DNA of 56,859 bases. Source: Methanolobus sp. Its GTDB lineage: Archaea; Halobacteriota; Methanosarcinia; Methanosarcinales; Methanosarcinaceae. Below are positions 1-56,859 of the stretch, one piece after another. The DNA is taken from the NCBI RefSeq assembly GCF_016278385.1, contig NZ_JADQBY010000011.1, positions 1 to 56,859 on the forward strand. Direction: 5' to 3'. A program made the position numbers and the translations under genes. The notes beneath the pieces are model-generated. The model did no database searches. It saw only the letters and a program-made list of their open reading frames with translations, and had not been told where the DNA came from. Within the stretch, counting starts at the first letter, position 1. Each line of letters starts with the position of its first letter.

Positions 1-54
1 TGGGAAGGGGAATGAAGCAGGAAGCCACGAAGTCTTTAGCTTCGGGGTAGTTCA
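1..54 (+). mobile_element. Right end (omega-RNA 3' end) of a truncated IS605-type TnpB element
   Basis: The core GAATGAAGCAGGAAGCCAC, a short hairpin (CGAAG paired with CTTCG) and the terminal GTAGTTCAC match the right ends found after both tnpB genes in this window (near 11265-11304 and 23845-23887). The tnpB gene itself would lie to the left, outside the window, on the plus strand. In this family the RNA from this end is the scaffold of the TnpB guide RNA, and the bases after TTCAC (from 55 on) are the guide, here host DNA of the HAD gene. Family assignment is by comparison inside the window; function is inferred. Confidence 0.75.
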
Positions 55-692
55 CCAAGTTTAATCAGGTAGTCCATTAGTTCTGGATGGTCTTTGAACA
101 CAATGTCTGCTTCCCGAAGTTTTGATGCATCAATGTAGGTGGGTATTCCCACACAAAAAAGACCGGCATTCTTGGCGGATTGAACTCCAAGAGGTGCATT
201 CTCAACAACCAGACATTCGTTTTTTTCAAGAGCAAGCTTCTGAACTGCTCTATTGTATGGTTCCGGGTCAGGTTTGCCGTTCTGTACATCCTCGCCGGAG
301 ATGATGGCATCAAAAATTTCCGGATAGAACTTATCCATTAATGAGGTGACAATTGTTCTGTCAGCACCGGATGCAACGGCAAGTTTGAATTTACCCTTTA
401 GGATATTAAGACACTCGTACATACCTTCAAAAATTTCTGCACGGTTATTCTTGAGGAAATGTTCCCTTTTCTTTTCCAGTATCGTGTCGTATATGTCCTG
501 CTCTGGATTCCTGCCAGCTTTTTCAAAAAAGATATTTATGACTCCTACGTGGTTTGATCCTTCGATCTCATAGATCTCTTCCTCTGTGACTTCAATGCCA
601 AAATCTTTAAAAACCTCAACCCATGCCTTTGCATGATATGGCATTGAGTTGACGAGCACTCCGTCAGAGTCAAAAATGATTCCTTTGAACAT
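36..692 (-). CDS. HAD-superfamily hydrolase, beta-phosphoglucomutase-like
   Basis: The protein has 218 residues. Motif I is FDSDGVLVNS with nucleophile Asp8 and acid/base Asp10, followed by a helical cap (about residues 17-90). Motif II is VASGAD, the conserved lysine lies in GKPDPEPY, and motif IV is VVENAPLGV. This is the subfamily I layout of phosphosugar mutases and phosphatases, so it should act on a small cytoplasmic sugar phosphate; the substrate is not predictable. The last six residues (GELPRS) and the stop are encoded by the IS605-type right end at 1-54, so the native C-terminus was replaced when that element inserted. The core fold is complete, so the enzyme is probably still active. 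Confidence 0.85.
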   Translation of the reverse strand: MFKGIIFDSDGVLVNSMPYHAKAWVEVFKDFGIEVTEEEIYEIEGSNHVGVINIFFEKAGRNPEQDIYDTILEKKREHFLKNNRAEIFEGMYECLNILKGKFKLAVASGADRTIVTSLMDKFYPEIFDAIISGEDVQNGKPDPEPYNRAVQKLALEKNECLVVENAPLGVQSAKNAGLFCVGIPTYIDASKLREADIVFKDHPELMDYLIKLGELPRS

Positions 693-789
693 ATGGCATT
701 CTTACAGGTATTTTCTGATAAACATTGTGGACAAAGCAGCCAATTAGTGATATCGACAATGATTTATTCCAGTATATCGATTTTTAATT

Positions 790-1008
790 ATGGACTCAAA
801 AGATGATAAAGGTTCATTCAGGGTATGTCTTAACTGCGGATATCAGCGTGGTTTCCATGTTCATTTTAAGGAAATATCCGGTGGAAAAGCAAGGCTTGGA
901 CTCATATGCCCGAGTTGCGGGCAAAGTTACGATATAGGGTGGCTTACTGCAAACATCACGGAAATGCAACCTAAAATGGAAGATAGATATGGCGAACTGG
1001 ACCATTAG
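790..1008 (+). CDS. Small zinc-ribbon protein of unknown function
   Basis: This 72-residue protein has two CxxC pairs, CLNCGY near residue 13 and CPSCGQ near residue 40, which together make a zinc-ribbon knuckle. There is no membrane segment. The stop codon overlaps the stop of the convergent membrane-protein gene by a few bases, so the two genes share their ends. I do not recognise a named family; such short zinc ribbons are often nucleic-acid or partner-binding proteins, which is inference only. Confidence 0.6.
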   Translation: MDSKDDKGSFRVCLNCGYQRGFHVHFKEISGGKARLGLICPSCGQSYDIGWLTANITEMQPKMEDRYGELDH

Positions 1009-1970
1009 ATATTTTCCAGTTTCTCCATTTTTCTTTTGATACTTGAAGCATTATCGCTGTGCTTTTTAAGGATGCTTTCGAACTCATCCTTGCTGAGCTT
1101 GTTCTTTTTGTAGTCTTCTTCGATCTTTGCAATGACTGCAAGTTCTGCCTCGTATCTGTCCCTGAGTTCATCCATGTCCTCTGAATTTCCTTTCCTGTAG
1201 TATATGATTGCAGTGGCTATGATAATGACAACCAGTATTCCGGAGATTATGAATGGATTGATTGTGGTTTTAGAGGTCTCATGGTAGTTTTCCTCTTCAA
1301 GAGTGACCATGAATTCTGTGAACTGCGGGGCTGACCAGATATAGGATGTCTGGTTTGATTCACTCATGGATTCATCAGCTATGATGGGAGTACCGTCTGC
1401 TGAAGTAACAGCAGGCACTTCGTTTTCTCCATGATTGACAATGATTATGAGCCTTGAAACGGGATAACCGAAGACATTTTCTTCCCTGAGGACCTTGTTG
1501 AATGTAGTGACTTCTTCATGGCTGTGTACTGAATATCTGATTCCGTAAAGCAAAGGCATATTAGTGGAATTTGAAATATCTGGTGAGTTGAAGTAAAGTA
1601 AATTGCCATTCCTTGAGTAATTAACAGCCGTGCTGGCCACGGTTGCCATCATGTCTGTTGTTTGGAATTGCATAATATCAGCATTTTCAGGTATCCATAA
1701 AGCAAGTTCTTCACTTTTATTTTGCGAATCTGTTGAGTAAACTAAGGCTTCACCTGCAACAATGTAGTTATTCTCGTCGAATGATAATTCAATCAGGTGA
1801 CTGTATTCTGAGATACCTGCCTGATGTGCGGGGGTAAGAACTGAAGATGAATTATTTGTAATATCCGGAGTATCTGACATTGCCAGGACAGGGTTCTGCA
1901 AAAAGAAACAGCAAATGCATAGTACCAGAAATGCAGGAATATATCTTAATATGTGACTTTTTGTCTTCAT
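1005..1970 (-). CDS. Secreted/membrane-anchored protein with C-terminal cytoplasmic coiled coil
   Basis: From the ATG at 1970 the product begins with a typical Sec signal (MKTKSHILRY then a long hydrophobic run ending NPVLA). An extracytoplasmic domain of about 210 residues follows. Near the C-terminus comes a transmembrane segment (FIISGILVVIIIATAIIYY) and then a charged, helical, probably coiled-coil tail of about 60 residues. The topology is therefore outside domain, one membrane pass, cytoplasmic tail. In-frame starts also exist upstream (ATG at 1997, TTG at 2024), and none of the three has a clear ribosome site. I do not recognise the family; the layout suits a sensor or adaptor at the membrane. 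Confidence 0.6.
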   Translation of the reverse strand: MKTKSHILRYIPAFLVLCICCFFLQNPVLAMSDTPDITNNSSSVLTPAHQAGISEYSHLIELSFDENNYIVAGEALVYSTDSQNKSEELALWIPENADIMQFQTTDMMATVASTAVNYSRNGNLLYFNSPDISNSTNMPLLYGIRYSVHSHEEVTTFNKVLREENVFGYPVSRLIIIVNHGENEVPAVTSADGTPIIADESMSESNQTSYIWSAPQFTEFMVTLEEENYHETSKTTINPFIISGILVVIIIATAIIYYRKGNSEDMDELRDRYEAELAVIAKIEEDYKKNKLSKDEFESILKKHSDNASSIKRKMEKLENI

Positions 1971-2200
1971 ATCGTTGAAAGTTGTTTGCTTTTTCATTCT
2001 ATCAAAGAAATAACTGTATAGCAAATAATAATATGCATTATATATCTCTTTATTCTGTTCGTTTTTCTGGAATTATTGTTGGCGTATATTTCTTTATATA
2101 TAAGTGTTTTGTATTTTTGTGCAATCTTTCTTTTTATAAAAATAACATCAATATAATGCCGGAATAATCCTTCATAAATAATAATTCACATTAACAAACA

Positions 2201-2229
2201 TTATATATAGGAACTTAAATTTAAGGTGA
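2201..2229 (+). promoter_or_regulatory. Putative promoter and ribosome site of the mrp operon
   Basis: A TATA box (TTATATATA, 2201-2209) lies about 25-30 bases before the mrpA ATG at 2231, so the transcript should have almost no leader. A GGTGA sequence at 2225-2229 sits immediately before the start codon, closer than usual for a Shine-Dalgarno site. Confidence 0.5.
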
Positions 2230-2230
2230 C

Positions 2231-4600
2231 ATGGATTCGTTTACAGCAATTACTCTAGCGGTTTTTTTGCCATTCATTTTGGCCGGTATATTGCCTGCCG
2301 TTGAAAAACTTCTAAAGGATAAAATAGGATGGTACGCGTCCGCAGTTGCATTTCTGAGTTTATTATTGGTTGCTCAGGCTGCACCGGAAATAATACACGG
2401 GGGAACTATTCAGAAATCCATTGAATGGATTCCTTCATTGGGTATAAACTTCTCTTTCTACGTTGATGGCCTGAGTGTCATGTTCGGTTTCATTGTATCT
2501 GGAATTGGTGTGATAATCATGTCATATTCCAACGGGTACATGTCAAAGAAAGAGGACCTTCCCAGATACTACCAGCAACTCCTCTTCTTCATGGGATCCA
2601 TGCTTGGTATGGTATTCTCAGCAAACACAATTCAGTTATTCATTTTCTGGGAACTTACAAGTATCACATCATTCATGCTTATCGGGTACTGGCGAAACAG
2701 GCCCATGTCAGTATACGGTGCAACAAAATCATTGCTTATAACCGCAACAGGCGGTTTATTCATGCTCGCCGGATTTCTGGTGTTGCATGCTATTACCGGC
2801 ACCTTTGACATTCCCACTATAATGCATAGCGAATCCATAAAAGAAATATTACATGGTCATGATCTCTTCCTGGCTGCACTTATTCTCATATTCATAGGTG
2901 CTGCTTCTAAATCAGCACAGGGTCCTTTCTACATTTGGCTTCCAAATGCTATGGAAGCTCCAACGCCGGTCAGTGCTTTCCTGCACTCTGCAACAATGGT
3001 CAAGGCCGGTATTTATCTAATTGCAAGGATACACCCCATATTCTCAGGTACTGAAGCCTGGTTCATCCTTGTAAGTGGTATTGGCATATTCACAATGCTT
3101 CTGGCAGGTTTCCTTGCGTTCAGGCAGACTGATATCAAGGGAATACTTGCATATTCCACCATAAGTCAGCTTGCTTATCTTATGACAATGTACGGTTACA
3201 CTACACATCACGAACCTGGAATTGGTGTGGCTGCTGCAACTTTCCATCTTCTAAACCATGCAACCTTCAAGGCCTGTCTTTTCCTTGTAGCGGGTATAGT
3301 GGCACATGAAACTGCCACAAGGGACATCACGAAGATGGGTGGTTTACGCAAGGAGATGCCCATCACTTTTATCGTAGCTGTCATCGGAGCACTCTCTATG
3401 GCAGGAATACCGCCTTTGAACGGTTTCTTAAGTAAGGAGATGTTCTACGAGTCATCCGTTGAAATGGGACACCTTCTTGGAGGACCATGGAGTATACTCA
3501 TCCCGGCACTTGCAGTGCTTGGCGGTGTGTTCACATTTGCTTATTCAATTAAACTTATAGACGGTATATTCCTTGGAAAGAGACCTTCAAAGGGATTACC
3601 TGACCATATACATGACCCTTCTATGATAATGCTTGCACCTGCTATTTTTCTAGCAGGCCTTATAATATTGTTCGGACTTGTACCTTCAATTCCGGTACAT
3701 TATTTCGTTGGTCCTACAGTTTCAGGTATCCTTCTTGAGGAAACACATCTGCACGTTAAGCTCTGGCATGGAATTACCACACCATTGATAATGACAATCG
3801 TTACCTTTGCACTAGGTATCCTGACATACACACAGTATAGTAAGATAGCAGACTGGCAGGACAGGTTCAATGCAAGATTCCCATGGATAAGTGTCAACTA
3901 CTATTATGATGCAACCGTGGAGAACGCAAAAAACATAACATCCAAATTCTCTAACAGGATGCAACCAGGTCCTGTGAAGAACTATGTGGTAGCACTCTTG
4001 TTACTTTTCATTGCAATGTTTGCAATACCTGTAATTTTGCTGGCATCAAGTCTGGTACCACATAACCTGAATTTCGATGTCCCTCTATACGAAAGTATCA
4101 TCTTCTTATTCATGATAGTTTCAGCACTTGGAGCTGCATTACTCCCAAGGTACATACCTGCAATAATATCTCTTTCAGGCCTGGGCTACCTTGTAGCTCT
4201 CCTATTTATATATCTGCAGGCACCAGACCTTGCTCTAACACAGGTGCTGGTAGAAACACTTTCAACTATAATCTTCCTGCTGGCTATAGTAAAGATCCCA
4301 CAGAAGTTCAGGGAGCATGTCCCGAGTACAACACTTGTCAGGGACCTTCTAATATCCGTGACAATAGCCGCAATAATATTCATTATGCTGATAAACGCAA
4401 CACCGGGAATAGTCCCACCATTCGAGTCCCTTTCACATTACTTCGTCGAGAAGAGCCTTTCACTTGCAGGAGGTCACAACATTGTGAATGTAATAATTGT
4501 GGACTTCAGAGGATATGATACACTTGGTGAGATATCAGTTCTCTGTCTTGCAGCATTTGGTGTTTATAACCTGATTAACAGCAGGGGTGATGACGAATGA
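2231..4600 (+). CDS. mrpA: Mrp Na+/H+ antiporter subunit A
   Basis: This 789-residue, highly hydrophobic protein has the proton-pumping NuoL/antiporter domain (for example the ELTSITSFMLIG, ATMVKAGIYL and ISQLAYLMTMYG segments). The C-terminal part matches the MbhD and MbhE-like extensions (FIYLQAPDLALTQVLVETL, VNVIIVDFRGYDTLGE). MrpA is the largest subunit of the seven-subunit antiporter that exports Na+ in exchange for protons. In methylotrophic and acetotrophic methanogens the complex balances the Na+ and H+ gradients made by methanogenesis. It is first in a seven-gene operon and overlaps mrpB by four bases, which suggests translational coupling. Confidence 0.93.
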   Translation: MDSFTAITLAVFLPFILAGILPAVEKLLKDKIGWYASAVAFLSLLLVAQAAPEIIHGGTIQKSIEWIPSLGINFSFYVDGLSVMFGFIVSGIGVIIMSYSNGYMSKKEDLPRYYQQLLFFMGSMLGMVFSANTIQLFIFWELTSITSFMLIGYWRNRPMSVYGATKSLLITATGGLFMLAGFLVLHAITGTFDIPTIMHSESIKEILHGHDLFLAALILIFIGAASKSAQGPFYIWLPNAMEAPTPVSAFLHSATMVKAGIYLIARIHPIFSGTEAWFILVSGIGIFTMLLAGFLAFRQTDIKGILAYSTISQLAYLMTMYGYTTHHEPGIGVAAATFHLLNHATFKACLFLVAGIVAHETATRDITKMGGLRKEMPITFIVAVIGALSMAGIPPLNGFLSKEMFYESSVEMGHLLGGPWSILIPALAVLGGVFTFAYSIKLIDGIFLGKRPSKGLPDHIHDPSMIMLAPAIFLAGLIILFGLVPSIPVHYFVGPTVSGILLEETHLHVKLWHGITTPLIMTIVTFALGILTYTQYSKIADWQDRFNARFPWISVNYYYDATVENAKNITSKFSNRMQPGPVKNYVVALLLLFIAMFAIPVILLASSLVPHNLNFDVPLYESIIFLFMIVSALGAALLPRYIPAIISLSGLGYLVALLFIYLQAPDLALTQVLVETLSTIIFLLAIVKIPQKFREHVPSTTLVRDLLISVTIAAIIFIMLINATPGIVPPFESLSHYFVEKSLSLAGGHNIVNVIIVDFRGYDTLGEISVLCLAAFGVYNLINSRGDDE

Positions 4601-5013
4601 CAACTCTGATTACAAAAACAATAACAAAGATATGTTTGCCTTTGGTCATCCTTTTTTCAATATCTCTCTTACTTGCGGGACACAACAACCCGGGAGGAGG
4701 ATTCATTGGCGGTGTCCTGTTTGCCTCAGTGATAGCACTGACATATGTGGCATATGGTCTGGATTATATCAAATCATTCTTCGATCCCGATTGGGGTAAC
4801 TGGTTTGGATTCGGCTTGCTGCTGGCTTCAGTCACAGCTTTTGGAGCAATTGCCTTTTCGCATAACTTCTTCAGGAGTGCAGTGGAATTTGTCCACCTGC
4901 CATTCTTCGGAGAGATCGAGCTGGTATCGGCAGGATTATTCGATATTGGTGTCTACTTCGTGGTAATTGGTGGACTGCTTTCCATTTTCAAAAACGTAGG
5001 TGATGATAAATGA
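4597..5013 (+). CDS. mrpB: Mrp antiporter subunit B
   Basis: This 138-residue protein has about four membrane segments and carries the MnhB-family signature GHNNPGGGFIGG near residue 29. It belongs to the membrane arm of the Mrp Na+/H+ antiporter. The start overlaps the end of mrpA by four bases (ATGA), and its own end overlaps mrpC in the same way. Length and motif are normal for the family. Confidence 0.93.
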   Translation: MTTLITKTITKICLPLVILFSISLLLAGHNNPGGGFIGGVLFASVIALTYVAYGLDYIKSFFDPDWGNWFGFGLLLASVTAFGAIAFSHNFFRSAVEFVHLPFFGEIELVSAGLFDIGVYFVVIGGLLSIFKNVGDDK

Positions 5014-5438
5014 ACAATACACTGCTTTCCCTTACCATAGCTATACTGTTTGGTATCGGTACATTCCTCATCCTTCGTCGTGATATCGTCAGGCTGATCA
5101 TAGGGTTGGGTGTACTTTCACACGCTGTCAACCTTCTGATTGTCTCAACAGGGGTATTTGACGGGACAAAGGTCCCTATCATTACAGATGATGGGGGACA
5201 TGGGGCTGCTGAAGTAACCGGTACCATCTTTACTGATTCATTGTCACAGGGTATCCTTGCACCTGTGGTCGAAGCCGGTCATCAGGTACAGTATGTTGAT
5301 CCTCTTGTACAGGCACTGGTACTCACGGCCATTGTTATCAGTCTGGCAACAACTGCGTTTATACTGATACTTGCATACCGTATTTATGAGGAATATGGAA
5401 CAACTGATATCAGGGAACTCAGGAGGCTCTGGGGATGA
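5010..5438 (+). CDS. mrpC: Mrp antiporter subunit C (NuoK-like)
   Basis: This 142-residue, three-helix protein is homologous to NuoK. The motif DPLVQALVLTAIVI near residue 98 is the family signature and carries conserved residues of the ion path. A hydrophilic loop with TDDGGHGAAE lies between helices two and three and makes it slightly longer than many bacterial MrpC proteins. It overlaps both neighbours by four bases. Confidence 0.93.
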   Translation: MNNTLLSLTIAILFGIGTFLILRRDIVRLIIGLGVLSHAVNLLIVSTGVFDGTKVPIITDDGGHGAAEVTGTIFTDSLSQGILAPVVEAGHQVQYVDPLVQALVLTAIVISLATTAFILILAYRIYEEYGTTDIRELRRLWG

Positions 5439-6976
5439 TATCGCTGGAAACTCACCTTCCCATAATACTGATAGCAACGCCCATACTTATGGCTTCTATC
5501 ATGGTGCTTTTAAGAAAGTATCCTGGAATCCAGAAAGTGCTGAGTGTTTCTGTTTCATTCATACTCGCAATATTAAGTGTATTCTTGTTACTGCAGGTCT
5601 GGTCTGGAGGTATACAGGCCTATGAAGTAGGAGAATGGGGCAAATATGGTATCATACTGGTTGCCGACCTGCTGAGTTCTGGAATGGTTGTATTGACATC
5701 GTTTGTATCATTTCTGGCACTCGTATACTCACTTGATTATATAGAAGAGAAGTCACTGAACGCATCATATTATCCGCTATTTAGTCTGCTTGTGGCAGGA
5801 CTAAATGGTTCTTTCCTCACAGGTGACATATTCAATCTCTTCGTATTCTTTGAGATTCTCTTGCTCTCATCCTGCGGACTTGTAATAGCCAACGAGAAAG
5901 GTGGAGTTACAAAAAGCTCTGACAAGATGGAAGCCACATTCAAGTATCTTGTACTGAACATGGTAAGCTCTATTGTGATGCTTATTGCAGTAGCTTCTCT
6001 TTATGCCACAACAGGTACATTGAACATGGCAGACATCTCTGTTAAGCTAAGCGCAATGAGTGCAGCAGGAACACTTCCATGGCATGTGTTCGCGATTGCC
6101 CTGATGTTTGTCGTGGTATTCGGTAACAAGGCTGCAATTTTCCCGCTTCACTACTGGCTTCCTGATGTGCACCCAACCGCACCGTCTCCGATAAGCGCAA
6201 TGCTTAGTGGTGTGCTGATAAAGGTAGGTGCGTACGGAATGCTCAGGGTATTCTTCCTTATATTTATTGACACGCTTTACATATTTAAGCCAGTGATTAT
6301 TTATCTTGCACTAGCAACTATCGTTGTAGGAGCAATATCAGCTGTGGCACAGACTGATGTAAAACGTCTTCTGGCTTATTCAAGTGTCAGTCAGATAGGA
6401 TATGTTTTCCTGGGTATCGGTTTTGGTAGTGTATATGGTCTCACAGCAGCGCTTGTATATCTTGTTAATCACGCAATCGCAAAGTCAATGCTTTTCCTGA
6501 TCTCCGGTGGAATAATACATCACGCAGGTACAAGGGATATGAGAAAGATGGGTGGAATGGTTGACAGTGCACCATTTATGTCGCTTATGTTCCTTACCGG
6601 TGCAATGTCCATTGCAGGACTGCCTCCAATGGGTGGGTTCATAGCCAAATTACAGCTCTTTGATGCGGGTATCAGTGAGCAATATTACTTTGCGATAGCT
6701 ATTGCACTTATATTTGCAGTATTCACTTTGTTCTACATGTTCAGGGCAATGCTGCTTATGTTCTGGGGCGAGAAAAGAGATGTTAGTGAATATGGGGAAT
6801 ATTCCTCACATGGTAATTCCCTGATGATAGCTCTTCCAATTTTCGTTCTTGCATTATTGATCGTTGTTTTCGGACTTTATGCAGAACCCCTGGTTTCCCT
6901 TGCAAATGCAACAGCAAACCAGATACTAGATCCACAGGCGTATATTGATGCTGTAATGACGAGGGTGGTAAGATGA
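5435..6976 (+). CDS. mrpD: Mrp antiporter subunit D (NuoN/NuoM-like)
   Basis: This 513-residue polytopic protein has the proton-transporting domain shared with NuoL, NuoM and NuoN. Conserved segments include FNLFVFFEILLLSS, HYWLPDVHPTAPSPISAML and AYSSVSQIGYVFLG. With MrpA it forms the antiporter core and has the standard length. Its start overlaps the mrpC stop (ATGA) and its end overlaps mrpE. Confidence 0.94.
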   Translation: MISLETHLPIILIATPILMASIMVLLRKYPGIQKVLSVSVSFILAILSVFLLLQVWSGGIQAYEVGEWGKYGIILVADLLSSGMVVLTSFVSFLALVYSLDYIEEKSLNASYYPLFSLLVAGLNGSFLTGDIFNLFVFFEILLLSSCGLVIANEKGGVTKSSDKMEATFKYLVLNMVSSIVMLIAVASLYATTGTLNMADISVKLSAMSAAGTLPWHVFAIALMFVVVFGNKAAIFPLHYWLPDVHPTAPSPISAMLSGVLIKVGAYGMLRVFFLIFIDTLYIFKPVIIYLALATIVVGAISAVAQTDVKRLLAYSSVSQIGYVFLGIGFGSVYGLTAALVYLVNHAIAKSMLFLISGGIIHHAGTRDMRKMGGMVDSAPFMSLMFLTGAMSIAGLPPMGGFIAKLQLFDAGISEQYYFAIAIALIFAVFTLFYMFRAMLLMFWGEKRDVSEYGEYSSHGNSLMIALPIFVLALLIVVFGLYAEPLVSLANATANQILDPQAYIDAVMTRVVR

Positions 6977-7467
6977 AGAGATATATTGCCTATTCAGCTA
7001 TACTCGGTCTTGTATGGTGTTTTGTTCACGGTACTGTAAATGTGAACAACTTCGTGCTGGGAGTTATCATTGCACCATTCATTATCAGGCCTTTCAAGAC
7101 CCTGTTCCCCTTTGACCAGGATTTCTCCTTTGTTAATGCGATAAAGAAGATACCGGCACAGATCACGTTCCTGTACGTGCTTATCAAGGAGATCATAAAG
7201 GCAAACGTTATGGTGGCAAAGATAGTATTGCAGCCAAAGATAGACATCAAACCGGGTATTATTGCAGTACCAATAGACTCCAAGACAGATCTTGGTATTA
7301 CTGCTATTGCAAACACAATTACCCTTACACCCGGAACACTGACCATCGATGTATCTGATGACAGGTCTATCCTATACGTACACGCTATAGATGCAACTGA
7401 TCCGGAAGGTGTAGCCCAGTCCATAAAGGATGACCTGGAAAAATACACAATGGAGGCATTCGAATGA
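6973..7467 (+). CDS. mrpE: Mrp antiporter subunit E
   Basis: This 164-residue protein has two N-terminal membrane segments followed by a soluble domain with the MnhE-type string ANTITLTPGTLTIDV, and then YVHAID. MrpE is an accessory subunit needed for full complex assembly in studied systems. The gene overlaps mrpD and mrpF by four bases each. Confidence 0.92.
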   Translation: MKRYIAYSAILGLVWCFVHGTVNVNNFVLGVIIAPFIIRPFKTLFPFDQDFSFVNAIKKIPAQITFLYVLIKEIIKANVMVAKIVLQPKIDIKPGIIAVPIDSKTDLGITAIANTITLTPGTLTIDVSDDRSILYVHAIDATDPEGVAQSIKDDLEKYTMEAFE

Positions 7468-7724
7468 ACCTGCTTGAATATTCACTTATCTTCATGGTGA
7501 TCACTTTTATACCCTGTATCTACAGGGTTATTAAAGGACCAACCATTCCTGACAGGGTCGTGGCCCTGGATGCAATGACAACAGTCATTGTTGTCATGCT
7601 CGGTATCTACTCATTTGTAAAAGAGTCAGTTTTCTTCATGGATGTGGCACTTGTTCTTGCTATTATATCCTTCGTTGGAACGGTCACAATTGCAAAGTAT
7701 CTTGATGAAGGGGTGGTATTTTGA
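7464..7724 (+). CDS. mrpF: Mrp antiporter subunit F
   Basis: This small protein (86 residues) has three helices. The family motif RVIKGPTIPDRVVALD lies near residue 22, including the conserved aspartate region between helices one and two, and ALVLAIISFVGTVTIAKY is near the C-terminus. It is a normal MrpF in its expected place in the operon. Confidence 0.93.
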   Translation: MNLLEYSLIFMVITFIPCIYRVIKGPTIPDRVVALDAMTTVIVVMLGIYSFVKESVFFMDVALVLAIISFVGTVTIAKYLDEGVVF

Positions 7725-8092
7725 GTACAGTTTCAATGGCTCTGGAAATGCTGAGCAACGGTATTCTTATTATAGGACTTTTCTTTGTGTTCCTTGCAAT
7801 GCTTGGACTTGCACGTCTTCCTGATGTGTATAACAGGTTGCATGCAACCACTAAGATAGGAACACTGGGTGCATTTAGTGTCATGCTCAGTATACTGCTT
7901 AAAGTGGGCTTTTCCCCCATGGGTGTAAAGGCAATTACGGTGGCACTTTTCATTCTGATCACATCTCCTGTGGCAGCTCATATGATAAGTCGTGCAGCTC
8001 ACCGTCATGGGGTAGGTCTCTGCAAGGAGTCTGTAATTGATGAATATGGTAAAGCATGCTCAGCTGCGTGCTCAGTAGATGAGGATGAGTAA
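7721..8092 (+). CDS. mrpG: Mrp antiporter subunit G
   Basis: The product has 123 residues, three membrane helices and the MnhG motif RLPDVYNRLHATTKIGTLG near residue 28. It probably starts with TTG at 7721, which keeps the four-base overlap seen throughout the operon; an ATG five codons later is the alternative. A cysteine-containing hydrophilic tail (CKESVIDEYGKACSAACSVDEDE) extends past the last helix and is longer than in many bacterial MrpG proteins. It is the last gene, and a hairpin terminator follows within 20 bases. Confidence 0.9.
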   Translation: MSTVSMALEMLSNGILIIGLFFVFLAMLGLARLPDVYNRLHATTKIGTLGAFSVMLSILLKVGFSPMGVKAITVALFILITSPVAAHMISRAAHRHGVGLCKESVIDEYGKACSAACSVDEDE

Positions 8093-8106
8093 ATTTAATA
8101 ATATAG

Positions 8107-8140
8107 GTTCCAGTGAGGGTACTGGGACTACTCTTTTTTA
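8107..8140 (+). terminator. Hairpin terminator of the mrp operon
   Basis: GTTCCAGT (8107-8114) pairs with ACTGGGAC (8121-8128) through one G-T wobble around a six-base loop. A run of T follows at 8134-8139. It begins 15 bases after mrpG. Confidence 0.7.
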
Positions 8141-8237
8141 TAAAATTAGATTAAAATCACATCGCAGCGATATGTTTAGTCGTGTGCTACAATATGTTTT
8201 CCCATTAACCAGAATTCCGACTTCCTTTATTGTAAAC

Positions 8238-8297
8238 GTGAGCGGGCAGGGGAGTGGGGGTTAGTGTGGGAGTGGGGTTAAAAATAGGCCCGCTCAC
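8238..8297 (+). other. G-quadruplex motif enclosed in a 10-bp stem
   Basis: GTGAGCGGGC (8238-8247) and GCCCGCTCAC (8288-8297) are perfect inverted repeats. The 40-base loop holds four G runs (8249-8252, 8256-8260, 8268-8270, 8274-8277) with loops of 3, 7 and 3 bases, the classic quadruplex pattern. It stands in the 450-base gene-free stretch between mrpG and the Sua5 gene, apart from the operon terminator at 8107. I see no open frame there. The role is unknown. Confidence 0.6.
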
Positions 8298-8543
8298 AGC
8301 GTGAATAGAAGAAATAATCATATATAAGTATTGTCTTTATCGGAGTATCAGTCTAAATATGTGTCGTATCAGGATAAAATATAAATCCATCTAACTTCAT
8401 TGTCATATTAAAATTATATGTATTGATGTCATATGTGAACAAAAAAACTTATGAGCTTAATCATCTAATATGGCTTTACTCTATTGTATTGTCTGTAAAA
8501 AACACACTTTTAATACAATATCAGTTTTTAATACAACAGGGTT

Positions 8544-9596
8544 ATGAATAAAAACACAAGAGTATTTCATGTAAACGGAAAAGCTCATGAAGAGCAGATA
8601 CGTGAAGCTGCCCGGATATTGAAGGAAGGTGGGCTTGTTGCTTTCCCGACTGAAACAGTCTATGGGCTTGGGGCTGATGCTCTTAATGAAAAAGCTGTAA
8701 TGCAGATATTTGAGGCAAAGGGCAGGCCTGCTGATAATCCGCTTATAGTTCATGTAGATTCCAGGGAAAATTGCATGAAGCTTGTCAGAAACATACCAGA
8801 AAAAGCATTATTACTGATGGATGAATTCTGGCCAGGTCCTCTGACTATAATAATGAAAAGAAAGGAAATAGTTCCCGATGTTACTACGGGAGGACTGGAT
8901 ACTGTAGCGGTCAGAATTCCTGAGAATAGTGTTGCCATAGCATTAATAAAATATTCAGGGAAACCTATTGCTGCTCCCAGTGCTAATCTATCAGGAAAAC
9001 CTAGTCCTACAACTGCAGGTCATGTATTACGTGATCTTTCCGGAAGGATCGATGCAATCATTGACGGCGGGGACGTTACCATTGGGCTTGAATCTACAGT
9101 TATTGACATGACTTCTGAAGTTCCTGCAATATTAAGGCCTGGGAAAGTAAGTAAAGAAGAGATTGAGGGTTGCATTGGGGAAGTAAAAATAGGGTATGAT
9201 GACAAAGTTCACCCGGAAAGTGAAACTGTCCGCTCTCCCGGGATGAAATATACTCATTATTCTCCTGAATCTAATGTTGTTCTGGTTGAAGGAGAACATG
9301 ATCCAGTAGTTTCCAGAACAAAAGAACTGATTGCTGATTTTAATCTGAGAAATGCTAAAATAGGACTCTTGCTTACAGAAGAAAGTAGATCCAGCTTTCC
9401 GGGAATTTTATCATATTCCCTTGGTAATAAAAATGAACCTGAGCAGGCAGCAAAGAATTTATTTTTTGGACTTCGATATCTTGATGAACAAAAAGTTGAT
9501 ATTATAATTGTAGATGGCTCTTTCAGGAAGGATGGGATCGGAATGGCTGTTTTTAACAGGGTACGTAAGGCTGCTGATATGATAATTAAGGTATAG
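8544..9596 (+). CDS. sua5: L-threonylcarbamoyladenylate synthase (Sua5/YrdC family)
   Basis: The enzyme makes threonylcarbamoyl-AMP from threonine, bicarbonate and ATP, the first step of the t6A modification at position 37 of ANN-decoding tRNAs. The N-terminal YrdC domain (about residues 10-200) has AFPTETVYGLGAD, GRPADNPLIVHV, PGPLTIIMK and AAPSANLSGKPSPT. The linker SPGMKYTHYSPE near residue 228 and a C-terminal Sua5 domain bring the length to 350, normal for the long Sua5 type. It is transcribed alone or with the small membrane protein 7 bases downstream. Confidence 0.92.
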   Translation: MNKNTRVFHVNGKAHEEQIREAARILKEGGLVAFPTETVYGLGADALNEKAVMQIFEAKGRPADNPLIVHVDSRENCMKLVRNIPEKALLLMDEFWPGPLTIIMKRKEIVPDVTTGGLDTVAVRIPENSVAIALIKYSGKPIAAPSANLSGKPSPTTAGHVLRDLSGRIDAIIDGGDVTIGLESTVIDMTSEVPAILRPGKVSKEEIEGCIGEVKIGYDDKVHPESETVRSPGMKYTHYSPESNVVLVEGEHDPVVSRTKELIADFNLRNAKIGLLLTEESRSSFPGILSYSLGNKNEPEQAAKNLFFGLRYLDEQKVDIIIVDGSFRKDGIGMAVFNRVRKAADMIIKV

Positions 9597-9603
9597 TGAT
9601 TTT

Positions 9604-9831
9604 ATGAGTAATAACAAGAAACAGATCATCCACGAAAGGCAAAAGAATATTGCTATTATCCGCCGCAACAAACAACTGCTCAAGGTCAATGTATTGATTC
9701 TCAGTATAGGTCTTGCACTTTCTTACCTGGGATATGATGGCATAGGAGAACCTGTAATATGGCTAGGTATCATCATATTTGGTTACACGACGTTTACAAG
9801 TATGGTGGCTAAAAAGCAGTTAAAACAATAA
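9604..9831 (+). CDS. Small two-helix membrane protein
   Basis: This 75-residue protein has a positively charged N-terminus (KKQIIHERQKNIAIIRRNKQ) followed by two hydrophobic segments (VLILSIGLALSYLGY and VIWLGIIIFGYTTFTSM) and a short basic tail. It begins 7 bases after the Sua5 gene and is probably co-transcribed with it. No family is recognised and no function is proposed. Confidence 0.6.
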   Translation: MSNNKKQIIHERQKNIAIIRRNKQLLKVNVLILSIGLALSYLGYDGIGEPVIWLGIIIFGYTTFTSMVAKKQLKQ

Positions 9832-9942
9832 TTATAAACTAAAATTGTGTAATTTTGACTAATATGATTTACTAAACAATATTAAGCAAACGAGTTTAGG
9901 AAATTGCCATGTAACTGGGTTTATCATGTTGGAGTAAGAAGA

Positions 9943-10013
9943 CCACCGTTTTCAAACTCCCATTAAATCTGAGATTTAATGGGAGTTTCATTTCTTCGAA
10001 ATGAAACAGGTGG
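9943..10013 (+). repeat. Structured left region of the first TnpB element
   Basis: AAACTCCCATTAAATC (9954-9969) and its perfect complement (9973-9988) enclose a 3-base loop. GTTTCATTTC (9985-9994) pairs with GAAATGAAAC (9998-10007). The two stems share four bases, so they compete. An outer CCACC (9943-9947) can pair with GGTGG (10009-10013). A similar but shorter pair of competing stems precedes the second tnpB (22566-22594), so this is likely the element's left end. Nothing else coding is seen between 9832 and 10097. Confidence 0.5.
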
Positions 10014-10097
10014 ATGAATTACGTCTATTCTACAAAATATGTTTTTGTTTAACTTAACACAAGCCATACATGATGTTAAGCACATATAAAAGTGTGT

Positions 10098-11210
10098 ATG
10101 TCAAAAGCCTACAAATATAGAATGCATCCTACAAAAGAGCAGGAAGAAATGTTCTTTCAACACTTCGGTTCATGTAGGTTTGTCTATAATTGGGTTTTAG
10201 AGCAGAAAATAAAAACCTATGAACAGGACGGAAAATCAGTATCTAGGTTCACTTTGAATACTATGATAACAAAGTTGAAAGAAGAACACGAATGGTTGAA
10301 GGATATTAATTCACAATCATTGCAGGGTGCTACACTTAACCTTGAAAATGCATTCACTAAGTTTTTCAGAGAGAAGAAAGGATTTCCAAAATTCAAATCA
10401 CGTAGGAATCCAGTACAATCCTTTTCAGTTCCACAATTCTATAAAATGAATTACGATAATAACAAAGTAAAATTACCTAAAATTGGATGGATAAATACAA
10501 AAATACATCGTAGATTTACTGGAATCGGAAAAACTGCCAATGTATCCAGAACACCGACTGGAAAATTCTATATAAGTATTCTTGTTGATGATGAACAGGA
10601 GCTGCCTGTTAAACCCATCTTTAACGAAAAAGTGACTGTTGGTATTGATGTAGGTATCAAAGACTTTGCAGTTCTCTCCAACGGGGAGAAAATAGAGAAT
10701 CCTAAATATCTCAGACATTCAACGAAAAGCCTTGCATTTCTTCAAAGAAGATTATCAAAAAAACAAAAAGGTTCAAAGAACAAGGCAAAGGCTAGATTCG
10801 CAGTATCAAAACTTCATGAGAAAATAAGTAATCAACGACATGATTTTCAACATACGTTATCCACTAAGCTCATAAGCGAGAATCAAGCGGTAGCATTGGA
10901 AACTTTAAACATTAGCGGTATGTTAAAAAATCATTGTCTTGCACAAAGCATAGTAGATGCTTCATGGAGTTCTTTCGTAAATAAACTTGAATATAAAGTC
11001 GAATGGTATGGAAAAACCATTCTTCGTATTGGTCAATTTGAGCCATCTACAAAAATCTGTAATGTGTGCGGATTTCATAACGGAAAATTAACACTTGCAG
11101 ACAGAGAATGGAAATGTCCTGATTGTAATACCAATCATAACAGAGATATTAATGCCGCTATCAATATCAAAAAATTTGCTCTTAATAAGCAAAACTTAAT
11201 CGGAATTTAG
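10098..11210 (+). CDS. tnpB: TnpB, RNA-guided nuclease of an IS605-type element
   Basis: The product has 370 residues from the ATG at 10098 (an in-frame GTG lies two codons upstream). The N-terminus AYKYRMHPTKEQEE is typical of the family. The RuvC catalytic residues are all present: Asp in GIDVG (about residue 184), Glu in VALETLNISGML, and Asp in NRDINAAI. A zinc finger (CNVCGFHNG ... CPDC) lies between the last two. TnpB is a programmable DNA nuclease that uses an omega-RNA made from the right end of its own element and helps the element persist. No tnpA transposase is beside it, so it is of the TnpB-only (IS1341) type. Intact and probably functional. Confidence 0.93.
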   Translation: MSKAYKYRMHPTKEQEEMFFQHFGSCRFVYNWVLEQKIKTYEQDGKSVSRFTLNTMITKLKEEHEWLKDINSQSLQGATLNLENAFTKFFREKKGFPKFKSRRNPVQSFSVPQFYKMNYDNNKVKLPKIGWINTKIHRRFTGIGKTANVSRTPTGKFYISILVDDEQELPVKPIFNEKVTVGIDVGIKDFAVLSNGEKIENPKYLRHSTKSLAFLQRRLSKKQKGSKNKAKARFAVSKLHEKISNQRHDFQHTLSTKLISENQAVALETLNISGMLKNHCLAQSIVDASWSSFVNKLEYKVEWYGKTILRIGQFEPSTKICNVCGFHNGKLTLADREWKCPDCNTNHNRDINAAINIKKFALNKQNLIGI

Positions 11211-11304
11211 CACCGTAGGAACTACGGAAAGAGCTTGTGGACTTACTGACAGTGGTTAGGAGAATGAAGCAGGAAGCCACCCTATTCATAGGATGGTAGT
11301 TCAC
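11205..11304 (+). ncRNA. Omega-RNA scaffold / right end of the first TnpB element
   Basis: After the tnpB stop the sequence GAAAGAGCTTGTGGACTT, then GAATGAAGCAGGAAGCC, a hairpin (CCACCCTA with TAGGATGG) and GTAGTTCAC is shared with the second element (23794-23887) and the fragment at the window start. By analogy with studied TnpB systems this is the 3' part of the guide RNA, which begins inside the tnpB frame. The guide would be the bases from 11305 onward, starting ATCTTTACATGGTATT. Confidence 0.7.
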
Positions 11305-11441
11305 ATCTTTACATGGTATTGAATTTAATGCTATTTTTTCAAATCTCAATAACTTTTTAACCGATAACCCATATAATAAAGCAAGATTTTCATGAACTTT
11401 AAGTGTCATGGATGTTGATATCATAAAAAGGAGGCCATATT

Positions 11442-12188
11442 ATGCTGGAGATCAATAATCTAACAGTTGAAATCGGCGGCCGAAGGATACTGAAAGGTGT
11501 CGACCTTAATGTCGAAGCCGGTTACACTAATGTTCTTTTCGGACCAAACGGAGCAGGTAAATCTGCACTTCTGATGACCTTGATGGGTTTTAGCGGTTAT
11601 AATGTTGTAGAAGGAGAAATTATTTTCAAAGGAGAAGACATAACCAACATGTCGGTCTATGAAAGGGCGCAGATGGGTATGGGTATCATGACGCAGAGAC
11701 CTCCTAATATGAGCGGTGTCAAACTTTATGACCTCCTGAATGTGATTTCAAATGACATGAAAGATACGGAAGTTCTTGCTGAAACCCTGGATATGGTCAG
11801 GTTCTTTGAAAGGGATGTCAATGTAGGTTTCTCCGGTGGGGAGATCAAGAGATCAGAGCTTCTCCAGCTTTCTGCACAGAATCCGGATTTTATTCTTCTT
11901 GATGAACCAGAGTCTGGTGTTGACCTTGTAAGCATTGAACAGATTGGTAATACCATCAATGAACTCCTGCAGAAAGACTGTAAATGTGCAGGCGACAGGT
12001 GTAAAAATGGCAAATCTGCATTGGTTATCACACATACAGGTCAGGTCATGGACTATATCCAGGCTGATAGAGGATACATTCTATGTAACGGAACAGTCAT
12101 GTGTTCAGGAAACCCCCGTGAAATGCTGACAGAGATAAAGGAACAGGGATATGAGGAGTGTATCAAATGCAAGCTGATGAAGATATGA
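11442..12188 (+). CDS. sufC: SufC-type ABC ATPase for Fe-S cluster assembly
   Basis: The 248-residue ATPase has Walker A GPNGAGKS (residues 34-41), the signature FSGGEIKR, Walker B FILLDEPESG and the switch histidine in ITHTGQ. It drives the SufB scaffold that builds iron-sulfur clusters in the cytoplasm. It differs from bacterial SufC in a cysteine-rich insertion (KDCKCAGDRCKNGK) between Walker B and the switch, plus a C-terminal ECIKC. Such cysteines are typical of the minimal SufCB pairs of methanogens (also called SmsCB). The gene follows GGAGG at a good spacing and overlaps sufB by 22 bases. Confidence 0.9.
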   Translation: MLEINNLTVEIGGRRILKGVDLNVEAGYTNVLFGPNGAGKSALLMTLMGFSGYNVVEGEIIFKGEDITNMSVYERAQMGMGIMTQRPPNMSGVKLYDLLNVISNDMKDTEVLAETLDMVRFFERDVNVGFSGGEIKRSELLQLSAQNPDFILLDEPESGVDLVSIEQIGNTINELLQKDCKCAGDRCKNGKSALVITHTGQVMDYIQADRGYILCNGTVMCSGNPREMLTEIKEQGYEECIKCKLMKI

Positions 12189-13390
12189 GGAAGAGGGCAG
12201 AAGCAGCTCTTAAGAAGACTGCCGAATACGGTGAGGATTTCGATCTTGATGAATACGGGCTTGCATCTGAGGAAGCAGAACAAACTGCTGATCTCGAAGA
12301 ACTCAGCGAAGAAGATCAGAGAACACTCCTGAATGTGGGATTCACACCTTCCGAAGATAACAGGGCTGGCAGTTTCATTATGCTTAACAATGCTGTTACG
12401 CATTCATCCCTGCGTGACAAGGATGTTGTGGAACTGATGTCTCTGCGTGATGCTATGAAAACTCATGAATGGGTTAAGGATTATTCATGGAAGCTTGTGA
12501 AGCCTGATACGGATAAGTATACTGCAATGAGTTATCTGCAGGATGCAAACGGTTATTTCATCAGGGCTCCTGCAGGCAAGAAATCAAAGATGCCTGTGCA
12601 GACATGCCTGCTCATAGGTTCAAAGGATGTATCCCAAACTGTTCACAATATTGTTATTGTTGAAGAGGGAGCTGAACTTGATGTTATTACAGGTTGCTCT
12701 ACAAAACATGGTATCGAAAAGGGTCTTCATCTTGGTATCTCCGAAATGTATGTGAAAAAGGGTGCAACACTTAATTTCACAATGATACACAACTGGGGTG
12801 AAGAGATAGGCGTCAGACCAAGAACTGTTGTCCATGTGGAAGAAGGTGGCTCATACATCAGTAACTATATAACCCTGAAACCGGTGAAATCAGTTCAGGC
12901 ATATCCGACCGTTCTCCTTGAAGGCAAGGGTGCCTTTACAAGGTTGAATACTATAGCTGTGGCACATCCGGGTTCAGAGCTTGACCTTGGAAGCAGGGTG
13001 ATATTTAATGCAGAGGACACTAAGGCTGAGCTTATATCCAGGACAATTACCACAGGTGGCAAGGCTATTGCCCGTGGTGAGATGATAGGCAACGCAAATA
13101 ATGCCAAAGGACATCTTGAATGCCACGGACTTGTGCTTGGTGGCGGAATGCAGAGGGCCATTCCTATTCTAGAGGCAAATGTTGAGGATATCGAACTGTC
13201 ACACGAGGCTGCTGTGGGAAGAATTGCACGGGAGCAGATCGAATATCTAATGGCAAGAGGTCTTGCTGAAGAAGATGCTGTGGGCATGATTGTAAGAGGC
13301 TTCCTTGATGTTGGTATACAGGGCATTCCAGATGAGCTGAAAGCTGATATCGATGCTACAATTGCAAAGATTGGAGAGAATGCGATCTGA
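12167..13390 (+). CDS. sufB: SufB-type Fe-S cluster scaffold protein
   Basis: The product has 407 residues when started at ATG 12167, which has GGAG six bases upstream inside sufC; GTG 12158 and ATG 12185 are alternatives. The acidic N-terminus is followed by the SufB/SufD beta-helix core, with landmarks such as VEEGAELDVITGC, HVEEGGSYISNYITLKP and LSHEAAVGRIAREQIEYL. It forms the SufBC complex on which Fe-S clusters are made. No sufD, sufS or sufE lies nearby, as expected for the reduced methanogen system, in which sulfide can be the sulfur source. Confidence 0.9.
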   Translation: MQADEDMRKRAEAALKKTAEYGEDFDLDEYGLASEEAEQTADLEELSEEDQRTLLNVGFTPSEDNRAGSFIMLNNAVTHSSLRDKDVVELMSLRDAMKTHEWVKDYSWKLVKPDTDKYTAMSYLQDANGYFIRAPAGKKSKMPVQTCLLIGSKDVSQTVHNIVIVEEGAELDVITGCSTKHGIEKGLHLGISEMYVKKGATLNFTMIHNWGEEIGVRPRTVVHVEEGGSYISNYITLKPVKSVQAYPTVLLEGKGAFTRLNTIAVAHPGSELDLGSRVIFNAEDTKAELISRTITTGGKAIARGEMIGNANNAKGHLECHGLVLGGGMQRAIPILEANVEDIELSHEAAVGRIAREQIEYLMARGLAEEDAVGMIVRGFLDVGIQGIPDELKADIDATIAKIGENAI

Positions 13391-13446
13391 TATTAATCTC
13401 AAATTTTATTTATTTTAATAACAAACAATTATCTGAGGGAGAATGA

Positions 13447-14328
13447 ATGAATCAAAAATATGCAGCAATATTTCTTGTTGTTATTATGTTAATGTCTGTT
13501 TTTTCATACTTCGTTGCCAGCTTTATAGGAGATTCCAACAACGATGATGTAAATAATGGTACACAAGACATGACTGACCTGCAGACACAACTGGCAAACG
13601 CACCAAAATTTGATACGATTGCAGGAACACACTTTAATTCCACTATGAGCTCTGTTTCAGACGGACTTGCGTTCAGTCCGGATGGTATGGAATATGCTAT
13701 ATACAATGATTATTCTAGGACGTACGGGACACCGCTTCAGGATTATAATGTGAGTGACCTGTACATGTATTACAATACAATGACAGTCAGCAGGTTCTCA
13801 GCATATAACATCACAGGTAATTATGGATTTGAAGCACACATGTTAAACCCTGAGGTTGTGAACTTTAATTATACAATAACTGATTCTTACAATGGTTACT
13901 CTCTTATGTTCAGGGGTACAGGCATTTATAGTGTAATTGGAACTCCAGCACTTATAAGTGACAGGGATACTATTGAGGATGTTATAGATGTTGCATCAGG
14001 CACAAGTCCTGCATCGGATGATTTCACTGAAATACTGAGTTATGTGGATTCAGGAGCTGAATACCAGATAGTGACCTCTACAGATCCACTTGCAGACCAG
14101 CATTACATAGAGTACAGAAATATGGATGATGGGAACTACTCCAGGACTGAGATATTCCTTAATCCACAGGACAGTACGGTTGCTACTATTTCAGGACTTG
14201 AAGCTAATAGTACTGAAAGAGGTCTGACCTACAATACCAGTACATTTGAAGATGGAAAGATTGTAAAGGTTGTTGTCACAACCAATACAACAAATTTCAT
14301 AAATCTTGTAACAGAACAGTACTATTAA
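13447..14328 (+). CDS. Signal-anchored extracytoplasmic protein, unknown function
   Basis: The 293-residue protein starts with a hydrophobic anchor (IFLVVIMLMSVFSYFVASFI) right after a short basic N-terminus. The rest is hydrophilic and rich in N-x-S/T sites, consistent with a glycosylated cell-surface domain outside the membrane. No cysteine follows the anchor, so it is not a lipoprotein. I do not recognise the family. A GAGGGAG ribosome site precedes the start, and a strong hairpin terminator follows within 10 bases, so it is probably a single-gene unit. Confidence 0.7.
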   Translation: MNQKYAAIFLVVIMLMSVFSYFVASFIGDSNNDDVNNGTQDMTDLQTQLANAPKFDTIAGTHFNSTMSSVSDGLAFSPDGMEYAIYNDYSRTYGTPLQDYNVSDLYMYYNTMTVSRFSAYNITGNYGFEAHMLNPEVVNFNYTITDSYNGYSLMFRGTGIYSVIGTPALISDRDTIEDVIDVASGTSPASDDFTEILSYVDSGAEYQIVTSTDPLADQHYIEYRNMDDGNYSRTEIFLNPQDSTVATISGLEANSTERGLTYNTSTFEDGKIVKVVVTTNTTNFINLVTEQYY

Positions 14329-14333
14329 ATAAG

Positions 14334-14360
14334 AGATGAGATACGCTCTCATCTTTTTTG
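14334..14360 (+). terminator. Hairpin terminator
   Basis: AGATGAGA (14334-14341) and TCTCATCT (14347-14354) form a perfect 8-bp stem around TACGC, followed directly by a T run. It ends the gene at 13447. Confidence 0.8.
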
Positions 14361-14532
14361 TTTTTCCTGCCACAAGGTTTATACCTGAACAGGTTATTGA
14401 ATGACTCCAATTGCGTATTCTGCAATATCTTATAGATGCAAATACAGTAATTTACAGCCGTTACTTTGGCATATAACTTTGTGTCAGTGAATTTATTGAT
14501 AAACATTGTTACAATCGTAATTGGTCAAATTA

Positions 14533-14600
14533 GCCGGTGTTTCCGGCATACAATGAATAATGAAAAACCATGAGTACACAGCCATGGTTTCGAAGGAGAA
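14533..14600 (+). promoter_or_regulatory. Structured leader of the L7Ae operon
   Basis: Two perfect hairpins precede the L7Ae start: GCCGG/CCGGC (14533-14547), and AAACCATG (14565-14572) with CATGGTTT (14583-14590). The second ends beside the ribosome site AAGGAG (14593-14598). L7Ae binds K-turns and is known to repress its own mRNA in some archaea, so this stem is a candidate target. I cannot show a clean tandem G-A K-turn in it. The rest of 14361-14606 shows no gene. Confidence 0.4.
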
Positions 14601-14606
14601 AATAAT

Positions 14607-14963
14607 ATGGCAGCTAAATTTGATGTTCCAGAAGAACTCGTTAATAAAGCACTCGAGAGTGTTGAACTTGCAAGAGACACAGGCAAATTGAAGAAGGGAA
14701 TCAATGAAGTGACAAAAGCTATAGAGAGAGGCATTACAAAGCTTGCAGTAATTGCAGAAGATGTCGATCCTGCTGAAGTCATTGCACACATTGCACCTCT
14801 CTGTGAAGAGAAGAACACTGCATACATTTATGTGAAGGAGCAGAAAGAGCTCGGTGCAGCTTGTGGAATCGGTGTTGCTTGCTCAGCTGTCGCTATTATT
14901 GACGCTGGTAAGGGCGGAGAACTTGTTGAAGACATTGCACAGAAAGTAAGTGCACTTAAATAA
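14607..14963 (+). CDS. rpl7ae: Ribosomal protein L7Ae
   Basis: This 118-residue protein has the canonical L7Ae/L30e fold, with [27 protein letters not shown] as hallmark of the K-turn-binding surface (Asn-Glu and Lys contacts). It is a large-subunit protein and also a core part of box C/D and H/ACA RNPs and of RNase P in archaea. It opens the cluster L7Ae, S28e, L24e, Ndk, aIF5B and S6e and has a strong AAGGAG ribosome site. Confidence 0.96.
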
Positions 14964-14985
14964 TTCAGATACGTGAGGTATCGCT

Positions 14986-15201
14986 ATGGCAGATGAAGAT
15001 ACAGGCTATGCGGCTGAGGTCATCGATGTTATCGGTAATACCGGTATGCATGGTGAAGCCAGCCAGATCCAGTGCCGCGTGCTTGAAGGGCGCGATAAGG
15101 GCCGTATAATCACCCGTAATTGTGTTGGTCCTATAAGAATCGGTGACATCATGATGTTGATCGAAACTTCCAGAGAGGCCAAGAAACTTACTACCAGATG
15201 A
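14986..15201 (+). CDS. rps28e: Ribosomal protein S28e
   Basis: This 71-residue small-subunit protein has the S28e signature [16 protein letters not shown] and the tail ETSREAKKL. Its place between L7Ae and L24e is the classic euryarchaeal order. The start has the ribosome site GTGAGGT in the 22-base gap after L7Ae. Confidence 0.97.
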
Positions 15202-15211
15202 GGTGACTAGA

Positions 15212-15400
15212 ATGGAACAAAGGAAATGTTCTTTTTGCGGTGAATTCCTTGAGCCAGGAACAGGTAAGCTCTTTGTAAAGAAAGATGGTTCTACCTATTA
15301 TTTCTGCTCATCAAAATGTGAAAGCAATTTCAAACTTGGAAGATTACCAAGGCGTACAGTCTGGACCGAACAGGGCAGAATATACTTGAAGAAAGCATAA
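15212..15400 (+). CDS. rpl24e: Ribosomal protein L24e
   Basis: This 62-residue zinc-finger ribosomal protein has [13 protein letters not shown] and [10 protein letters not shown] supplying the four zinc cysteines. The ATG at 15212 is chosen over the GTG at 15203 because the latter lies in the GAGGTGA ribosome site and the family normally begins M-E-x-R-x-C. It lies 10 bases after S28e. Confidence 0.96.
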
Positions 15401-15413
15401 TTGGGTGTTCTCA

Positions 15414-15863
15414 ATGGAACAGACATATATTATGATCAAACCCGACGCATTACAGCGTAGTTTGATGGGCGAGATCATTTCAAGAATAGAGAAACGTGGT
15501 CTCAAGATCGCAGCCATGAGACTTGGTGTCATGAGTGAGGAGAGTGCAAAAGAGCACTACAAAGAACATGCTGAAAGGCCTTTCTTTGCTTCACTTATTG
15601 AGTATGTGACATCCGGTCCATCAGTATCCCTGGTTGTGGAAGGAAAGAATTCTATTGCTATTATGCGTGCAGTGAACGGTGCAACAAATCCTGTAGATGC
15701 CCTTCCGGGTACCATTAGGGGTGACTTTGCAATCGAGACTGGCAGGAATGTAGTACATGCTTCCGATTCAACAGAATCCGCACAGCGTGAGATAGCTATC
15801 CACTTCAAGGATTCAGAAATAGTTAACTATTCAAAGATCGATGAGGTATGTCTCTACGAGTAA
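15414..15863 (+). CDS. ndk: Nucleoside diphosphate kinase
   Basis: The product has 149 residues from ATG 15414; a GTG three codons upstream overlaps the ribosome site. The enzyme transfers the gamma phosphate of ATP to other NDPs through a phosphohistidine. The active-site motif is NVVHASDS, with TYIMIKPDALQR at the N-terminus and GTIRGDFA in the nucleotide-binding loop. It sits in the usual archaeal place between L24e and aIF5B. Confidence 0.96.
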   Translation: MEQTYIMIKPDALQRSLMGEIISRIEKRGLKIAAMRLGVMSEESAKEHYKEHAERPFFASLIEYVTSGPSVSLVVEGKNSIAIMRAVNGATNPVDALPGTIRGDFAIETGRNVVHASDSTESAQREIAIHFKDSEIVNYSKIDEVCLYE

Positions 15864-15876
15864 GTAGGGACATTCG

Positions 15877-15919
15877 GGATATTTGTAATTGATTACAAAT
15901 ATCCTGGTATCCTTTACCA
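15877..15919. promoter_or_regulatory. Long palindrome between ndk and infB
   Basis: GGATATTTGTAAT (15877-15889) and ATTACAAATATCC (15892-15904) form a perfect 13-bp dyad with only two bases between. A second small hairpin, TGGTA/TACCA (15905-15919), follows at once. No T run follows. The two-base spacer is too short for an ideal RNA loop but suits a dimeric protein site; as RNA it would open to a 4-6 base loop. Confidence 0.5.
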
Positions 15920-15964
15920 CAAATTATTTTCCAATCAGTTAAATATCTCTGAAGAGGCTTGTGC

Positions 15965-17740
15965 ATGGCTGTAAATGAAGATCTACGTACACCAATAGTT
16001 TCTGTGATGGGACATGTCGATCACGGAAAAACGACTTTGCTTGATATGATCAGGGGAAGTGCTGTTGCCGAAGGAGAGGCAGGTGCCATTACTCAGCACA
16101 TAGGTGCAACTGAGGTTCCGATTGACAATATTGTCAGTAAATGTGGGGATCCGTCGCTTAAAGATAGGTTTATTGTCCCGGGGCTTTTGTTCATTGACAC
16201 GCCCGGACATCATGCATTCACTTCCCTGAGAAGCAGGGGTGGCGCACTTGCAGACCTTGCTATTGTGATAGTTGACGTCAATGAGGGATTTATGCCTCAG
16301 ACGATTGAAAGCCTTCACATACTTAAGAGATTCAAGACTCCTTTTGTAGTTGTTGCAAATAAGATCGACAGGATACACGGTTGGGAGCCCCATAAGAATT
16401 CACCTTTCATTGCTACGTACAACAAGCAGAGTGAACGTGTCAGGAATGATCTTGACAACAAATTCTATGAAATTGTTGGCGAACTGTACAATCTTGGATT
16501 CAATTCTGAAAGATATGACCGGGTCAATGACTTCCAGCGCAATATAGGTGTTATCCCGATTAGTGCGGTAACTGGCGAGGGTGTTGCTGATGTTCTCATG
16601 GTCCTTCTCGGACTTGCTCAAAAATTCCTGGAGGGAAGCCTGCATTATACTGCAAAGAGCCCCGGGGTAGGTACAGTTCTTGAAGTGAAAGAGGAGAAAG
16701 GTCTTGGAACAACTATTGATACTATACTTTATGATGGAACCATCAAAAAAGGTGACATTATAGTTGTGGGAAGTCTTGGCGACCCTATCCAGACAAAAAT
16801 AAGGGCACTATTGAAACCACGTCCGCTTTCAGAGATCAAAGCTGAGGAAAGATTCCAGCAGGTATCTGAAGTCACAGCTGCGGTTGGTGTGAAGATATCG
16901 GCTCCGAATCTTGAAGGTGCACTTGCAGGAGCTCCTGTAAGGGTTGTAAGCCCGGAGACCATCGACGCTATTACTGCAGAAGTAAAAAGCGAGATTGCAG
17001 ATGTCCAGATAGATACCGATTCTGTTGGTGTCACAATTAAAGCTGATACCATAGGCTCTCTTGAAGCTCTTGTAAATGAGCTCAAAAAAGAAGAGATCCC
17101 TATAAGAAAAGCACATGTAGGTGACGTCAGCCACAGGGATATTGTGGAAGTTTCAGCAATTGAGGATCCATTCTATTCGGTCATTATCGGATTCAACGTA
17201 AAGGTTCTCCCTGATGCAAAAGAAAAGCTCCAGACTGCCGAAGTAACACTTTTCAGGAACGATGTGATATATCGTCTGATAGATGATTACAAGGACTGGG
17301 CAAAAAAGCAGAAGGAACTTGCGGAGAAGGAGATATCCGACACCATTATCAAACCAGGAAGATTCCAGATCATGCCTGATTGTATATTCCGCCAAAGCAA
17401 GCCAGCTGTTGTTGGTGTTAAGATCGTTAGCGGAACGGTGAGGACCAACGTAGATGTGGTAAACACAAATGGTGAAGTCGTTGGTAAGGTCAAAGGTCTC
17501 CAGCTGCGGGGTGAGAACATCTCTGAGGCAAAGATTGGCATGGAAGTTGCAATGGCTCTTGAAGGACCAACGGTTGGAAGGCAGATAAAGGAAGAGGATA
17601 CACTTTTTGTGAATGTCCCGGAAAGACATGCAAAGAGGATAGAACATGATATTTACGACTCAATGACGGCAGATGAATTAGAAGCACTTGATGCGTTCCT
17701 TGCCATTAAAAGAAGGGACAATCCTTTCTGGGCAAAATAA
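15965..17740 (+). CDS. infB: Translation initiation factor aIF5B (IF-2 homolog)
   Basis: This 591-residue translational GTPase has G1 GHVDHGKTT, G3 DTPGHHAF and G4 NKID, followed by domains II-IV of the eIF5B type (archaeal length, without the long bacterial N-terminus). It promotes subunit joining with initiator tRNA. ATG 15965 is chosen because GAGG lies seven bases upstream; an in-frame TTG is two codons earlier. It lies about 100 bases after ndk, beyond a long palindrome. Confidence 0.96.
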   Translation: MAVNEDLRTPIVSVMGHVDHGKTTLLDMIRGSAVAEGEAGAITQHIGATEVPIDNIVSKCGDPSLKDRFIVPGLLFIDTPGHHAFTSLRSRGGALADLAIVIVDVNEGFMPQTIESLHILKRFKTPFVVVANKIDRIHGWEPHKNSPFIATYNKQSERVRNDLDNKFYEIVGELYNLGFNSERYDRVNDFQRNIGVIPISAVTGEGVADVLMVLLGLAQKFLEGSLHYTAKSPGVGTVLEVKEEKGLGTTIDTILYDGTIKKGDIIVVGSLGDPIQTKIRALLKPRPLSEIKAEERFQQVSEVTAAVGVKISAPNLEGALAGAPVRVVSPETIDAITAEVKSEIADVQIDTDSVGVTIKADTIGSLEALVNELKKEEIPIRKAHVGDVSHRDIVEVSAIEDPFYSVIIGFNVKVLPDAKEKLQTAEVTLFRNDVIYRLIDDYKDWAKKQKELAEKEISDTIIKPGRFQIMPDCIFRQSKPAVVGVKIVSGTVRTNVDVVNTNGEVVGKVKGLQLRGENISEAKIGMEVAMALEGPTVGRQIKEEDTLFVNVPERHAKRIEHDIYDSMTADELEALDAFLAIKRRDNPFWAK

Positions 17741-17811
17741 TGCGAATGCATAATTCATTTTGGCAGATCATAACAAACAGGAACAATAAAAACCAATAAG
17801 GAGGAAAATAT

Positions 17812-18231
17812 ATGGCAGACTTTAAAGTAGTGGTTGCAGATCCTAAGACAAAATCATACCAGTTTGATGTCGCAGGCGCTGAAGCCAACAAGTTCATTGG
17901 GAAATCAATCGGGGAAACCATAGATGGGTCAACCGTCGGTTTAGCAGGATATACTCTGAAAATAACCGGAGGAAGCGACAAGAGCGGACTGGTCATGAGA
18001 CCAGATCTCCCTGGGCCAAGAAGGCAGAGAATACTTGTTGCAGCCGGAATAGGCTATTCACCGGTAGCAAAAGGAGTACGCCGCAGAAAGATGATGCGCG
18101 GGAAAGAAATCGCACCAGACATCGTCCAGATAAACACTGTTGTTACAGAATATGGTGCTAAGACCATAGAAAAGATCCTTGGCGGCGACGAAGAGCCAGC
18201 TGAGGAAGTTGAAGCAGCAGCAGAAGAGTGA
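17812..18231 (+). CDS. rps6e: Ribosomal protein S6e
   Basis: This 139-residue small-subunit protein starts [16 protein letters not shown] and has the family motif [17 protein letters not shown], then [13 protein letters not shown] and [10 protein letters not shown]. The acidic tail is common in archaea. A very strong AAGGAGG site precedes the ATG. The final codons form half of a terminator hairpin. Confidence 0.96.
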
Positions 18232-18255
18232 GTTTCTCACTCTCTGATTACTTTT
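18225..18255 (+). terminator. Terminator overlapping the end of rps6e
   Basis: AGAGTGAG (18225-18232), which contains the stop codon, pairs perfectly with CTCACTCT (18236-18243). A T run follows at 18253. The convergent small gene ends right behind it. Confidence 0.7.
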
Positions 18256-18456
18256 TTACTTATTTTTGATTCCTGGATATCGGGATGTCCTGAATCCCAC
18301 ATCGATTATCTTCTTCATGGATAGCATCGTGACGATGAATTTTTGTGTTCCCTCTGTATCAAGACCTGCCATTTCAGCTACATCCGATGCATTGAAAGTT
18401 TTATCCTGTTCGATAAGAGGGATTATCTCGTTCTCAAGAGGTACATATGTTTCCAT
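18256..18456 (-). CDS. Small winged-helix-like protein
   Basis: This 66-residue protein has a helix-turn-helix-like middle (FNASDVAEMAGLDTEGTQKFIVTMLSM) and the end RTSRYPGI. The length and the A-x-x-A-G-L turn suggest a winged-helix DNA-binding or dimerisation fold. It is convergent with rps6e. Family not recognised; fold is inferred from the pattern of helices. Confidence 0.55.
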   Translation of the reverse strand: METYVPLENEIIPLIEQDKTFNASDVAEMAGLDTEGTQKFIVTMLSMKKIIDVGFRTSRYPGIKNK

Positions 18457-18615
18457 ATCATGCCATATACTGAGCCTGTCAGCATTTTTCGCATAAGTTC
18501 TCTGAATGAGTTTTTGAACTGAATTATAAACGTCATCCAGCTTTGATTATGCATTTAAATCCATTTTGAGTGTAACATCTATAATTATCAATTAGATGTT
18601 TTATGATTTAACAAT

Positions 18616-19495
18616 GAGCCTATTTCAAAACGTCTCTTGAATCTTTTTCCAACACAACATAAAACATGCAATATCTAATAGCCCCTTGAAAACCACGTTA
18701 AGTCTTTCATATCTACTTGTTATTCTTCTAAATCCCATCTTCAGCCAGGCAAAGAATCGTTCTATAGTTCCTCTTTTACGATATGAATCATACTCAAATC
18801 TAGTAGGTCTTCCTCTTTTTGGATTTTTCTGATTCCTGATATTAACAGGAATGTTACTTTTGATCGCCCTTTGTCTCAAGTATTTCCTGATTTGCCTATC
18901 GTCATAAGCAGAATCTGCAAGTACTTCCAATGGTCTTGTTCTTGGTTTTCCAGTAGTTTTGACCTTGATACTTTCCATGACCTCAACAAAATGTTGTCTG
19001 TCATGTGTCTTTCCAGAAGCTATTTGGATGGTCAAAGGAAAACCTTCACAACTTACACAAACATGTATTTTTATTCCATTCCTTTTTTTGTGACCATTGT
19101 ATGCGGAATCTTGTCCCCTTTTTTAGTTTCAATGAAGCTGCTATCAACACATACAATATCCATAGAGAACTTACCTTTCTGGTAAGCGGAATCCCGAAGG
19201 GATTCCATAATCTCATTCCACACTCCTTCTTCTGACCATCTTTTCAGCCTTCTCCATGCAGTTGCCTGAGAACCATAAATAGCTGGCATATCTCCCCATC
19301 TGCAACCAGTTATTAGAACAAAGAGAATGCCATTGATGACCTTACGGTCATCAGCTCTCTTCCTTCCAGTTATTGGTTGTGGTGGTAAATGTAGTCGAAT
19401 AAATTTCCATTGTTCATCAGAAAGTTCCCTGAATTCCATTAATATCCCCATAATAAAATTCGACGAAGTAGTATTTATAGTTTTGATATAGGTTC
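18616..19495 (-). mobile_element. Complete IS5-family insertion sequence (880 bp)
   Basis: The ends carry 16-bp inverted repeats, GAGCCTATTTCAAAAC (18616-18631) against the complement of GTTTTGATATAGGTTC (19480-19495), with two mismatches. A possible 3-bp target duplication AAT flanks it (18613-18615 and 19496-19498). The transposase lies inside in two overlapping phases. Size and coding plan fit the small IS5 groups such as IS427/IS1031. Its right edge is 20 bases from the stop of the next gene. Confidence 0.85.
18625..19451 (-). CDS. IS5-family DDE transposase made by -1 frameshift
   Basis: Two phases encode one enzyme. The first (19451 to 19071) has the helix-rich N-terminus (MEFRELSDEQWKFIRLHL, GCRWGDMPAIYG) and the first catalytic Asp in CVDSSFIE. 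The second (about 19085 to 18625) has the second Asp in VLADSAYDD and the Glu in RGTIERFFAWLKMGFRR. The join is a run of seven A in ACA AAA AAA GGA (around 19083-19089 on this strand). A -1 slip there reads on into the second phase without a stop and reaches the MTIQIASGKTHDRQ segment. Frameshifting of this kind is known in IS5 subgroups, so the element is probably intact, not broken. Confidence 0.85.
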
Positions 19496-19514
19496 AATTA
19501 GTAAGCAGTACTTT

Positions 19515-20777
19515 TCAGGCAACGCCGTGTGTTCCAAGATCAATAGGTTCTTTCTGGAAAACGACATCATTAACTTCAAAGGAATAATTGAGGTTCCCAA
19601 GATCTATCCTGCCGGAGTTAACTGGTTTTATAACAAGGGATACATATCCGGATGAATAAGGCTGGATGGCAGGGATACAAACATTTGGCTTATGGCATTC
19701 TATAAAGGAAGTGAAACAGCTATTGAAACAAACGTTGGATATAACTTCACTAGATTTGTTCCCTACATGGATGCCTATTGTGTTTCCTACTTCGCTGTAT
19801 AGTATCTCTGGCATATTGATTTTGATATCGATTTCAGGTATCTGTATATAGTGTTCACCAAAAGCTACATCTCCTATCATACAACTGTTTCCTTCTATCT
19901 CAAACATCACATCAAAATGTCCAAGGTCAGGCATACCTCCAATAGTTGGTGTAACTTCATGTAGTACCTCATAAGATGATCCCGGCAACAGTGTCGTTGT
20001 CTCGGAAAATGCTGTGTCGTAGTTAAAACCTTTTGCAAAAAAGCATTTTACATGAAGTTTATCCAGATTTCTATTTGAATAGTTTTTCATTCGTATTGAT
20101 AATGCAGAACTGTGACCGAATTTAAAAGGTTCATGGAGTTCAAAATCCAGGGCCAGATATGAATGAACACTATTGACATTTCCAAAAAAGATCGGTGGTT
20201 TCTGGTGTTCGTGGTTACTTATCTCAAAGTAAAGTTCATAGTAACCCATGGATAAACTTCCTGCTACAAGTGGAACAAAAGAAAAAGAAGCAGTTAAAGA
20301 AGACACGGGTTCAAGGGAACCAAGATTTAAAACCGGCTTATCACAGCGTATTGTTGCAGGGAATACTGCTCTTATCCATATATTTTCAATTGGTTTTTCT
20401 GTAGGATTATTCAATCTTAAATAGAGAAAGTTACTGAATCCCATTTCAGCAGGTTCGGTAAATTTATACTCGATATTTACAGAGTCAACAAGTTGCATTT
20501 CTTTTACTCTTCTTCTTTCAATGCCGACGTTTTTCTCATAGGTCCAGAAAACATGTATAGGAGCATAAAGAAGAATGATATATACTGGTGCACTGGCAAT
20601 GTATATCGGGTCAGGTCTTTCGCTGACGGAAAGTATGCGGGTCACAGCAAAAAAAGAAGTGACCACTATCCATAAAAAAACATAAAACTGAAAAAACAGT
20701 CCGCTTCTGCCGCCTGCCTCATTCTGCAGGGAGTAGACAATTGCTTTTACAATACCATCCAGAGGTCCCAGTTTCAT
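19515..20777 (-). CDS. Membrane protein with three tandem Ig-like domains
   Basis: The product has 420 residues from ATG 20777, which has GGTGGG just upstream; an in-frame TTG lies at 20792. Two N-terminal helices (FFQFYVFLWIVVTSFFAV, IYIASAPVYIILLYAPIHVFW) anchor it. The remainder shows three repeats of about 105 residues, each with an LxxxNxS/T-x-x-x-I/L-x-x-V opening strand, a central P-x-S/G-S turn and an ending G-x-L/Y-x-F-x-F/I-E. This suits CARDB-like beta sandwiches. Probably a membrane-tethered binding scaffold; the ligand is unknown. Its stop is 20 bases from the IS5 element. Confidence 0.6.
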   Translation of the reverse strand: MKLGPLDGIVKAIVYSLQNEAGGRSGLFFQFYVFLWIVVTSFFAVTRILSVSERPDPIYIASAPVYIILLYAPIHVFWTYEKNVGIERRRVKEMQLVDSVNIEYKFTEPAEMGFSNFLYLRLNNPTEKPIENIWIRAVFPATIRCDKPVLNLGSLEPVSSLTASFSFVPLVAGSLSMGYYELYFEISNHEHQKPPIFFGNVNSVHSYLALDFELHEPFKFGHSSALSIRMKNYSNRNLDKLHVKCFFAKGFNYDTAFSETTTLLPGSSYEVLHEVTPTIGGMPDLGHFDVMFEIEGNSCMIGDVAFGEHYIQIPEIDIKINMPEILYSEVGNTIGIHVGNKSSEVISNVCFNSCFTSFIECHKPNVCIPAIQPYSSGYVSLVIKPVNSGRIDLGNLNYSFEVNDVVFQKEPIDLGTHGVA

Positions 20778-20889
20778 ATGACCCACCTTCAAAGGGATAT
20801 CTAATTAGTTATAATTATCTTATGCAATTCAGGTTATAAATATATTAGTTATAATATTAACTATTCGATTACTTATAATATTAATTAAT

Positions 20890-21591
20890 TTATAATGTTT
20901 GTGTAACTTTTGTACCGCATTCACTACAGAAATTTACACCCATGGTCAGTTTAGTACCACATGAAGGACAAAAATTAGTCATGGATTCTGTTCTCTGTAT
21001 AGAATCCTTGATCGTTACATTTACAATCTGGTTCAAATCACTTTTTCCCCTGGTATTCGTTTTCAGTTCTGTGGAAAGTTCATGCCCAAATTCGGTAAGC
21101 ATGCTAACAAGTGATTCTGTAGTCTGTAAAGCACCAAAAAGCTCAATACTGTCTGTATCTTTAGAAATTGTAATATTCAGCACAATATCATGGGAATTAA
21201 CTTTTGCCTTACCGCGATACCAGGTTTCATAATTTTTGCCGTCTTTGGTTTTCAAAGTTCTTATATGTTTGATATCATGCCGCTGCACCATTTCATGGCA
21301 AATATTCATAAGGGTTTCAGCATCAAGATAGGAGTTAATCCGATAAACCTTACTGTCTCTGAAAGGGAGCGATGCCACAAGTTCCCGAAGGATACCAATA
21401 TTTATATCAGAATCAGTTTTCAATATTGGGAATGCCACTTCGATTCTTTTAGGCTTCATTTCAGTGTTCAGAAGTTTTCCCTGTGCATCCTTGTAGAATA
21501 CCCTACACTTTATCTCTGAGGATTTTGAACACAACATGGGATCAAAATAAACCATGAAGGATCTTGAATTATTGCCATGTATGTTCCCCAT
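20890..21591 (-). CDS. Protein with C-terminal double zinc ribbon
   Basis: The 233-residue soluble protein has an unrecognised alpha/beta body of about 195 residues and ends in two zinc knuckles, CPSCGTKLTMGVNFCSECG, the common double zinc-ribbon tail of archaeal and bacterial proteins. ATG 21591 is preferred to the adjacent GTG 21594. It is followed by the Ig-like membrane protein on the same strand after 110 bases containing AT-rich promoter-like sequence. Confidence 0.6.
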   Translation of the reverse strand: MGNIHGNNSRSFMVYFDPMLCSKSSEIKCRVFYKDAQGKLLNTEMKPKRIEVAFPILKTDSDINIGILRELVASLPFRDSKVYRINSYLDAETLMNICHEMVQRHDIKHIRTLKTKDGKNYETWYRGKAKVNSHDIVLNITISKDTDSIELFGALQTTESLVSMLTEFGHELSTELKTNTRGKSDLNQIVNVTIKDSIQRTESMTNFCPSCGTKLTMGVNFCSECGTKVTQTL

Positions 21592-21771
21592 CACAGAAGG
21601 ATATTTTTTATAGAATATGCTGGTTCGAATCGGTCTATCCTGAAAAGATGCTCATCAAAATCAAATTCTTATGCCACGTCATTAATCATCATGGATGAGG
21701 AATTATTCTATCAGGAAAATCATGGTAACCTGAATATTGAGAATTCCTATAGGGCCTGCGTATTAGAATAA

Positions 21772-22500
21772 CTAATTAAAACCAGAGATTATCTTTTTAA
21801 TATCCGTTGCATTTTTGCCAGGTATCGGAACATTTACAGTGTAGCTTCTAGGTCCTGTCCGATCAATGAAATCATAGGTTATCGCCAGATGGTGATACGG
21901 TTCTTCTTTAAACTCTGCGGAATTGAATTTTGACAGAGGAAAGTCCCATGTATGAAATTCTTTATTCAAAAGAACTCCTTTCTCAAGCAAAATAACCTCT
22001 CCGACACTTTTTCTTTTGAGATAGAACAGGATTGAAGGAAAGATGTACCCCATAAAAAAATAAAGCCCATATAAACCTAACATAACCATAAACATGAAAA
22101 ATTTACCTTCAGGTATAAGCAAGATAAACGGAATAAATATTATTGCAGTTATCACTGATAGAACAATAGCTATTAAAATTCCCTGATTGCTCCGATAATC
22201 CTCTTCATGTGATAAATAATCCGACCATTCTTCGTTCGTGTATTTCCAATGGACAATCATCTTTTTCCGATTGATAGCCTCATCCAGAACTTTTATGTTT
22301 TTCATAGTTGTCTTTATAAAAAATAATGAAGTCAGCACAACAGTCATAGACACTAAAATAAACATACCATCATATGAGTTTATATCAAAAGTAATATAGC
22401 TTTGTAAACCAAGAACTATAAAAAAGAAATCTGCAAAAATCCACCTAAACAAAGTTACTCTTTGAGGATTTTTAATTTTTGGAATTGCGTCTTGTTCCAT
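21772..22500 (-). CDS. Four-helix membrane protein of unknown function
   Basis: The 242-residue protein has two pairs of membrane helices (WIFADFFFIVLGLQSYITF, MFILVSMTVVLTSLFFI, GILIAIVLSVITAIIFIPFILLIP, FMFMVMLGLYGLYFFMGYIF). A C-terminal soluble part of about 80 residues has beta-rich character (VGEVILLEKGVLLNKEFHTWDFPL), possibly PH-like. Family not recognised. The neighbouring TnpB element begins soon after its start on the other strand. Confidence 0.55.
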   Translation of the reverse strand: MEQDAIPKIKNPQRVTLFRWIFADFFFIVLGLQSYITFDINSYDGMFILVSMTVVLTSLFFIKTTMKNIKVLDEAINRKKMIVHWKYTNEEWSDYLSHEEDYRSNQGILIAIVLSVITAIIFIPFILLIPEGKFFMFMVMLGLYGLYFFMGYIFPSILFYLKRKSVGEVILLEKGVLLNKEFHTWDFPLSKFNSAEFKEEPYHHLAITYDFIDRTGPRSYTVNVPIPGKNATDIKKIISGFN

Positions 22501-22560
22501 ACTATTAAAGATGATTTCTTTTATGGTTTAAAAAGCAACCTGTTTTTAACTTGTAAGCCG

Positions 22561-22600
22561 AGAAGTCTCCTTTCGTAAGATGGGAGATGAAAGGCGTACT
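22561..22600 (+). repeat. Structured left region of the second TnpB element
   Basis: TCTCC (22566-22570) can pair with GGAGA (22583-22587), or CCTTTC (22569-22574) with GAAAGG (22589-22594). The stems overlap, as do those before the first tnpB. GTAAG and ATGAAA-type flanks are also shared with the first copy. Probably the left end of the element. Confidence 0.4.
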
Positions 22601-22674
22601 ATCCGCATATAACATGTGTATAATCTTATGATTTTACAAAAACTAGATATATTGTTAAAACATACTAACTACTA

Positions 22675-23793
22675 ATGCTTAAAGCTTACAAATATCGTTT
22701 ATATCCAAATAAAGAGCAACAAGAGCTTTTTATGAAACATATTGGCGCATGTAGGTTTACGTATAATTGGGCTTTAGATTACAAAATTAGAGCCTATGAA
22801 ACAGAAAAAAAGCATTTATCTAGGTTTGATTTACAAGAAATGTTAGTTCATGATTTGAAAAAAGAACATGTGTGGTTGAATGATGTAAACTCACAATCAC
22901 TGTTAAATTCACTTATCAATCTTGAATCTGCATTTACACGGTTTTTTAGAGAGAAAAAGGGTTTTCCAAACTTCAAATCTAAAAAGAATCCTTTACAATC
23001 ATTCCAGATACCACAACATTATACTGTGGATTTTGAAACAAATACTATTAAACTTCCAAAAATAAAACAACCAATAAAAGCAAAATTACATAGGAAGTTT
23101 GAAGGCACCCTTAAAACCGCCACAGTATCCCGAAATTCAACAGGAAAGTTCTATATCAGTATTCTTGTAGATGATGGTAAATAATTACTCAATAAAACAT
23201 CATTCGATGAAAATTCTACATTAGGTATAGATGTTGGTCTTACTCATTTTGCCATATCATCAAATGGTGAAAAAATAGATAATCCAAAATATCTAAAAAA
23301 CAGTATGCAACGTCTAAATATCTTACAAAAAAGAATGAGTAAGAAACAAAAAGGTTCAAAGAATAGGGCAAAGGCTAGATTAGCAGTATCAAAACTTCAT
23401 GAAAAAATAAGTAATCAGAGAGTAGACTTTTTGCACAAAACATCTTCTAAAATTATAAGCGAAAATCAAGCAGTTGCAATAGAATCTCTCAACATATCAG
23501 ATATGCTTAAAAATCATTGCCTAGCTCAATCAATTAGTGATGTTTCGTGGAATACATTCTTCAATCAATTAACATATAAAGCCGAATGGTACGGAAAAAC
23601 CCTATTGAAAATAGGTCAATTCGAGCCATCTACTAAAATTTGCAATAATTGTGGTTTTCATAATAAAGAGTTGACCTTAAAAGATAGAGAATGGAAATGT
23701 CCTGAATGTAATATCACTCACGATAGAGATATAAATGCATCAATCAATATCAAAAAGTTTGCACTTCAAAATCAAAATCTAATTATTATTTGA
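22675..23793 (+). pseudogene. tnpB: tnpB interrupted by one in-frame stop
   Basis: The frame is colinear with the TnpB at 10098 throughout, but TAA at 23182-23184 follows DDGK, just before the RuvC core. The frame continues unchanged after the stop with TLGIDVGLTHFAIS, IAIESLNISDML, a CNNCGFHNK/CPECN zinc finger and DRDINASI. All three catalytic acids remain. The lesion is a single nonsense codon, probably recent (CAA or GAA to TAA). The N-terminal fragment alone could still bind RNA or DNA. TAA is not a known recoding codon in methanogens. Confidence 0.88.
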
Positions 23794-23887
23794 CACCTTC
23801 GGAACGAGGGGAAGAGCTTGTGGACTTGTGAACGATGGTTCAAAGAATGAAGCAAGAAGCTCCATGCGTAAGCGTGGAGTAGTTCAC
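23794..23887 (+). ncRNA. Omega-RNA scaffold / right end of the second TnpB element
   Basis: It shares GAAGAGCTTGTGGACTT, GAATGAAGCAAGAAGC and the terminal GTAGTTCAC with the first element. Its hairpin (CTCCATGC and GCGTGGAG) differs in sequence from the other two copies but is equally well paired, which points to selection on structure. The guide would start at 23888. The RNA may outlive its broken protein and serve the intact TnpB. Confidence 0.65.
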
Positions 23888-23952
23888 AGAACTAACACAA
23901 TAAATAGTACCATCACTATGCAGGATAGTGTTATCCGGCGTTCTATATGTGA

Positions 23953-24040
23953 TGCCAAAAGGAAATGTCCTCAGTGTGGAAGGGAAACAGAAGGCACTGA
24001 AAGTTCTGTATTAATTGCGGGCAGAAATTTGACTGGGTTT
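23953..24040 (+). pseudogene. Remnant of a double zinc-ribbon coding tail
   Basis: One frame reads KRKCPQCGRETEGTE and another, after a shift, KFCINCGQKFDW. Together they form the paired CxxC pattern of the double zinc ribbon seen at the end of the gene at 20890. No start or body is present, so this looks like the tail of a gene cut by the TnpB insertion just upstream. The gene-free stretch 23888-24177 shows nothing else. Confidence 0.4.
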
Positions 24041-24177
24041 TATATGTGTGCTATCAGCCTTTTTTTCATTATTCAAAACATCCATGCAAATATTTAAGTA
24101 TAATTGTAAGGAAGTAGTATTCCGTGCATACTGCAAGAATGCATATTCTTTATTGTATCAACAAAAGAGGTTACCAG

Positions 24178-24627
24178 ATGAGACTGGAATTTATGGAAAA
24201 AAAGTCGAGATTTGATGAATTTGAACAAGAATACCGGGACTCAAAGGCATACTTTCGCAGAGCAAGACAGTTCCAGTCAGAAGGACAAGACCACAATGTG
24301 GTATTCAATGTGGCCTCACTTGCACTTGAACGCTATCTTGTTGCTTTAGCATATTTACATGATATGGAGCCATATAATCATAATTATACCTGTCTAATGG
24401 ATACTGTGGAAATGGTCATTGATGTACCGGAGGAGCTAAATAAAGAGATCAGATCCCTGGATGAGATATTTGGTATTTGTTCCATTGACGATTATTATCA
24501 TGGTGAACCTGAGCACAAAGATACAGATCGAATTCTATCAATGTGTGATGCAGTTGAGGAATTGTTTGATCAGGAAATGATTTCATCGACCAGTGAATCT
24601 TTGAAGGTAATGGAAGCTGAGTTATAA
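24178..24627 (+). CDS. HEPN-like helical protein
   Basis: The product has 149 residues from the ATG at 24178, which has GAGG seven bases upstream; in-frame starts exist back to 24124. The protein is all helical, with a segment like the HEPN core (HNVVFNVASLALERYLVALAYLHDM, then HNYTCLMDTVEMV). No clear R-x4-6-H catalytic motif of HEPN ribonucleases is evident, so it may be a non-catalytic HEPN. No partner nucleotidyltransferase is adjacent. Confidence 0.45.
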   Translation: MRLEFMEKKSRFDEFEQEYRDSKAYFRRARQFQSEGQDHNVVFNVASLALERYLVALAYLHDMEPYNHNYTCLMDTVEMVIDVPEELNKEIRSLDEIFGICSIDDYYHGEPEHKDTDRILSMCDAVEELFDQEMISSTSESLKVMEAEL

Positions 24628-24643
24628 GATCAGAAGATATCAT

Positions 24644-24925
24644 TTGCCGGAAGATATCCTTATATCAAAAGATTCTATTGATTCAAGTGCCAGGAATTCA
24701 TTTAGCGGTGTACTTGCTGAAGTTACTAGAATAAAATCAACTGTCAAGCTGATAATCGATACTGGGATACCTTTCCATGTTGTGCTTACAAAAAGAGCCC
24801 ATGATGATATGGGGCTTTTCCCTGGTTCTGAAATATATCTTACCTTCAAAGCATCAGCAACGCATACTGTCCAAAATGATGCCAGGCAAGGATCAAAAAA
24901 ATTAAAAAAGGATGAAGCTACTTAA
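24644..24925 (+). CDS. TOBE (molybdate/tungstate-binding) domain protein, possibly an ABC ATPase remnant
   Basis: The 93 residues begin LPEDILISKDSIDSSARNSF, which resembles the C-terminal TOBE region of molybdate or tungstate ABC transporter ATPases. The typical G-x-V-x-E-V, V-K-L-I-I-D-T-G and A-S-A-T-H-T elements follow. The start is a weak TTG, and the frame stays open upstream to 24611, so this may be the tail of a lost ATPase or a free molbindin. It overlaps the end of the convergent flavoprotein gene by four bases. Confidence 0.5.
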   Translation: MPEDILISKDSIDSSARNSFSGVLAEVTRIKSTVKLIIDTGIPFHVVLTKRAHDDMGLFPGSEIYLTFKASATHTVQNDARQGSKKLKKDEAT

Positions 24926-25329
24926 AGTAACTTCTTTCCGGCATTAGGTCCGGGGCCACATTCAAAGATATCTGTTATCTTCATTTTGACAAGGAACTTT
25001 GCAGGGAAATGCTCACCCTTTGCTTTTACTATTTTACGCATCTCATCAAAGTCCTCTCCACGGTCAATGATCCTGATGTTTCCTTTGATCTGGAAGCATC
25101 CCTTTATCTCGGGTCCCCATACGTAAAGAGCACCGTTTGGATTTTCCCTGAGATTTTCGATTGTCTTAAGGAAGAAGTTATCTACGATCCAGATCGTCTC
25201 TGCGTCTTCCTGAAGGAAGCACATACCGATTGGGATTACATTTGGAACACCATCTTTTGATGCTGTTGCGAATGGGAATATCTTCATCTTTGCGAATTCT
25301 TCTTTCATCTCATCTGATAATTTAACCAT
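24922..25329 (-). CDS. FMN-binding split-barrel (pyridoxamine phosphate oxidase-like) protein
   Basis: The product has 135 residues from ATG 25329, chosen because GAGGTGA lies five bases upstream. The fold is shown by FPFATASKDGVPNVIPIGMCF, VDNFFLKTIENLRENP, NGALYVW and the C-terminal KITDIFECGPGPNAGKKL, typical of methanogen members of this flavoprotein family. These bind FMN or F420 and reduce small molecules; the substrate is unknown. Confidence 0.75.
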   Translation of the reverse strand: MVKLSDEMKEEFAKMKIFPFATASKDGVPNVIPIGMCFLQEDAETIWIVDNFFLKTIENLRENPNGALYVWGPEIKGCFQIKGNIRIIDRGEDFDEMRKIVKAKGEHFPAKFLVKMKITDIFECGPGPNAGKKLL

Positions 25330-25385
25330 TGATGTCACCTCATAATAACTAAAAGCACAGGATAATCGGAGCCAATGGAGTTTAA

Positions 25386-25495
25386 AGCTTTTCGTTTAAT
25401 ATTGAAAGACGGGATGCGGATGAGATAAGAAAGAGATATTAGGTATTTCTCATTTAGAATGGAAGAGCATGGGGTTTTCAAAGTTTACTCTGCAT
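25386..25495 (+). pseudogene. cas1: Left half of a dead cas1 C-terminus, cut by an IS
   Basis: Reading with one 1-base frameshift (near 25430) gives FNIERRDADEIRK, then KILGISHLEWKSMGFSKFTLH, as far as the target duplication CTGCAT (25490-25495). The pattern D-x-x-E-I-R-x-K-I-L-x-I-S-x-x-E-W-K-x-M-G-F-S-K is what I know from the C-terminal extension of some archaeal Cas1 proteins. The frame resumes exactly after the second CTGCAT at 43092-43097. No other cas genes or CRISPR repeats are visible, so only the tail of the gene remains here. Confidence 0.55.
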
Positions 25496-25612
25496 CCCAA
25501 GTTTGACAGTTTTCACTTTTAGTTAAAGAGAATGTCTTCTCTTTCAATCCAATTTTCTCGTTTTTTTGTCAGGAAAACCTATTTGACAGTTCACCCAATT
25601 TCATGCAAAATT

Positions 25613-27040
25613 CTACGATTTCACCCATTTTTGCCTTAAAATCAGTGTGTTTATGGCATCAAAATTGGCGTAAATGTACTTTTTAGACCTACTTTTCATG
25701 AAATCCACGGTAACTGTCAAATTCAATAAGCTTTTTTTAATGAATTTTGTAGACTTATGCTTGAGTTCATTGAACTCATATCGCATCAGCGATATGAACA
25801 GTTGTGCAATGAACCCAATGATTACAGCTCCATAAACACTAGCATCAGACCACACTCTTAACGGTTTAATCTCAATCTCATTCTTCAGGGAATTGATAAT
25901 CTTCTCTACCGAGTCTTTTTTCCTGTATATTTGAAGAGCTTCCTTGAGTGTCAAATTCTTACTGGATTTCAGGCAGAAAAATCCTTCTCTGCCTGTTATA
26001 AGATGTTCTTCGAGAAGTTTTATGGCTTCTTGCTCATCAAGATCCGTCAGTTTTGTCTGCAGGGAATAAACAACATCAACAAGGACATTATTGATCCTGA
26101 ACTTTTTAGGCAGCTTCTTGTTCTTGTCAATCGATTTCTGTATCTCCTTTGCTTCCTCTACCTGCCTCATTATCTTCCTTGATCTTGATTCAAGTTGTTC
26201 CATCTGGAGCTTTTCAGAAAAGTAGAAGTAATTGACACTACTTGGTTTAACGATTTTCAGACCATAGATACCATCTTCTGGATCAACAATCTCAAGAGAA
26301 TAGTTCCAGAAGTTTGCGATTATCTTGTCATCACTCTTGTTGAGCTTTCTTGCAGTCAAATACTGCATATCATCTGCCCTTATCATGGCAGTATTCCCTA
26401 TGCTGTGAGCTCCTTTATCAAAAACAACCAGTGACCCCTGCTGAAGCCTCTTGTTAACCTGTTGATACGTCTTCATGAAGTGTTTTTGATCATGTAAATT
26501 CCCGTGTTCAACAGTAATGCCAATAGGGACATTGATGGGATCTGCAAGTTCAGTAATGCCTAAGGTGATCTGTTTCTTGTCTGGTCTGTGATCTCTGCTA
26601 TATCCATATTTGCCTAATGGCGATTTATCACCATAAAGGACAATACTGGTCCAGTCTATGTTGATATTGGTATGCTCAAAATCATATCGGGTAAACAATC
26701 TGTCCTGGATATCGGAAATAATCGTTTCACGATTATTTCCCAGGATTTCAAGAACCCTGTAAAGTGTCCTTTCACTGAATTCTTCAAGATTGAAAATATC
26801 AAGCACTTCGTCACGATTGATCCATTCATGAGCTTTATTTATGCTGAAATTATCTGTAAGCTTGTAGCTTACAAGAGCTTTCAGCAAGTCGTTGATATCA
26901 AATCCATTCTTTTTGTGTTTGCCAAAAACAGTGGAAAAGTCAAGGACATCATAAAGTCCATTTACAGCCAGAATAGTTCCGATAGTAATATAAACCTTAT
27001 TGTATGCTTTCTTTTTTTTTAAACCTTGAATTCGCCTCAC
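25613..27040 (-). CDS. IS1634-type DDE transposase
   Basis: The 475-residue protein starts with GTG. The N-terminal helical region (RTLYRVLEILGNN) is followed by the first catalytic Asp in NINIDWTS (Asp129) and the second in LVVFDKGAHS (Asp208). A long insertion with a basic coiled region precedes a C-terminal helix pair containing the third acid (KDSVEKIINSLKNEIEIKP). The length and order suit IS1634 of the IS4 superfamily. It appears intact. Its 3' end lies 100 bases inside the left inverted repeat, but the matching right repeat is 16 kb away at 43077. Confidence 0.85.
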   Translation of the reverse strand: MRRIQGLKKKKAYNKVYITIGTILAVNGLYDVLDFSTVFGKHKKNGFDINDLLKALVSYKLTDNFSINKAHEWINRDEVLDIFNLEEFSERTLYRVLEILGNNRETIISDIQDRLFTRYDFEHTNINIDWTSIVLYGDKSPLGKYGYSRDHRPDKKQITLGITELADPINVPIGITVEHGNLHDQKHFMKTYQQVNKRLQQGSLVVFDKGAHSIGNTAMIRADDMQYLTARKLNKSDDKIIANFWNYSLEIVDPEDGIYGLKIVKPSSVNYFYFSEKLQMEQLESRSRKIMRQVEEAKEIQKSIDKNKKLPKKFRINNVLVDVVYSLQTKLTDLDEQEAIKLLEEHLITGREGFFCLKSSKNLTLKEALQIYRKKDSVEKIINSLKNEIEIKPLRVWSDASVYGAVIIGFIAQLFISLMRYEFNELKHKSTKFIKKSLLNLTVTVDFMKSRSKKYIYANFDAINTLILRQKWVKS

Positions 27041-27101
27041 AGCGGTTAAATAGTAGTAATTAGAGTATTTTAATTAATGTTTAAATTAATACGGTGACAA
27101 A

Positions 27102-27254
27102 ATGTCAAAACTGCAATACTCAAAAAATCAATACACTTTGACTATCCCGAAAGATATAGTTGAGCTCGAAGGCTGGTCAAAAGGTCAAGAGATAAAGTTC
27201 AGACGCATCTCTGCAAAAGGTGAAGAGTATATTGCGCTGATACCTGTTGAGTAG
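27102..27254 (+). CDS. AbrB/MazE-type small DNA-binding protein
   Basis: This 50-residue protein begins MSKLQYSKNQYTLTIPKDIV and continues ELEGWSKGQEIKFRRI, the swapped-hairpin SpoVT/AbrB pattern (T-L-T-I-P-K, then G-W-x-K-G-x). GGTGA sits five bases before the ATG. It is divergent from the transposase, with about 60 AT-rich bases between that probably hold both promoters. Proteins of this kind act as dimeric repressors or antitoxins; no toxin is seen beside it. The following 234 bases have no gene but carry the first copy of a short repeat at 27282. Confidence 0.75.
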   Translation: MSKLQYSKNQYTLTIPKDIVELEGWSKGQEIKFRRISAKGEEYIALIPVE

Positions 27255-27281
27255 TTGTGCTTGAACCTGTACATTGAGGGT

Positions 27282-27311
27282 TCAGGAGGGCTTGAGGGCA
27301 GGGCTTTCTTT
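27282..27311 (+). repeat. Direct repeat copy 1 (with a copy near 27951-27980)
   Basis: TCAGGAGGGCTTGAGG followed by GCAGGGCTTTCTT recurs as CACAGGAGGGCTTGAGGCAGGGTTTTCTT at 27952-27980. Weaker similarity continues downstream in both (TTGTAGGG about 50-70 bases on). The two copies flank the C2H2 zinc-finger gene. Confidence 0.5.
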
Positions 27312-27489
27312 GGTGGTTTGATGGTAGTGTATGGTTTGAACTATTAGTCGCTTGTAGGGTATGTGAGATTTCTAAATCTAAAAAAGACACGTAATGTATT
27401 GTTTTTCATTTATTTTTTAAATATTTCGGGCTGAGTCTATGAAAATAATTCTTTTCTTTTTTGGGCCAAACTTGTTGACTAGTTACTGG

Positions 27490-27795
27490 TTATAAATTAT
27501 GCTTCCATTCCATGTGATTTTTCAGACTTTTTTCTGACACTAATACAAAGCCACAAATACTACATGTATATCCAATCTTATGAACCATTGCCAGATGGTT
27601 TTTTTGATCTAGTTGTTTTAAGAATTTCTTTGAACAATGGGGGCAAGGAACTCTTTTAGGTAGTGGATTCACATTTTTTGCATTAGGAGTATCCTTAGTA
27701 ACAATGGTAGTCTTTCGATTACATCCTCTACAAAAAGAACCGTATCCGTAATCTACAACATCTTGGCTGTCACAATATTTGCAATGTTTTCCCAT
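27490..27795 (-). CDS. Zinc-finger protein: one ribbon and two C2H2 fingers
   Basis: This 101-residue protein has an N-terminal CxxC/CxxC ribbon (Cys5, Cys8, Cys22, Cys25), then two classic C2H2 fingers (Cys51, Cys54, His67, His72, and Cys78, Cys81, His94, His99). C2H2 proteins are uncommon in archaeal chromosomes but frequent in archaeal viruses and plasmids, where they are putative transcription factors. It lies between two copies of a short direct repeat in the mobile block. The gap 27796-28133 has no gene. Confidence 0.75.
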   Translation of the reverse strand: MGKHCKYCDSQDVVDYGYGSFCRGCNRKTTIVTKDTPNAKNVNPLPKRVPCPHCSKKFLKQLDQKNHLAMVHKIGYTCSICGFVLVSEKSLKNHMEWKHNL

Positions 27796-28133
27796 TATAT
27801 CCCTTTGACCGAATGCTTTGAAAGGCTTTATTAAGCTTTTTCTTTACAAAAAGATTTTGATTTTGTATTGAATTCTATGAATTCAAGAAGACTGGTTAAG
27901 ATTAGTTCTAAAGGTACGACTTAGATTAAGCTCATTAATACTTTTCAGGGTCACAGGAGGGCTTGAGGCAGGGTTTTCTTAGACTCGTTAAGATGTTTGT
28001 CTTAGATTTTCAACCCTTTGTAGGGCTTCTACAGGGGTGCAGGGTGTGGAAAGAGATGTTTGTAATCTAATCTACACATCACTTTCACCTTACTTGGCTT
28101 ATTCAGTTATATGCTGAAGACTAACTATTGTTC

Positions 28134-28361
28134 ATGAACACAACCGAACATGATAATACATTTTTCGTTGATAACTGGAAACCACGTTTGAAGAAGTCAA
28201 CCCGTGAGAAAAGCAAACAAGCTACTTGGGTTAAAGCAAGTAAACAGCTTATTCAAAAAACTGATGTACCTGTACAGAAGCCTTCAAAATGTCTGACCTG
28301 CGATAAGCTTAATGTATGTCAGCTCGTTGAACAGGGATGCACTGATATCTGCAGATACTAA
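28134..28361 (+). CDS. Small basic protein with four-cysteine C-terminal knot
   Basis: This 75-residue protein starts at ATG 28134 (a TTG lies two codons upstream). A lysine-rich middle (KPRLKKSTREKSKQ) is followed by CLTCDKLNVCQLVEQGCTDIC near the C-terminus, which offers five cysteines for zinc or an Fe-S cluster. I do not recognise the family. A Cas1-like tail fragment starts just after its stop in another frame. Confidence 0.5.
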   Translation: MNTTEHDNTFFVDNWKPRLKKSTREKSKQATWVKASKQLIQKTDVPVQKPSKCLTCDKLNVCQLVEQGCTDICRY

Positions 28362-28362
28362 T

Positions 28363-28467
28363 ACAAAGTACCTTTTGCATTATATGAAGAAGAATGCTGA
28401 AGCTGATAAGCCATTTACTCTAAACTCTCACGTAAGGGAAAGGTTGGATATGTGGGAAGGATGTTGA
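28363..28467 (+). pseudogene. Cas1-like C-terminal fragment (second copy)
   Basis: The frame reads TKYLLHYMKKNAEADKPF then TLNSHVRERLDMWEGC and stops. It aligns with the right half of the interrupted cas1 at 43098-43182 (HYVKK, GKPFSLNAHIKKRLEMWEGY), with about 70 percent base identity over 90 bases in the same orientation. There is no start or upstream body. It could be a transferred piece of another cas1 or a diverged duplicate of the insertion target. Confidence 0.5.
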
Positions 28468-28495
28468 TATTTTATCGAACTTCCCAGTTTATATT

Positions 28496-28981
28496 TTAAG
28501 CATTTGAGTCTCTCCATAGCAGTGTTTCTTTGAGTTTGCTCTGGAATAATTGAGGATAAGCTTCAGAAACAGAAATTAAATGAACCGTTTCAGGATATCT
28601 GGGGTCTTCTCCGATACCCAAACAGATGTATACTTTTTTTCCACTAGTTTTTTCCACTTCTTTATACCTATCCAATTGCCACGGTTTACAAATCTCACAA
28701 ACAAGCTGACCCCTAGTATTTTTGAAAAGCCCGTTTCGATATTTAGCTTCTATCCAGAATTCCTCTTTAGTTCTTTTATCTCTAAAAAGAAAATCAGGGT
28801 TCATGCTCCGTTCTTCAAATCTTTCCTTATTTGAATCAAAATCTTGTGTCATTTCTACAAGATCAAATAGCATATCTGTAAATATCTCTTTAGAAACAAA
28901 GTTTTCAAATCTTCCACCTTTTATTTCAGGTCTTTTACTTTTCCCAGTTACATCTTCTAATAATTCACCAAAAAATCCCAT
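28496..28981 (-). CDS. PD-(D/E)XK nuclease-fold protein
   Basis: The product has 161 residues from ATG 28981, which follows AGGTGA; a GTG lies three codons upstream inside that site. The catalytic motif is Pro62-Asp63 in NPDFLFRD and Glu78-Ala-Lys80 in FWIEAKYR, the classic PD-x-ExK of restriction-like nucleases. It has no helicase or methylase partner. The element context suggests a role in DNA processing or defence, but a non-restriction nuclease is equally possible. Confidence 0.7.
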   Translation of the reverse strand: MGFFGELLEDVTGKSKRPEIKGGRFENFVSKEIFTDMLFDLVEMTQDFDSNKERFEERSMNPDFLFRDKRTKEEFWIEAKYRNGLFKNTRGQLVCEICKPWQLDRYKEVEKTSGKKVYICLGIGEDPRYPETVHLISVSEAYPQLFQSKLKETLLWRDSNA

Positions 28982-29059
28982 GTTTTTCACCTACGTTTTT
29001 AAATCACTAAATTAATATTTAATTTAATAGTATATTATTTTGACGATACAACATAATTT

Positions 29060-29296
29060 TCTACTGATTTGTGGAAAGAAGCCAATAACATAGATGAGCA
29101 GGCTCTTGATGTGAAGAAGGCTCAGGAGTTCATCAACAAACAAGAGATAATGAGCAATATTCTCCAAATGTCACAATCTGAAGCGGAAGCTCTCGGAGTT
29201 TCTAGGAGCAGGTTTCAGGGGATGAAGAAGAGGATTAAGGAAAATGGGGATTTGAATTTGAATACTCCGGCAGTTAAAAGATTAATTCCTAGTTAA
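29060..29296 (+). pseudogene. Truncated Cas1-like C-terminal region (third copy)
   Basis: The open frame begins after a stop at 29054-29056 and reads FSTDLWKEANNIDEQAL, QEIMSNILQMSQSEAEALGV and SRSRFQGMKKRIKENGDL. Its S-x-S-E-A-x-x-L-G-x-S-x-S-x-x-x-x-M-K-K run matches the layout of the Cas1 tail at 25386/43098, but from a more distant relative. The only start is a TTG at 29069. Treated as a gene fragment; a free small protein of 75 residues is the alternative. Confidence 0.4.
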
Positions 29297-29373
29297 CAGA
29301 ACAAACTTTAACTGCTCAAAGATACTTTTGATAATGGATAAAAAACTATACCCAATATCTGAAAGGTGATTTT

Positions 29374-30045
29374 ATTTCAAAGACTGAGAACTCATACATT
29401 TGTCCTGTTTGTGGTTATGCTGGTTTAAATGAACCACCTTATGACGAATACGAGAATCCATCTTATGAAATATGTTCTTGTTGTGGATTTGAATTTGGTT
29501 TTGATGACCTAAGCTGTAAAAAGACATATGAAGAGTATCGTAATGAATGGATAAAAGAGGGTATGAAGTGGTTTAATCCTAGCAAAAAACCAGATAATTG
29601 GGACTATACAAAGCAATTTTCAAATATTGAAAGAGCTATTTTGATAGCTAATACAAATATTATTCAAATGATTAAGCAGTATAGGGATTTAACTATTTCA
29701 CTTGAAGAGTTATCTAAGGTTATTGAGGTGAATTCTTTTGCTCCGCCTGATTATTCCTATTCAGTGATTGTTTGTAAAGAACATGTAATAAATATTTTAG
29801 AGAAATACAAGCTAAATAAAACTTCAGAATTAGAGTTAGCAAGATGGGCTAAATTCATCATGTTTTCTGAATGGTATGATTACTGTGAAGAAAACTCAGA
29901 GTTAATTGCAAGCGTGTTAGCAGAATTAGAAGCTCCTTTGTTATGGAGCAACTATACTGATGGAGACAATGGAGAACTTGCAGAATTTATGGGTAAACTA
30001 TCATCTGAAAAAGTAGAAATGTACATAAAAGCTTTTGAAGAATAA
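29374..30045 (+). CDS. CPCC-type cysteine-rich protein, immunity-like
   Basis: The frame is open from 29335 without an ATG until 29563, yet the clearly conserved part lies before that ATG: YICPVCGYAGLNEPPYDEY, YEICSCCGFEFGFDD and TYEEYRNEWIKEGMKWF. This is the zinc-binding CPCC-like domain found in many bacterial proteins, often near toxin-immunity loci. A helical domain of about 150 residues follows. The start is either ATT at 29374, four bases after AGGTGA, or the 11-codon ATG frame at 29334-29369, which ends in that AGGTGA and would need a +1 shift. Confidence 0.6.
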   Translation: MSKTENSYICPVCGYAGLNEPPYDEYENPSYEICSCCGFEFGFDDLSCKKTYEEYRNEWIKEGMKWFNPSKKPDNWDYTKQFSNIERAILIANTNIIQMIKQYRDLTISLEELSKVIEVNSFAPPDYSYSVIVCKEHVINILEKYKLNKTSELELARWAKFIMFSEWYDYCEENSELIASVLAELEAPLLWSNYTDGDNGELAEFMGKLSSEKVEMYIKAFEE

Positions 30046-30049
30046 TAAC

Positions 30050-30391
30050 ATGGGCGATTCAATGTTTGAGGATATAGATTTCAAATCAAAAAGTCGTATG
30101 TACGACCCACAAAAGATTATTCCTGGAAGGAAACTCGAAGAACAAGAATTGGATGAGGATATTTTTCAAGTGAACTATGATATTGGAGATATCCACTATA
30201 CAATTGATGTGGGGTGGTATCCTTCCCATAGACTTAATGGTTCTTTCATGATTGTAATTGTCAAGAATTGTGATTGGGATAATTATCTCTATGAGAAAAG
30301 GACTAGAGACTATAATCAATTACACAAATACATGGAAGAGTGTGTTACTATTGTTAAGCAATTGTTAGAACCAACTGGATATTTTGACTAG
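30050..30391 (+). CDS. Small acidic protein, immunity-like
   Basis: The product has 113 residues from ATG 30050 (a TTG at 30035 is the upstream option), starting within 5 bases of the CPCC gene stop, so the two are an operon. It is a soluble alpha/beta protein with FQVNYDIGDIHYTIDVGWYP and CDWDNYLYEKRTRDYNQL. The size, acidity and pairing with a CPCC protein resemble bacterial immunity proteins. No toxin gene is present. Recognition is weak. Confidence 0.5.
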   Translation: MGDSMFEDIDFKSKSRMYDPQKIIPGRKLEEQELDEDIFQVNYDIGDIHYTIDVGWYPSHRLNGSFMIVIVKNCDWDNYLYEKRTRDYNQLHKYMEECVTIVKQLLEPTGYFD

Positions 30392-30569
30392 AAAAATAGA
30401 TTAATTCTTTTTTTGAATTGGTAATCTAAAATCACTTAGTTTTTTGAAAGTTCCGTTTTTTCTTGTTAACTATATCCCGACTCTGTCGTGCGATGGGTGT
30501 GATTTGAACTGAATTTGAATCTCTGACAGATTTCTGGCATAACAATACATCTCTTCATATCTATTCTGT

Positions 30570-30722
30570 TTTCAAGAATCCCTATGTTGAGAAGTATTGT
30601 TAGTTAAAGGTTCTAATACATCTACATCAAATAGACCCTACCAAGAAGCTTCTTATCATTCTGACAGCGTTTCAACACGTAACATGAAGACCAAGATGCT
30701 CGGACAATCCACACCCTGCCTG
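30570..30722 (+). repeat. Dispersed coding-tail repeat, copy A
   Basis: CCCTACCAAGAAGCTTCTTA then ATTCTGACAGC and ATGAAGACC recur at 31758-31920 and 36518-36695. In one frame the three read (D/N/A)PT-x-KLL-x-ILTA before a stop, with an upstream Y-I/L-x-L pattern, so they look like decayed copies of one protein tail. It lies in the gene-free stretch 30392-30787, which holds nothing else. Confidence 0.5.
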
Positions 30723-30787
30723 TTCGGTGCTTGCGCTTCCTGAATACAATACTGTTCTGCAAGATGCCACTATAAAAAAAGAAAAGG

Positions 30788-31456
30788 TCAAAATTCATAA
30801 ATGCTCAGCATCTTGTCATATTTTCCAGTTATCCCGGCATACAAGAGCTCAATTTCATCATCGGTATATTCTTCATTCTCCAATCTGGATATAACTTCTT
30901 TGCTGACAACAAGCGGCATAATCTCCGAATTGTAATAAGACTCGATGATAAAATCCCTCATTGCTGTAATGCTAGGATTTGACATGTCATCGTCAAATTC
31001 AACTGCTTGTGGATACTTTGCCCCAATTGCAGCAAAATCCCCCTGAGTAAATTCATACCCATTCGACCTCTTGCATTTTTCCACCATCGATGCCAACTCA
31101 GGATTCACTTTTATGCAGCAACCATTCAGCCGACAATCATTACAATTTTCATCGGTCTCAGGTGTCCCTGCAGTCAGACACATTGCAACTCGAATCCTGT
31201 TCTTCATGCTCATCATTGAACCATAATCCTCATTATCAAATTCAGCAATCTGCGGGTATTTATCCTTAATAATTGCCATATCATCAAGACTCAAAAGATC
31301 CCCTGCGTTCTCCACCATCAATGCTAATTTCGGTTTAACCGTCAAGCAACGGTCATTATCCCTGCACATTAAGCATTCTTCATTTGTCCCAATTACTTCC
31401 GAAGAAATACATTGCACGATTCTCATTCTTTCAGTTGAATTATTCTTGTTTTCCAT
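30788..31456 (-). CDS. Cysteine-rich protein with two tandem repeats
   Basis: The 222-residue protein is built from two repeats of about 80 residues. Each has R-I-x-x-x-x-C, then E-x-C-x-x-C-R, a further C near K-x-x-P-x-L-A-x-M-V-E, and a KYPQ-x-x-E-F-D block (compare CLMCRDNDRCLTVKPKLALM with CNDCRLNGCCIKVNPELASM). A helical tail follows. The cysteines could hold zinc or a cluster. It stands alone on this strand. Family unknown. Confidence 0.55.
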   Translation of the reverse strand: MENKNNSTERMRIVQCISSEVIGTNEECLMCRDNDRCLTVKPKLALMVENAGDLLSLDDMAIIKDKYPQIAEFDNEDYGSMMSMKNRIRVAMCLTAGTPETDENCNDCRLNGCCIKVNPELASMVEKCKRSNGYEFTQGDFAAIGAKYPQAVEFDDDMSNPSITAMRDFIIESYYNSEIMPLVVSKEVISRLENEEYTDDEIELLYAGITGKYDKMLSIYEF

Positions 31457-31757
31457 GTTATCTTTGTCCTTTATTTTAAATCACATTTACTTACTAATAA
31501 GCCGGAGCATACCGATATATGCACAATATACTATGCATTCAACATTTATAAAGGTTTTAGCCAAAATCAGCATGCAGCGCCTGCATTATAAAAAAGTCCC
31601 CTGAGTATATGTCCGCTGTAAAATGGTCACTTGAACCACATATTTATAACAAAATTTAAGCAGTATTAATTAGCAACACCCACAGGTCCTGCTGGTTGCA
31701 TGCCTGATTACGAAAACCCACAACAACACACTGGCAGGGAGTGTGGGGAAAGCGGTA

Positions 31758-31920
31758 CTTTCTTTCTACCCTGACCTGCTCTTTCGAGAATCCCCTGCCT
31801 CGAACCTTTAATCAAGTCGAGGTATATCTATGTCTTAACCAAATGAACCCTACAGCAAAGCTCCTCAACATTCTGACAGCACCTCAATATAAAGAATGAA
31901 GACCTTGATGCAATCTACAC
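31758..31920 (+). repeat. Dispersed coding-tail repeat, copy B
   Basis: It shares TTTCTACCCTGACCTGCTC (as TTTTTACCCTGACCTGCCTT) and the CCCTACAGCAAAGCTCCTCA / ATTCTGACAGC block with copy C, and the latter with copy A. The frame reads QVEVYLCLNQMNPTAKLLN then ILTAPQYKE before a stop. It lies in the 600-base gene-free stretch 31457-32053, which otherwise contains only AT-rich sequence and a TGGGGA/GTGTGGGG-rich segment near 31739. Confidence 0.5.
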
Positions 31921-32053
31921 GATGTCAATTTTTAAATCTCTGTAGTTACTGTCACCTTATTTGAACCCCTTCATTTCGAGTGCAATTGTGCATAAATAAA
32001 TATATTTGTTAAAATAAATAAAATAAAGACCATTAAAACATGAAAGATGCGTA

Positions 32054-32350
32054 TCATTTCCGCACGCTGAGATTATAATTCGGATAAATCCCCTCAAGAA
32101 GCTCTTCAAATAGAGTAAGTTCATTATTGTTCAATGGAATACCATATCTCCGCTTCCTATCTGCAACCCAAGCTGAAAGTCGTTCCTGAAGCTCTGGTTC
32201 ATATTCATTCTCCTTAATAAAATGCAAGCAATCACGCACAAAATATCGCTGTTCTGTTCTGGAAAAACTCTTCAGCGTCACTTGCTCTTCAGGATTATGT
32301 CTACAATTACGGTCAATAATATCTTTGAAATCTCGAAGTCTTGTTTGCAT
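32054..32350 (-). CDS. Small helical protein of unknown function
   Basis: The product has 98 residues from ATG 32350, chosen for its AAGGGAG site nine bases upstream; the frame is open to a TTG at 32473. It is rich in charged helices (RLRDFKDIIDRNCRHNPEE, RTEQRYFVRDCLHFIKENE, LQERLSAWVADRKRRYG). No domain is recognised. The single-gene context gives no functional clue. Confidence 0.45.
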   Translation of the reverse strand: MQTRLRDFKDIIDRNCRHNPEEQVTLKSFSRTEQRYFVRDCLHFIKENEYEPELQERLSAWVADRKRRYGIPLNNNELTLFEELLEGIYPNYNLSVRK

Positions 32351-32579
32351 AGCATAAGCTCCCTTGTTAGTGTTGTTTAAATATTCCAGCGACATTGCAT
32401 ATAAGCTTATGCGGCTCTTGCCATCGATATTATTGTATGTGCTCAGCCTGAATACTTTTATGTTGCTTAACAAACGTTGTCTATTTGAAATCTATTCTGT
32501 AAGAAGTTCAGTAAAACACTATTGATTCAAGTGAATTTGCCAGTGATTATTGTAGTTATTACTGATTAGTATGGAGGAG

Positions 32580-32611
32580 GAAAGAAAGAAAGAAAGAAAG
32601 AAAGAAAGAAA
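32580..32611 (+). repeat. GAAA tetranucleotide tract, eight units
   Basis: Eight uninterrupted GAAA units follow ATGGAGGAG at 32571. They would encode a 19-codon frame (MEEERKKERKKE...) that ends at a TAG soon after. Loss or gain of a unit would change the frame. The region 32351-32841 contains no convincing gene, so the tract may simply be slippage-prone spacer. Confidence 0.8.
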
Positions 32612-32841
32612 ATTCTCTGCTTTGCTATAGGCTCAACAATTAAGTCCCAAAGTGTCTATAAATAGATTTTTGAAATAAGCACACTAAATATAGTTATCCA
32701 AATATATTATTAATGAATGATTTTGTGCAAAACATTTAATCGTTCGTAAAGTGTGTATATTTAATTATTTCAACATTTCCCTTCATTTTAATTAGAAGCA
32801 TTTATATTATTTTATGTAATGGATTCATTTGTGATTATTCA

Positions 32842-33582
32842 ATGAAAATGTCCTTATTTGGTATTATTTCTCCTGTTACCCTGCTGAAGGTCAGTTCATT
32901 AGATGAACTGATTTTTGTGTTTTTTCCGACCGTTATTGGTTATTTCAGTGGAATTTCAATATTCTTTCCCATTCCCCTAGGTTGGAAGTATCTTATCTTT
33001 GTAATTATTTTCATACCACTTTTTGTGATATTTATGTGGTGTAGGAAACGAAATTATGAACGAGCAATTGCTGAAGCTCTTGAAACAGGATATTTCATGA
33101 ACTTCATAGAGGGGACAGCTTCATTTATCAGCTCAAGAAAAATACAAAATAAATCTATAGTTATTAATTCTGCAGATGGTAAATCCATAACCGTAGACAG
33201 CGATAAAATCAATGTAAAAGTAATTCTGCCAGAATCCCTTTCAAAATTGAATGATACAATAGCAGTAGTAGAAGAATTGACTAATCGAGGTAGCCTCGAG
33301 AACGGTACGTGGATACTTTATGAGAAAAATATAGGTGAGAAGTTAACTATCTACGATTATCCTCGAACAATGACATCAATGGGTAAATATCTTAAAGACA
33401 TGCCAGGGAAATATGATGAGCTGAAATCCAAAACACTGCACAAGTATTTCAATGCAAGATTTAAAGATGACTGGGATACTGCAGCAGAAACAATTAGCAA
33501 AAACACCTTTATGATTATCAAAGTGCCTCCGAATTTTACAAAAGACGAACTTATGTCTCAACTAATTAAATTGGTGCCATAA
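32842..33582 (+). CDS. Two-helix membrane protein with a STING-like C-terminal domain (candidate)
   Basis: The protein has 246 residues. Two helices (about 22-44 and 47-66) are followed by a cytoplasmic domain of 175 residues. That domain has a long first helix ending GYFMNFIEG (83-91), a strand and turn VKVILPESL (125-133), a strand then YDYPRTMTSM (171-180) starting a helix, and a C-terminal strand FMIIKVPP. The order resembles the TM-STING effectors of CBASS, whose ligand-binding domain has a long N-F-containing helix, an IxxxxP strand and a D-x-P-x-T motif. No CD-NTase lies nearby. The assignment rests on pattern memory and needs a profile search; otherwise it is a membrane protein of unknown function. 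Confidence 0.4.
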   Translation: MKMSLFGIISPVTLLKVSSLDELIFVFFPTVIGYFSGISIFFPIPLGWKYLIFVIIFIPLFVIFMWCRKRNYERAIAEALETGYFMNFIEGTASFISSRKIQNKSIVINSADGKSITVDSDKINVKVILPESLSKLNDTIAVVEELTNRGSLENGTWILYEKNIGEKLTIYDYPRTMTSMGKYLKDMPGKYDELKSKTLHKYFNARFKDDWDTAAETISKNTFMIIKVPPNFTKDELMSQLIKLVP

Positions 33583-33660
33583 GAGTCTGATAATCTATCG
33601 TTTTTGGGCATCACAAATTACAAGTAATGATTTATTCTCGATTTTCTTTTTATTCCTTTT

Positions 33661-33754
33661 TAGTATGTAGATATCTTTATTTGAACAACAAATATAGCCT
33701 TGACAGGTACGTAAAGCTTCTATTTTTTATTTAATCGAGGATTTCTAAAGAGCC
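33661..33754. repeat. Decayed 94-bp MITE related to the IS remnant at 50769-51250
   Basis: The left part (TGTAGATATC ... ACAACAAATATAGCCTTGACA) aligns with the left end and interior at 50775-50812 (TGTAGAAATC ... ACAACAAGTATAACCTTGACA). The right part GAGGATTTCTAAAGAGCC (33737-33754) matches the right inverted repeat with one mismatch. The whole gene interior is missing. Confidence 0.6.
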
Positions 33755-33854
33755 CTATAGACCCTACTACTAAAATAGAATAAGGTATCTCTAATTAATA
33801 TTACGTTTATGGTCAAGTGACATACATTCTTTATCCCTCTGGATTCATAATCGT

Positions 33855-34493
33855 TTACTTTTCTAATTTTAATGTATTATAACCAATTAACCCCATCCAA
33901 ATCAATCCACTGAGAACTGCTAACCACTCTAAAAGTGGCATATGCACTCCCACTGTAGAAGCTAAAATAAAGAGGAAATTAATCATAATTGTTATTAAAG
34001 CATAGTACCAAACAAATTTAAGATAGTGTAGATGGGTCTTTAGTGCAATATTTGTGAGAATCATAAAAATGAAAAATAGGATAAAAAAGATTGATGCCCA
34101 AAAATAATGGATTGCACCATAATCTTCTGAAAATATGCCTACCATAATAAGAGCAAGCGCCATTAACAACCCACAAAATTGTGAAAAGAGAAGAATATTA
34201 TTTTGTTTACAACTAGGAGTCTTCCATTTTTCTAGGCCGATAGTTGATATTATAATGGCCATTCCTACAAAAATGCACCCAATATCAAAGTAAATATGCC
34301 CAGCTGGGTTTTTATTTGAACTTCCTAAATCGCTAATCCAATTATTAAATATTGAATATGATCCATTGTATAGCATTGATGAAGCAAGTGCACTCATGAA
34401 TGAAATAACGATGATTATAAAGCTCCCCATGCTAGTCAAAGGCATTTTTTTAGTATTCAAGAGTCTCATTAAGCATCCCATTCCATAAATCAT
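33855..34493 (-). CDS. Six-helix membrane protein (DUF998-like)
   Basis: The 212-residue protein has six hydrophobic segments. The motif NWISDLGSSNKNPAGHIYFDIGCI (residues about 49-72) is typical of DUF998 and related Frag1/DRAM-like proteins (S-D-L-G then N-P-A). An HYFWA motif follows in helix four. Three ATGs lie within the first nine codons; the first is used. Its function is not known in the family. Confidence 0.65.
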   Translation of the reverse strand: MIYGMGCLMRLLNTKKMPLTSMGSFIIIVISFMSALASSMLYNGSYSIFNNWISDLGSSNKNPAGHIYFDIGCIFVGMAIIISTIGLEKWKTPSCKQNNILLFSQFCGLLMALALIMVGIFSEDYGAIHYFWASIFFILFFIFMILTNIALKTHLHYLKFVWYYALITIMINFLFILASTVGVHMPLLEWLAVLSGLIWMGLIGYNTLKLEK

Positions 34494-34747
34494 ATAAAAC
34501 TCTTTTTTAGAGTCGTATTGACAATTCCAGCTTATCCCAAAAAGGTTCGACTTTTTTAATCAATCAATTATATCAGGGTATCATGAAAATATTTTAGGTT
34601 AGTATCCGAAGATATTAACGCTTAGTTATGTCGGTTTATCTTCACATAATTTGATTATTATAACTAAGTGAAACTATAAAAATGGCTAGGTGATGAAGAT
34701 TTAACAGAACCCTAAATCATTATATTCATGAAAGACATGTCTATGCC

Positions 34748-36199
34748 TTATGTATTCTTATTCAATGAAATCAGCTGGAAGAACAAGCTAAAGACAGGTA
34801 TCCCGTAAGTTATAATGCTTGGTATGGAAATTACATTACTTGATAGTATCGGCAAATATTCAGAGAAGTAGGGTATAAAAATCAATAGAAACAAAGGTAC
34901 GATACATGATATAAAGAGTTTCATAATAATTCCCATGTTGAGAGGTAATATGGGGAGTTTGTTATTACGCGTGTAAACCTGTTTTCTCCCCTCTAGCTCT
35001 ATTTGGATACTTTCAAAATCGGTTGAGCCAAGTTTTCCTGCCTCACTCAATAGTCTAGATTCCAATTCGTTAATCGAGTGTTCAATTTGATATAATAGTT
35101 CTTGTTTAATCTTCCTCCATTTACTCATTTGTTGATGTACTTTTTGTACAGGCCATATGAAAAATAGTACAAGTGGAAAAATACCTAATATGATAAATAA
35201 TAGTGAAAACTCGAAAACAAAGTAGTATGGCACAGGGTAATCACATTGAACTGTCGTAAGAGCTCCTAGAAGCAAACCGAAACTTAAATAAATTATCGGT
35301 ATATCGGCAATAATTAGGCTCCATAGGCACAGATTGCCTATGGGAGAGAGTCCACCTGCCATATCTGGATGTCCAAGTTTTGGTTCTATTTCGAATTCAT
35401 TCATCATTTTGGATATATATATAGAGGATATAAGCATCCTCCAAATCATAAGTCCAATAGCAAAAGAAATTAATGAAACTGGCAATTCATTTAACATGTG
35501 CCAATTATTCTGAATAAATGTTTGCCACGCTACCCTCTGATCCAAATTCATAAGTAAGTAACTAAATTCTCTTCCAAGTTCAGGGTTACGTAAAGTACTC
35601 AATGGATTCCAGAGAAACGTCAGCCCGAGAACAAATAAACCCATGCCATATTGTGGCCAGTGAGTTAACCACTTTTGCATATTTGACATAAACCCACTGA
35701 ATCTTTCTTCAACCGATACAAAACCTTTGATATTCATATCGTTTAGATTTAAACCCAAACTAAGGACCCAGACGATATTCTTTATAACTTTATTGTAAAT
35801 CCTTGAAATCCATTTATTATTTGAATCAGGAATAGAAACCCCTACAATAATCTTTCGATACCATAAGATACGAAAAGTTTCTGGTATTTTTTCTACAAAT
35901 TTGCGCTGAGTATAGAGACACAGGCCAGCTGAACAGTAACCAGATATAATTATTGGCAACCATTCATTAATATAACTCTCTTCTTCATATAATTCTATAT
36001 GTTGTGTAATAAAGATAAGGATTGCAATGAAAAAACAAAGACCTGGCAAACAGTACAGAATATATTTCAAAAGGGTGCTTTTGATGGGTTTCAAATCATC
36101 AAAAATTTCAGGCACTATTTTTCCACGTGGTGTATCTTCTTTATTATTCGGTCCCTTTTTGTCTTCAAACTTAACACCTCGGGCCCATATTATAGTCAT
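34748..36199 (-). CDS. Large membrane protein with HPDMAGGL motif
   Basis: The 483-residue protein has about eight membrane helices, a hydrophilic N-terminus and, between helices five and six, the conserved-looking motif HPDMAGGLSPIG. A basic coiled segment (KWRKIKQELLYQIEHSINELESRLL) precedes the last two helices. Proteins with an HPDxAGGL loop occur in bacteria and archaea without known function. With the STING-like and DUF998-like proteins it forms a three-gene membrane cluster in the mobile block, although the genes are not all on one strand. Confidence 0.55.
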   Translation of the reverse strand: MTIIWARGVKFEDKKGPNNKEDTPRGKIVPEIFDDLKPIKSTLLKYILYCLPGLCFFIAILIFITQHIELYEEESYINEWLPIIISGYCSAGLCLYTQRKFVEKIPETFRILWYRKIIVGVSIPDSNNKWISRIYNKVIKNIVWVLSLGLNLNDMNIKGFVSVEERFSGFMSNMQKWLTHWPQYGMGLFVLGLTFLWNPLSTLRNPELGREFSYLLMNLDQRVAWQTFIQNNWHMLNELPVSLISFAIGLMIWRMLISSIYISKMMNEFEIEPKLGHPDMAGGLSPIGNLCLWSLIIADIPIIYLSFGLLLGALTTVQCDYPVPYYFVFEFSLLFIILGIFPLVLFFIWPVQKVHQQMSKWRKIKQELLYQIEHSINELESRLLSEAGKLGSTDFESIQIELEGRKQVYTRNNKLPILPLNMGIIMKLFISCIVPLFLLIFIPYFSEYLPILSSNVISIPSIITYGIPVFSLFFQLISLNKNT

Positions 36200-36517
36200 T
36201 CTAAAATACCGTTTATATTTATTTAATCTTTGTATTTAAGGTAACGTATCTAAAATGCTGTAAAATATGATAGTTCTGTGTTTTATTAGGACAATTCCTA
36301 ATATTGGTAATGTTCCCATATCCTGTCATTCTGTCCATCTGATTATAACCGAAATTAATTTGAAGAACCTAGCAATAAATGTTTCTATTTTATTCAAGCA
36401 ATGTATATTAAACGTATATTATTTGGACCAGTATTATCCTTTTTAGAAATCTCAAAAGAACCCTATAGTGCTCTGTATGAGTGCCTTTATAACGCATTTT
36501 GGCAAACCAGCACTTTT

Positions 36518-36695
36518 CTTTTTACCCTGACCTGCCTTCTCTACAATGCCCTGTGTCGGGTTATTTCATCAGGTCAATACATAATTCATCTGCGTGAAAT
36601 TGCCCCTACCAAGAAGCTCTTCAGAATTCTGACAGTATCAGCAGCATGCAAGATGAAGGTCAGATAACAGGTCAGACAATCCACAACCCTGCCTG
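36518..36695 (+). repeat. Dispersed coding-tail repeat, copy C
   Basis: It contains TTTTTACCCTGACCTGCCTT, CCCTACCAAGAAGCTCTTCA, ATTCTGACAG and CAGACAATCCACAACCCTGCC, shared with copies A and B. The frame reads YIIHLREIAPTKKLFRILT before a stop. It lies at the start of the 1.45-kb gene-free stretch 36200-37654. Confidence 0.5.
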
Positions 36696-36745
36696 ACGTT
36701 TGCTATGCGATGTATTTTTTGGTATTTGATATTTTAGGAGAGGGG

Positions 36746-36811
36746 GTGACTGCGCTTCGGTGCACCGAGTCAAAGACTGTGCACGCTGAGGCGCAGCCGA
36801 AGCGCAGTCAC
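36746..36811. other. GC-rich nested stem-loop
   Basis: GTGACTGCGCTTCGG (36746-36760) and CCGAAGCGCAGTCAC (36797-36811) are perfect 15-bp inverted repeats. Inside, two GTGCAC palindromes (36760-36765, 36779-36784) enclose AGTC-AAA-GACT, so the whole can fold as a branched arm. The structure is far richer in GC than its surroundings. It lies upstream of the iterons and replication gene, in sequence with no open frame, and may be part of an origin, a transfer site or an RNA. Confidence 0.6.
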
Positions 36812-37433
36812 TAACATTACGTTGGGTTAAAAAGGGTGAGTAGCTTGATAATAATTAGTAATACTGCTCCGTTTTGGATATAAATCCAGTTTTAATAGCT
36901 TCATCCGCAGGTGCCTGCCTGTGTTTGGAGGTGGATTTGGATTGGATTTGGAAGCTAAATTATTGGATAATATAAAGGTCGGGACGTGTTATTGGGTCTA
37001 AAAACGCTAAAAGCCCCCTTCCAGTCCACGCGTCCTCGGAGAGTACGCTCCTTCTCAGCATACGAAGTAAGTAGGATAAATGTATAATACGTAGCGGGAA
37101 GCGTTATTGTACTGGCAGCGATACCAAAAACATATATGGTAGAACGACGGAATTATAATTTACAGGTTCGAGAGCAGCCTTCCTTTATAATGCGGTAAAA
37201 AATATTGTCTCTGCGAAATGTCAAAAAATGTATTCTTTCCATACTCGAACCTGCATGATTTTCAATAACCATCAACACTCAATGCCCTCAGAATGCCCGA
37301 CATTGAACGATTAAGAAGCAGTTAAGGTGTTTCTACCTTTGAAATCTAATAAAGCTTCCAATTATCAGCATCAATGTACCTTTTAATAAGCAACTCACAG
37401 GCAGGGACTGTGGATGAAGACGATTTTAAAGTA

Positions 37434-37632
37434 TTTCACTAAATTCACTGAATTCCCCGATTTCACCTATTCTCTCAAAGAATCAAAAATCATCTTAATA
37501 AAGATAATAAAAGTACGTATATGTATAGGATATAATTTATTACATTTAATTTATATTATTTGTTTGTTTATTATGCTTCTCTTTTGCAAGAGAACTGGTG
37601 AATTTGGTGAATCGAGTGAATCGAGTGAAAAT
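37434..37632. other. Two inverted iteron arrays, putative replication origin
   Basis: On the right, four 9-bp direct repeats GGTGAATTT, GGTGAATCG, AGTGAATCG and AGTGAAAAT run from 37597 to 37632. On the left, 37434-37467 holds four repeats of the same family on the opposite strand (GGTGAAATC, GGGGAATTC, AGTGAATTT, AGTGAAA). About 130 bases of AT-rich DNA separate them. The site adjoins the 3' end of the prim-pol gene. Repeats of this spacing next to a replication gene are typical of plasmid origins. Confidence 0.6.
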
Positions 37633-37654
37633 AAAAAAAGTGAGAAGATTGTAG

Positions 37655-39904
37655 TCACAACTTCTCAATTGCGGAATCTTTTTTGAGCACATAGTACTTT
37701 GCACCAGTTTTCTTCTCAGTATATTCTTCGATAACACCTGATTCTTTCAAAGTCGATATTACTCTATTAAAGTCATCGGACAATAGTTTGGAACTTTTGA
37801 GAAGCATAGAATGCTGGCAAGTCCCTCCTTTTCTCCTCAATACATTCACTACCTTTTCGACCTTATTGCGCTGTTCATCCTCCTGTAATTGCTCAAGAGT
37901 TTCTATGCATGTTGGGAAAAAGTACTCCTTAACAATCCTACAAGCTTCCTTCATGGTATCAAGAGTGATGGTGAAGTTTGGATGTGGTGCTTTTCCTATC
38001 TCGATAAGCATGCACAATTTAAGGATATGGTCGACATTGCGGCCCCATGCAGAAGCCATATCATCTTCGTTTAATTTGATGATTTTCTCCTGCATTTCCT
38101 TATCAACTTTATCGAGGTATTCCATAGCATCGGGGTTTACTTTGACACCAATCTCCTTTCTAATATTGCCAATTATTTCATATATGTGCCTGTAGGCTTT
38201 TGAGACATCTGCGTGTGCTTTGACATCTATTATTTCTTCGAGTGCAAGGGGCATTCGGTCTTTTTTGTATTGTGGATGACAATATAGATGCCGGAACCCA
38301 TACCCGGTTCTGAAATTGGCTACAGTCATGCATGAAGAATAATTATGACCTGTTGTACCGGAGAGGCGTGTGACATATGGATCTTTAACAACATCATCAT
38401 CCTTTTTGTCGTCATCTTTAGATTTCCGACTGCTGCTCGCAAGGGTCTTGCGTACAGATTGGCAATCATATATTGAATTCTCAAGCTCATATATTCCATC
38501 ATTGTAACTTTTGTTGTATTTCTGTAAGAGACCTACAACTTCATCTCGTACAAAATTAGATATTGGCTTTGATTGCAACAGGTTTAGGTATCCTTCTAAC
38601 GAATAGTCGTCATTGAAGAGCTTTTCTTCAGTGATCAATTCCCAGAAACTCTTTGCCTTGTTGATGGATGTACTTTTTCTGGAAATTGTAGATAGTCCAA
38701 ATAGCATGATGTACAGGTTTGGATATATCACTCCTTGCTTAAGCTTCAAACTGACTTTTTTCCTACATGCTGCTGAAAGCAACCACATAGCACACATTAT
38801 ATTGTAGTCTTCGTATGCATCAGTTATTCCACTCATGTAGCGACAGTACTTGCTTATAAAGTGGTCATCTGGTAGGTTAATTTCCAACTTTCGACTCCGT
38901 GACTTTGTACCCTTTGCACGTATGTCCTCAAGTGACATCGTATTCGTTTCACAAGAAGAGTTAGGTGGCAATGTCGTGGGCTTCTCACCGTCCTTGTGGA
39001 ATTGTGCGAGTACGGAGTCGGCCTTGATGGCTTCAGTTGTTGCAGGTGTTGGCTTGATATGACTGAGTTCAGTAAGCGACTGATTTTCATTGTAGTCTTC
39101 TTCAAAGGCCAGCATGCAGACCAAGAGCATTTCCTCGTGAGTTGCACCATTGACCTTCAATTCTGCCATCAAATGAAGCATCCGTTGCCGACTTTCCATC
39201 CCCCGGAATACTTTTAAATCGTGGTATTGGGGATGTTTGTCGTCGATGAATACAGCATTGAAGAAACCACTGAAGGTAGGCCTGCACTTATTCAATGTCA
39301 GCTTGAGCTTATTGAATGTTGCTAGTATCTGATTCAATCTCTCAATGACAAGCTCGGGTATTTCAGGCCTGTTTGCGATGTTACCTTCCATAACATATTG
39401 TTCACCTGATACGTGGACCGATGGTGCAAGTACTACATTGCCACCTTTAGATAACATATCAAAGCCAAGTGGCTTACAGTGCTTGAGCTTGAATTTGGGA
39501 TTGAACTTAAAGAATTCATGCCACCGACCAGATGTCCGACTTTGCTGTACAAAGTTTGATTTGTCAATACCACTTAAGATGGTATCCCAAATTCCTTTGA
39601 CATACCAGTCGATATCTATTACCATCAGGTTTGAGGCTAATCCGCACACAGCCCCGAGGTTGCAGTCTCTCTCGATTAAGTAGTCTTTGATTTCTGCATC
39701 GGTCATGGGTTCCGTCAGCTTTTGCCATCCTGGCTTGAGAGGTCTTTTGCCGGGGCTTGGGCCCCCAGCTGTTGGCGACGATAGCGGATGTGTGACGATA
39801 CCAGTTTCTCTGTAGAGTATTGCTGCATCAACAATTGGATTTGAGGGCATTAGATGCCCTCCCATTCCGTAATCAATGACTCTTTCAGTCTCAATTCTGC
39901 TCAT
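37655..39904 (-). CDS. Prim-pol / DUF3987 replication protein of an integrated replicon
   Basis: The 749-residue protein has an N-terminal primase-polymerase domain with the metal pair Asp97-x-Asp99 in VIDIDWY, preceded by KRPLKPGWQKLTEPMTDAEI and followed by RTSGRWHEFF. The central part resembles DUF3987 helicase-like proteins, with a degenerate P-loop GLSTISRKST (403-412) where the usual GK is RK. A winged helix (KVEKVVNVLRRKGGTCQHSM) closes it. Such proteins initiate replication of archaeal plasmids and viruses. An AAGGAGGTGAT ribosome site precedes the ATG, which overlaps the upstream gene. Confidence 0.8.
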   Translation of the reverse strand: MSRIETERVIDYGMGGHLMPSNPIVDAAILYRETGIVTHPLSSPTAGGPSPGKRPLKPGWQKLTEPMTDAEIKDYLIERDCNLGAVCGLASNLMVIDIDWYVKGIWDTILSGIDKSNFVQQSRTSGRWHEFFKFNPKFKLKHCKPLGFDMLSKGGNVVLAPSVHVSGEQYVMEGNIANRPEIPELVIERLNQILATFNKLKLTLNKCRPTFSGFFNAVFIDDKHPQYHDLKVFRGMESRQRMLHLMAELKVNGATHEEMLLVCMLAFEEDYNENQSLTELSHIKPTPATTEAIKADSVLAQFHKDGEKPTTLPPNSSCETNTMSLEDIRAKGTKSRSRKLEINLPDDHFISKYCRYMSGITDAYEDYNIMCAMWLLSAACRKKVSLKLKQGVIYPNLYIMLFGLSTISRKSTSINKAKSFWELITEEKLFNDDYSLEGYLNLLQSKPISNFVRDEVVGLLQKYNKSYNDGIYELENSIYDCQSVRKTLASSSRKSKDDDKKDDDVVKDPYVTRLSGTTGHNYSSCMTVANFRTGYGFRHLYCHPQYKKDRMPLALEEIIDVKAHADVSKAYRHIYEIIGNIRKEIGVKVNPDAMEYLDKVDKEMQEKIIKLNEDDMASAWGRNVDHILKLCMLIEIGKAPHPNFTITLDTMKEACRIVKEYFFPTCIETLEQLQEDEQRNKVEKVVNVLRRKGGTCQHSMLLKSSKLLSDDFNRVISTLKESGVIEEYTEKKTGAKYYVLKKDSAIEKL

Positions 39905-40176
39905 GCAATCACCTCCTTGTTCTGTGCAGCTTTCAACATTGCGTTAGCAGCTTTTATGATAGGCAAATCCCTGAAGTAGGTCTCAGAGGATTCTTCATTT
40001 GAGATGCCTTGAAGGGGTGCGATTGCTACCTTTGAGTTATCAGTCTTATCACCTGTGATTAGGTCAGAATACGGTGCAGAAAGGCTTATATGCTGGCAGG
40101 AGGACTCATGTATGCAGGTACATGGTTCAGCTATATGTTCCTTATAATAAGGGGAACGAGGGTCTGATGATTTCAT
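39901..40176 (-). CDS. Small protein upstream of the replication gene
   Basis: This 91-residue protein has cysteines in CTCIHESSC and otherwise polar sequence, with a helical end (PIIKAANAMLKAAQNK). It overlaps the prim-pol start by four bases and begins just before the end of the gene upstream, so it belongs to a four-gene operon. Family unknown; perhaps an accessory replication factor, from context only. Confidence 0.6.
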   Translation of the reverse strand: MKSSDPRSPYYKEHIAEPCTCIHESSCQHISLSAPYSDLITGDKTDNSKVAIAPLQGISNEESSETYFRDLPIIKAANAMLKAAQNKEVIA

Positions 40177-40177
40177 T

Positions 40178-40627
40178 TCAGACCCCCTTCTTTAGCTGAT
40201 CAAATTGTTCATAACACTTGAGTCTTTCTTCAAAGGCCCCACGTTCTTGATTTGTCAGTTTGTCACCGTAGTAATGTAACAGTGCTCTGATGTCTTCCTT
40301 ACCTAATATCGACGTTTCGAAGGACTTGTATACATCTTGAGAATCTGGTTCTGTTTCGACATATGTTTCGTTCAAAATGTATCCCACGATACGAGTGGAC
40401 ATTGTGATATCTTTTATATCAACGTTCTTCAATAGTTCAGCAATGCTGTCATTCTCATCTTTTTTATTAATCAATTTAATTAATACTGACAGATTATCAG
40501 TGGGACCTTGTGGATTTATTTTTATCTCACTGAATAGAACTATGGCCAGATTTCTTGTTGTTTCGGATGACCACATAAGGTCTAAGGGATCATCATATGA
40601 GTTTGAATTTATCTCAAATTCAGTCAT
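40178..40627 (-). CDS. Hypothetical protein in the replication operon
   Basis: The product has 149 residues from ATG 40627, which follows GGTGAT; a GTG lies three codons upstream. Mostly helical and acidic, with DPLDLMWSSETTRNLAIVLF and KLTNQERGAFEERLKCYEQF. No domain is recognised. It overlaps the gene before it by 8 bases and lies 1 base from the gene after it. Confidence 0.6.
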   Translation of the reverse strand: MTEFEINSNSYDDPLDLMWSSETTRNLAIVLFSEIKINPQGPTDNLSVLIKLINKKDENDSIAELLKNVDIKDITMSTRIVGYILNETYVETEPDSQDVYKSFETSILGKEDIRALLHYYGDKLTNQERGAFEERLKCYEQFDQLKKGV

Positions 40628-40820
40628 TATTATCACCTTCTCTTTTATATATTAATGTTGTGTGCGCATGTTCGTGCATATCATTTGCCTCCCCAGTTTT
40701 GAGTATACCGTTGGCTAATGCCCGTTTGGTTATGTCTGTGGAATCTTTCCACTTCGCTACGATGCTTGGATTTTCGGGGTCAATTTTGAGACCACCGGCT
40801 ATCTGTAATGTATTTTTCAT
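40620..40820 (-). CDS. Small hypothetical protein, first in the replication operon
   Basis: The product has 66 residues from ATG 40820, chosen for GGAG six bases upstream; a GTG at 40841 is in frame. It is polar, with ITKRALANGILKTGEAND and a histidine-rich MHEHAHTTLIY. An AT-rich TATA-like box (around 40862-40875) is placed to drive this operon. Function unknown. Confidence 0.55.
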   Translation of the reverse strand: MKNTLQIAGGLKIDPENPSIVAKWKDSTDITKRALANGILKTGEANDMHEHAHTTLIYKREGDNND

Positions 40821-40984
40821 ATTGTGCTCCGAATGAGCCACACCAACAAATCAAAAGAAGCCTTTAAATATAATCTGCAACATAAATACAATTGTTCAAT
40901 CTTGTTTCATGCGCAGGCGACTTCGTTTGCTTTGCGTGTGATTCATTTATCTTTTGTGTTTATAATCGGTACTTGAGATCAGTT

Positions 40985-41110
40985 TCAGATGTCGAAACCT
41001 TTCTGTCTTGCAATCTCGACAACAGTTTTACCTGTTCGTTCTGATTCGTTAATTATTTCTTTATAGCGCCTTTGCGCTTCTCCTTCTATATATTTGTCCA
41101 GTTCACTCAT
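40985..41110 (-). CDS. Small helical protein (41 aa)
   Basis: The frame encodes MSELDKYIEGEAQRRYKEII followed by NESERTGKTVVEIARQKGFDI. A clear GGAGG sits five bases before the ATG. It follows the RHH gene on the same strand after 42 bases, so the two are probably one transcript. Too short to assign to a family. Confidence 0.55.
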   Translation of the reverse strand: MSELDKYIEGEAQRRYKEIINESERTGKTVVEIARQKGFDI

Positions 41111-41152
41111 GTTCCTCCATGAGTCGTTGAGGGCTTTCTTGGAGGGATTTAT

Positions 41153-41287
41153 TTATTGTGGGGGTGTATTCTTCATCTGTTCGTGCAGTAGTTCACTTAT
41201 GAATTTGGAACGATTGTGTCTACCACGGGCATTTTCAAGCCATTCAAATATTTCTGGTTCAAATGCTATAGAACGTGCATATCTCAT
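41153..41287 (-). CDS. Ribbon-helix-helix (CopG-like) regulator (44 aa)
   Basis: The frame encodes MRYARSIAFEPEIFEWLENA, then RGRHNRSKFISELLHEQM. A basic strand followed by two helices with S-K-F-I-S-E-L is the RHH fold. GAGGTGA lies seven bases before the ATG. Such proteins are common repressors in plasmids, and tandem direct repeats near its promoter (41350-41369) may be its operator. Confidence 0.65.
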   Translation of the reverse strand: MRYARSIAFEPEIFEWLENARGRHNRSKFISELLHEQMKNTPPQ

Positions 41288-41340
41288 GATTTTTATTTCA
41301 CCTCTTTTATTGTGATTATAAGACATTAATACCTTTTAGT

Positions 41341-41369
41341 ATATAAACATGTGGTCAAATGTAGTCAAA
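41341..41369 (-). promoter_or_regulatory. Candidate promoter and operator of the RHH gene
   Basis: TGTGGTCAAA and TGTAGTCAAA stand in direct tandem (41350-41359 and 41360-41369) beside a TATA-like ATATAAA (41341-41347), about 55 bases upstream of the RHH start. Two half-site repeats next to a promoter suit an autoregulating RHH dimer pair. The rest of 41370-41648 shows no gene. Confidence 0.35.
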
Positions 41370-41648
41370 AAATCAGCACCTAGCGGAATCATCTAACATT
41401 TTTTTCTATTAACTTTGGTATATATCCAAATTGTATAGGGTACGAAGATTTTGTCTTTCAAATGTGGTAAAACAGGAAGAAGAGAAGTTACGCTAATTAA
41501 TGGTTTTTTTTATATCAGATGACCGAATTAACAGTTAAGGCCTATATTTTCGAGTAGCTGCGAAACTTTAATATTTATTTAATATTTATCTAATGTTTTC
41601 ATAGTCTCCAAACTCAACACACACTTTGATTAAAAATAAAATTTAGAG

Positions 41649-42920
41649 CTATTTTATATTTTTCTTTAATAGCTCTGCAACTTTGTCATTTATCGCAGAT
41701 TCAATGAGGCTTTTCATGTCTCCGAGTTCTGCTTTTATTTCTGCATTTTCAGATTTGAGTTCGGAAAGCTCGTGCCTTTCGACAATGGTTTTTGCGGTTT
41801 CAGCTCTTAAGATGTCGTTTTCGTTCTTTATCACTGTGTATTCGGGAGATTCGGAGATGTCAAGCTCTTTTTTAATCGTGATGAAGGGAATGTACTTTTG
41901 ATATATTTTCTTGAGCTTTTCGGGGTCTCCTTCGAAGTATGCGGCTTTTGAACCGTCAAGCTGGTGACCCATCATGTACTCAATGAGGTCGCTGTCCATT
42001 CCTTCATTTTTCAAAGAGGTATTGAAATACTTTCGCATGTTATGGCTGCGTAGGGGGTTAAAGATTCCTGGGCCTGCCCTTGCCCCTAGGTCTGCACTAA
42101 TGCGGTTGTAGAGAAGAGTGATATTTTCCGATGTCAGTCTTCTTATTGATTCATTCTGTGACAGTAGATACTCTTTTTTGACCTTGTTTTGGATAAAAAG
42201 ATAACTGCCGGGTGTAACCTTACGCTTTTCATATTCTAAAAGGTCGCATTTTTCACTCCCTGCAGGTGGTCTGTCTCGCCATTCAAGATAATTTAAAACG
42301 GCCTTGCTGGCTTCTGGTGATATGAAGGTAATGAAATCGATACCAACCTTACGCCTGCGCATATCAAAGGTCGTTATTCCGGTTTTAGAGTCGTAACCTT
42401 CATTGAACTGGGCAACTTTTAGGCTGGCTATTTCGCTTGCCCCCATTCCAGAAGATAAACCGATGAGCATAACCGCTTTGTCTCGAATGCTGGCGATGTC
42501 AAGGGCTGCACGGATAAGGTCTTTGTCTGGACGTTTCAGGTTCTCTTTCAGGGGTTTGACATTGCTCCCGCTTCGAGGTTGCTTTGGGGTGTCTATGTAA
42601 AAATAGTTGTAAAATGAAATGATTTTTCCGACGTGCTTCTTTATTGTGCTAGGTGCGAGTGGGTTCGCAACTTTGTTGTTCTGCTTCTGCAAGTAATCAC
42701 GGAACCCAGGTATTCTAACAAATACTGCCCGGTCTGTCATGAGTTTTCCGGCTTTTATATCTCGGTTACCTTCATCGATGAGCTCGCTAGGTGTTAATTC
42801 TGTGAACTTAGTGTAGTGTGCAAGTGCTGATAGATACCCTTGTCTGGTACTCTTGGCAGGGTTAATCAAAGAAAAAAGCTTAATAACTACCGGGTCTTTT
42901 TCTATATCTATAGTATTCAT
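41649..42920 (-). CDS. Tyrosine recombinase (integrase) lacking the first catalytic arginine
   Basis: The product has 423 residues from ATG 42920, which follows AGGAAAG; the frame is open further upstream. The N-terminal SAM-like core-binding domain is followed by the catalytic domain with HNMRKYF (His293, Arg296), GHQLDGSKAAYF (His319, Tyr328) and a long C-terminal coiled coil. The site that should hold Arg I (normally in G-L-R-x-S-E) reads SSGMGASEI, so no arginine is present. It stands near the right border of the mobile block, as an integrase would. The missing arginine suggests it can no longer catalyse strand exchange normally. Confidence 0.85.
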   Translation of the reverse strand: MNTIDIEKDPVVIKLFSLINPAKSTRQGYLSALAHYTKFTELTPSELIDEGNRDIKAGKLMTDRAVFVRIPGFRDYLQKQNNKVANPLAPSTIKKHVGKIISFYNYFYIDTPKQPRSGSNVKPLKENLKRPDKDLIRAALDIASIRDKAVMLIGLSSGMGASEIASLKVAQFNEGYDSKTGITTFDMRRRKVGIDFITFISPEASKAVLNYLEWRDRPPAGSEKCDLLEYEKRKVTPGSYLFIQNKVKKEYLLSQNESIRRLTSENITLLYNRISADLGARAGPGIFNPLRSHNMRKYFNTSLKNEGMDSDLIEYMMGHQLDGSKAAYFEGDPEKLKKIYQKYIPFITIKKELDISESPEYTVIKNENDILRAETAKTIVERHELSELKSENAEIKAELGDMKSLIESAINDKVAELLKKNIK

Positions 42921-43097
42921 TTTTATTCTTTCCTGTAGTATATAAGAACTACTACAATAAGGTATTAACTCCGATAGGAAAGCATATATTGTCATTAGGA
43001 ATAATGTCGTATGTTCTTAGTTTTGTCTGCATTTTAGTCGATTCAAACAGAATTAAGAACACATTTATTACTTTTGACTGTCAAACTTGGGCTGCAT

Positions 43098-43182
43098 TAT
43101 GTGAAAAAATGCAAAGGGGGGTAAACCGTTTAGTCTGAATGCTCATATTAAGAAAAGGTTAGAAATGTGGGAAGGGTATTGA
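43098..43182 (+). pseudogene. cas1: Right half of the dead cas1 C-terminus
   Basis: Directly after the target duplication CTGCAT (43092-43097) the frame continues YVKKC, and after a slip in a G run (43116-43121) reads GKPFSLNAHIKKRLEMWEGY and stops. It completes the fragment at 25386-25495. The gene-free stretch 42921-43369 otherwise holds the right IS end (43077-43091) and AT-rich DNA; a 33-codon frame at 43239 has no support. Confidence 0.55.
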
Positions 43183-43369
43183 AACTGAATGAAAAAAATA
43201 AAAAATTAATATACTAACAACTTTGTTTATAGTGTATGCTTCCAAAAGATAAGGATTATTGGGGAGCTTTAATCTTATACGGTAAAAAGCAATATTACCT
43301 CAAAAATCAATCAGAAAAAATAAACACCATCAACTAAACAAAGAAAAAATAAAGATTCCGGCATTGATT

Positions 43370-43963
43370 TCAGAAAAGTTTATCAAGGAAATACTGATGA
43401 ACTCTTAGGTCATGGGTAAGTTCCGGATGGAATGCCAGTGCAAGAACATTTCCTTGTTCTGCTGCCACTATCATATCGTCTATTTTAGCAAGGACTCCAA
43501 CATCCTTCCCGGCTTCCACGATTCCCGGTGCCCTGATGAATACTGCATTATAAGGTGTGTCCAGAAATGAGAGTTCAAGTTCTATCTCAAAAGAATCGCG
43601 CTGTCTTCCGAATGCATTCCTGTTGACCTTTGTATCCATGAGTCCCAGAAGATGCTGGTGTGTCTTTGCTACCTGCTCGTCACCTGCGGATGCGAGCAAG
43701 ATAAGGCCTGCACAGGTGCCCATAATGGGTTTACCGGATGCGTTCATGTCACGGATCTCATCTGCAATGCCTTCACGTATGAGCAGTTTTCCGAGAGTCG
43801 TGCTCTCTCCGCCGGGAAGTACGAGTGCATCACATTCAGGGACGATACCATTGTGTTTGATGGTAACTATCTCAGCTTCCGCTCCACGCTCATCAAGTGC
43901 TCTTTCGAGGGCTTCTACATGTTCGGAGACATCTCCCTGGATAGCAATAACACCAATTTTCAT
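43370..43963 (-). CDS. pdxT: Pyridoxal 5'-phosphate synthase, glutaminase subunit
   Basis: The product has 197 residues from the ATG that gives MKIGVIAIQGDVSEH, the normal family start. The glutamine amidotransferase triad is Cys84 in GTCAGL, with His179 and Glu181 in FHPEL, and GGESTT forms the oxyanion side. It releases ammonia from glutamine and passes it to PdxS. It is second in an operon, 50 bases after pdxS. Confidence 0.95.
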   Translation of the reverse strand: MKIGVIAIQGDVSEHVEALERALDERGAEAEIVTIKHNGIVPECDALVLPGGESTTLGKLLIREGIADEIRDMNASGKPIMGTCAGLILLASAGDEQVAKTHQHLLGLMDTKVNRNAFGRQRDSFEIELELSFLDTPYNAVFIRAPGIVEAGKDVGVLAKIDDMIVAAEQGNVLALAFHPELTHDLRVHQYFLDKLF

Positions 43964-44014
43964 AAAAATCACGTTTTAAATTAAATGAAATAAAAAAGAA
44001 TAGTTTGGATGGGG

Positions 44015-44911
44015 TTACCATCCACGGTTCTGTAAAATATCTCCTTCAGCGATGGAGTCAACACTGATACCTTTCATACCTGCGCCAATACCCTTTGATA
44101 CCTCTGCAAGCACTTTTGGATTATCATAGTTGTTAACAGCTTCGACAATAGCCTTTGCCATCAGTTCTGGATTCTCTGACTTAAATATTCCTGAGCCTAC
44201 AAAGACACCATCTGCACCCATGCGCATCATAAGAGCTGCATCTGCTGGTGTTGCAACACCGCCTGCTGCAAAGTTAACAACAGGAATACGCTGCATTTCT
44301 GCGGTTTCCATCACAAGTTCTATTGGAGCTTCGATCTCACGTGCAACAGCGATGAGTTCTTCCTTGGTCATGCCTTTTAGCATGCGAATTTCGCCACTGA
44401 TCTGCTTCATATGCTTGACAGCTTCACTGACATCACCAGTTCCAGCTTCACCCTTTGTGCGTATCATTGCGGCACCTTCGTTGATTCTGCGAAGTGCTTC
44501 ACCAAGATTTCTTGCACCACAAACAAATGGCACGGTGAACTCAGTCTTGTCAATGTGGTAACTATTATCAGCAGGTGTGAGTACTTCGGACTCATCCACC
44601 ATGTCAACACCAAGAGCTTCTAAGATCTCAGCTTCTACAAAGTGGCCGATACGTGCTTTTCCCATGACCGGGATCGTAACAGCAGCAATTATATCTGCAA
44701 CTATCTGGGGATCTGCCATTCTGGCAACTCCGCCTTCCTTTCTGATGTCAGCAGGTACAGCCTGGAGTGCCATAACAGCAACAGCTCCAGCCTCTTCTGC
44801 AATCTTTGCCTGTTCAGGGTTCACGACGTCCATAATTACGCCACCTTTCTGCATCTTTGCAAAGCCGCGTTTGATAAGCTCTGTACCGTGTCTTAATTTT
44901 TCAAGTTCCAT
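44015..44911 (-). CDS. pdxS: Pyridoxal 5'-phosphate synthase, synthase subunit
   Basis: The 298-residue TIM-barrel enzyme makes PLP from ribose 5-phosphate (or ribulose 5-phosphate), glyceraldehyde 3-phosphate and ammonia. Signature segments are [20 protein letters not shown], the lysine in [14 protein letters not shown], and [19 protein letters not shown]. The length is normal. It forms the PdxS-PdxT dodecamer pair with the next gene. Confidence 0.97.
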
Positions 44912-44995
44912 AATATCATCCTGAATTAGTTCTATGATTTTAATGCCTAGCTACTCAGACTACTAGATATAGTTAATGCTTAAAAGCATTTACAT

Positions 44996-47509
44996 CTACT
45001 CTTCTTCAGCTTTCAATTTCGCTACGCCAACAACCTTGTCGTTGGCACGCACGTTCATTATCTTTACTCCCTGTGTGTTCCTTCCCTGGACACGAACATC
45101 CTTCACAGGAATGCGAATGATGATGCCTTCTGAACTGGTGAGGATTATGTCGTCATCTTCGTGGACCGCTTTAACATTGATGACGGGTCCGTTACGCAGG
45201 CTTGTGACTATGGTTATTACACCTCTTCCGCCTCTGTGCATTGACCTGTATTCATCGAATTCTGTCCTCTTACCAAAACCATTCTCGGTTACTGTGAGCA
45301 ATGAGGCGCTTTCATCCACAATATCAAGACTAACTACCATATCACCTGCTTCCAGATTCATTCCGCGGACACCTCTGGCACTTCGTCCCATTACACGCAC
45401 TTCATCCTCAGAGAATCGTATTGCTTTACCGTGTTTTGAGACCATGACCATATCTTTGGAACCGTCAGTCAGTGCTACATTCACAAGCTCATCCTCCTCA
45501 AGAAGACCGATGGCTATTATACCCTTCTTGCGTGGGTTGCTGAAATCGGAAAGCTGGCTCTTTTTTACCGTACCTGTGCGTGTGGCCATGAAGAGGTACT
45601 CATCCTCTTTGAACTTACTCACAGGTATCATGGCTGTTACCAGTTCACCTTCATTGAGTTCAAGCAGGTTTACGATAGCTTTTCCACGGGACTGTCTGCT
45701 GCCTTCCGGTATCTCATACACTTTTCGCCAGTGTACACGGCCTCTATTGGTGAAGAACATTATGTAATTATGTGTTGAGGCAACAAAGATATCCACCACG
45801 AAATCCTCTTCCTTTGTATCCATACCAATTACGCCTTTTCCGCCCCGATGCTGCTGGGAGTATGTATCAACAGGAAGTCTCTTGATATATCCGCTGTTGG
45901 TGATAGTCAGGACCATATCTTCTACAGGTATCAGATCCTCATTTTCCAGTTCCTCAACAGAGGATTTGATGGCAGTTCTGCGCTTGTCTCCGAAGCGTTC
46001 TTTCAGGTCTTCCAGTTCATCCCTGATAATGCCATATTTCTTTTCATCGCTTTCGATGATATCTTTTAATTCGGCAATGCGCTTGATAAGTTCATTGTAT
46101 TCATCATCTATCTTCTGTCTTTCAAGACCTGTGAGCTTTTGCAGGCGCATATCAAGAATAGCCTTTGCCTGTAGTTCATCAAGCCCGAATTTCGATATGA
46201 GTCCTTCTCTTGCATCTTCAACAGTTTTGGAAGAACGTATTAGTGATATGACCTCATCAAGGTGATCAAGAGCGATTTTCAGACCTTTCAGTATATGGGC
46301 CCGGTCCTCTGCCTTTTTAAGCATGAACAGGGTGCGCTTCTGTATAACATCTACACGGTGTCCCAGATATATTTTCAACATTTGTTTCAGGTTCAATTCC
46401 CGTGGAACATCATCAACAAGTGCAAGATTGATTATACCGAAGGTTGTCTGCATCTGGGTGTGTTTGTAGAGCTGGTTTAGTACTACATTTGCATTGGTAC
46501 CACGGCTCAGTTCTACAACAACACGTATTCCTTCACGGTCAGATTCATCACGCAGGTCTGTTACACCAATAACTCTCTTTTCCCTGACAAGAGCTGCTAT
46601 ATCCTCAATGAGTTTTGCTTTGTTAACCTGATAAGGGAGTTCCGTAACAATTATGCGGTACTTGTCCTTTTTCATCTCATCTATTTCAGCAACAGCCCGA
46701 ATCTGTACTTTTCCACGCCCTGTCTCATAAGCCGACCTTATTCCATGGGTGCCCATTATGACACCAGCGGTGGGGAAATCCGGGCCTTTGATTGCGGTCA
46801 TCATCTGAGGAATTGTTACTTCGGGGTCATCAATGAGCATTAAAGTTGCGTTGATTACTTCAGTAAGGTTGTGGGGTGCCATATTGGTGGCCATACCCAC
46901 AGCAATACCTGTGGAACCATTGATTAGAAGATTTGGAAGTTTCGCCGGAAGTACAGTAGGCTCCTGAAGAGAACCATCATAATTGGGGCGTGTGGAAACA
47001 GTCTCCTTATCGATATCCAGGAGCATCTCGTCGCATATCTTGTCCATGCGAACTTCAGTGTAACGCATGGCTGCAGCGGAGTCACCATCAATTGAACCGA
47101 AGTTACCCTGTCCGTCTATGAATGGATACCTCAAAGAGAACTCCTGAACCATCCTGACAAGGGAATCATAAACCGCAGTATCACCATGCGGGTGGTACTT
47201 ACCAAGAACGTCTCCCACTACACGGGCTGATTTCTTGTATGCTTTGTCATAGGTGATACCTGCCTCTTTCATGGCATAGAGTATCCTGCGGTGAACAGGT
47301 TTCAGTCCATCCCTTGCATCAGGTAATGCACGACTCACGATTACACTCATCGCATAGTCCATGAATGATTTCTTCATCTCATCTTCAATGAGAATAGGAA
47401 CTATCTTTTCACCTGTTTCAGTAGGCTGGATGTCAAAAGGAACCTCATCTTCGGACGTGTTTGATGGATCGTTATCCTGAACATTTTCATTATCAATATT
47501 ATCTGCCAT
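44996..47509 (-). CDS. gyrA: DNA gyrase subunit A
   Basis: The 837-residue bacterial-type type II topoisomerase subunit has catalytic Tyr150 in [10 protein letters not shown], preceded by [12 protein letters not shown] and the winged-helix residues [10 protein letters not shown]. The C-terminal beta-pinwheel contains the GyrA box in [12 protein letters not shown], which is required for negative supercoiling and separates gyrase from topoisomerase IV. It starts 11 bases after gyrB with a GAGGTGAGGA site overlapping the gyrB stop. Gyrase in euryarchaea was acquired from bacteria, as established in the literature. Confidence 0.97.
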
Positions 47510-47520
47510 TTATCCTCACC

Positions 47521-49425
<1,905 letters not shown>

Positions 49426-49870
49426 TTAAATACAGCTCCGTGAAAAAATTCATAATCCTCAATGATAATGTTTAATCGATACATCTCTAAAACGTATACT
49501 CAGTCATCCTTCAAAATACAGTCAAAGAAATATTTATTTTGAATCTCTCGGTTCTTATTTTAATCTAAATCGTATGGGCCTTTATTATGCATTCATGCTT
49601 ATTAAATGTTTATATAATTTTGTTTAAAAAAGTGTAAGAATAAAACATTTGCAGTCTTATATAGTGGTAAAAAATCCCAAATCGAGTGCTAAATATCTTT
49701 AAAAGTATGAGCTTGCAAAAGCAGTAAAGTATGAAAAAAGTAAAATAACTGACTTTTCAGGTCTGAATTATTTATTTAAAAAACGGGTAGATTTGTTTCT
49801 TGCAATGAAGTTATTACACAAATTATTTAAATACCATATGCATAGTCTATGCACATCCGGAAGTTGATAT
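49426..49870. other. Gene-free AT-rich spacer between divergent genes
   Basis: This 445-base interval separates gyrB from the secreted-protein gene on the other strand and should contain both promoters. It is strongly AT-rich with several TATA-like runs (for example TTTATATAAT near 49610), but I cannot pick one with confidence. No convincing frame or RNA is seen. Confidence 0.5.
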
Positions 49871-50527
49871 ATGATAAAAAAATCCAAGTTACTAATATCA
49901 CTTGCTATTCTTCTTTTATTCATCACTCCTGCGTATGCAGATATAATGACTTCTGGAATAAAATCCATAAATCAATGTGTGAAAATCGATAATATGGATG
50001 AGTTTCCCGATATCGTCCTTGTTGGATATATCACAGGTCCGGTTATCCAGATCGAGAATCCTTATGTCATTCAATCTGATCAATGTCTGACACAATACTA
50101 TAAGGCAAACGAGTTAACGATATATGCTATTGAAAAAGACTATTTTGATAGCGTGGGCATTGAGCACATTGATTTTGAGTCTGAATTATATGTTAAGGCA
50201 TATAAGATGGAAAAAAACCTGGATTCACGTACGATTAGCCTGACCAATACATTAACTGCAGAAGAGATACATTATTCGATTGCCGGTTTTAATGATGAGG
50301 GACTTGTACTCTATGAATCAGAAAGGATAACAAGCTATGTTGCTGATATTCAAAAAGTGGAAAAATTTGAGAAACCCGAAATACCAGATCTCAGATTAAC
50401 AATCAATGATTCTTCAACAGATGAAGAAGTAATTGAACCCGTTACTGGTGAGCAGGAAGAAACCAACGAATTCTTTGTGGATTCAATAGTATTGTTTTTC
50501 AACCGCTTATTTGGCACAAGATATTGA
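49871..50527 (+). CDS. Secreted protein of unknown function
   Basis: This 218-residue protein has a clear signal peptide (KSKLLISLAILLLFITPAYA, cleavage probably after AYA). The mature part has two cysteines near its start (INQCVKI, SDQCLTQ) that could form a disulfide. An acidic, serine- and glutamate-rich stretch follows (STDEEVIEPVTGEQEETNE), and a short hydrophobic C-terminal segment (VDSIVLFFNRLFG) may rest on the membrane. Family not recognised. Confidence 0.65.
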   Translation: MIKKSKLLISLAILLLFITPAYADIMTSGIKSINQCVKIDNMDEFPDIVLVGYITGPVIQIENPYVIQSDQCLTQYYKANELTIYAIEKDYFDSVGIEHIDFESELYVKAYKMEKNLDSRTISLTNTLTAEEIHYSIAGFNDEGLVLYESERITSYVADIQKVEKFEKPEIPDLRLTINDSSTDEEVIEPVTGEQEETNEFFVDSIVLFFNRLFGTRY

Positions 50528-50768
50528 TAGTTGCCTAATGATGTATGAACACCCTTTTTTAGTGTCTTTGATCCTGACCGTAATCATCGAAACCATAGTA
50601 TAGTACATGCCGAGCAGATATTATTAAGATATGCCATGAAAGCATTGGCAGTATTATTATAGTCTTTTCCGGGGTTTTTGCTTCATATTTGACACTTCCA
50701 CATCTCTGGTTTCTACTACATATGTTCATTGGCTATAATTATTTGTTTATAATAATTGGGGACTTTGG

Positions 50769-51250
50769 GGCTCTGTAGAAATCCTCATTTTGACAACAAG
50801 TATAACCTTGACATACCTGTCAAGGTTATGTACAAGTAGCTTGAATTTGACTTCTTTCAGTTGATTCCAATACTCTTTTGCCCTTATTTCTTCACTATAT
50901 TTCCTTTTCAGAACCGAAAACATCGTTTCAACCAGATTTCTATTATGATACAATTTTCTGTTAAATTCCCGTTCCATTTTTCTACGGTACTTTCCTTTGA
51001 TCATTTTCCTCTTTCTTAGTCTCAAAGGAATCATAGCTATAGCTTTCAATTGATCTCTTGTTATCGAATGTATTTCTTCTGAATCGTAGCCTTTGTCCAT
51101 GACATAATACTTGGATCGGCTCTGTAGAAAACATATTGAAATCACTATGTATAGCTAAAATTCAACAAAAATAATCACCATTCAGAACAACATACAGAAG
51201 TTTTATTGACTTGCATTATTGTTTGAATTTGGAGGATTTCTACAGAGCCG
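50769..51250 (-). mobile_element. Remnant of an IS5-like element, internally rearranged
   Basis: Perfect 18-bp inverted repeats, GGCTCTGTAGAAATCCTC (50769-50786) and its complement (51233-51250), bound 482 bp. A further copy of the left end, GGCTCTGTAGAAA, lies inside at 51118-51130, so the right 133 bp has its own pair of ends. A transposase tail (reading 51145 to 50747) has [20 protein letters not shown] and [20 protein letters not shown], the last catalytic helix. The N-terminal half, including the first Asp, is absent, so it cannot move by itself. The perfect stem AACCTTGACA/TGTCAAGGTT (50804-50827) lies near the left end. No target duplication is clear. Confidence 0.75.
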
Positions 51251-51349
51251 TTTTTTGCTTCATTAAAAAATGCTAGTAATTATAGGGATAAATGGTTTGA
51301 TCAAACAAAATAGAAAACTTATTATTCTCATTTTGGCATATTACTTATT

Positions 51350-52195
51350 GTGGAAAATTTAAACTTAGAGGTAATTGAGCCAAGAATGCTGGTACTGACA
51401 GGTGAGAAGTCTTTTGAGGAGATGAAAGAGCTTGCCTGGAACAAAAAGACCGCAGCATTTGGTGGAATTAAGAATTTATTATCCAGACCAAAAGCCGAGG
51501 ATATTAGTATAATTCATGCGGAAAAACAGTACAAACCTTTCTGGCATATTGTATGCTCAAGCAATTTTGAGTATCGACGGATGACTGATTTTTTGGTACA
51601 AATTAATGATCCTGCTGTGCAAAAAGTCATTATCTTCAATGAGGAAATGGAAATTGACAAGACACGGAATGTAAAACTTCACGGTATTGAACATTGTCTG
51701 GAATCAAGTACTAAAGAAATATTTATAGATGCTTATGCGGAAAATGAAGAGGATTTCTCCCGATATCTTTCCATGGAAAAACGTGAAATATCTCAGACCG
51801 AAGAACTAAATACCGGAGATAATATCGTAGTTCCGGTAAAAATGAAGGCTGCCTACATTGTCAGGAAACTGCTAAGCGACATGATGAAGCCTATTGATGC
51901 AGATGAAGTGCTGGACGAGACGGTGAGGATCGAGATTTTAGATCTGTATTTCAGACCTATCTACGCATTTGAATATTCATGGCTGCCAAAGAATAAACAG
52001 AATGTTCTGGAATTTGATGGTATTACTGGTGAGTTCTATTCTGGTAAAGTACTCAGGGAAAAGATGGCAGAGATATTCACTGAAGAAACACTGTTTGAAA
52101 TTGGAGGGGAAGTTGCAGGAACTCTAATTCCAGGAGCAAGCATACCAGTGAAGATTTTGCAGGAATCCCGAAAAAGAAAAAGCAATAGTAAATAA
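51350..52195 (+). CDS. Hypothetical soluble protein
   Basis: The 281-residue protein starts with GTG. No membrane segment except a mildly hydrophobic glycine-rich stretch near the end (GGEVAGTLIPGASIPVKIL), and a basic tail ESRKRKSNSK. Aromatic-rich strands (YKPFWHIVCSSNFEYRR and LYFRPIYAFEYSWLPKN) look like two similar beta units. I do not recognise it. It ends at a terminator shared with the convergent lipoprotein gene. Confidence 0.55.
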   Translation: MENLNLEVIEPRMLVLTGEKSFEEMKELAWNKKTAAFGGIKNLLSRPKAEDISIIHAEKQYKPFWHIVCSSNFEYRRMTDFLVQINDPAVQKVIIFNEEMEIDKTRNVKLHGIEHCLESSTKEIFIDAYAENEEDFSRYLSMEKREISQTEELNTGDNIVVPVKMKAAYIVRKLLSDMMKPIDADEVLDETVRIEILDLYFRPIYAFEYSWLPKNKQNVLEFDGITGEFYSGKVLREKMAEIFTEETLFEIGGEVAGTLIPGASIPVKILQESRKRKSNSK

Positions 52196-52248
52196 AATTT
52201 CTTATTTAATTCTCTAGCAAAAACGGACTGTATATTAAAAAAGATAAC

Positions 52249-52273
52249 AATGGTTCTTTTCGCAAGAACCATT
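52249..52273. terminator. Bidirectional hairpin between convergent genes
   Basis: AATGGTTCTT (52249-52258) pairs perfectly with AAGAACCATT (52264-52273) around TTCGC. It lies between the stops at 52195 (plus) and 52295 (minus), with T- or A-rich sequence on both sides. Confidence 0.7.
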
Positions 52274-52294
52274 TCTATGTTTTCATTGTATTGT

Positions 52295-53185
52295 TTATTC
52301 TAATTCTTCAAGTGCAAGCTCTATTTCTTCCTGTGCTTTGCTTTCTTTGCCATCGTCCATGTAACCACAAGCCAGAGCGAAGTGATCAGAAATAGTAACG
52401 AGATCATCATACACACTGGCATTTTCTATTGCAGAGATAGATATTTCACTATATTTGGAGTCTTGCAATTCAATGAGAATATCTCTTGAGCTGGTGAGAT
52501 TTGAGCCAGCTTCATAAAATCTCGATTCAGCCTGTTCCCATTCTTTGTTTTCCATGTGATCAAGTGCTTTAAAATAACTCTCAAGACCAGTGATCTGATA
52601 ATCCATAGTAAGCTGTAGATCCTGTAATTCTGAAACTATATCCAGATTATTATACATTGTTTCTCTGTCATATATCAGAACTGGTTTGAGTTCCAAAGGC
52701 ACTACATCCATATCAATATCATCAGATAATTTTTTTGCATTCTCCAAATTTGGACTTGCACTGCTAACTGCATTACTAAATAATGTCAGCTCTTCATGTG
52801 CCTTATCATAATCTTCAATATAGATGTATGACTCTGCTTTGGAAAGGTGCTCATAACAGTCTGCGAGATGCTCTTGGGATTCAATGCTTTCAATATAGTA
52901 ATTGCAGATTATTATGTTTGTTTCAATTATCTTTTTCTTTTCCTCATCTTCTGTAGTTATGTTTTCCAGTATTTCCTGAGCATCTTCATAACTTACCTTT
53001 GAAGCATAGAGTCTGTTCTTAGCATCGGTAGGATAATTAAAATCAATATCTTCAATGAGTTCCTCTCCAGAAGTCATCAATGAAGTCGCAAGTATAATCT
53101 CCTCCTTAGCAACGCTTTTTTGCTCGGTACACCCTGATGCGGATAGAATTAAAACTAAAAGTACCAATATAATACGTTTTTTCAT
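52295..53185 (-). CDS. Lipoprotein of unknown function
   Basis: The product has 296 residues from ATG 53185, chosen for GGTGG seven bases upstream. The signal MKKRIILVLLVLILSASGC ends in a lipobox with Cys19, so the mature protein is lipid-anchored outside the membrane. The rest is nearly all helical with repeated E-x-x-L-x-x-A/S heptads (for example AQEILENITTEDEEKKKI, CYEHLSKAESYIYIEDYDKA), suggesting a long helical bundle or TPR-like array. Function unknown. Confidence 0.7.
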   Translation of the reverse strand: MKKRIILVLLVLILSASGCTEQKSVAKEEIILATSLMTSGEELIEDIDFNYPTDAKNRLYASKVSYEDAQEILENITTEDEEKKKIIETNIIICNYYIESIESQEHLADCYEHLSKAESYIYIEDYDKAHEELTLFSNAVSSASPNLENAKKLSDDIDMDVVPLELKPVLIYDRETMYNNLDIVSELQDLQLTMDYQITGLESYFKALDHMENKEWEQAESRFYEAGSNLTSSRDILIELQDSKYSEISISAIENASVYDDLVTISDHFALACGYMDDGKESKAQEEIELALEELE

Positions 53186-53283
53186 TATTACCACCTGTTT
53201 TTTTTGCATAAAGCAATGTTTTTTAGATAGGTTAATGTTTAATCTGATTTGTAGTATAAAAATTTGTTGTTTTCATTCCAATT

Positions 53284-53973
53284 TTAATAGTAGTTATATA
53301 TCTCCATTAAATATAACAAAAGAGAAAGCCAGTTGTAGATGGAATACATTGCTACCGGAATAACAATGGCAATTACAGAATTTTTAAGTGAAATGTTCCT
53401 GGAATGCTTTAACCCGTAGATCCATATGTATATGGTAAGTAGAGACATTATTGTGGAAAAGACAAATAAGACCACAGTTAAAGGCAGGTTAGCAAAGATA
53501 AATTCATTTAAAAAGATTCTCATAAATTCATTTCTTGAAGATGAAGATTTTTCAACTAAAAAAATAAAATCAATACCTGAAAAGACGTAGTACAGATAAA
53601 TAGATGAAATGAATGCATCTATTATATAAGGTATAAATCCATAGGAAAAAAATTCCATAACTCGTTTGAAACTTCCTTTTCCATGGAATAGGCAGGAAAG
53701 CACATAAAAAGTACCACTAACAAAAAGCCACATGATAAAAATACCTACAAAGCCAATAACGGTTCCAATTATTATGGCACCAATAAAAATAGGTATCACA
53801 TCATCTGGCATATCATCTGGTACTGTACCCATAAAAAGTGATAAAGCTACCACAATTTTCAATAATCCCACAAGCCAGACAAATCCCATGATCATAAGGG
53901 GTATTTTGAAATCAATCTCTTCATTCATTTTTCTTTTGAAGAAACTATCGGGATTGGTGACTATTTCCAGCAT
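53284..53973 (-). CDS. Yip1-family membrane protein
   Basis: The 229-residue protein has about five to six helices. The N-terminus LEIVTNPDSFFKRK is typical of archaeal Yip1-domain proteins (N-P-x-x-F-F near the start), followed by IPLMIMGFVWLVGLL and the F-K-R-V-M-E-F-F-S-Y-G-F-I-P motif in the middle. The function of archaeal members is unknown. It lies 98 bases upstream of the lipoprotein gene on the same strand. Confidence 0.7.
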   Translation of the reverse strand: MLEIVTNPDSFFKRKMNEEIDFKIPLMIMGFVWLVGLLKIVVALSLFMGTVPDDMPDDVIPIFIGAIIIGTVIGFVGIFIMWLFVSGTFYVLSCLFHGKGSFKRVMEFFSYGFIPYIIDAFISSIYLYYVFSGIDFIFLVEKSSSSRNEFMRIFLNEFIFANLPLTVVLFVFSTIMSLLTIYIWIYGLKHSRNISLKNSVIAIVIPVAMYSIYNWLSLLLYLMEIYNYY

Positions 53974-54208
53974 ATACTATCAGTCCGTTTTTAAAATAAA
54001 ATAAAGCTATATCAAATTGATTTACTTTACTATCTTAACTATTCATAAAGTTTGCATCTATTTAAAATTTATTATTTGATCTGTTTTTTGCCTTAAATAG
54101 TTATGATTCCCCTGAAATTATAAAATGAATTCCTAATACAGGTACAAATAAATACTACGAAACTAAAGTTTCAATAAAAGCGTTGATAATTAAGCAGTTG
54201 AATCTCAA

Positions 54209-54694
54209 ATGGAGATAAATAATAGTAAGCATGAGCAAAACGTATCAAAAAGCATTGCTTTTCGGATTTTTATTTTTATTGGTGTGATACTGGCAATAAT
54301 GCTTCTTTCAGGTCAGACATATTCATTAATGGACTATGATCAGGCAGTATCAATGGGCTTGCAGGAATCTGTAGAAGAAGTCAGTGAAGTTGGTGTTGCC
54401 TGGGCCAAAGGATTTGCATTGGCAGACACCCTGTTATATCTCCCATTATTATTACTTGGAATAGGAGGATTGCTGAAAAGGAAAGCGTGGGGTCTGTATT
54501 CCATGGTAGGAGCAATGGCAATTACTGCTTACTGGCCAATTGTCAGTCTGGCGACTGTTTTTATCGGAAGGGACACTTTAAACCTAAATCCGGATAAATA
54601 TGTTTCATATTCAATAATCCTTCCTTTGATTGCACTATATGGTTTATGGGGGATATGGTATCTTTATCAGAGCAGAGATGAATTAGTAAATTGA
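54209..54694 (+). CDS. Small membrane protein, four helices
   Basis: This 161-residue protein has helices at IFIFIGVILAIMLLSG, ALADTLLYLPLLLLGIGGLL, LYSMVGAMAITAYWPIVSLATVF and IILPLIALYGLWGIWYLY. Between helices one and two is an acidic outside loop (MGLQESVEEVSEVGVAWAKG). The family is not known to me. It is convergent with the YggS gene, with 18 bases between stops. Confidence 0.6.
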   Translation: MEINNSKHEQNVSKSIAFRIFIFIGVILAIMLLSGQTYSLMDYDQAVSMGLQESVEEVSEVGVAWAKGFALADTLLYLPLLLLGIGGLLKRKAWGLYSMVGAMAITAYWPIVSLATVFIGRDTLNLNPDKYVSYSIILPLIALYGLWGIWYLYQSRDELVN

Positions 54695-54712
54695 CCTAAT
54701 GACAGGTCAGCT

Positions 54713-55363
54713 TCAGTATCCCCTATCTCCGAATATTGCAGAACCAATGCGGACCATGGTAGCTCCTTCTTCAATGGCAACTTGATAGTCACCTGACATT
54801 CCCATGGATAATTCCTGAATATTGATGTTACCAGCATTTTCCTGCTGGAGCTCATCAAACAAAGTTTTCATTTTCCTAAAGTACAGGCGTGCCTCTTCAG
54901 GTGATACATAAGGAGGGATGCACATAAGTCCTGTCACCTGGATATTTTCGAGTGTCTGAACCTTTTTTATTGTCTGCTTTATTTCATCAAGTCCAAAACC
55001 GTATTTCTGTGGTTCACTACCGATATTTATCTGAACATAAACATCCAGGACCTTTCCGGCCTCTCTGGCTTTCTGGTCTATCTCATGCGCCAGTTTTAGA
55101 GAATCAACAGACTGGATCAGGTCAAAAAGCTCTACTACTTTTTTGGTTTTATTTGTCTGTAGATGTCCTATAAAATGTTTCTTGCAGGGAAGAAGATAGT
55201 CACATTTATCCTCAAATTCCTGGATCCTGTTCTCTCCTATAATTGTGGCTCCGGCTCTGATGGCTTCGTTTATCCTCTCAGGGTCTACTGTCTTAGTTAC
55301 ACAGATGAGTTTAGTTCCTTTAAGCTCTTTAAGGATCGAGTTTATATTAGCTTCGACTGACAT
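54713..55363 (-). CDS. YggS/PROSC-family PLP homeostasis protein
   Basis: This 216-residue protein has a PLP-binding TIM barrel of the alanine racemase type. KTVDPERINEAIRAGATIIGENR contains the PLP lysine region, with HFIGHLQTNK near residue 64 and LSMGMSGDYQVAIEEGATMVRIG at the phosphate-binding end. Members buffer free PLP and affect amino-acid balance; they are not racemases. With pdxS-pdxT it is the second vitamin B6 locus in the window. Confidence 0.93.
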   Translation of the reverse strand: MSVEANINSILKELKGTKLICVTKTVDPERINEAIRAGATIIGENRIQEFEDKCDYLLPCKKHFIGHLQTNKTKKVVELFDLIQSVDSLKLAHEIDQKAREAGKVLDVYVQINIGSEPQKYGFGLDEIKQTIKKVQTLENIQVTGLMCIPPYVSPEEARLYFRKMKTLFDELQQENAGNINIQELSMGMSGDYQVAIEEGATMVRIGSAIFGDRGY

Positions 55364-55706
55364 TTGTGTTCACAATGATATGTTTGTTCAAAATATTACT
55401 TTTTATTTGTCTTTAACGTTAGACTATAACTTAAAAGAATTATATTTGATATAAAAAGCTCGTTTGATTTGTTAAGTTGTTGTTAAAATACAGCGATAAA
55501 GTATAATTTGATGAAAACCACGCCTGATATCGTAGGGGAAGTAATATATAGATACGTTACATAATAAGGTTGCTTTTAGAGGCTGAAACTAATTTGATAA
55601 TTATAGGTTTAGATGGTATTACCTTAACTGTTTTTACTGTTTTTTCGTATCTTTAACTAAAAAAGGTTGTGTTTCTTTAAGCTGATTCTTAAAGGACGTG
55701 AAATAT

Positions 55707-55910
55707 TTGTTTAACAACATGGATTCAAATGCTCCAGTAGAAGCTGGAGAAAGTTATGACGTAACAATCGAAGATATTGCAAGAGAAGGCGACGGAATCG
55801 CAAGAGTAAGCGGATTTGTAGTCTTTGTCCCCGAAACAAAGGTCGGCGACGAAGTTACCATTAAAGTTACAAAAGTAATGCGTAAGTTCGCATTTGGCGA
55901 AGTAGCTTAA
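55707..55910 (+). CDS. Stand-alone TRAM-domain RNA-binding protein
   Basis: The product has 67 residues if translation starts at TTG 55707, giving MFNNMDSNAPVEAGESYDV, which resembles the start of other methanogen TRAM proteins. GGACGTGA lies about nine bases upstream. GTG 55698 and ATG 55719 are alternatives. The TRAM beta barrel is shown by VTIEDIAREGDGIARVSGFV and VFVPETKVGDEVTIKV. Such free TRAM proteins are RNA chaperones linked to cold response in methanogenic archaea. The long AT-rich upstream region (55364-55706) has no other gene and may act as a cold-responsive leader. Confidence 0.88.
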   Translation: MFNNMDSNAPVEAGESYDVTIEDIAREGDGIARVSGFVVFVPETKVGDEVTIKVTKVMRKFAFGEVA

Positions 55911-55941
55911 TTCTTACAATAATAAATCTTAAATAACTATT

Positions 55942-55978
55942 ATGGAAAATCAAGATTTTGTTTTTCCATTCTTATTTT
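55942..55978 (+). terminator. Hairpin terminator after the TRAM gene
   Basis: ATGGAAAA (55942-55949) pairs with TTTTCCAT (55962-55969) and is followed by a T-rich run (ATTTTTCTTT from 55974). The next 350 bases to 56330 are AT-rich and hold no convincing gene. Confidence 0.6.
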
Positions 55979-56335
55979 TCTTTGACATATATTCATCATT
56001 GTTTTTTCTTGCATCAGAATGCTAAGGTTAATAATCACTTTAGTCTGAGACATAATATTAAAAGAAGGCATTCAATGCTTAAACCATTGAACAAAATAAT
56101 ATGCAAAAGAGTTGATCAATTTCTCTGCTGCTTTTCTGATATTTCTTCAATTAGAATTATCCAGTGAACCCTTTCTGATACTTACAGTATTTCATAACTA
56201 AATGGCTTTATTAGCTGTTTTTCAAGCAAAGTAAGCAAATCAAAAAGCATACAATGTTCCAAACTAAAACTAATAAACATAATATATGGTTCCAATAGCA
56301 AAAAAGTGTTCTTTATTTTTTGCTTAAGGCCCTGA

Positions 56336-56373
56336 AAATAAAAAAAGACAGAGGGCTTTTGAATTGTGCCCTC
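56336..56373 (-). terminator. Terminator of the PKD protein gene
   Basis: On the minus strand GAGGGC (complement of 56368-56373) pairs with GCCCTC (complement of 56351-56356) over an 11-base loop. A T run (complement of A-rich 56336-56346) follows. It lies 50 bases after the stop of the PKD gene. Confidence 0.6.
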
Positions 56374-56419
56374 ATTTGTTTTCTAACAGTTTTAATCTAG
56401 TTACTCTACGCAAATCTCT

Positions 56420-56859
56420 TCATCTCTTAATTACCAGAGTAGATCTATCTCCAGTCCATTTACCATCATTGTCTTCGACAAGTAACCAAATGGTGTGAGT
56501 GCCAGCAGAAAGCTTGGATGTACTGAAACTGGCAGAACTGGTAGAATCGCCCAACCAGCCATCACGATCGGACTTCCAGATATATTTGACAATTTTGCCA
56601 TCAGGATCAGAACCGGTTCCTTTAAAGGAGACTGAACTACCAACAGTTGCAGGGCTCGGAGAGATGGAAGTTATACTGACTACAGGTCTTTGATTTGAAG
56701 CTGTAGGAGTTGTTTCTGTAGGAGTTGTTTCTGTAGAAGTTGTTGCTCCACTTATGGTTAAAGTTGAGGATACTTCTTTAGACCATGCCCCATCATTGTC
56801 CTTTACGCTGAAGTAAATGGTATGTGTCCCTGCAGCAAGGGTTGAAGAACTAAAACTTG
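56420..56859 (-). CDS. PKD-domain surface protein, C-terminal part (start outside window)
   Basis: The open frame continues past the window edge, and 146 codons are visible. The in-window protein has the end of one PKD-type domain (LAAGTHTIYFSVKDNDGAWS), a short linker with the doubled motif TETTPTETTPT, and one complete PKD-type domain (ATVGSSVSFKGTGSDPDGKI, WKSDRDGWLG, LSAGTHTIWLLVEDNDGKWT). It ends RSTLVIKR without a membrane anchor, so any anchor or signal is upstream. Such tandem PKD proteins are common on Methanosarcinales cell surfaces and mediate adhesion or layer formation. Confidence 0.8.
   Translation of the reverse strand, partial: SFSSSTLAAGTHTIYFSVKDNDGAWSKEVSSTLTISGATTSTETTPTETTPTASNQRPVVSITSISPSPATVGSSVSFKGTGSDPDGKIVKYIWKSDRDGWLGDSTSSASFSTSKLSAGTHTIWLLVEDNDGKWTGDRSTLVIKR

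Follow-up and report, generated by a model that had tools for sequence, protein, structure and literature searches.

In bacteria, the small RNAs RsaE and sX13 each have a stem that exposes a C-rich loop, and they are taken to act on G-rich ribosome-binding sites. We know of no sequence relation between these bacterial RNAs and the archaeal hairpin family reported here and, to our knowledge, the archaeal regulatory RNAs described from more than one genus are few. Published accounts of Methanosarcina mazei state that loop 2 of sRNA154, as well as sRNA41, mask ribosome-binding sites (PMC5867862, PMC11456600). Like our hairpin RNA, sRNA41 is intergenic, comes from the same archaeal family and is proposed to work by such masking (PMC5867862), a likeness that concerns the description. 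sRNA154 is likewise comparable by description, as a structured RNA whose loop is reported to carry an anti-ribosome-binding-site sequence, but it is described as Methanosarcina-conserved and nitrogen-regulated (PMC5867862, PMC11456600), whereas our hairpin family spans a class. Within the genus of our host, a study of Methanolobus psychrophilus lists 195 intergenic transcript starts and cold-induced sRNAs, with nine highly conserved sRNAs sharing a 'cold box' upstream of the promoter (PMC5378194).

The locus examined here lies in a Methanolobus sp. genome of 2.88 Mb, in a window by which we mean the whole 56,859-nt stretch of DNA that was analysed. Positions 8297-8238 (minus strand) very probably encode the hairpin at the 5' end of an independent small non-coding RNA, whose gene would have a TATA promoter of its own; from its sequence setting, we infer that this gene is transcribed. 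The RNA family would span the class to which Methanosarcina, Methanolobus, Methanothrix and ANME-2 belong. It appears to be uncatalogued, and its loop appears to be unusually constant.

Structure and setting of the hairpin

The first-pass annotation of this DNA had singled out a 10-bp GC-rich stem around four G runs of the standard quadruplex type, as a stable intergenic structure after the mrp genes, and each of these observations holds. The perfect 10-bp stem pairs GTGAGCGGGC (8238-8247) with GCCCGCTCAC (8288-8297) around a 40-nt loop, and is the sole stem in the window with 10 perfect base pairs, at least eight G/C and a loop of 20-60 nt; dinucleotide shuffles (100) gave a mean of 0.01 such stems, with a maximum of 1. 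The plus-strand loop carries G runs in the order GGGG, GGGGG, GGG and GGGG, with one more GGG within the stem, and the G3+N1-7 pattern (four runs of at least three G, loops of 1-7) fits at 8244-8270 on the plus strand. Two matches to this pattern occur in the window, the other at 27278-27303 (plus strand), against a mean of 0.09 and a maximum of 2 in 100 dinucleotide shuffles.

Read as minus-strand RNA, 8238-8297 is GUGAGCGGGC-CUAUUUUUAACCCCACUCCCACACUAACCCCCACUCCCCU-GCCCGCUCAC, with a folding energy of -18.9 kcal/mol. Between the 5' arm GUGAGCGGGC (8288-8297) and the 3' arm GCCCGCUCAC (8238-8247), the loop runs from a U5 tract (8280-8284) through a first motif CCCCACUCCC (8268-8277) to a second motif CCCCCACUCCCC (8249-8260), which adjoins the 3' arm, all on the minus strand. 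This fold has a z-score of -6.44, with none of 200 shuffles equally stable, and of -5.52 when flanks are added. As plus-strand RNA the hairpin is less unusual, with a z-score of -2.08 (7 of 200 shuffles equally stable), and raw energies over an identical stretch were -22.9 kcal/mol for the plus and -19.1 kcal/mol for the minus strand under a fold model that lacks quadruplexes.

The neighbouring genes, assigned by Pfam domains and synteny, are mrpG for a Na+/H+ antiporter subunit (7721-8092, plus strand; PF03334), convergent with the proposed RNA, and sua5 for threonylcarbamoyl-AMP synthase (8544-9596, plus strand; PF01300, PF03481), divergent from it. Both genes flank the hairpin in 24 of 27 Methanolobus genomes; two of the remaining loci end at a contig edge and show the sua5 side only, and one (L040, genome G012) has neither gene within 1.5 kb. 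In a second genus (g21), the mrp side is retained at the three loci checked. The loop pattern is present in all 27 Methanolobus genomes and all six g21 genomes, and a 121-base BLAST query matched 24 of 24 same-genus relatives searched, with best identities of 85-97% over part of the query. Conservation in close relatives, on which the first-pass annotation had made its reading depend, is thus found. An IS605-group TnpB/OrfB-type gene also lies in the window (10092-11210, plus strand), without visible link to the hairpin.

Copies on the mrpG side (for example L005, L007, L008 and L013) have a G tract complementary to the loop, GGGAGU or GGGGU, about 10-15 nt 3' of the hairpin. In 34 mrpG-side tails, the longest loop complement averaged 5.79 nt, compared with 4.88 nt after shuffling (maximum 5.24 in 50 rounds), an excess over shuffles that was absent from 119 other tails. 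A loop-tail pseudoknot is possible in the mrpG-side copies.

Strand, promoter and open reading frames

Promoter-like signals are strongly asymmetric between the two strands. Of 146 flanks on the C-rich strand, 112 have a TATA-like hexamer 27-34 nt before the conserved GAGCGG, as do 6 of 149 on the mirror strand; 200 shuffles gave a mean of 9.8 of 146 (maximum 18). It is mainly on this asymmetry that a plus-strand RNA was rejected. T5 runs within 60 nt downstream are found in 62 of 153 C-strand and 20 of 146 mirror-strand flanks, and T4 runs in 110 of 153 and 80 of 146. TATA position and flanking T tracts together favour the minus strand as the RNA, which would make the G-rich strand the template. 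A comparison of G.U with A.C cells in two family alignments (A2 and A3, defined below) is a weak test of strand, because the asymmetry of A2 (24 to 9, favouring the C strand) is absent from A3 (9 to 10).

At our locus, the predicted TATA box CTTATATAT (8320-8328, minus strand) sits about 27 nt upstream of the hairpin, a position enriched across the family, and predicts a transcription start at about 8297-8303 (minus strand). The M. psychrophilus dRNA-seq study places BRE and TATA elements some 19-22 nt away from the transcription start (PMC5378194), a spacing that fits an RNA beginning with the hairpin or shortly before it. A terminator-like hairpin with a T-rich tail at 8158-8174 (minus strand), picked up solely by a consensus scan, is a weak candidate for the 3' end. 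The predicted length of the RNA is 60-150 nt.

With a simple ORF caller, and with close relatives over-represented, 156 of 158 copies fall outside ORFs of at least 90 aa. By position and predicted TATA box, the hairpin thus has the features expected of an intergenic gene with its own promoter. A coding RNA was rejected, as judged by eye, since the length of the U run differs among Methanolobus copies and the frames hit stops.

The surrounding ORFs also bear on whether the hairpin acts in cis, either as a riboswitch or 5' leader belonging to the following gene or as a terminator for a convergent one. Many copies do sit between convergent genes, and the T5 run that follows in 62 of 153 would suit a terminator. 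Yet, following the C strand downstream, the first ORF of at least 90 aa shares that strand in just 33 of 139 cases and is on the opposite one in 106, mrpG is convergent here, and a plain terminator would need no fixed loop and no TATA box upstream. We consider a cis element unlikely.

Copies in the host genome and distribution across archaea

Looking for copies elsewhere in the genome, as had been suggested, yielded three further BLAST matches (C21:18424, C15:21093 and C9:9720), and a covariance model of the family (R1) gives four matches in total, that at our locus spanning 8237-8297 with 65.7 bits. The paralogues L002 and L004 hold a nearly identical loop inside quite different stems. The C21 copy has a single C motif, and as a query it matches 95 of 111 family genomes, part of them via other family members; it lies between an ATPase gene that we read as topoisomerase VI B (on generic Pfam support) and a gene that we take to encode the RFC large subunit (Pfam score below cut-off). 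H+-pyrophosphatase genes occur near L002 and near the Methanosarcina-type copy L088.

Several features of individual copies were also seen. Two or three tandem hairpins within 0.2-1.5 kb, each with its own TATA-like sequence upstream, occur at L096, L097, L101, L085 and L105. In Methanolobus copies of one type (L003 and L058-L084), the hairpin is closely followed on its 3' side by another C-rich stretch, ACTCCACTCC or a similar sequence. Possible remoter relatives in the host genome lie at L224:1471-1520 (plus strand, the same as L223:1824-1873; E 0.19) and L240:1471-1520 (plus strand; E 0.32). The L004 copy (1486-1556, minus strand) begins 16 nt past the end of a DDE transposase ORF.

Of the 185 genomes of the order, 170 have R1 matches, representing 25 of 27 genera, as have 115 of the 117 good ones (at least 90% complete, at most 5% contaminated), with 1-12 matches per matching genome; among sampled relatives of tractable Methanosarcina laboratory strains, most have a single R1 match. 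A phylum-wide draw of 392 genomes yielded 83 with a match, all within the same class: 69 belong to the order and 14 to Methanotrichaceae. In this draw, 289 non-matching genomes are unlisted, and it says nothing on absence within the class. Among named genomes, an exact pattern was found in 111 stretches, nearly all of them Methanosarcinales and Methanothrix-type records, covering Methanosarcina, Methanolobus, Methanococcoides, Methanohalophilus, Methanomethylovorans, Methanosalsum, Methanothrix, Methanocrinis, Methanoperedenaceae and ANME-2. A hairpin in a 'Methanomethylicia' MAG (L209) is probably on a contaminant contig, because it is identical to that of a Methanotrichaceae-like genome (L332), and a match in a Planctomycetota MAG (L198) looks like chance.

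This distribution bears on a further reading, that the hairpin is not a gene and is instead a mobile repeat, MITE-like or IS-derived. Such a repeat would account for several copies per genome, and the transposase ORF beside L004 and the TnpB-type gene in the window would agree with it. However, the hairpin keeps a fixed place in 24 of 27 Methanolobus genomes, copy number is low, diverged stems keep their loop, and matches extend across 170 of 185 genomes of the order; we therefore regard this reading as scarcely credible.

Rfam 15 returned no match at the gathering score in the window or in nine loci with family members, and a search of six more loci with E values of up to 5 produced a single sub-threshold match, outside the hairpin. 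Among the papers listed in our literature searches, none describes this family, and searches with the loop motif string returned no archaeal paper by title among the matches listed. Single copies may already be present in the M. mazei (2009) or M. psychrophilus (2015) sRNA tables or in the sRNA41 paper. Genome G078, which we take to be M. psychrophilus R15, has three R1 matches, to be set beside the nine conserved sRNAs of that species.

Covarying stems and a near-constant loop

From 173 extracted hairpins with a C-rich core, 158 passed the filter, 101 were distinct and 70 entered alignment A2. Copies with other stems (L002, L004, L027, L031 and L105) are out of register in A2, which lowers its score, and were excluded from A3. 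The latter has 50 rows (47 distinct), including 22 placed by the covariance model in other families of the class, some of which overlap pattern-found records (L325, L327, L328 and L329).

Pairing is well maintained in both alignments. In A2, 94.3% of stem cells are paired, compared with 31.6-51.2% when the arms are slid, and both partners vary at nine of the 11 pairs; the count of doubly changed cells is 42, compared with 11.9 after shuffling, and none of 500 shuffles reached it. In A3, 39 cells are doubly changed against 8.8 (again none of 500), and paired cells and the covariation score also exceed all 500 shuffles. Two A3 measures were less distinctive, as the count of doubly changing pairs (5) was reached in 27 of 500 shuffles and the pair-type count in 251 of 500. 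Compensatory variants in A3 run from GAGCGGG/CCCGCUC to GGGCAGG/CCUGCCC and GAGCAGG/CCUGCUC. The stem is a real element, above chance.

Whereas the stems covary, CCCCACUCCCC in the loop is nearly invariant, and the exact CCCCACTCCCC occurs in 47 of 50 A3 rows. What is kept across the family is the C motif, a run of at least four U (95 of 100 distinct hairpins) and stem pairing; two-motif loops make up 39 of the 100. Part of the loop constancy is a selection effect, because many members were collected with the motif and the model weights it.

The division into one- and two-motif loops also bears on how the G runs are to be read. The first-pass annotation is partly supported, in that the plus-strand pattern is there, but its emphasis on a quadruplex is misplaced: the conserved features and promoter signals point to the minus strand. 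A functional plus-strand quadruplex, in DNA or RNA, held by the stem would agree with the four-run G pattern here and in 34 of 39 distinct two-motif hairpins. The same pattern is found in 1 of 61 one-motif hairpins (35 of 100 overall), and G4 potential exists because two C-rich motifs are present. We accordingly rejected the quadruplex as a conserved feature, since the pattern is missing from 60 of 61 one-motif hairpins, and a plus-strand DNA quadruplex, which may form at 8238-8297, cannot account for the conservation of the family. With promoter signals on the opposite strand as well, a functional quadruplex is very improbable.

Candidate partners of the loop

That a stable stem presents an unpaired loop under constraint suggests that the RNA binds a partner. 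We propose that the covarying stem would serve as a scaffold and the loop as the working part, in which a U tract is followed by one or two unpaired CCCC(C)ACUCCC(C) motifs. G-rich Shine-Dalgarno regions would be fitting partners of such a C-rich loop, which may pair through putative short seeds with G-rich stretches of mRNAs; the likeliest sites are Shine-Dalgarno regions such as GGGGAGUG, where pairing would lower translation in the manner reported for sRNA154 and sRNA41 of M. mazei. It is possible that an Sm-like protein binds the U tract. By analogy with these systems, reduced translation through ribosome-binding sites is a putative mechanism that we rate somewhat below an even chance; the predicted RNA gene and the ribosome-binding-site mechanism, taken jointly, fall just short of even.

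The main rival to mRNA pairing, and nearly as likely, is a protein partner. A dedicated protein could recognise the U tract and CCCCACUCCCC loop and be titrated, guided or scaffolded by the RNA in a CsrB- or 6S-like manner. A near-constant loop over a covarying stem, several copies with one or two motifs each, the lack of an extended mRNA complement and Shine-Dalgarno sites no more enriched than a control 8-mer (both below) would all agree with this, although the loop sequence would suit base-pairing too. We give this protein-binding role a substantial minority likelihood.

More broadly, and tentatively, the hairpins may constitute an undescribed class of structured sRNA in nearly all Methanosarcinia. 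Its near-constant U-tract/CCCCCACUCCCC loop would bind one dedicated partner, which could be an RNA-binding protein specific to the class or ribosome-binding sites as a global set. The RNA would be a general regulator in archaea that produce or oxidise methane, its copy number (1-12) being set by lineage; as a whole, we lean against this picture without discounting it. For this family, a consensus and a covariance model are now available and the place in the genome is fixed; its hosts include tractable methanogens (Methanosarcina) as well as ANME-2 methane oxidisers. As loop constancy implies a constant partner, a core regulatory interaction of the class becomes testable.

Target searches did not lend positive support to mRNA pairing. 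In the host genome, the 11-nt loop complement GGGGAGTGGGG occurs solely at the four hairpins, and a long antisense target was rejected on this ground. Across 10 genomes, the 8-nt complement GGGGAGTG lies before ATG in 71 cases (a few of them hairpin loci), compared with 77 for the control GGAGGGTG, a non-complementary Shine-Dalgarno-like 8-mer; read backwards, the two patterns gave 36 and 48 matches. The pattern GGAGTGGG before ATG in 27 genomes had 283 matches against 207 backwards, hairpin loci included. Duplexes of the loop with 87 Shine-Dalgarno windows were no stronger than those of shuffled loops (-10.7 against -10.8), and the host cdhB site stands at the 39th percentile among these windows, a set biased to loci found with the 8-mers. 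The CdhC family was found in six genomes, and the cdh regions of five, when compared, had mixed duplex energies.

Thirty loci were fetched for each 8-mer set, 16 per set having an ORF of at least 30 aa. Two ortholog pairs have a common GGGGAGTG site, a nitroreductase-like pair (L262/L287) and a corrinoid protein (L267/L282) that we take to be HgcA, compared with none for the control; weaker paralog pairs occur in both sets. Finally, the start region of L308 carries GGGAGTGGGG, a candidate site of 10 nt complementary to the first loop motif; the ORF that follows is presumably pirin-like.

What the first reader, a model, noticed from the sequence alone, without database searches (positions are those of the whole stretch)
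37434..37632. Paired inverted iteron arrays beside the replication gene
Four 9-bp repeats (GGTGAAT/AGTGAA type) on the plus strand at 37597-37632 are mirrored by four of the same family on the minus strand at 37434-37467, around an AT-rich core. This is a plausible origin, with the adjacent prim-pol protein as initiator.
Basis: seen in the sequence. Interest (0 to 1): 0.6.

Follow-up and report, generated by a model that had tools for sequence, protein, structure and literature searches.

The report
Paired-repeat replication origin beside archaeal primase gene
An integrated mobile element in a methane-producing archaeon (probably Methanolobus) has two mirrored sets of 9-letter DNA repeats at the end of its replication gene; dozens of relatives keep the same layout with different repeat letters, often inside the gene itself, which marks it as the element's probable replication start site.

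Summary
In 56.9 kb only two chains of three or more 9-bp-phased RGTGAAT-type sites exist: four at 37597-37632 (+) and four at 37434-37467 (-). Shuffles give 0.03 such chains. The 113-bp core is 19% G+C, against 38% for the window. The adjacent gene (37655-39904, -) encodes a pRN1-like prim-pol, an MCM-like AAA+ domain (DUF3987) and a C-terminal winged helix. It lies in an 18-kb island with an integrase. In 22 of 31 related prim-pol loci (3.6 expected) the strongest inverted repeat sits at the same place, the 3' end of the prim-pol gene, mostly as paired inverted arrays of ~9-bp units. The unit's letters differ between elements. In most relatives the arrays lie inside the open frame, where the two arms encode different peptides, so selection acts on DNA. 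Arm mismatches recur every 9 bp, which favours protein-binding iterons over a plain stem-loop. Best reading: an iteron-based origin bound by its own prim-pol initiator, working like the PICI/SaPI pri-rep-ori and the 3' pRN1 origin, but a member of neither (different proteins or helicase). Not universal: several relatives lack arrays. No functional test was possible.

The parts
37434..37467 (-). Left iteron array: four 7-bp units (RGTGAAT type) at 9-bp steps, one degenerate
37476..37588 (.). AT-rich core (113 bp, 19% G+C), candidate unwinding region
37597..37632 (+). Right iteron array: four units at exact 9-bp steps, inverted relative to the left array
37434..37630 (.). Whole putative origin; arms 37434-37475 and 37589-37630 are the best inverted repeat of the window
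37655..39904 (-). Putative initiator, 749 aa: PF09250 prim-pol (31-181), DUF3987 with an MCM-like AAA+ fold (about 345-660), winged helix (about 680-740)
39901..40176 (-). Small ORF (91 aa), probably co-transcribed with prim-pol, no Pfam match
40178..40636 (-). ORF (152 aa), probably co-transcribed, no Pfam match
41153..41326 (-). Small ORF (57 aa) that reads like a ribbon-helix-helix regulator (by eye only; no Pfam match above cut-off)
41649..42995 (-). Tyrosine integrase (PF00589) of the element
25342..43364 (.). 18-kb stretch absent between the same two flanks in a related genome (G116); holds the element and perhaps other insertions

Best explanation
The feature is the replication origin of an integrative element of Methanosarcinales. 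The element's prim-pol/helicase protein binds the 9-bp iterons with its winged-helix domain. The two arrays point at each other across an AT-rich core, which would place two helicase assemblies face to face. The core would then melt, the helicases would take the strands, and the prim-pol domain would lay the first primers. Shown: the arrays, their conservation of layout with change of letters, their fixed place at the 3' end of the initiator gene, and the protein's domains. Inferred: binding, melting, loading and priming.
For: Exact phased mirrored arrays, only here in the window. Target region holds the top inverted repeat in 22 of 31 non-redundant relatives against 3.6 expected; score >=16 in 18/31 target windows against 6/304 control windows of the same loci. 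Best internal lag of the arms is 9 in most high-scoring loci (lags 5-15 scanned). Iteron letters differ between elements (GTGAAT, GTGAAA, GTGATT, ACTAAA, GCGAACATT, GCTAACTTT, GCTAGAACT, GGGAACTT). In several relatives the layout is finer: left array, a middle pair of units about 20-36 bp before the right array, right array inverted. Where arrays are coding, the two arms encode different peptides (L060: SSSSSSSS against TARTARTAR; L057: NVRNVR against TLRTLR), so DNA is what is kept. Arm mismatches are periodic at 9 bp (46.3 against 19.6 +/- 4.0, 0 of 500 permutations). Protein: pRN1-type prim-pol, MCM/ORC-like AAA+, winged helix. A locus fetched afterwards (L170, 27% identity to the window protein) shows GTGAACTT-type 9-bp arrays 68-160 bp after its stop codon. 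The window's own genome has a second prim-pol with a different array of the same kind (L112, GGTATCAGT).
Against: No binding or replication data. Several relatives lack arrays (L053 at about 32% identity, L062, L049-L052, L065, L068; L102-L104 outside the order; L172, L173, L169). The AT-rich core is clear only where the arrays lie after the stop codon (19-34% G+C), not where they are coding. Iteron similarity follows winged-helix similarity only weakly (rho 0.16, partial 0.24). No circular or plasmid form of such an element was seen.
Confidence: 0.8

Rival explanations
1. A stem-loop origin of the pRN1 kind: the arms matter because they pair with each other as a hairpin or cruciform, not as repeated binding sites.
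For: pRN1 and relatives use a 3' stem-loop whose sequence drifts while the structure stays (PMC4234260). The window segment folds better than all shuffles (z -3.4).
Against: Mismatches fall in the 2-bp spacers and recur every 9 bp across elements. The arms carry direct repeats with unequal copy number (L057: six against three). The loop is long and unpaired in the centroid structure. A selected stem would not need internal periodicity.
Confidence: 0.12
2. A partition (centromere-like) or handcuffing/copy-control site bound by another protein.
For: Iteron clusters also serve partition and copy control in known plasmids (general knowledge).
Against: No ParA-type gene among the neighbours scanned in the window or in L039. 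The array follows the prim-pol gene through changes of helicase type and is often inside that gene.
Confidence: 0.06
3. An operator or RNA element: the repeats regulate the transcript, end it, or pair as RNA.
For: The site lies just after the prim-pol stop codon in the window.
Against: No Rfam match; the one terminator-like site lies outside the arms (37396-37412); in relatives the arrays are deep in the coding sequence; RNA pairing does not explain 9-bp phasing.
Confidence: 0.04
4. Chance or simple-sequence artefact, or repeats kept as amino-acid repeats.
For: Where coding, the arrays fall in low-complexity linkers and 9 is a multiple of 3.
Against: Statistics; the 9-bp period also holds outside coding sequence (window, L047, L054, L056, L058); opposite arms encode unrelated peptides.
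Confidence: 0.01

Closest known systems
PICI / SaPI pri-rep-ori module (PMC6092414, PMC7581432)
   Same: [quoted passage not shown] the origin is read by the C-terminal domain of a helicase/initiator; integrase-borne elements.
   Different: Archaeal host; archaeo-eukaryotic prim-pol and MCM-like DUF3987 helicase instead of the PICI primase/Rep; arrays often inside the coding sequence; no phage-induction or packaging genes recognised here.
pRN1 family plasmids, ORF904 and its 3' origin (PMC4234260)
   Same: Prim-pol domain of the same fold, C-terminal winged helix, origin directly downstream of the prim-pol gene, sequence-divergent but layout-conserved.
   Different: pRN1 has an SF3 helicase and, by its authors, no iterons but a 100-bp stem-loop. 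Here the arms are phased 9-bp units with mismatched spacers.
Satellite phage P4 alpha protein and its ori/crr
   Same: One protein with primase, helicase and winged-helix origin binding that recognises short repeats (as summarised in PMC4234260).
   Different: Bacterial Toprim primase and unrelated sequence; array positions relative to the alpha gene were not tested here.
SCCmec Cch2 operon origin (PMC7581432)
   Same: A 3'-to-5' initiator helicase acts on direct repeats downstream of its operon.
   Different: Three short direct repeats, no paired inverted 9-bp arrays; different primase-polymerase.

Membership tests
Iteron-type plasmid/MGE origin | Several phased direct repeats next to an initiator gene | tested here: met
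Iteron-type plasmid/MGE origin | AT-rich unwinding region adjacent to the repeats | tested here: met
   window core 19% G+C; not clear in relatives with coding arrays
Iteron-type plasmid/MGE origin | Initiator binds the repeats and the segment replicates | not testable with these tools
   needs EMSA/footprint and a replication assay
PICI (SaPI-like) element | Two iteron sets flanking an AT-rich region 3' of the initiator gene | tested here: met
   PMC6092414
PICI (SaPI-like) element | PICI-type pri/rep proteins | tested here: not met
   the protein is prim-pol + DUF3987; tblastn of the window protein against phage records gave no match
PICI (SaPI-like) element | Phage-dependent induction and packaging | not tested
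   no such gene was recognised among those scanned; induction not testable
pRN1-type replicon | Prim-pol domain homologous to ORF904 | tested here: met
   PF09250 E 1.4e-12; Foldseek hits 3m1m, 1rni, 9aam
pRN1-type replicon | SF3 helicase | tested here: not met
   DUF3987 with MCM2-7/ORC-like AAA+ matches
pRN1-type replicon | Stem-loop, non-iteron origin 3' of the gene | tested here: not met
   position met, but arms are phased iterons with mismatched spacers
P4 alpha-type replicon | Toprim primase + SF3 helicase + winged helix | tested here: not met
   archaeo-eukaryotic prim-pol and a non-SF3 helicase

The most novel reading that the evidence does not exclude
Methanosarcinales elements share an origin design in which the initiator gene carries its own origin inside the coding linker after the winged helix. 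Layout (left array, middle pair, inverted right array, 9-bp phase) is fixed, while the repeat letters change quickly along with the reader domain and stay through exchange of helicase type (MCM-like, D5-like, fused to family-A polymerase). The letters would then act as a replicon-specificity label, and the facing arrays would load an MCM-like double hexamer without ORC.
Probability: 0.4. Interest if true: 0.75.

Novelty: new variant of a known kind. Interest (0 to 1): 0.6.

Why it matters
The PICI authors describe two iteron sets flanking an AT-rich region as an origin layout found in no other known bacterial replicon (PMC6092414), and the pRN1 authors proposed that prim-pol initiators use stem-loops rather than iterons (PMC4234260). 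Here the paired-iteron layout recurs in archaea with an unrelated prim-pol/MCM-like initiator, mostly written inside the initiator's own gene. That gives a concrete, small test system for how an MCM-related helicase can be placed on an origin without ORC, and a handle for plasmid vectors and replicon typing in methanogens.

Tried and rejected
Single-protein scans of genome contigs and viral contigs found nothing; plasmid and phage records held no tblastn match; PDB profile search found nothing by sequence, the fold search did. A 7-mer counting scan was swamped by A/T words in AT-rich loci (window, L047, L056, L058), and in many loci its counts do not exceed the shuffles; it was used only to map positions, and the phased-chain test replaced it for the window. 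Covariation of iteron letters with the winged helix was tested and is too weak to claim. Att sites: the best direct repeat (28439-28467 / 43154-43182, 29 nt) appears to be two copies of a coding 3' end and is not a convincing att pair, so element ends remain open. Circularity of short contigs: none. RNA family and terminator readings: no support.

Full report
What is there. The window is contig C22 of a 2.88-Mb archaeal genome. Its genus is probably Methanolobus: two same-genus genomes, G129 and G127, have contigs whose lengths match named Methanolobus records. The arrays are exactly as described: four 7-bp units with 2-bp spacers on + at 37597-37632, four on - at 37434-37467. They are the only 9-bp-phased chains of three or more such sites in the window; shuffles give 0.03. 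The arms are the window's best inverted repeat, and the 113 bp between them are 19% G+C.

The neighbour. The 749-aa protein on the minus strand ends 22 bp from the right array. Pfam gives prim-pol (PF09250) and DUF3987. AlphaFold2 on an 11-row alignment gives mean pLDDT 80 with a classic winged helix at about 680-740, and Foldseek finds the pRN1 prim-pol (3m1m, 1rni) and MCM2-7/ORC chains; that these cover the N-terminal and AAA+ parts respectively is inferred from the domains, since the table does not print the matched residues. DUF3987 was proposed as a helicase of mobile elements before (PMC5862659). A tyrosine integrase lies upstream, and an 18-kb stretch around the module is missing between the same flanks in a related genome.

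Relatives. A protein search of 186 genomes of the order gave 39 genomes with prim-pol relatives; 33 loci were read. In 22 of 31 non-redundant loci the region around the 3' end of the prim-pol gene holds the locus's top inverted repeat (3.6 expected), and 18 of 31 target windows score >=16 against 6 of 304 control windows. For L040 and L059, whose frames run on into polymerase or exonuclease domains, the target window was placed at the array itself, so those two count as descriptive. Most of the high-scoring arms have a best internal period of 9; L063 has 11. The letters differ: GTGAAA in L039, GTGATT in L043, ACTAAA in L046, GCTAACTTT in L055, GCGAACATT in L057, GCTAGAACT in L060, GGGAACTTG in L041/L044/L054/L056.

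Arrays inside the gene. In the closest relative (L039, 50% identity) and most others the arrays lie inside the open frame, in the linker between the winged helix and, in many, a conserved three-helix C-terminal domain. The same DNA, inverted, then encodes two different peptides, for instance SSSSSSSS and TARTARTAR in L060. Selection is therefore on the DNA. In the window, L047, L054, L056, L058 and L063 the arrays follow the stop codon, and there the core is AT-rich (19-34% G+C). Where the arrays are coding the core is not consistently AT-rich, which weakens the unwinding step for that class.

Iterons or stem-loop. pRN1 uses a 3' stem-loop (PMC4234260), so this had to be separated. In the window the predicted hairpin leaves the 2-bp spacers between units unpaired. 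Over 20 elements, mismatches between arms recur at 9 bp (46.3 against 19.6 +/- 4.0; 0 of 500 permutations; the neighbouring period 10 is also high, 43.2), as expected if only the units are kept. Copy numbers on the two sides are unequal in some elements. This favours repeated binding sites.

Layout. L039, L040, L043, L046, L048, L055 and L057 share a three-part layout: left array, a middle pair in the same orientation about 20-36 bp before the right array, and the inverted right array (spacing read by eye from the printed starts). The window lacks the middle pair.

Limits. Arrays are absent in L053, L062, L049-L052, L065, L068, and in L102-L104 from other families of the phylum, as well as in three of four distant relatives. 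The fourth, L170 at 27% identity, does have GTGAACTT-type 9-bp arrays just after its stop codon, found after the hypothesis was set. L105, from another family, has GGTTATC repeats spaced about 10 bp. The link between iteron letters and winged helix is weak with the present sample.

Comparison. [quoted passage not shown] The window's element is not a PICI by its proteins. It resembles pRN1 by prim-pol, winged helix and position, but differs in helicase and in having iterons. It is filed as a new variant of the iteron-type mobile-element origin. A prior report of these arrays was not found in the papers searched, which hold open-licence texts only.

Noticed in passing
window 32842-33582 (+): 246-aa membrane-like protein with a prokaryotic STING domain (PF20300, E 1e-9) in the same island; no cyclic-nucleotide synthase gene was recognised next to it.
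   Followed up: partly
L040 (G162:C76), L059 (G165:C59): Prim-pol/helicase genes whose open frame runs on, after the iteron arrays, into a family-A DNA polymerase with 3'-5' exonuclease (L040, 1589 aa) or into an exonuclease domain alone (L059).
   Followed up: partly
L112 (own genome, C18:28593-29399): A second prim-pol gene in the same genome with its own, different paired array (GGTATCAGT units) inside the open frame.
   Followed up: partly
C-terminal ends of L039, L043, L046, L048, L053, L112 and others: Conserved C-terminal domain of about 55 aa (three helices, pLDDT 80) with no Pfam match, shared across prim-pol proteins; missing from the window protein.
   Followed up: partly
window about 30640, 31860, 36600 and 37270-37410: A repeated intergenic element (CTACCAAGAAGCTC...TTCTGACAG...) recurs in the island, one degenerate copy directly left of the origin; seen by eye.
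   Followed up: no
window 28439-28467 and 43154-43182: 29-nt imperfect direct repeat that looks like two copies of the same coding 3' end, near the right end of the element.
   Followed up: partly
L071 (G147:C1) around the prim-pol stop codon: Three copies of a 12-bp word ATTGGTCAGAGG in alternating orientation at the 3' end of a prim-pol gene, a different repeat style.
   Followed up: no
window 25613-27040 (-): DDE transposase gene at the left edge of the island, so the 18 kb may be more than one insertion.
   Followed up: no
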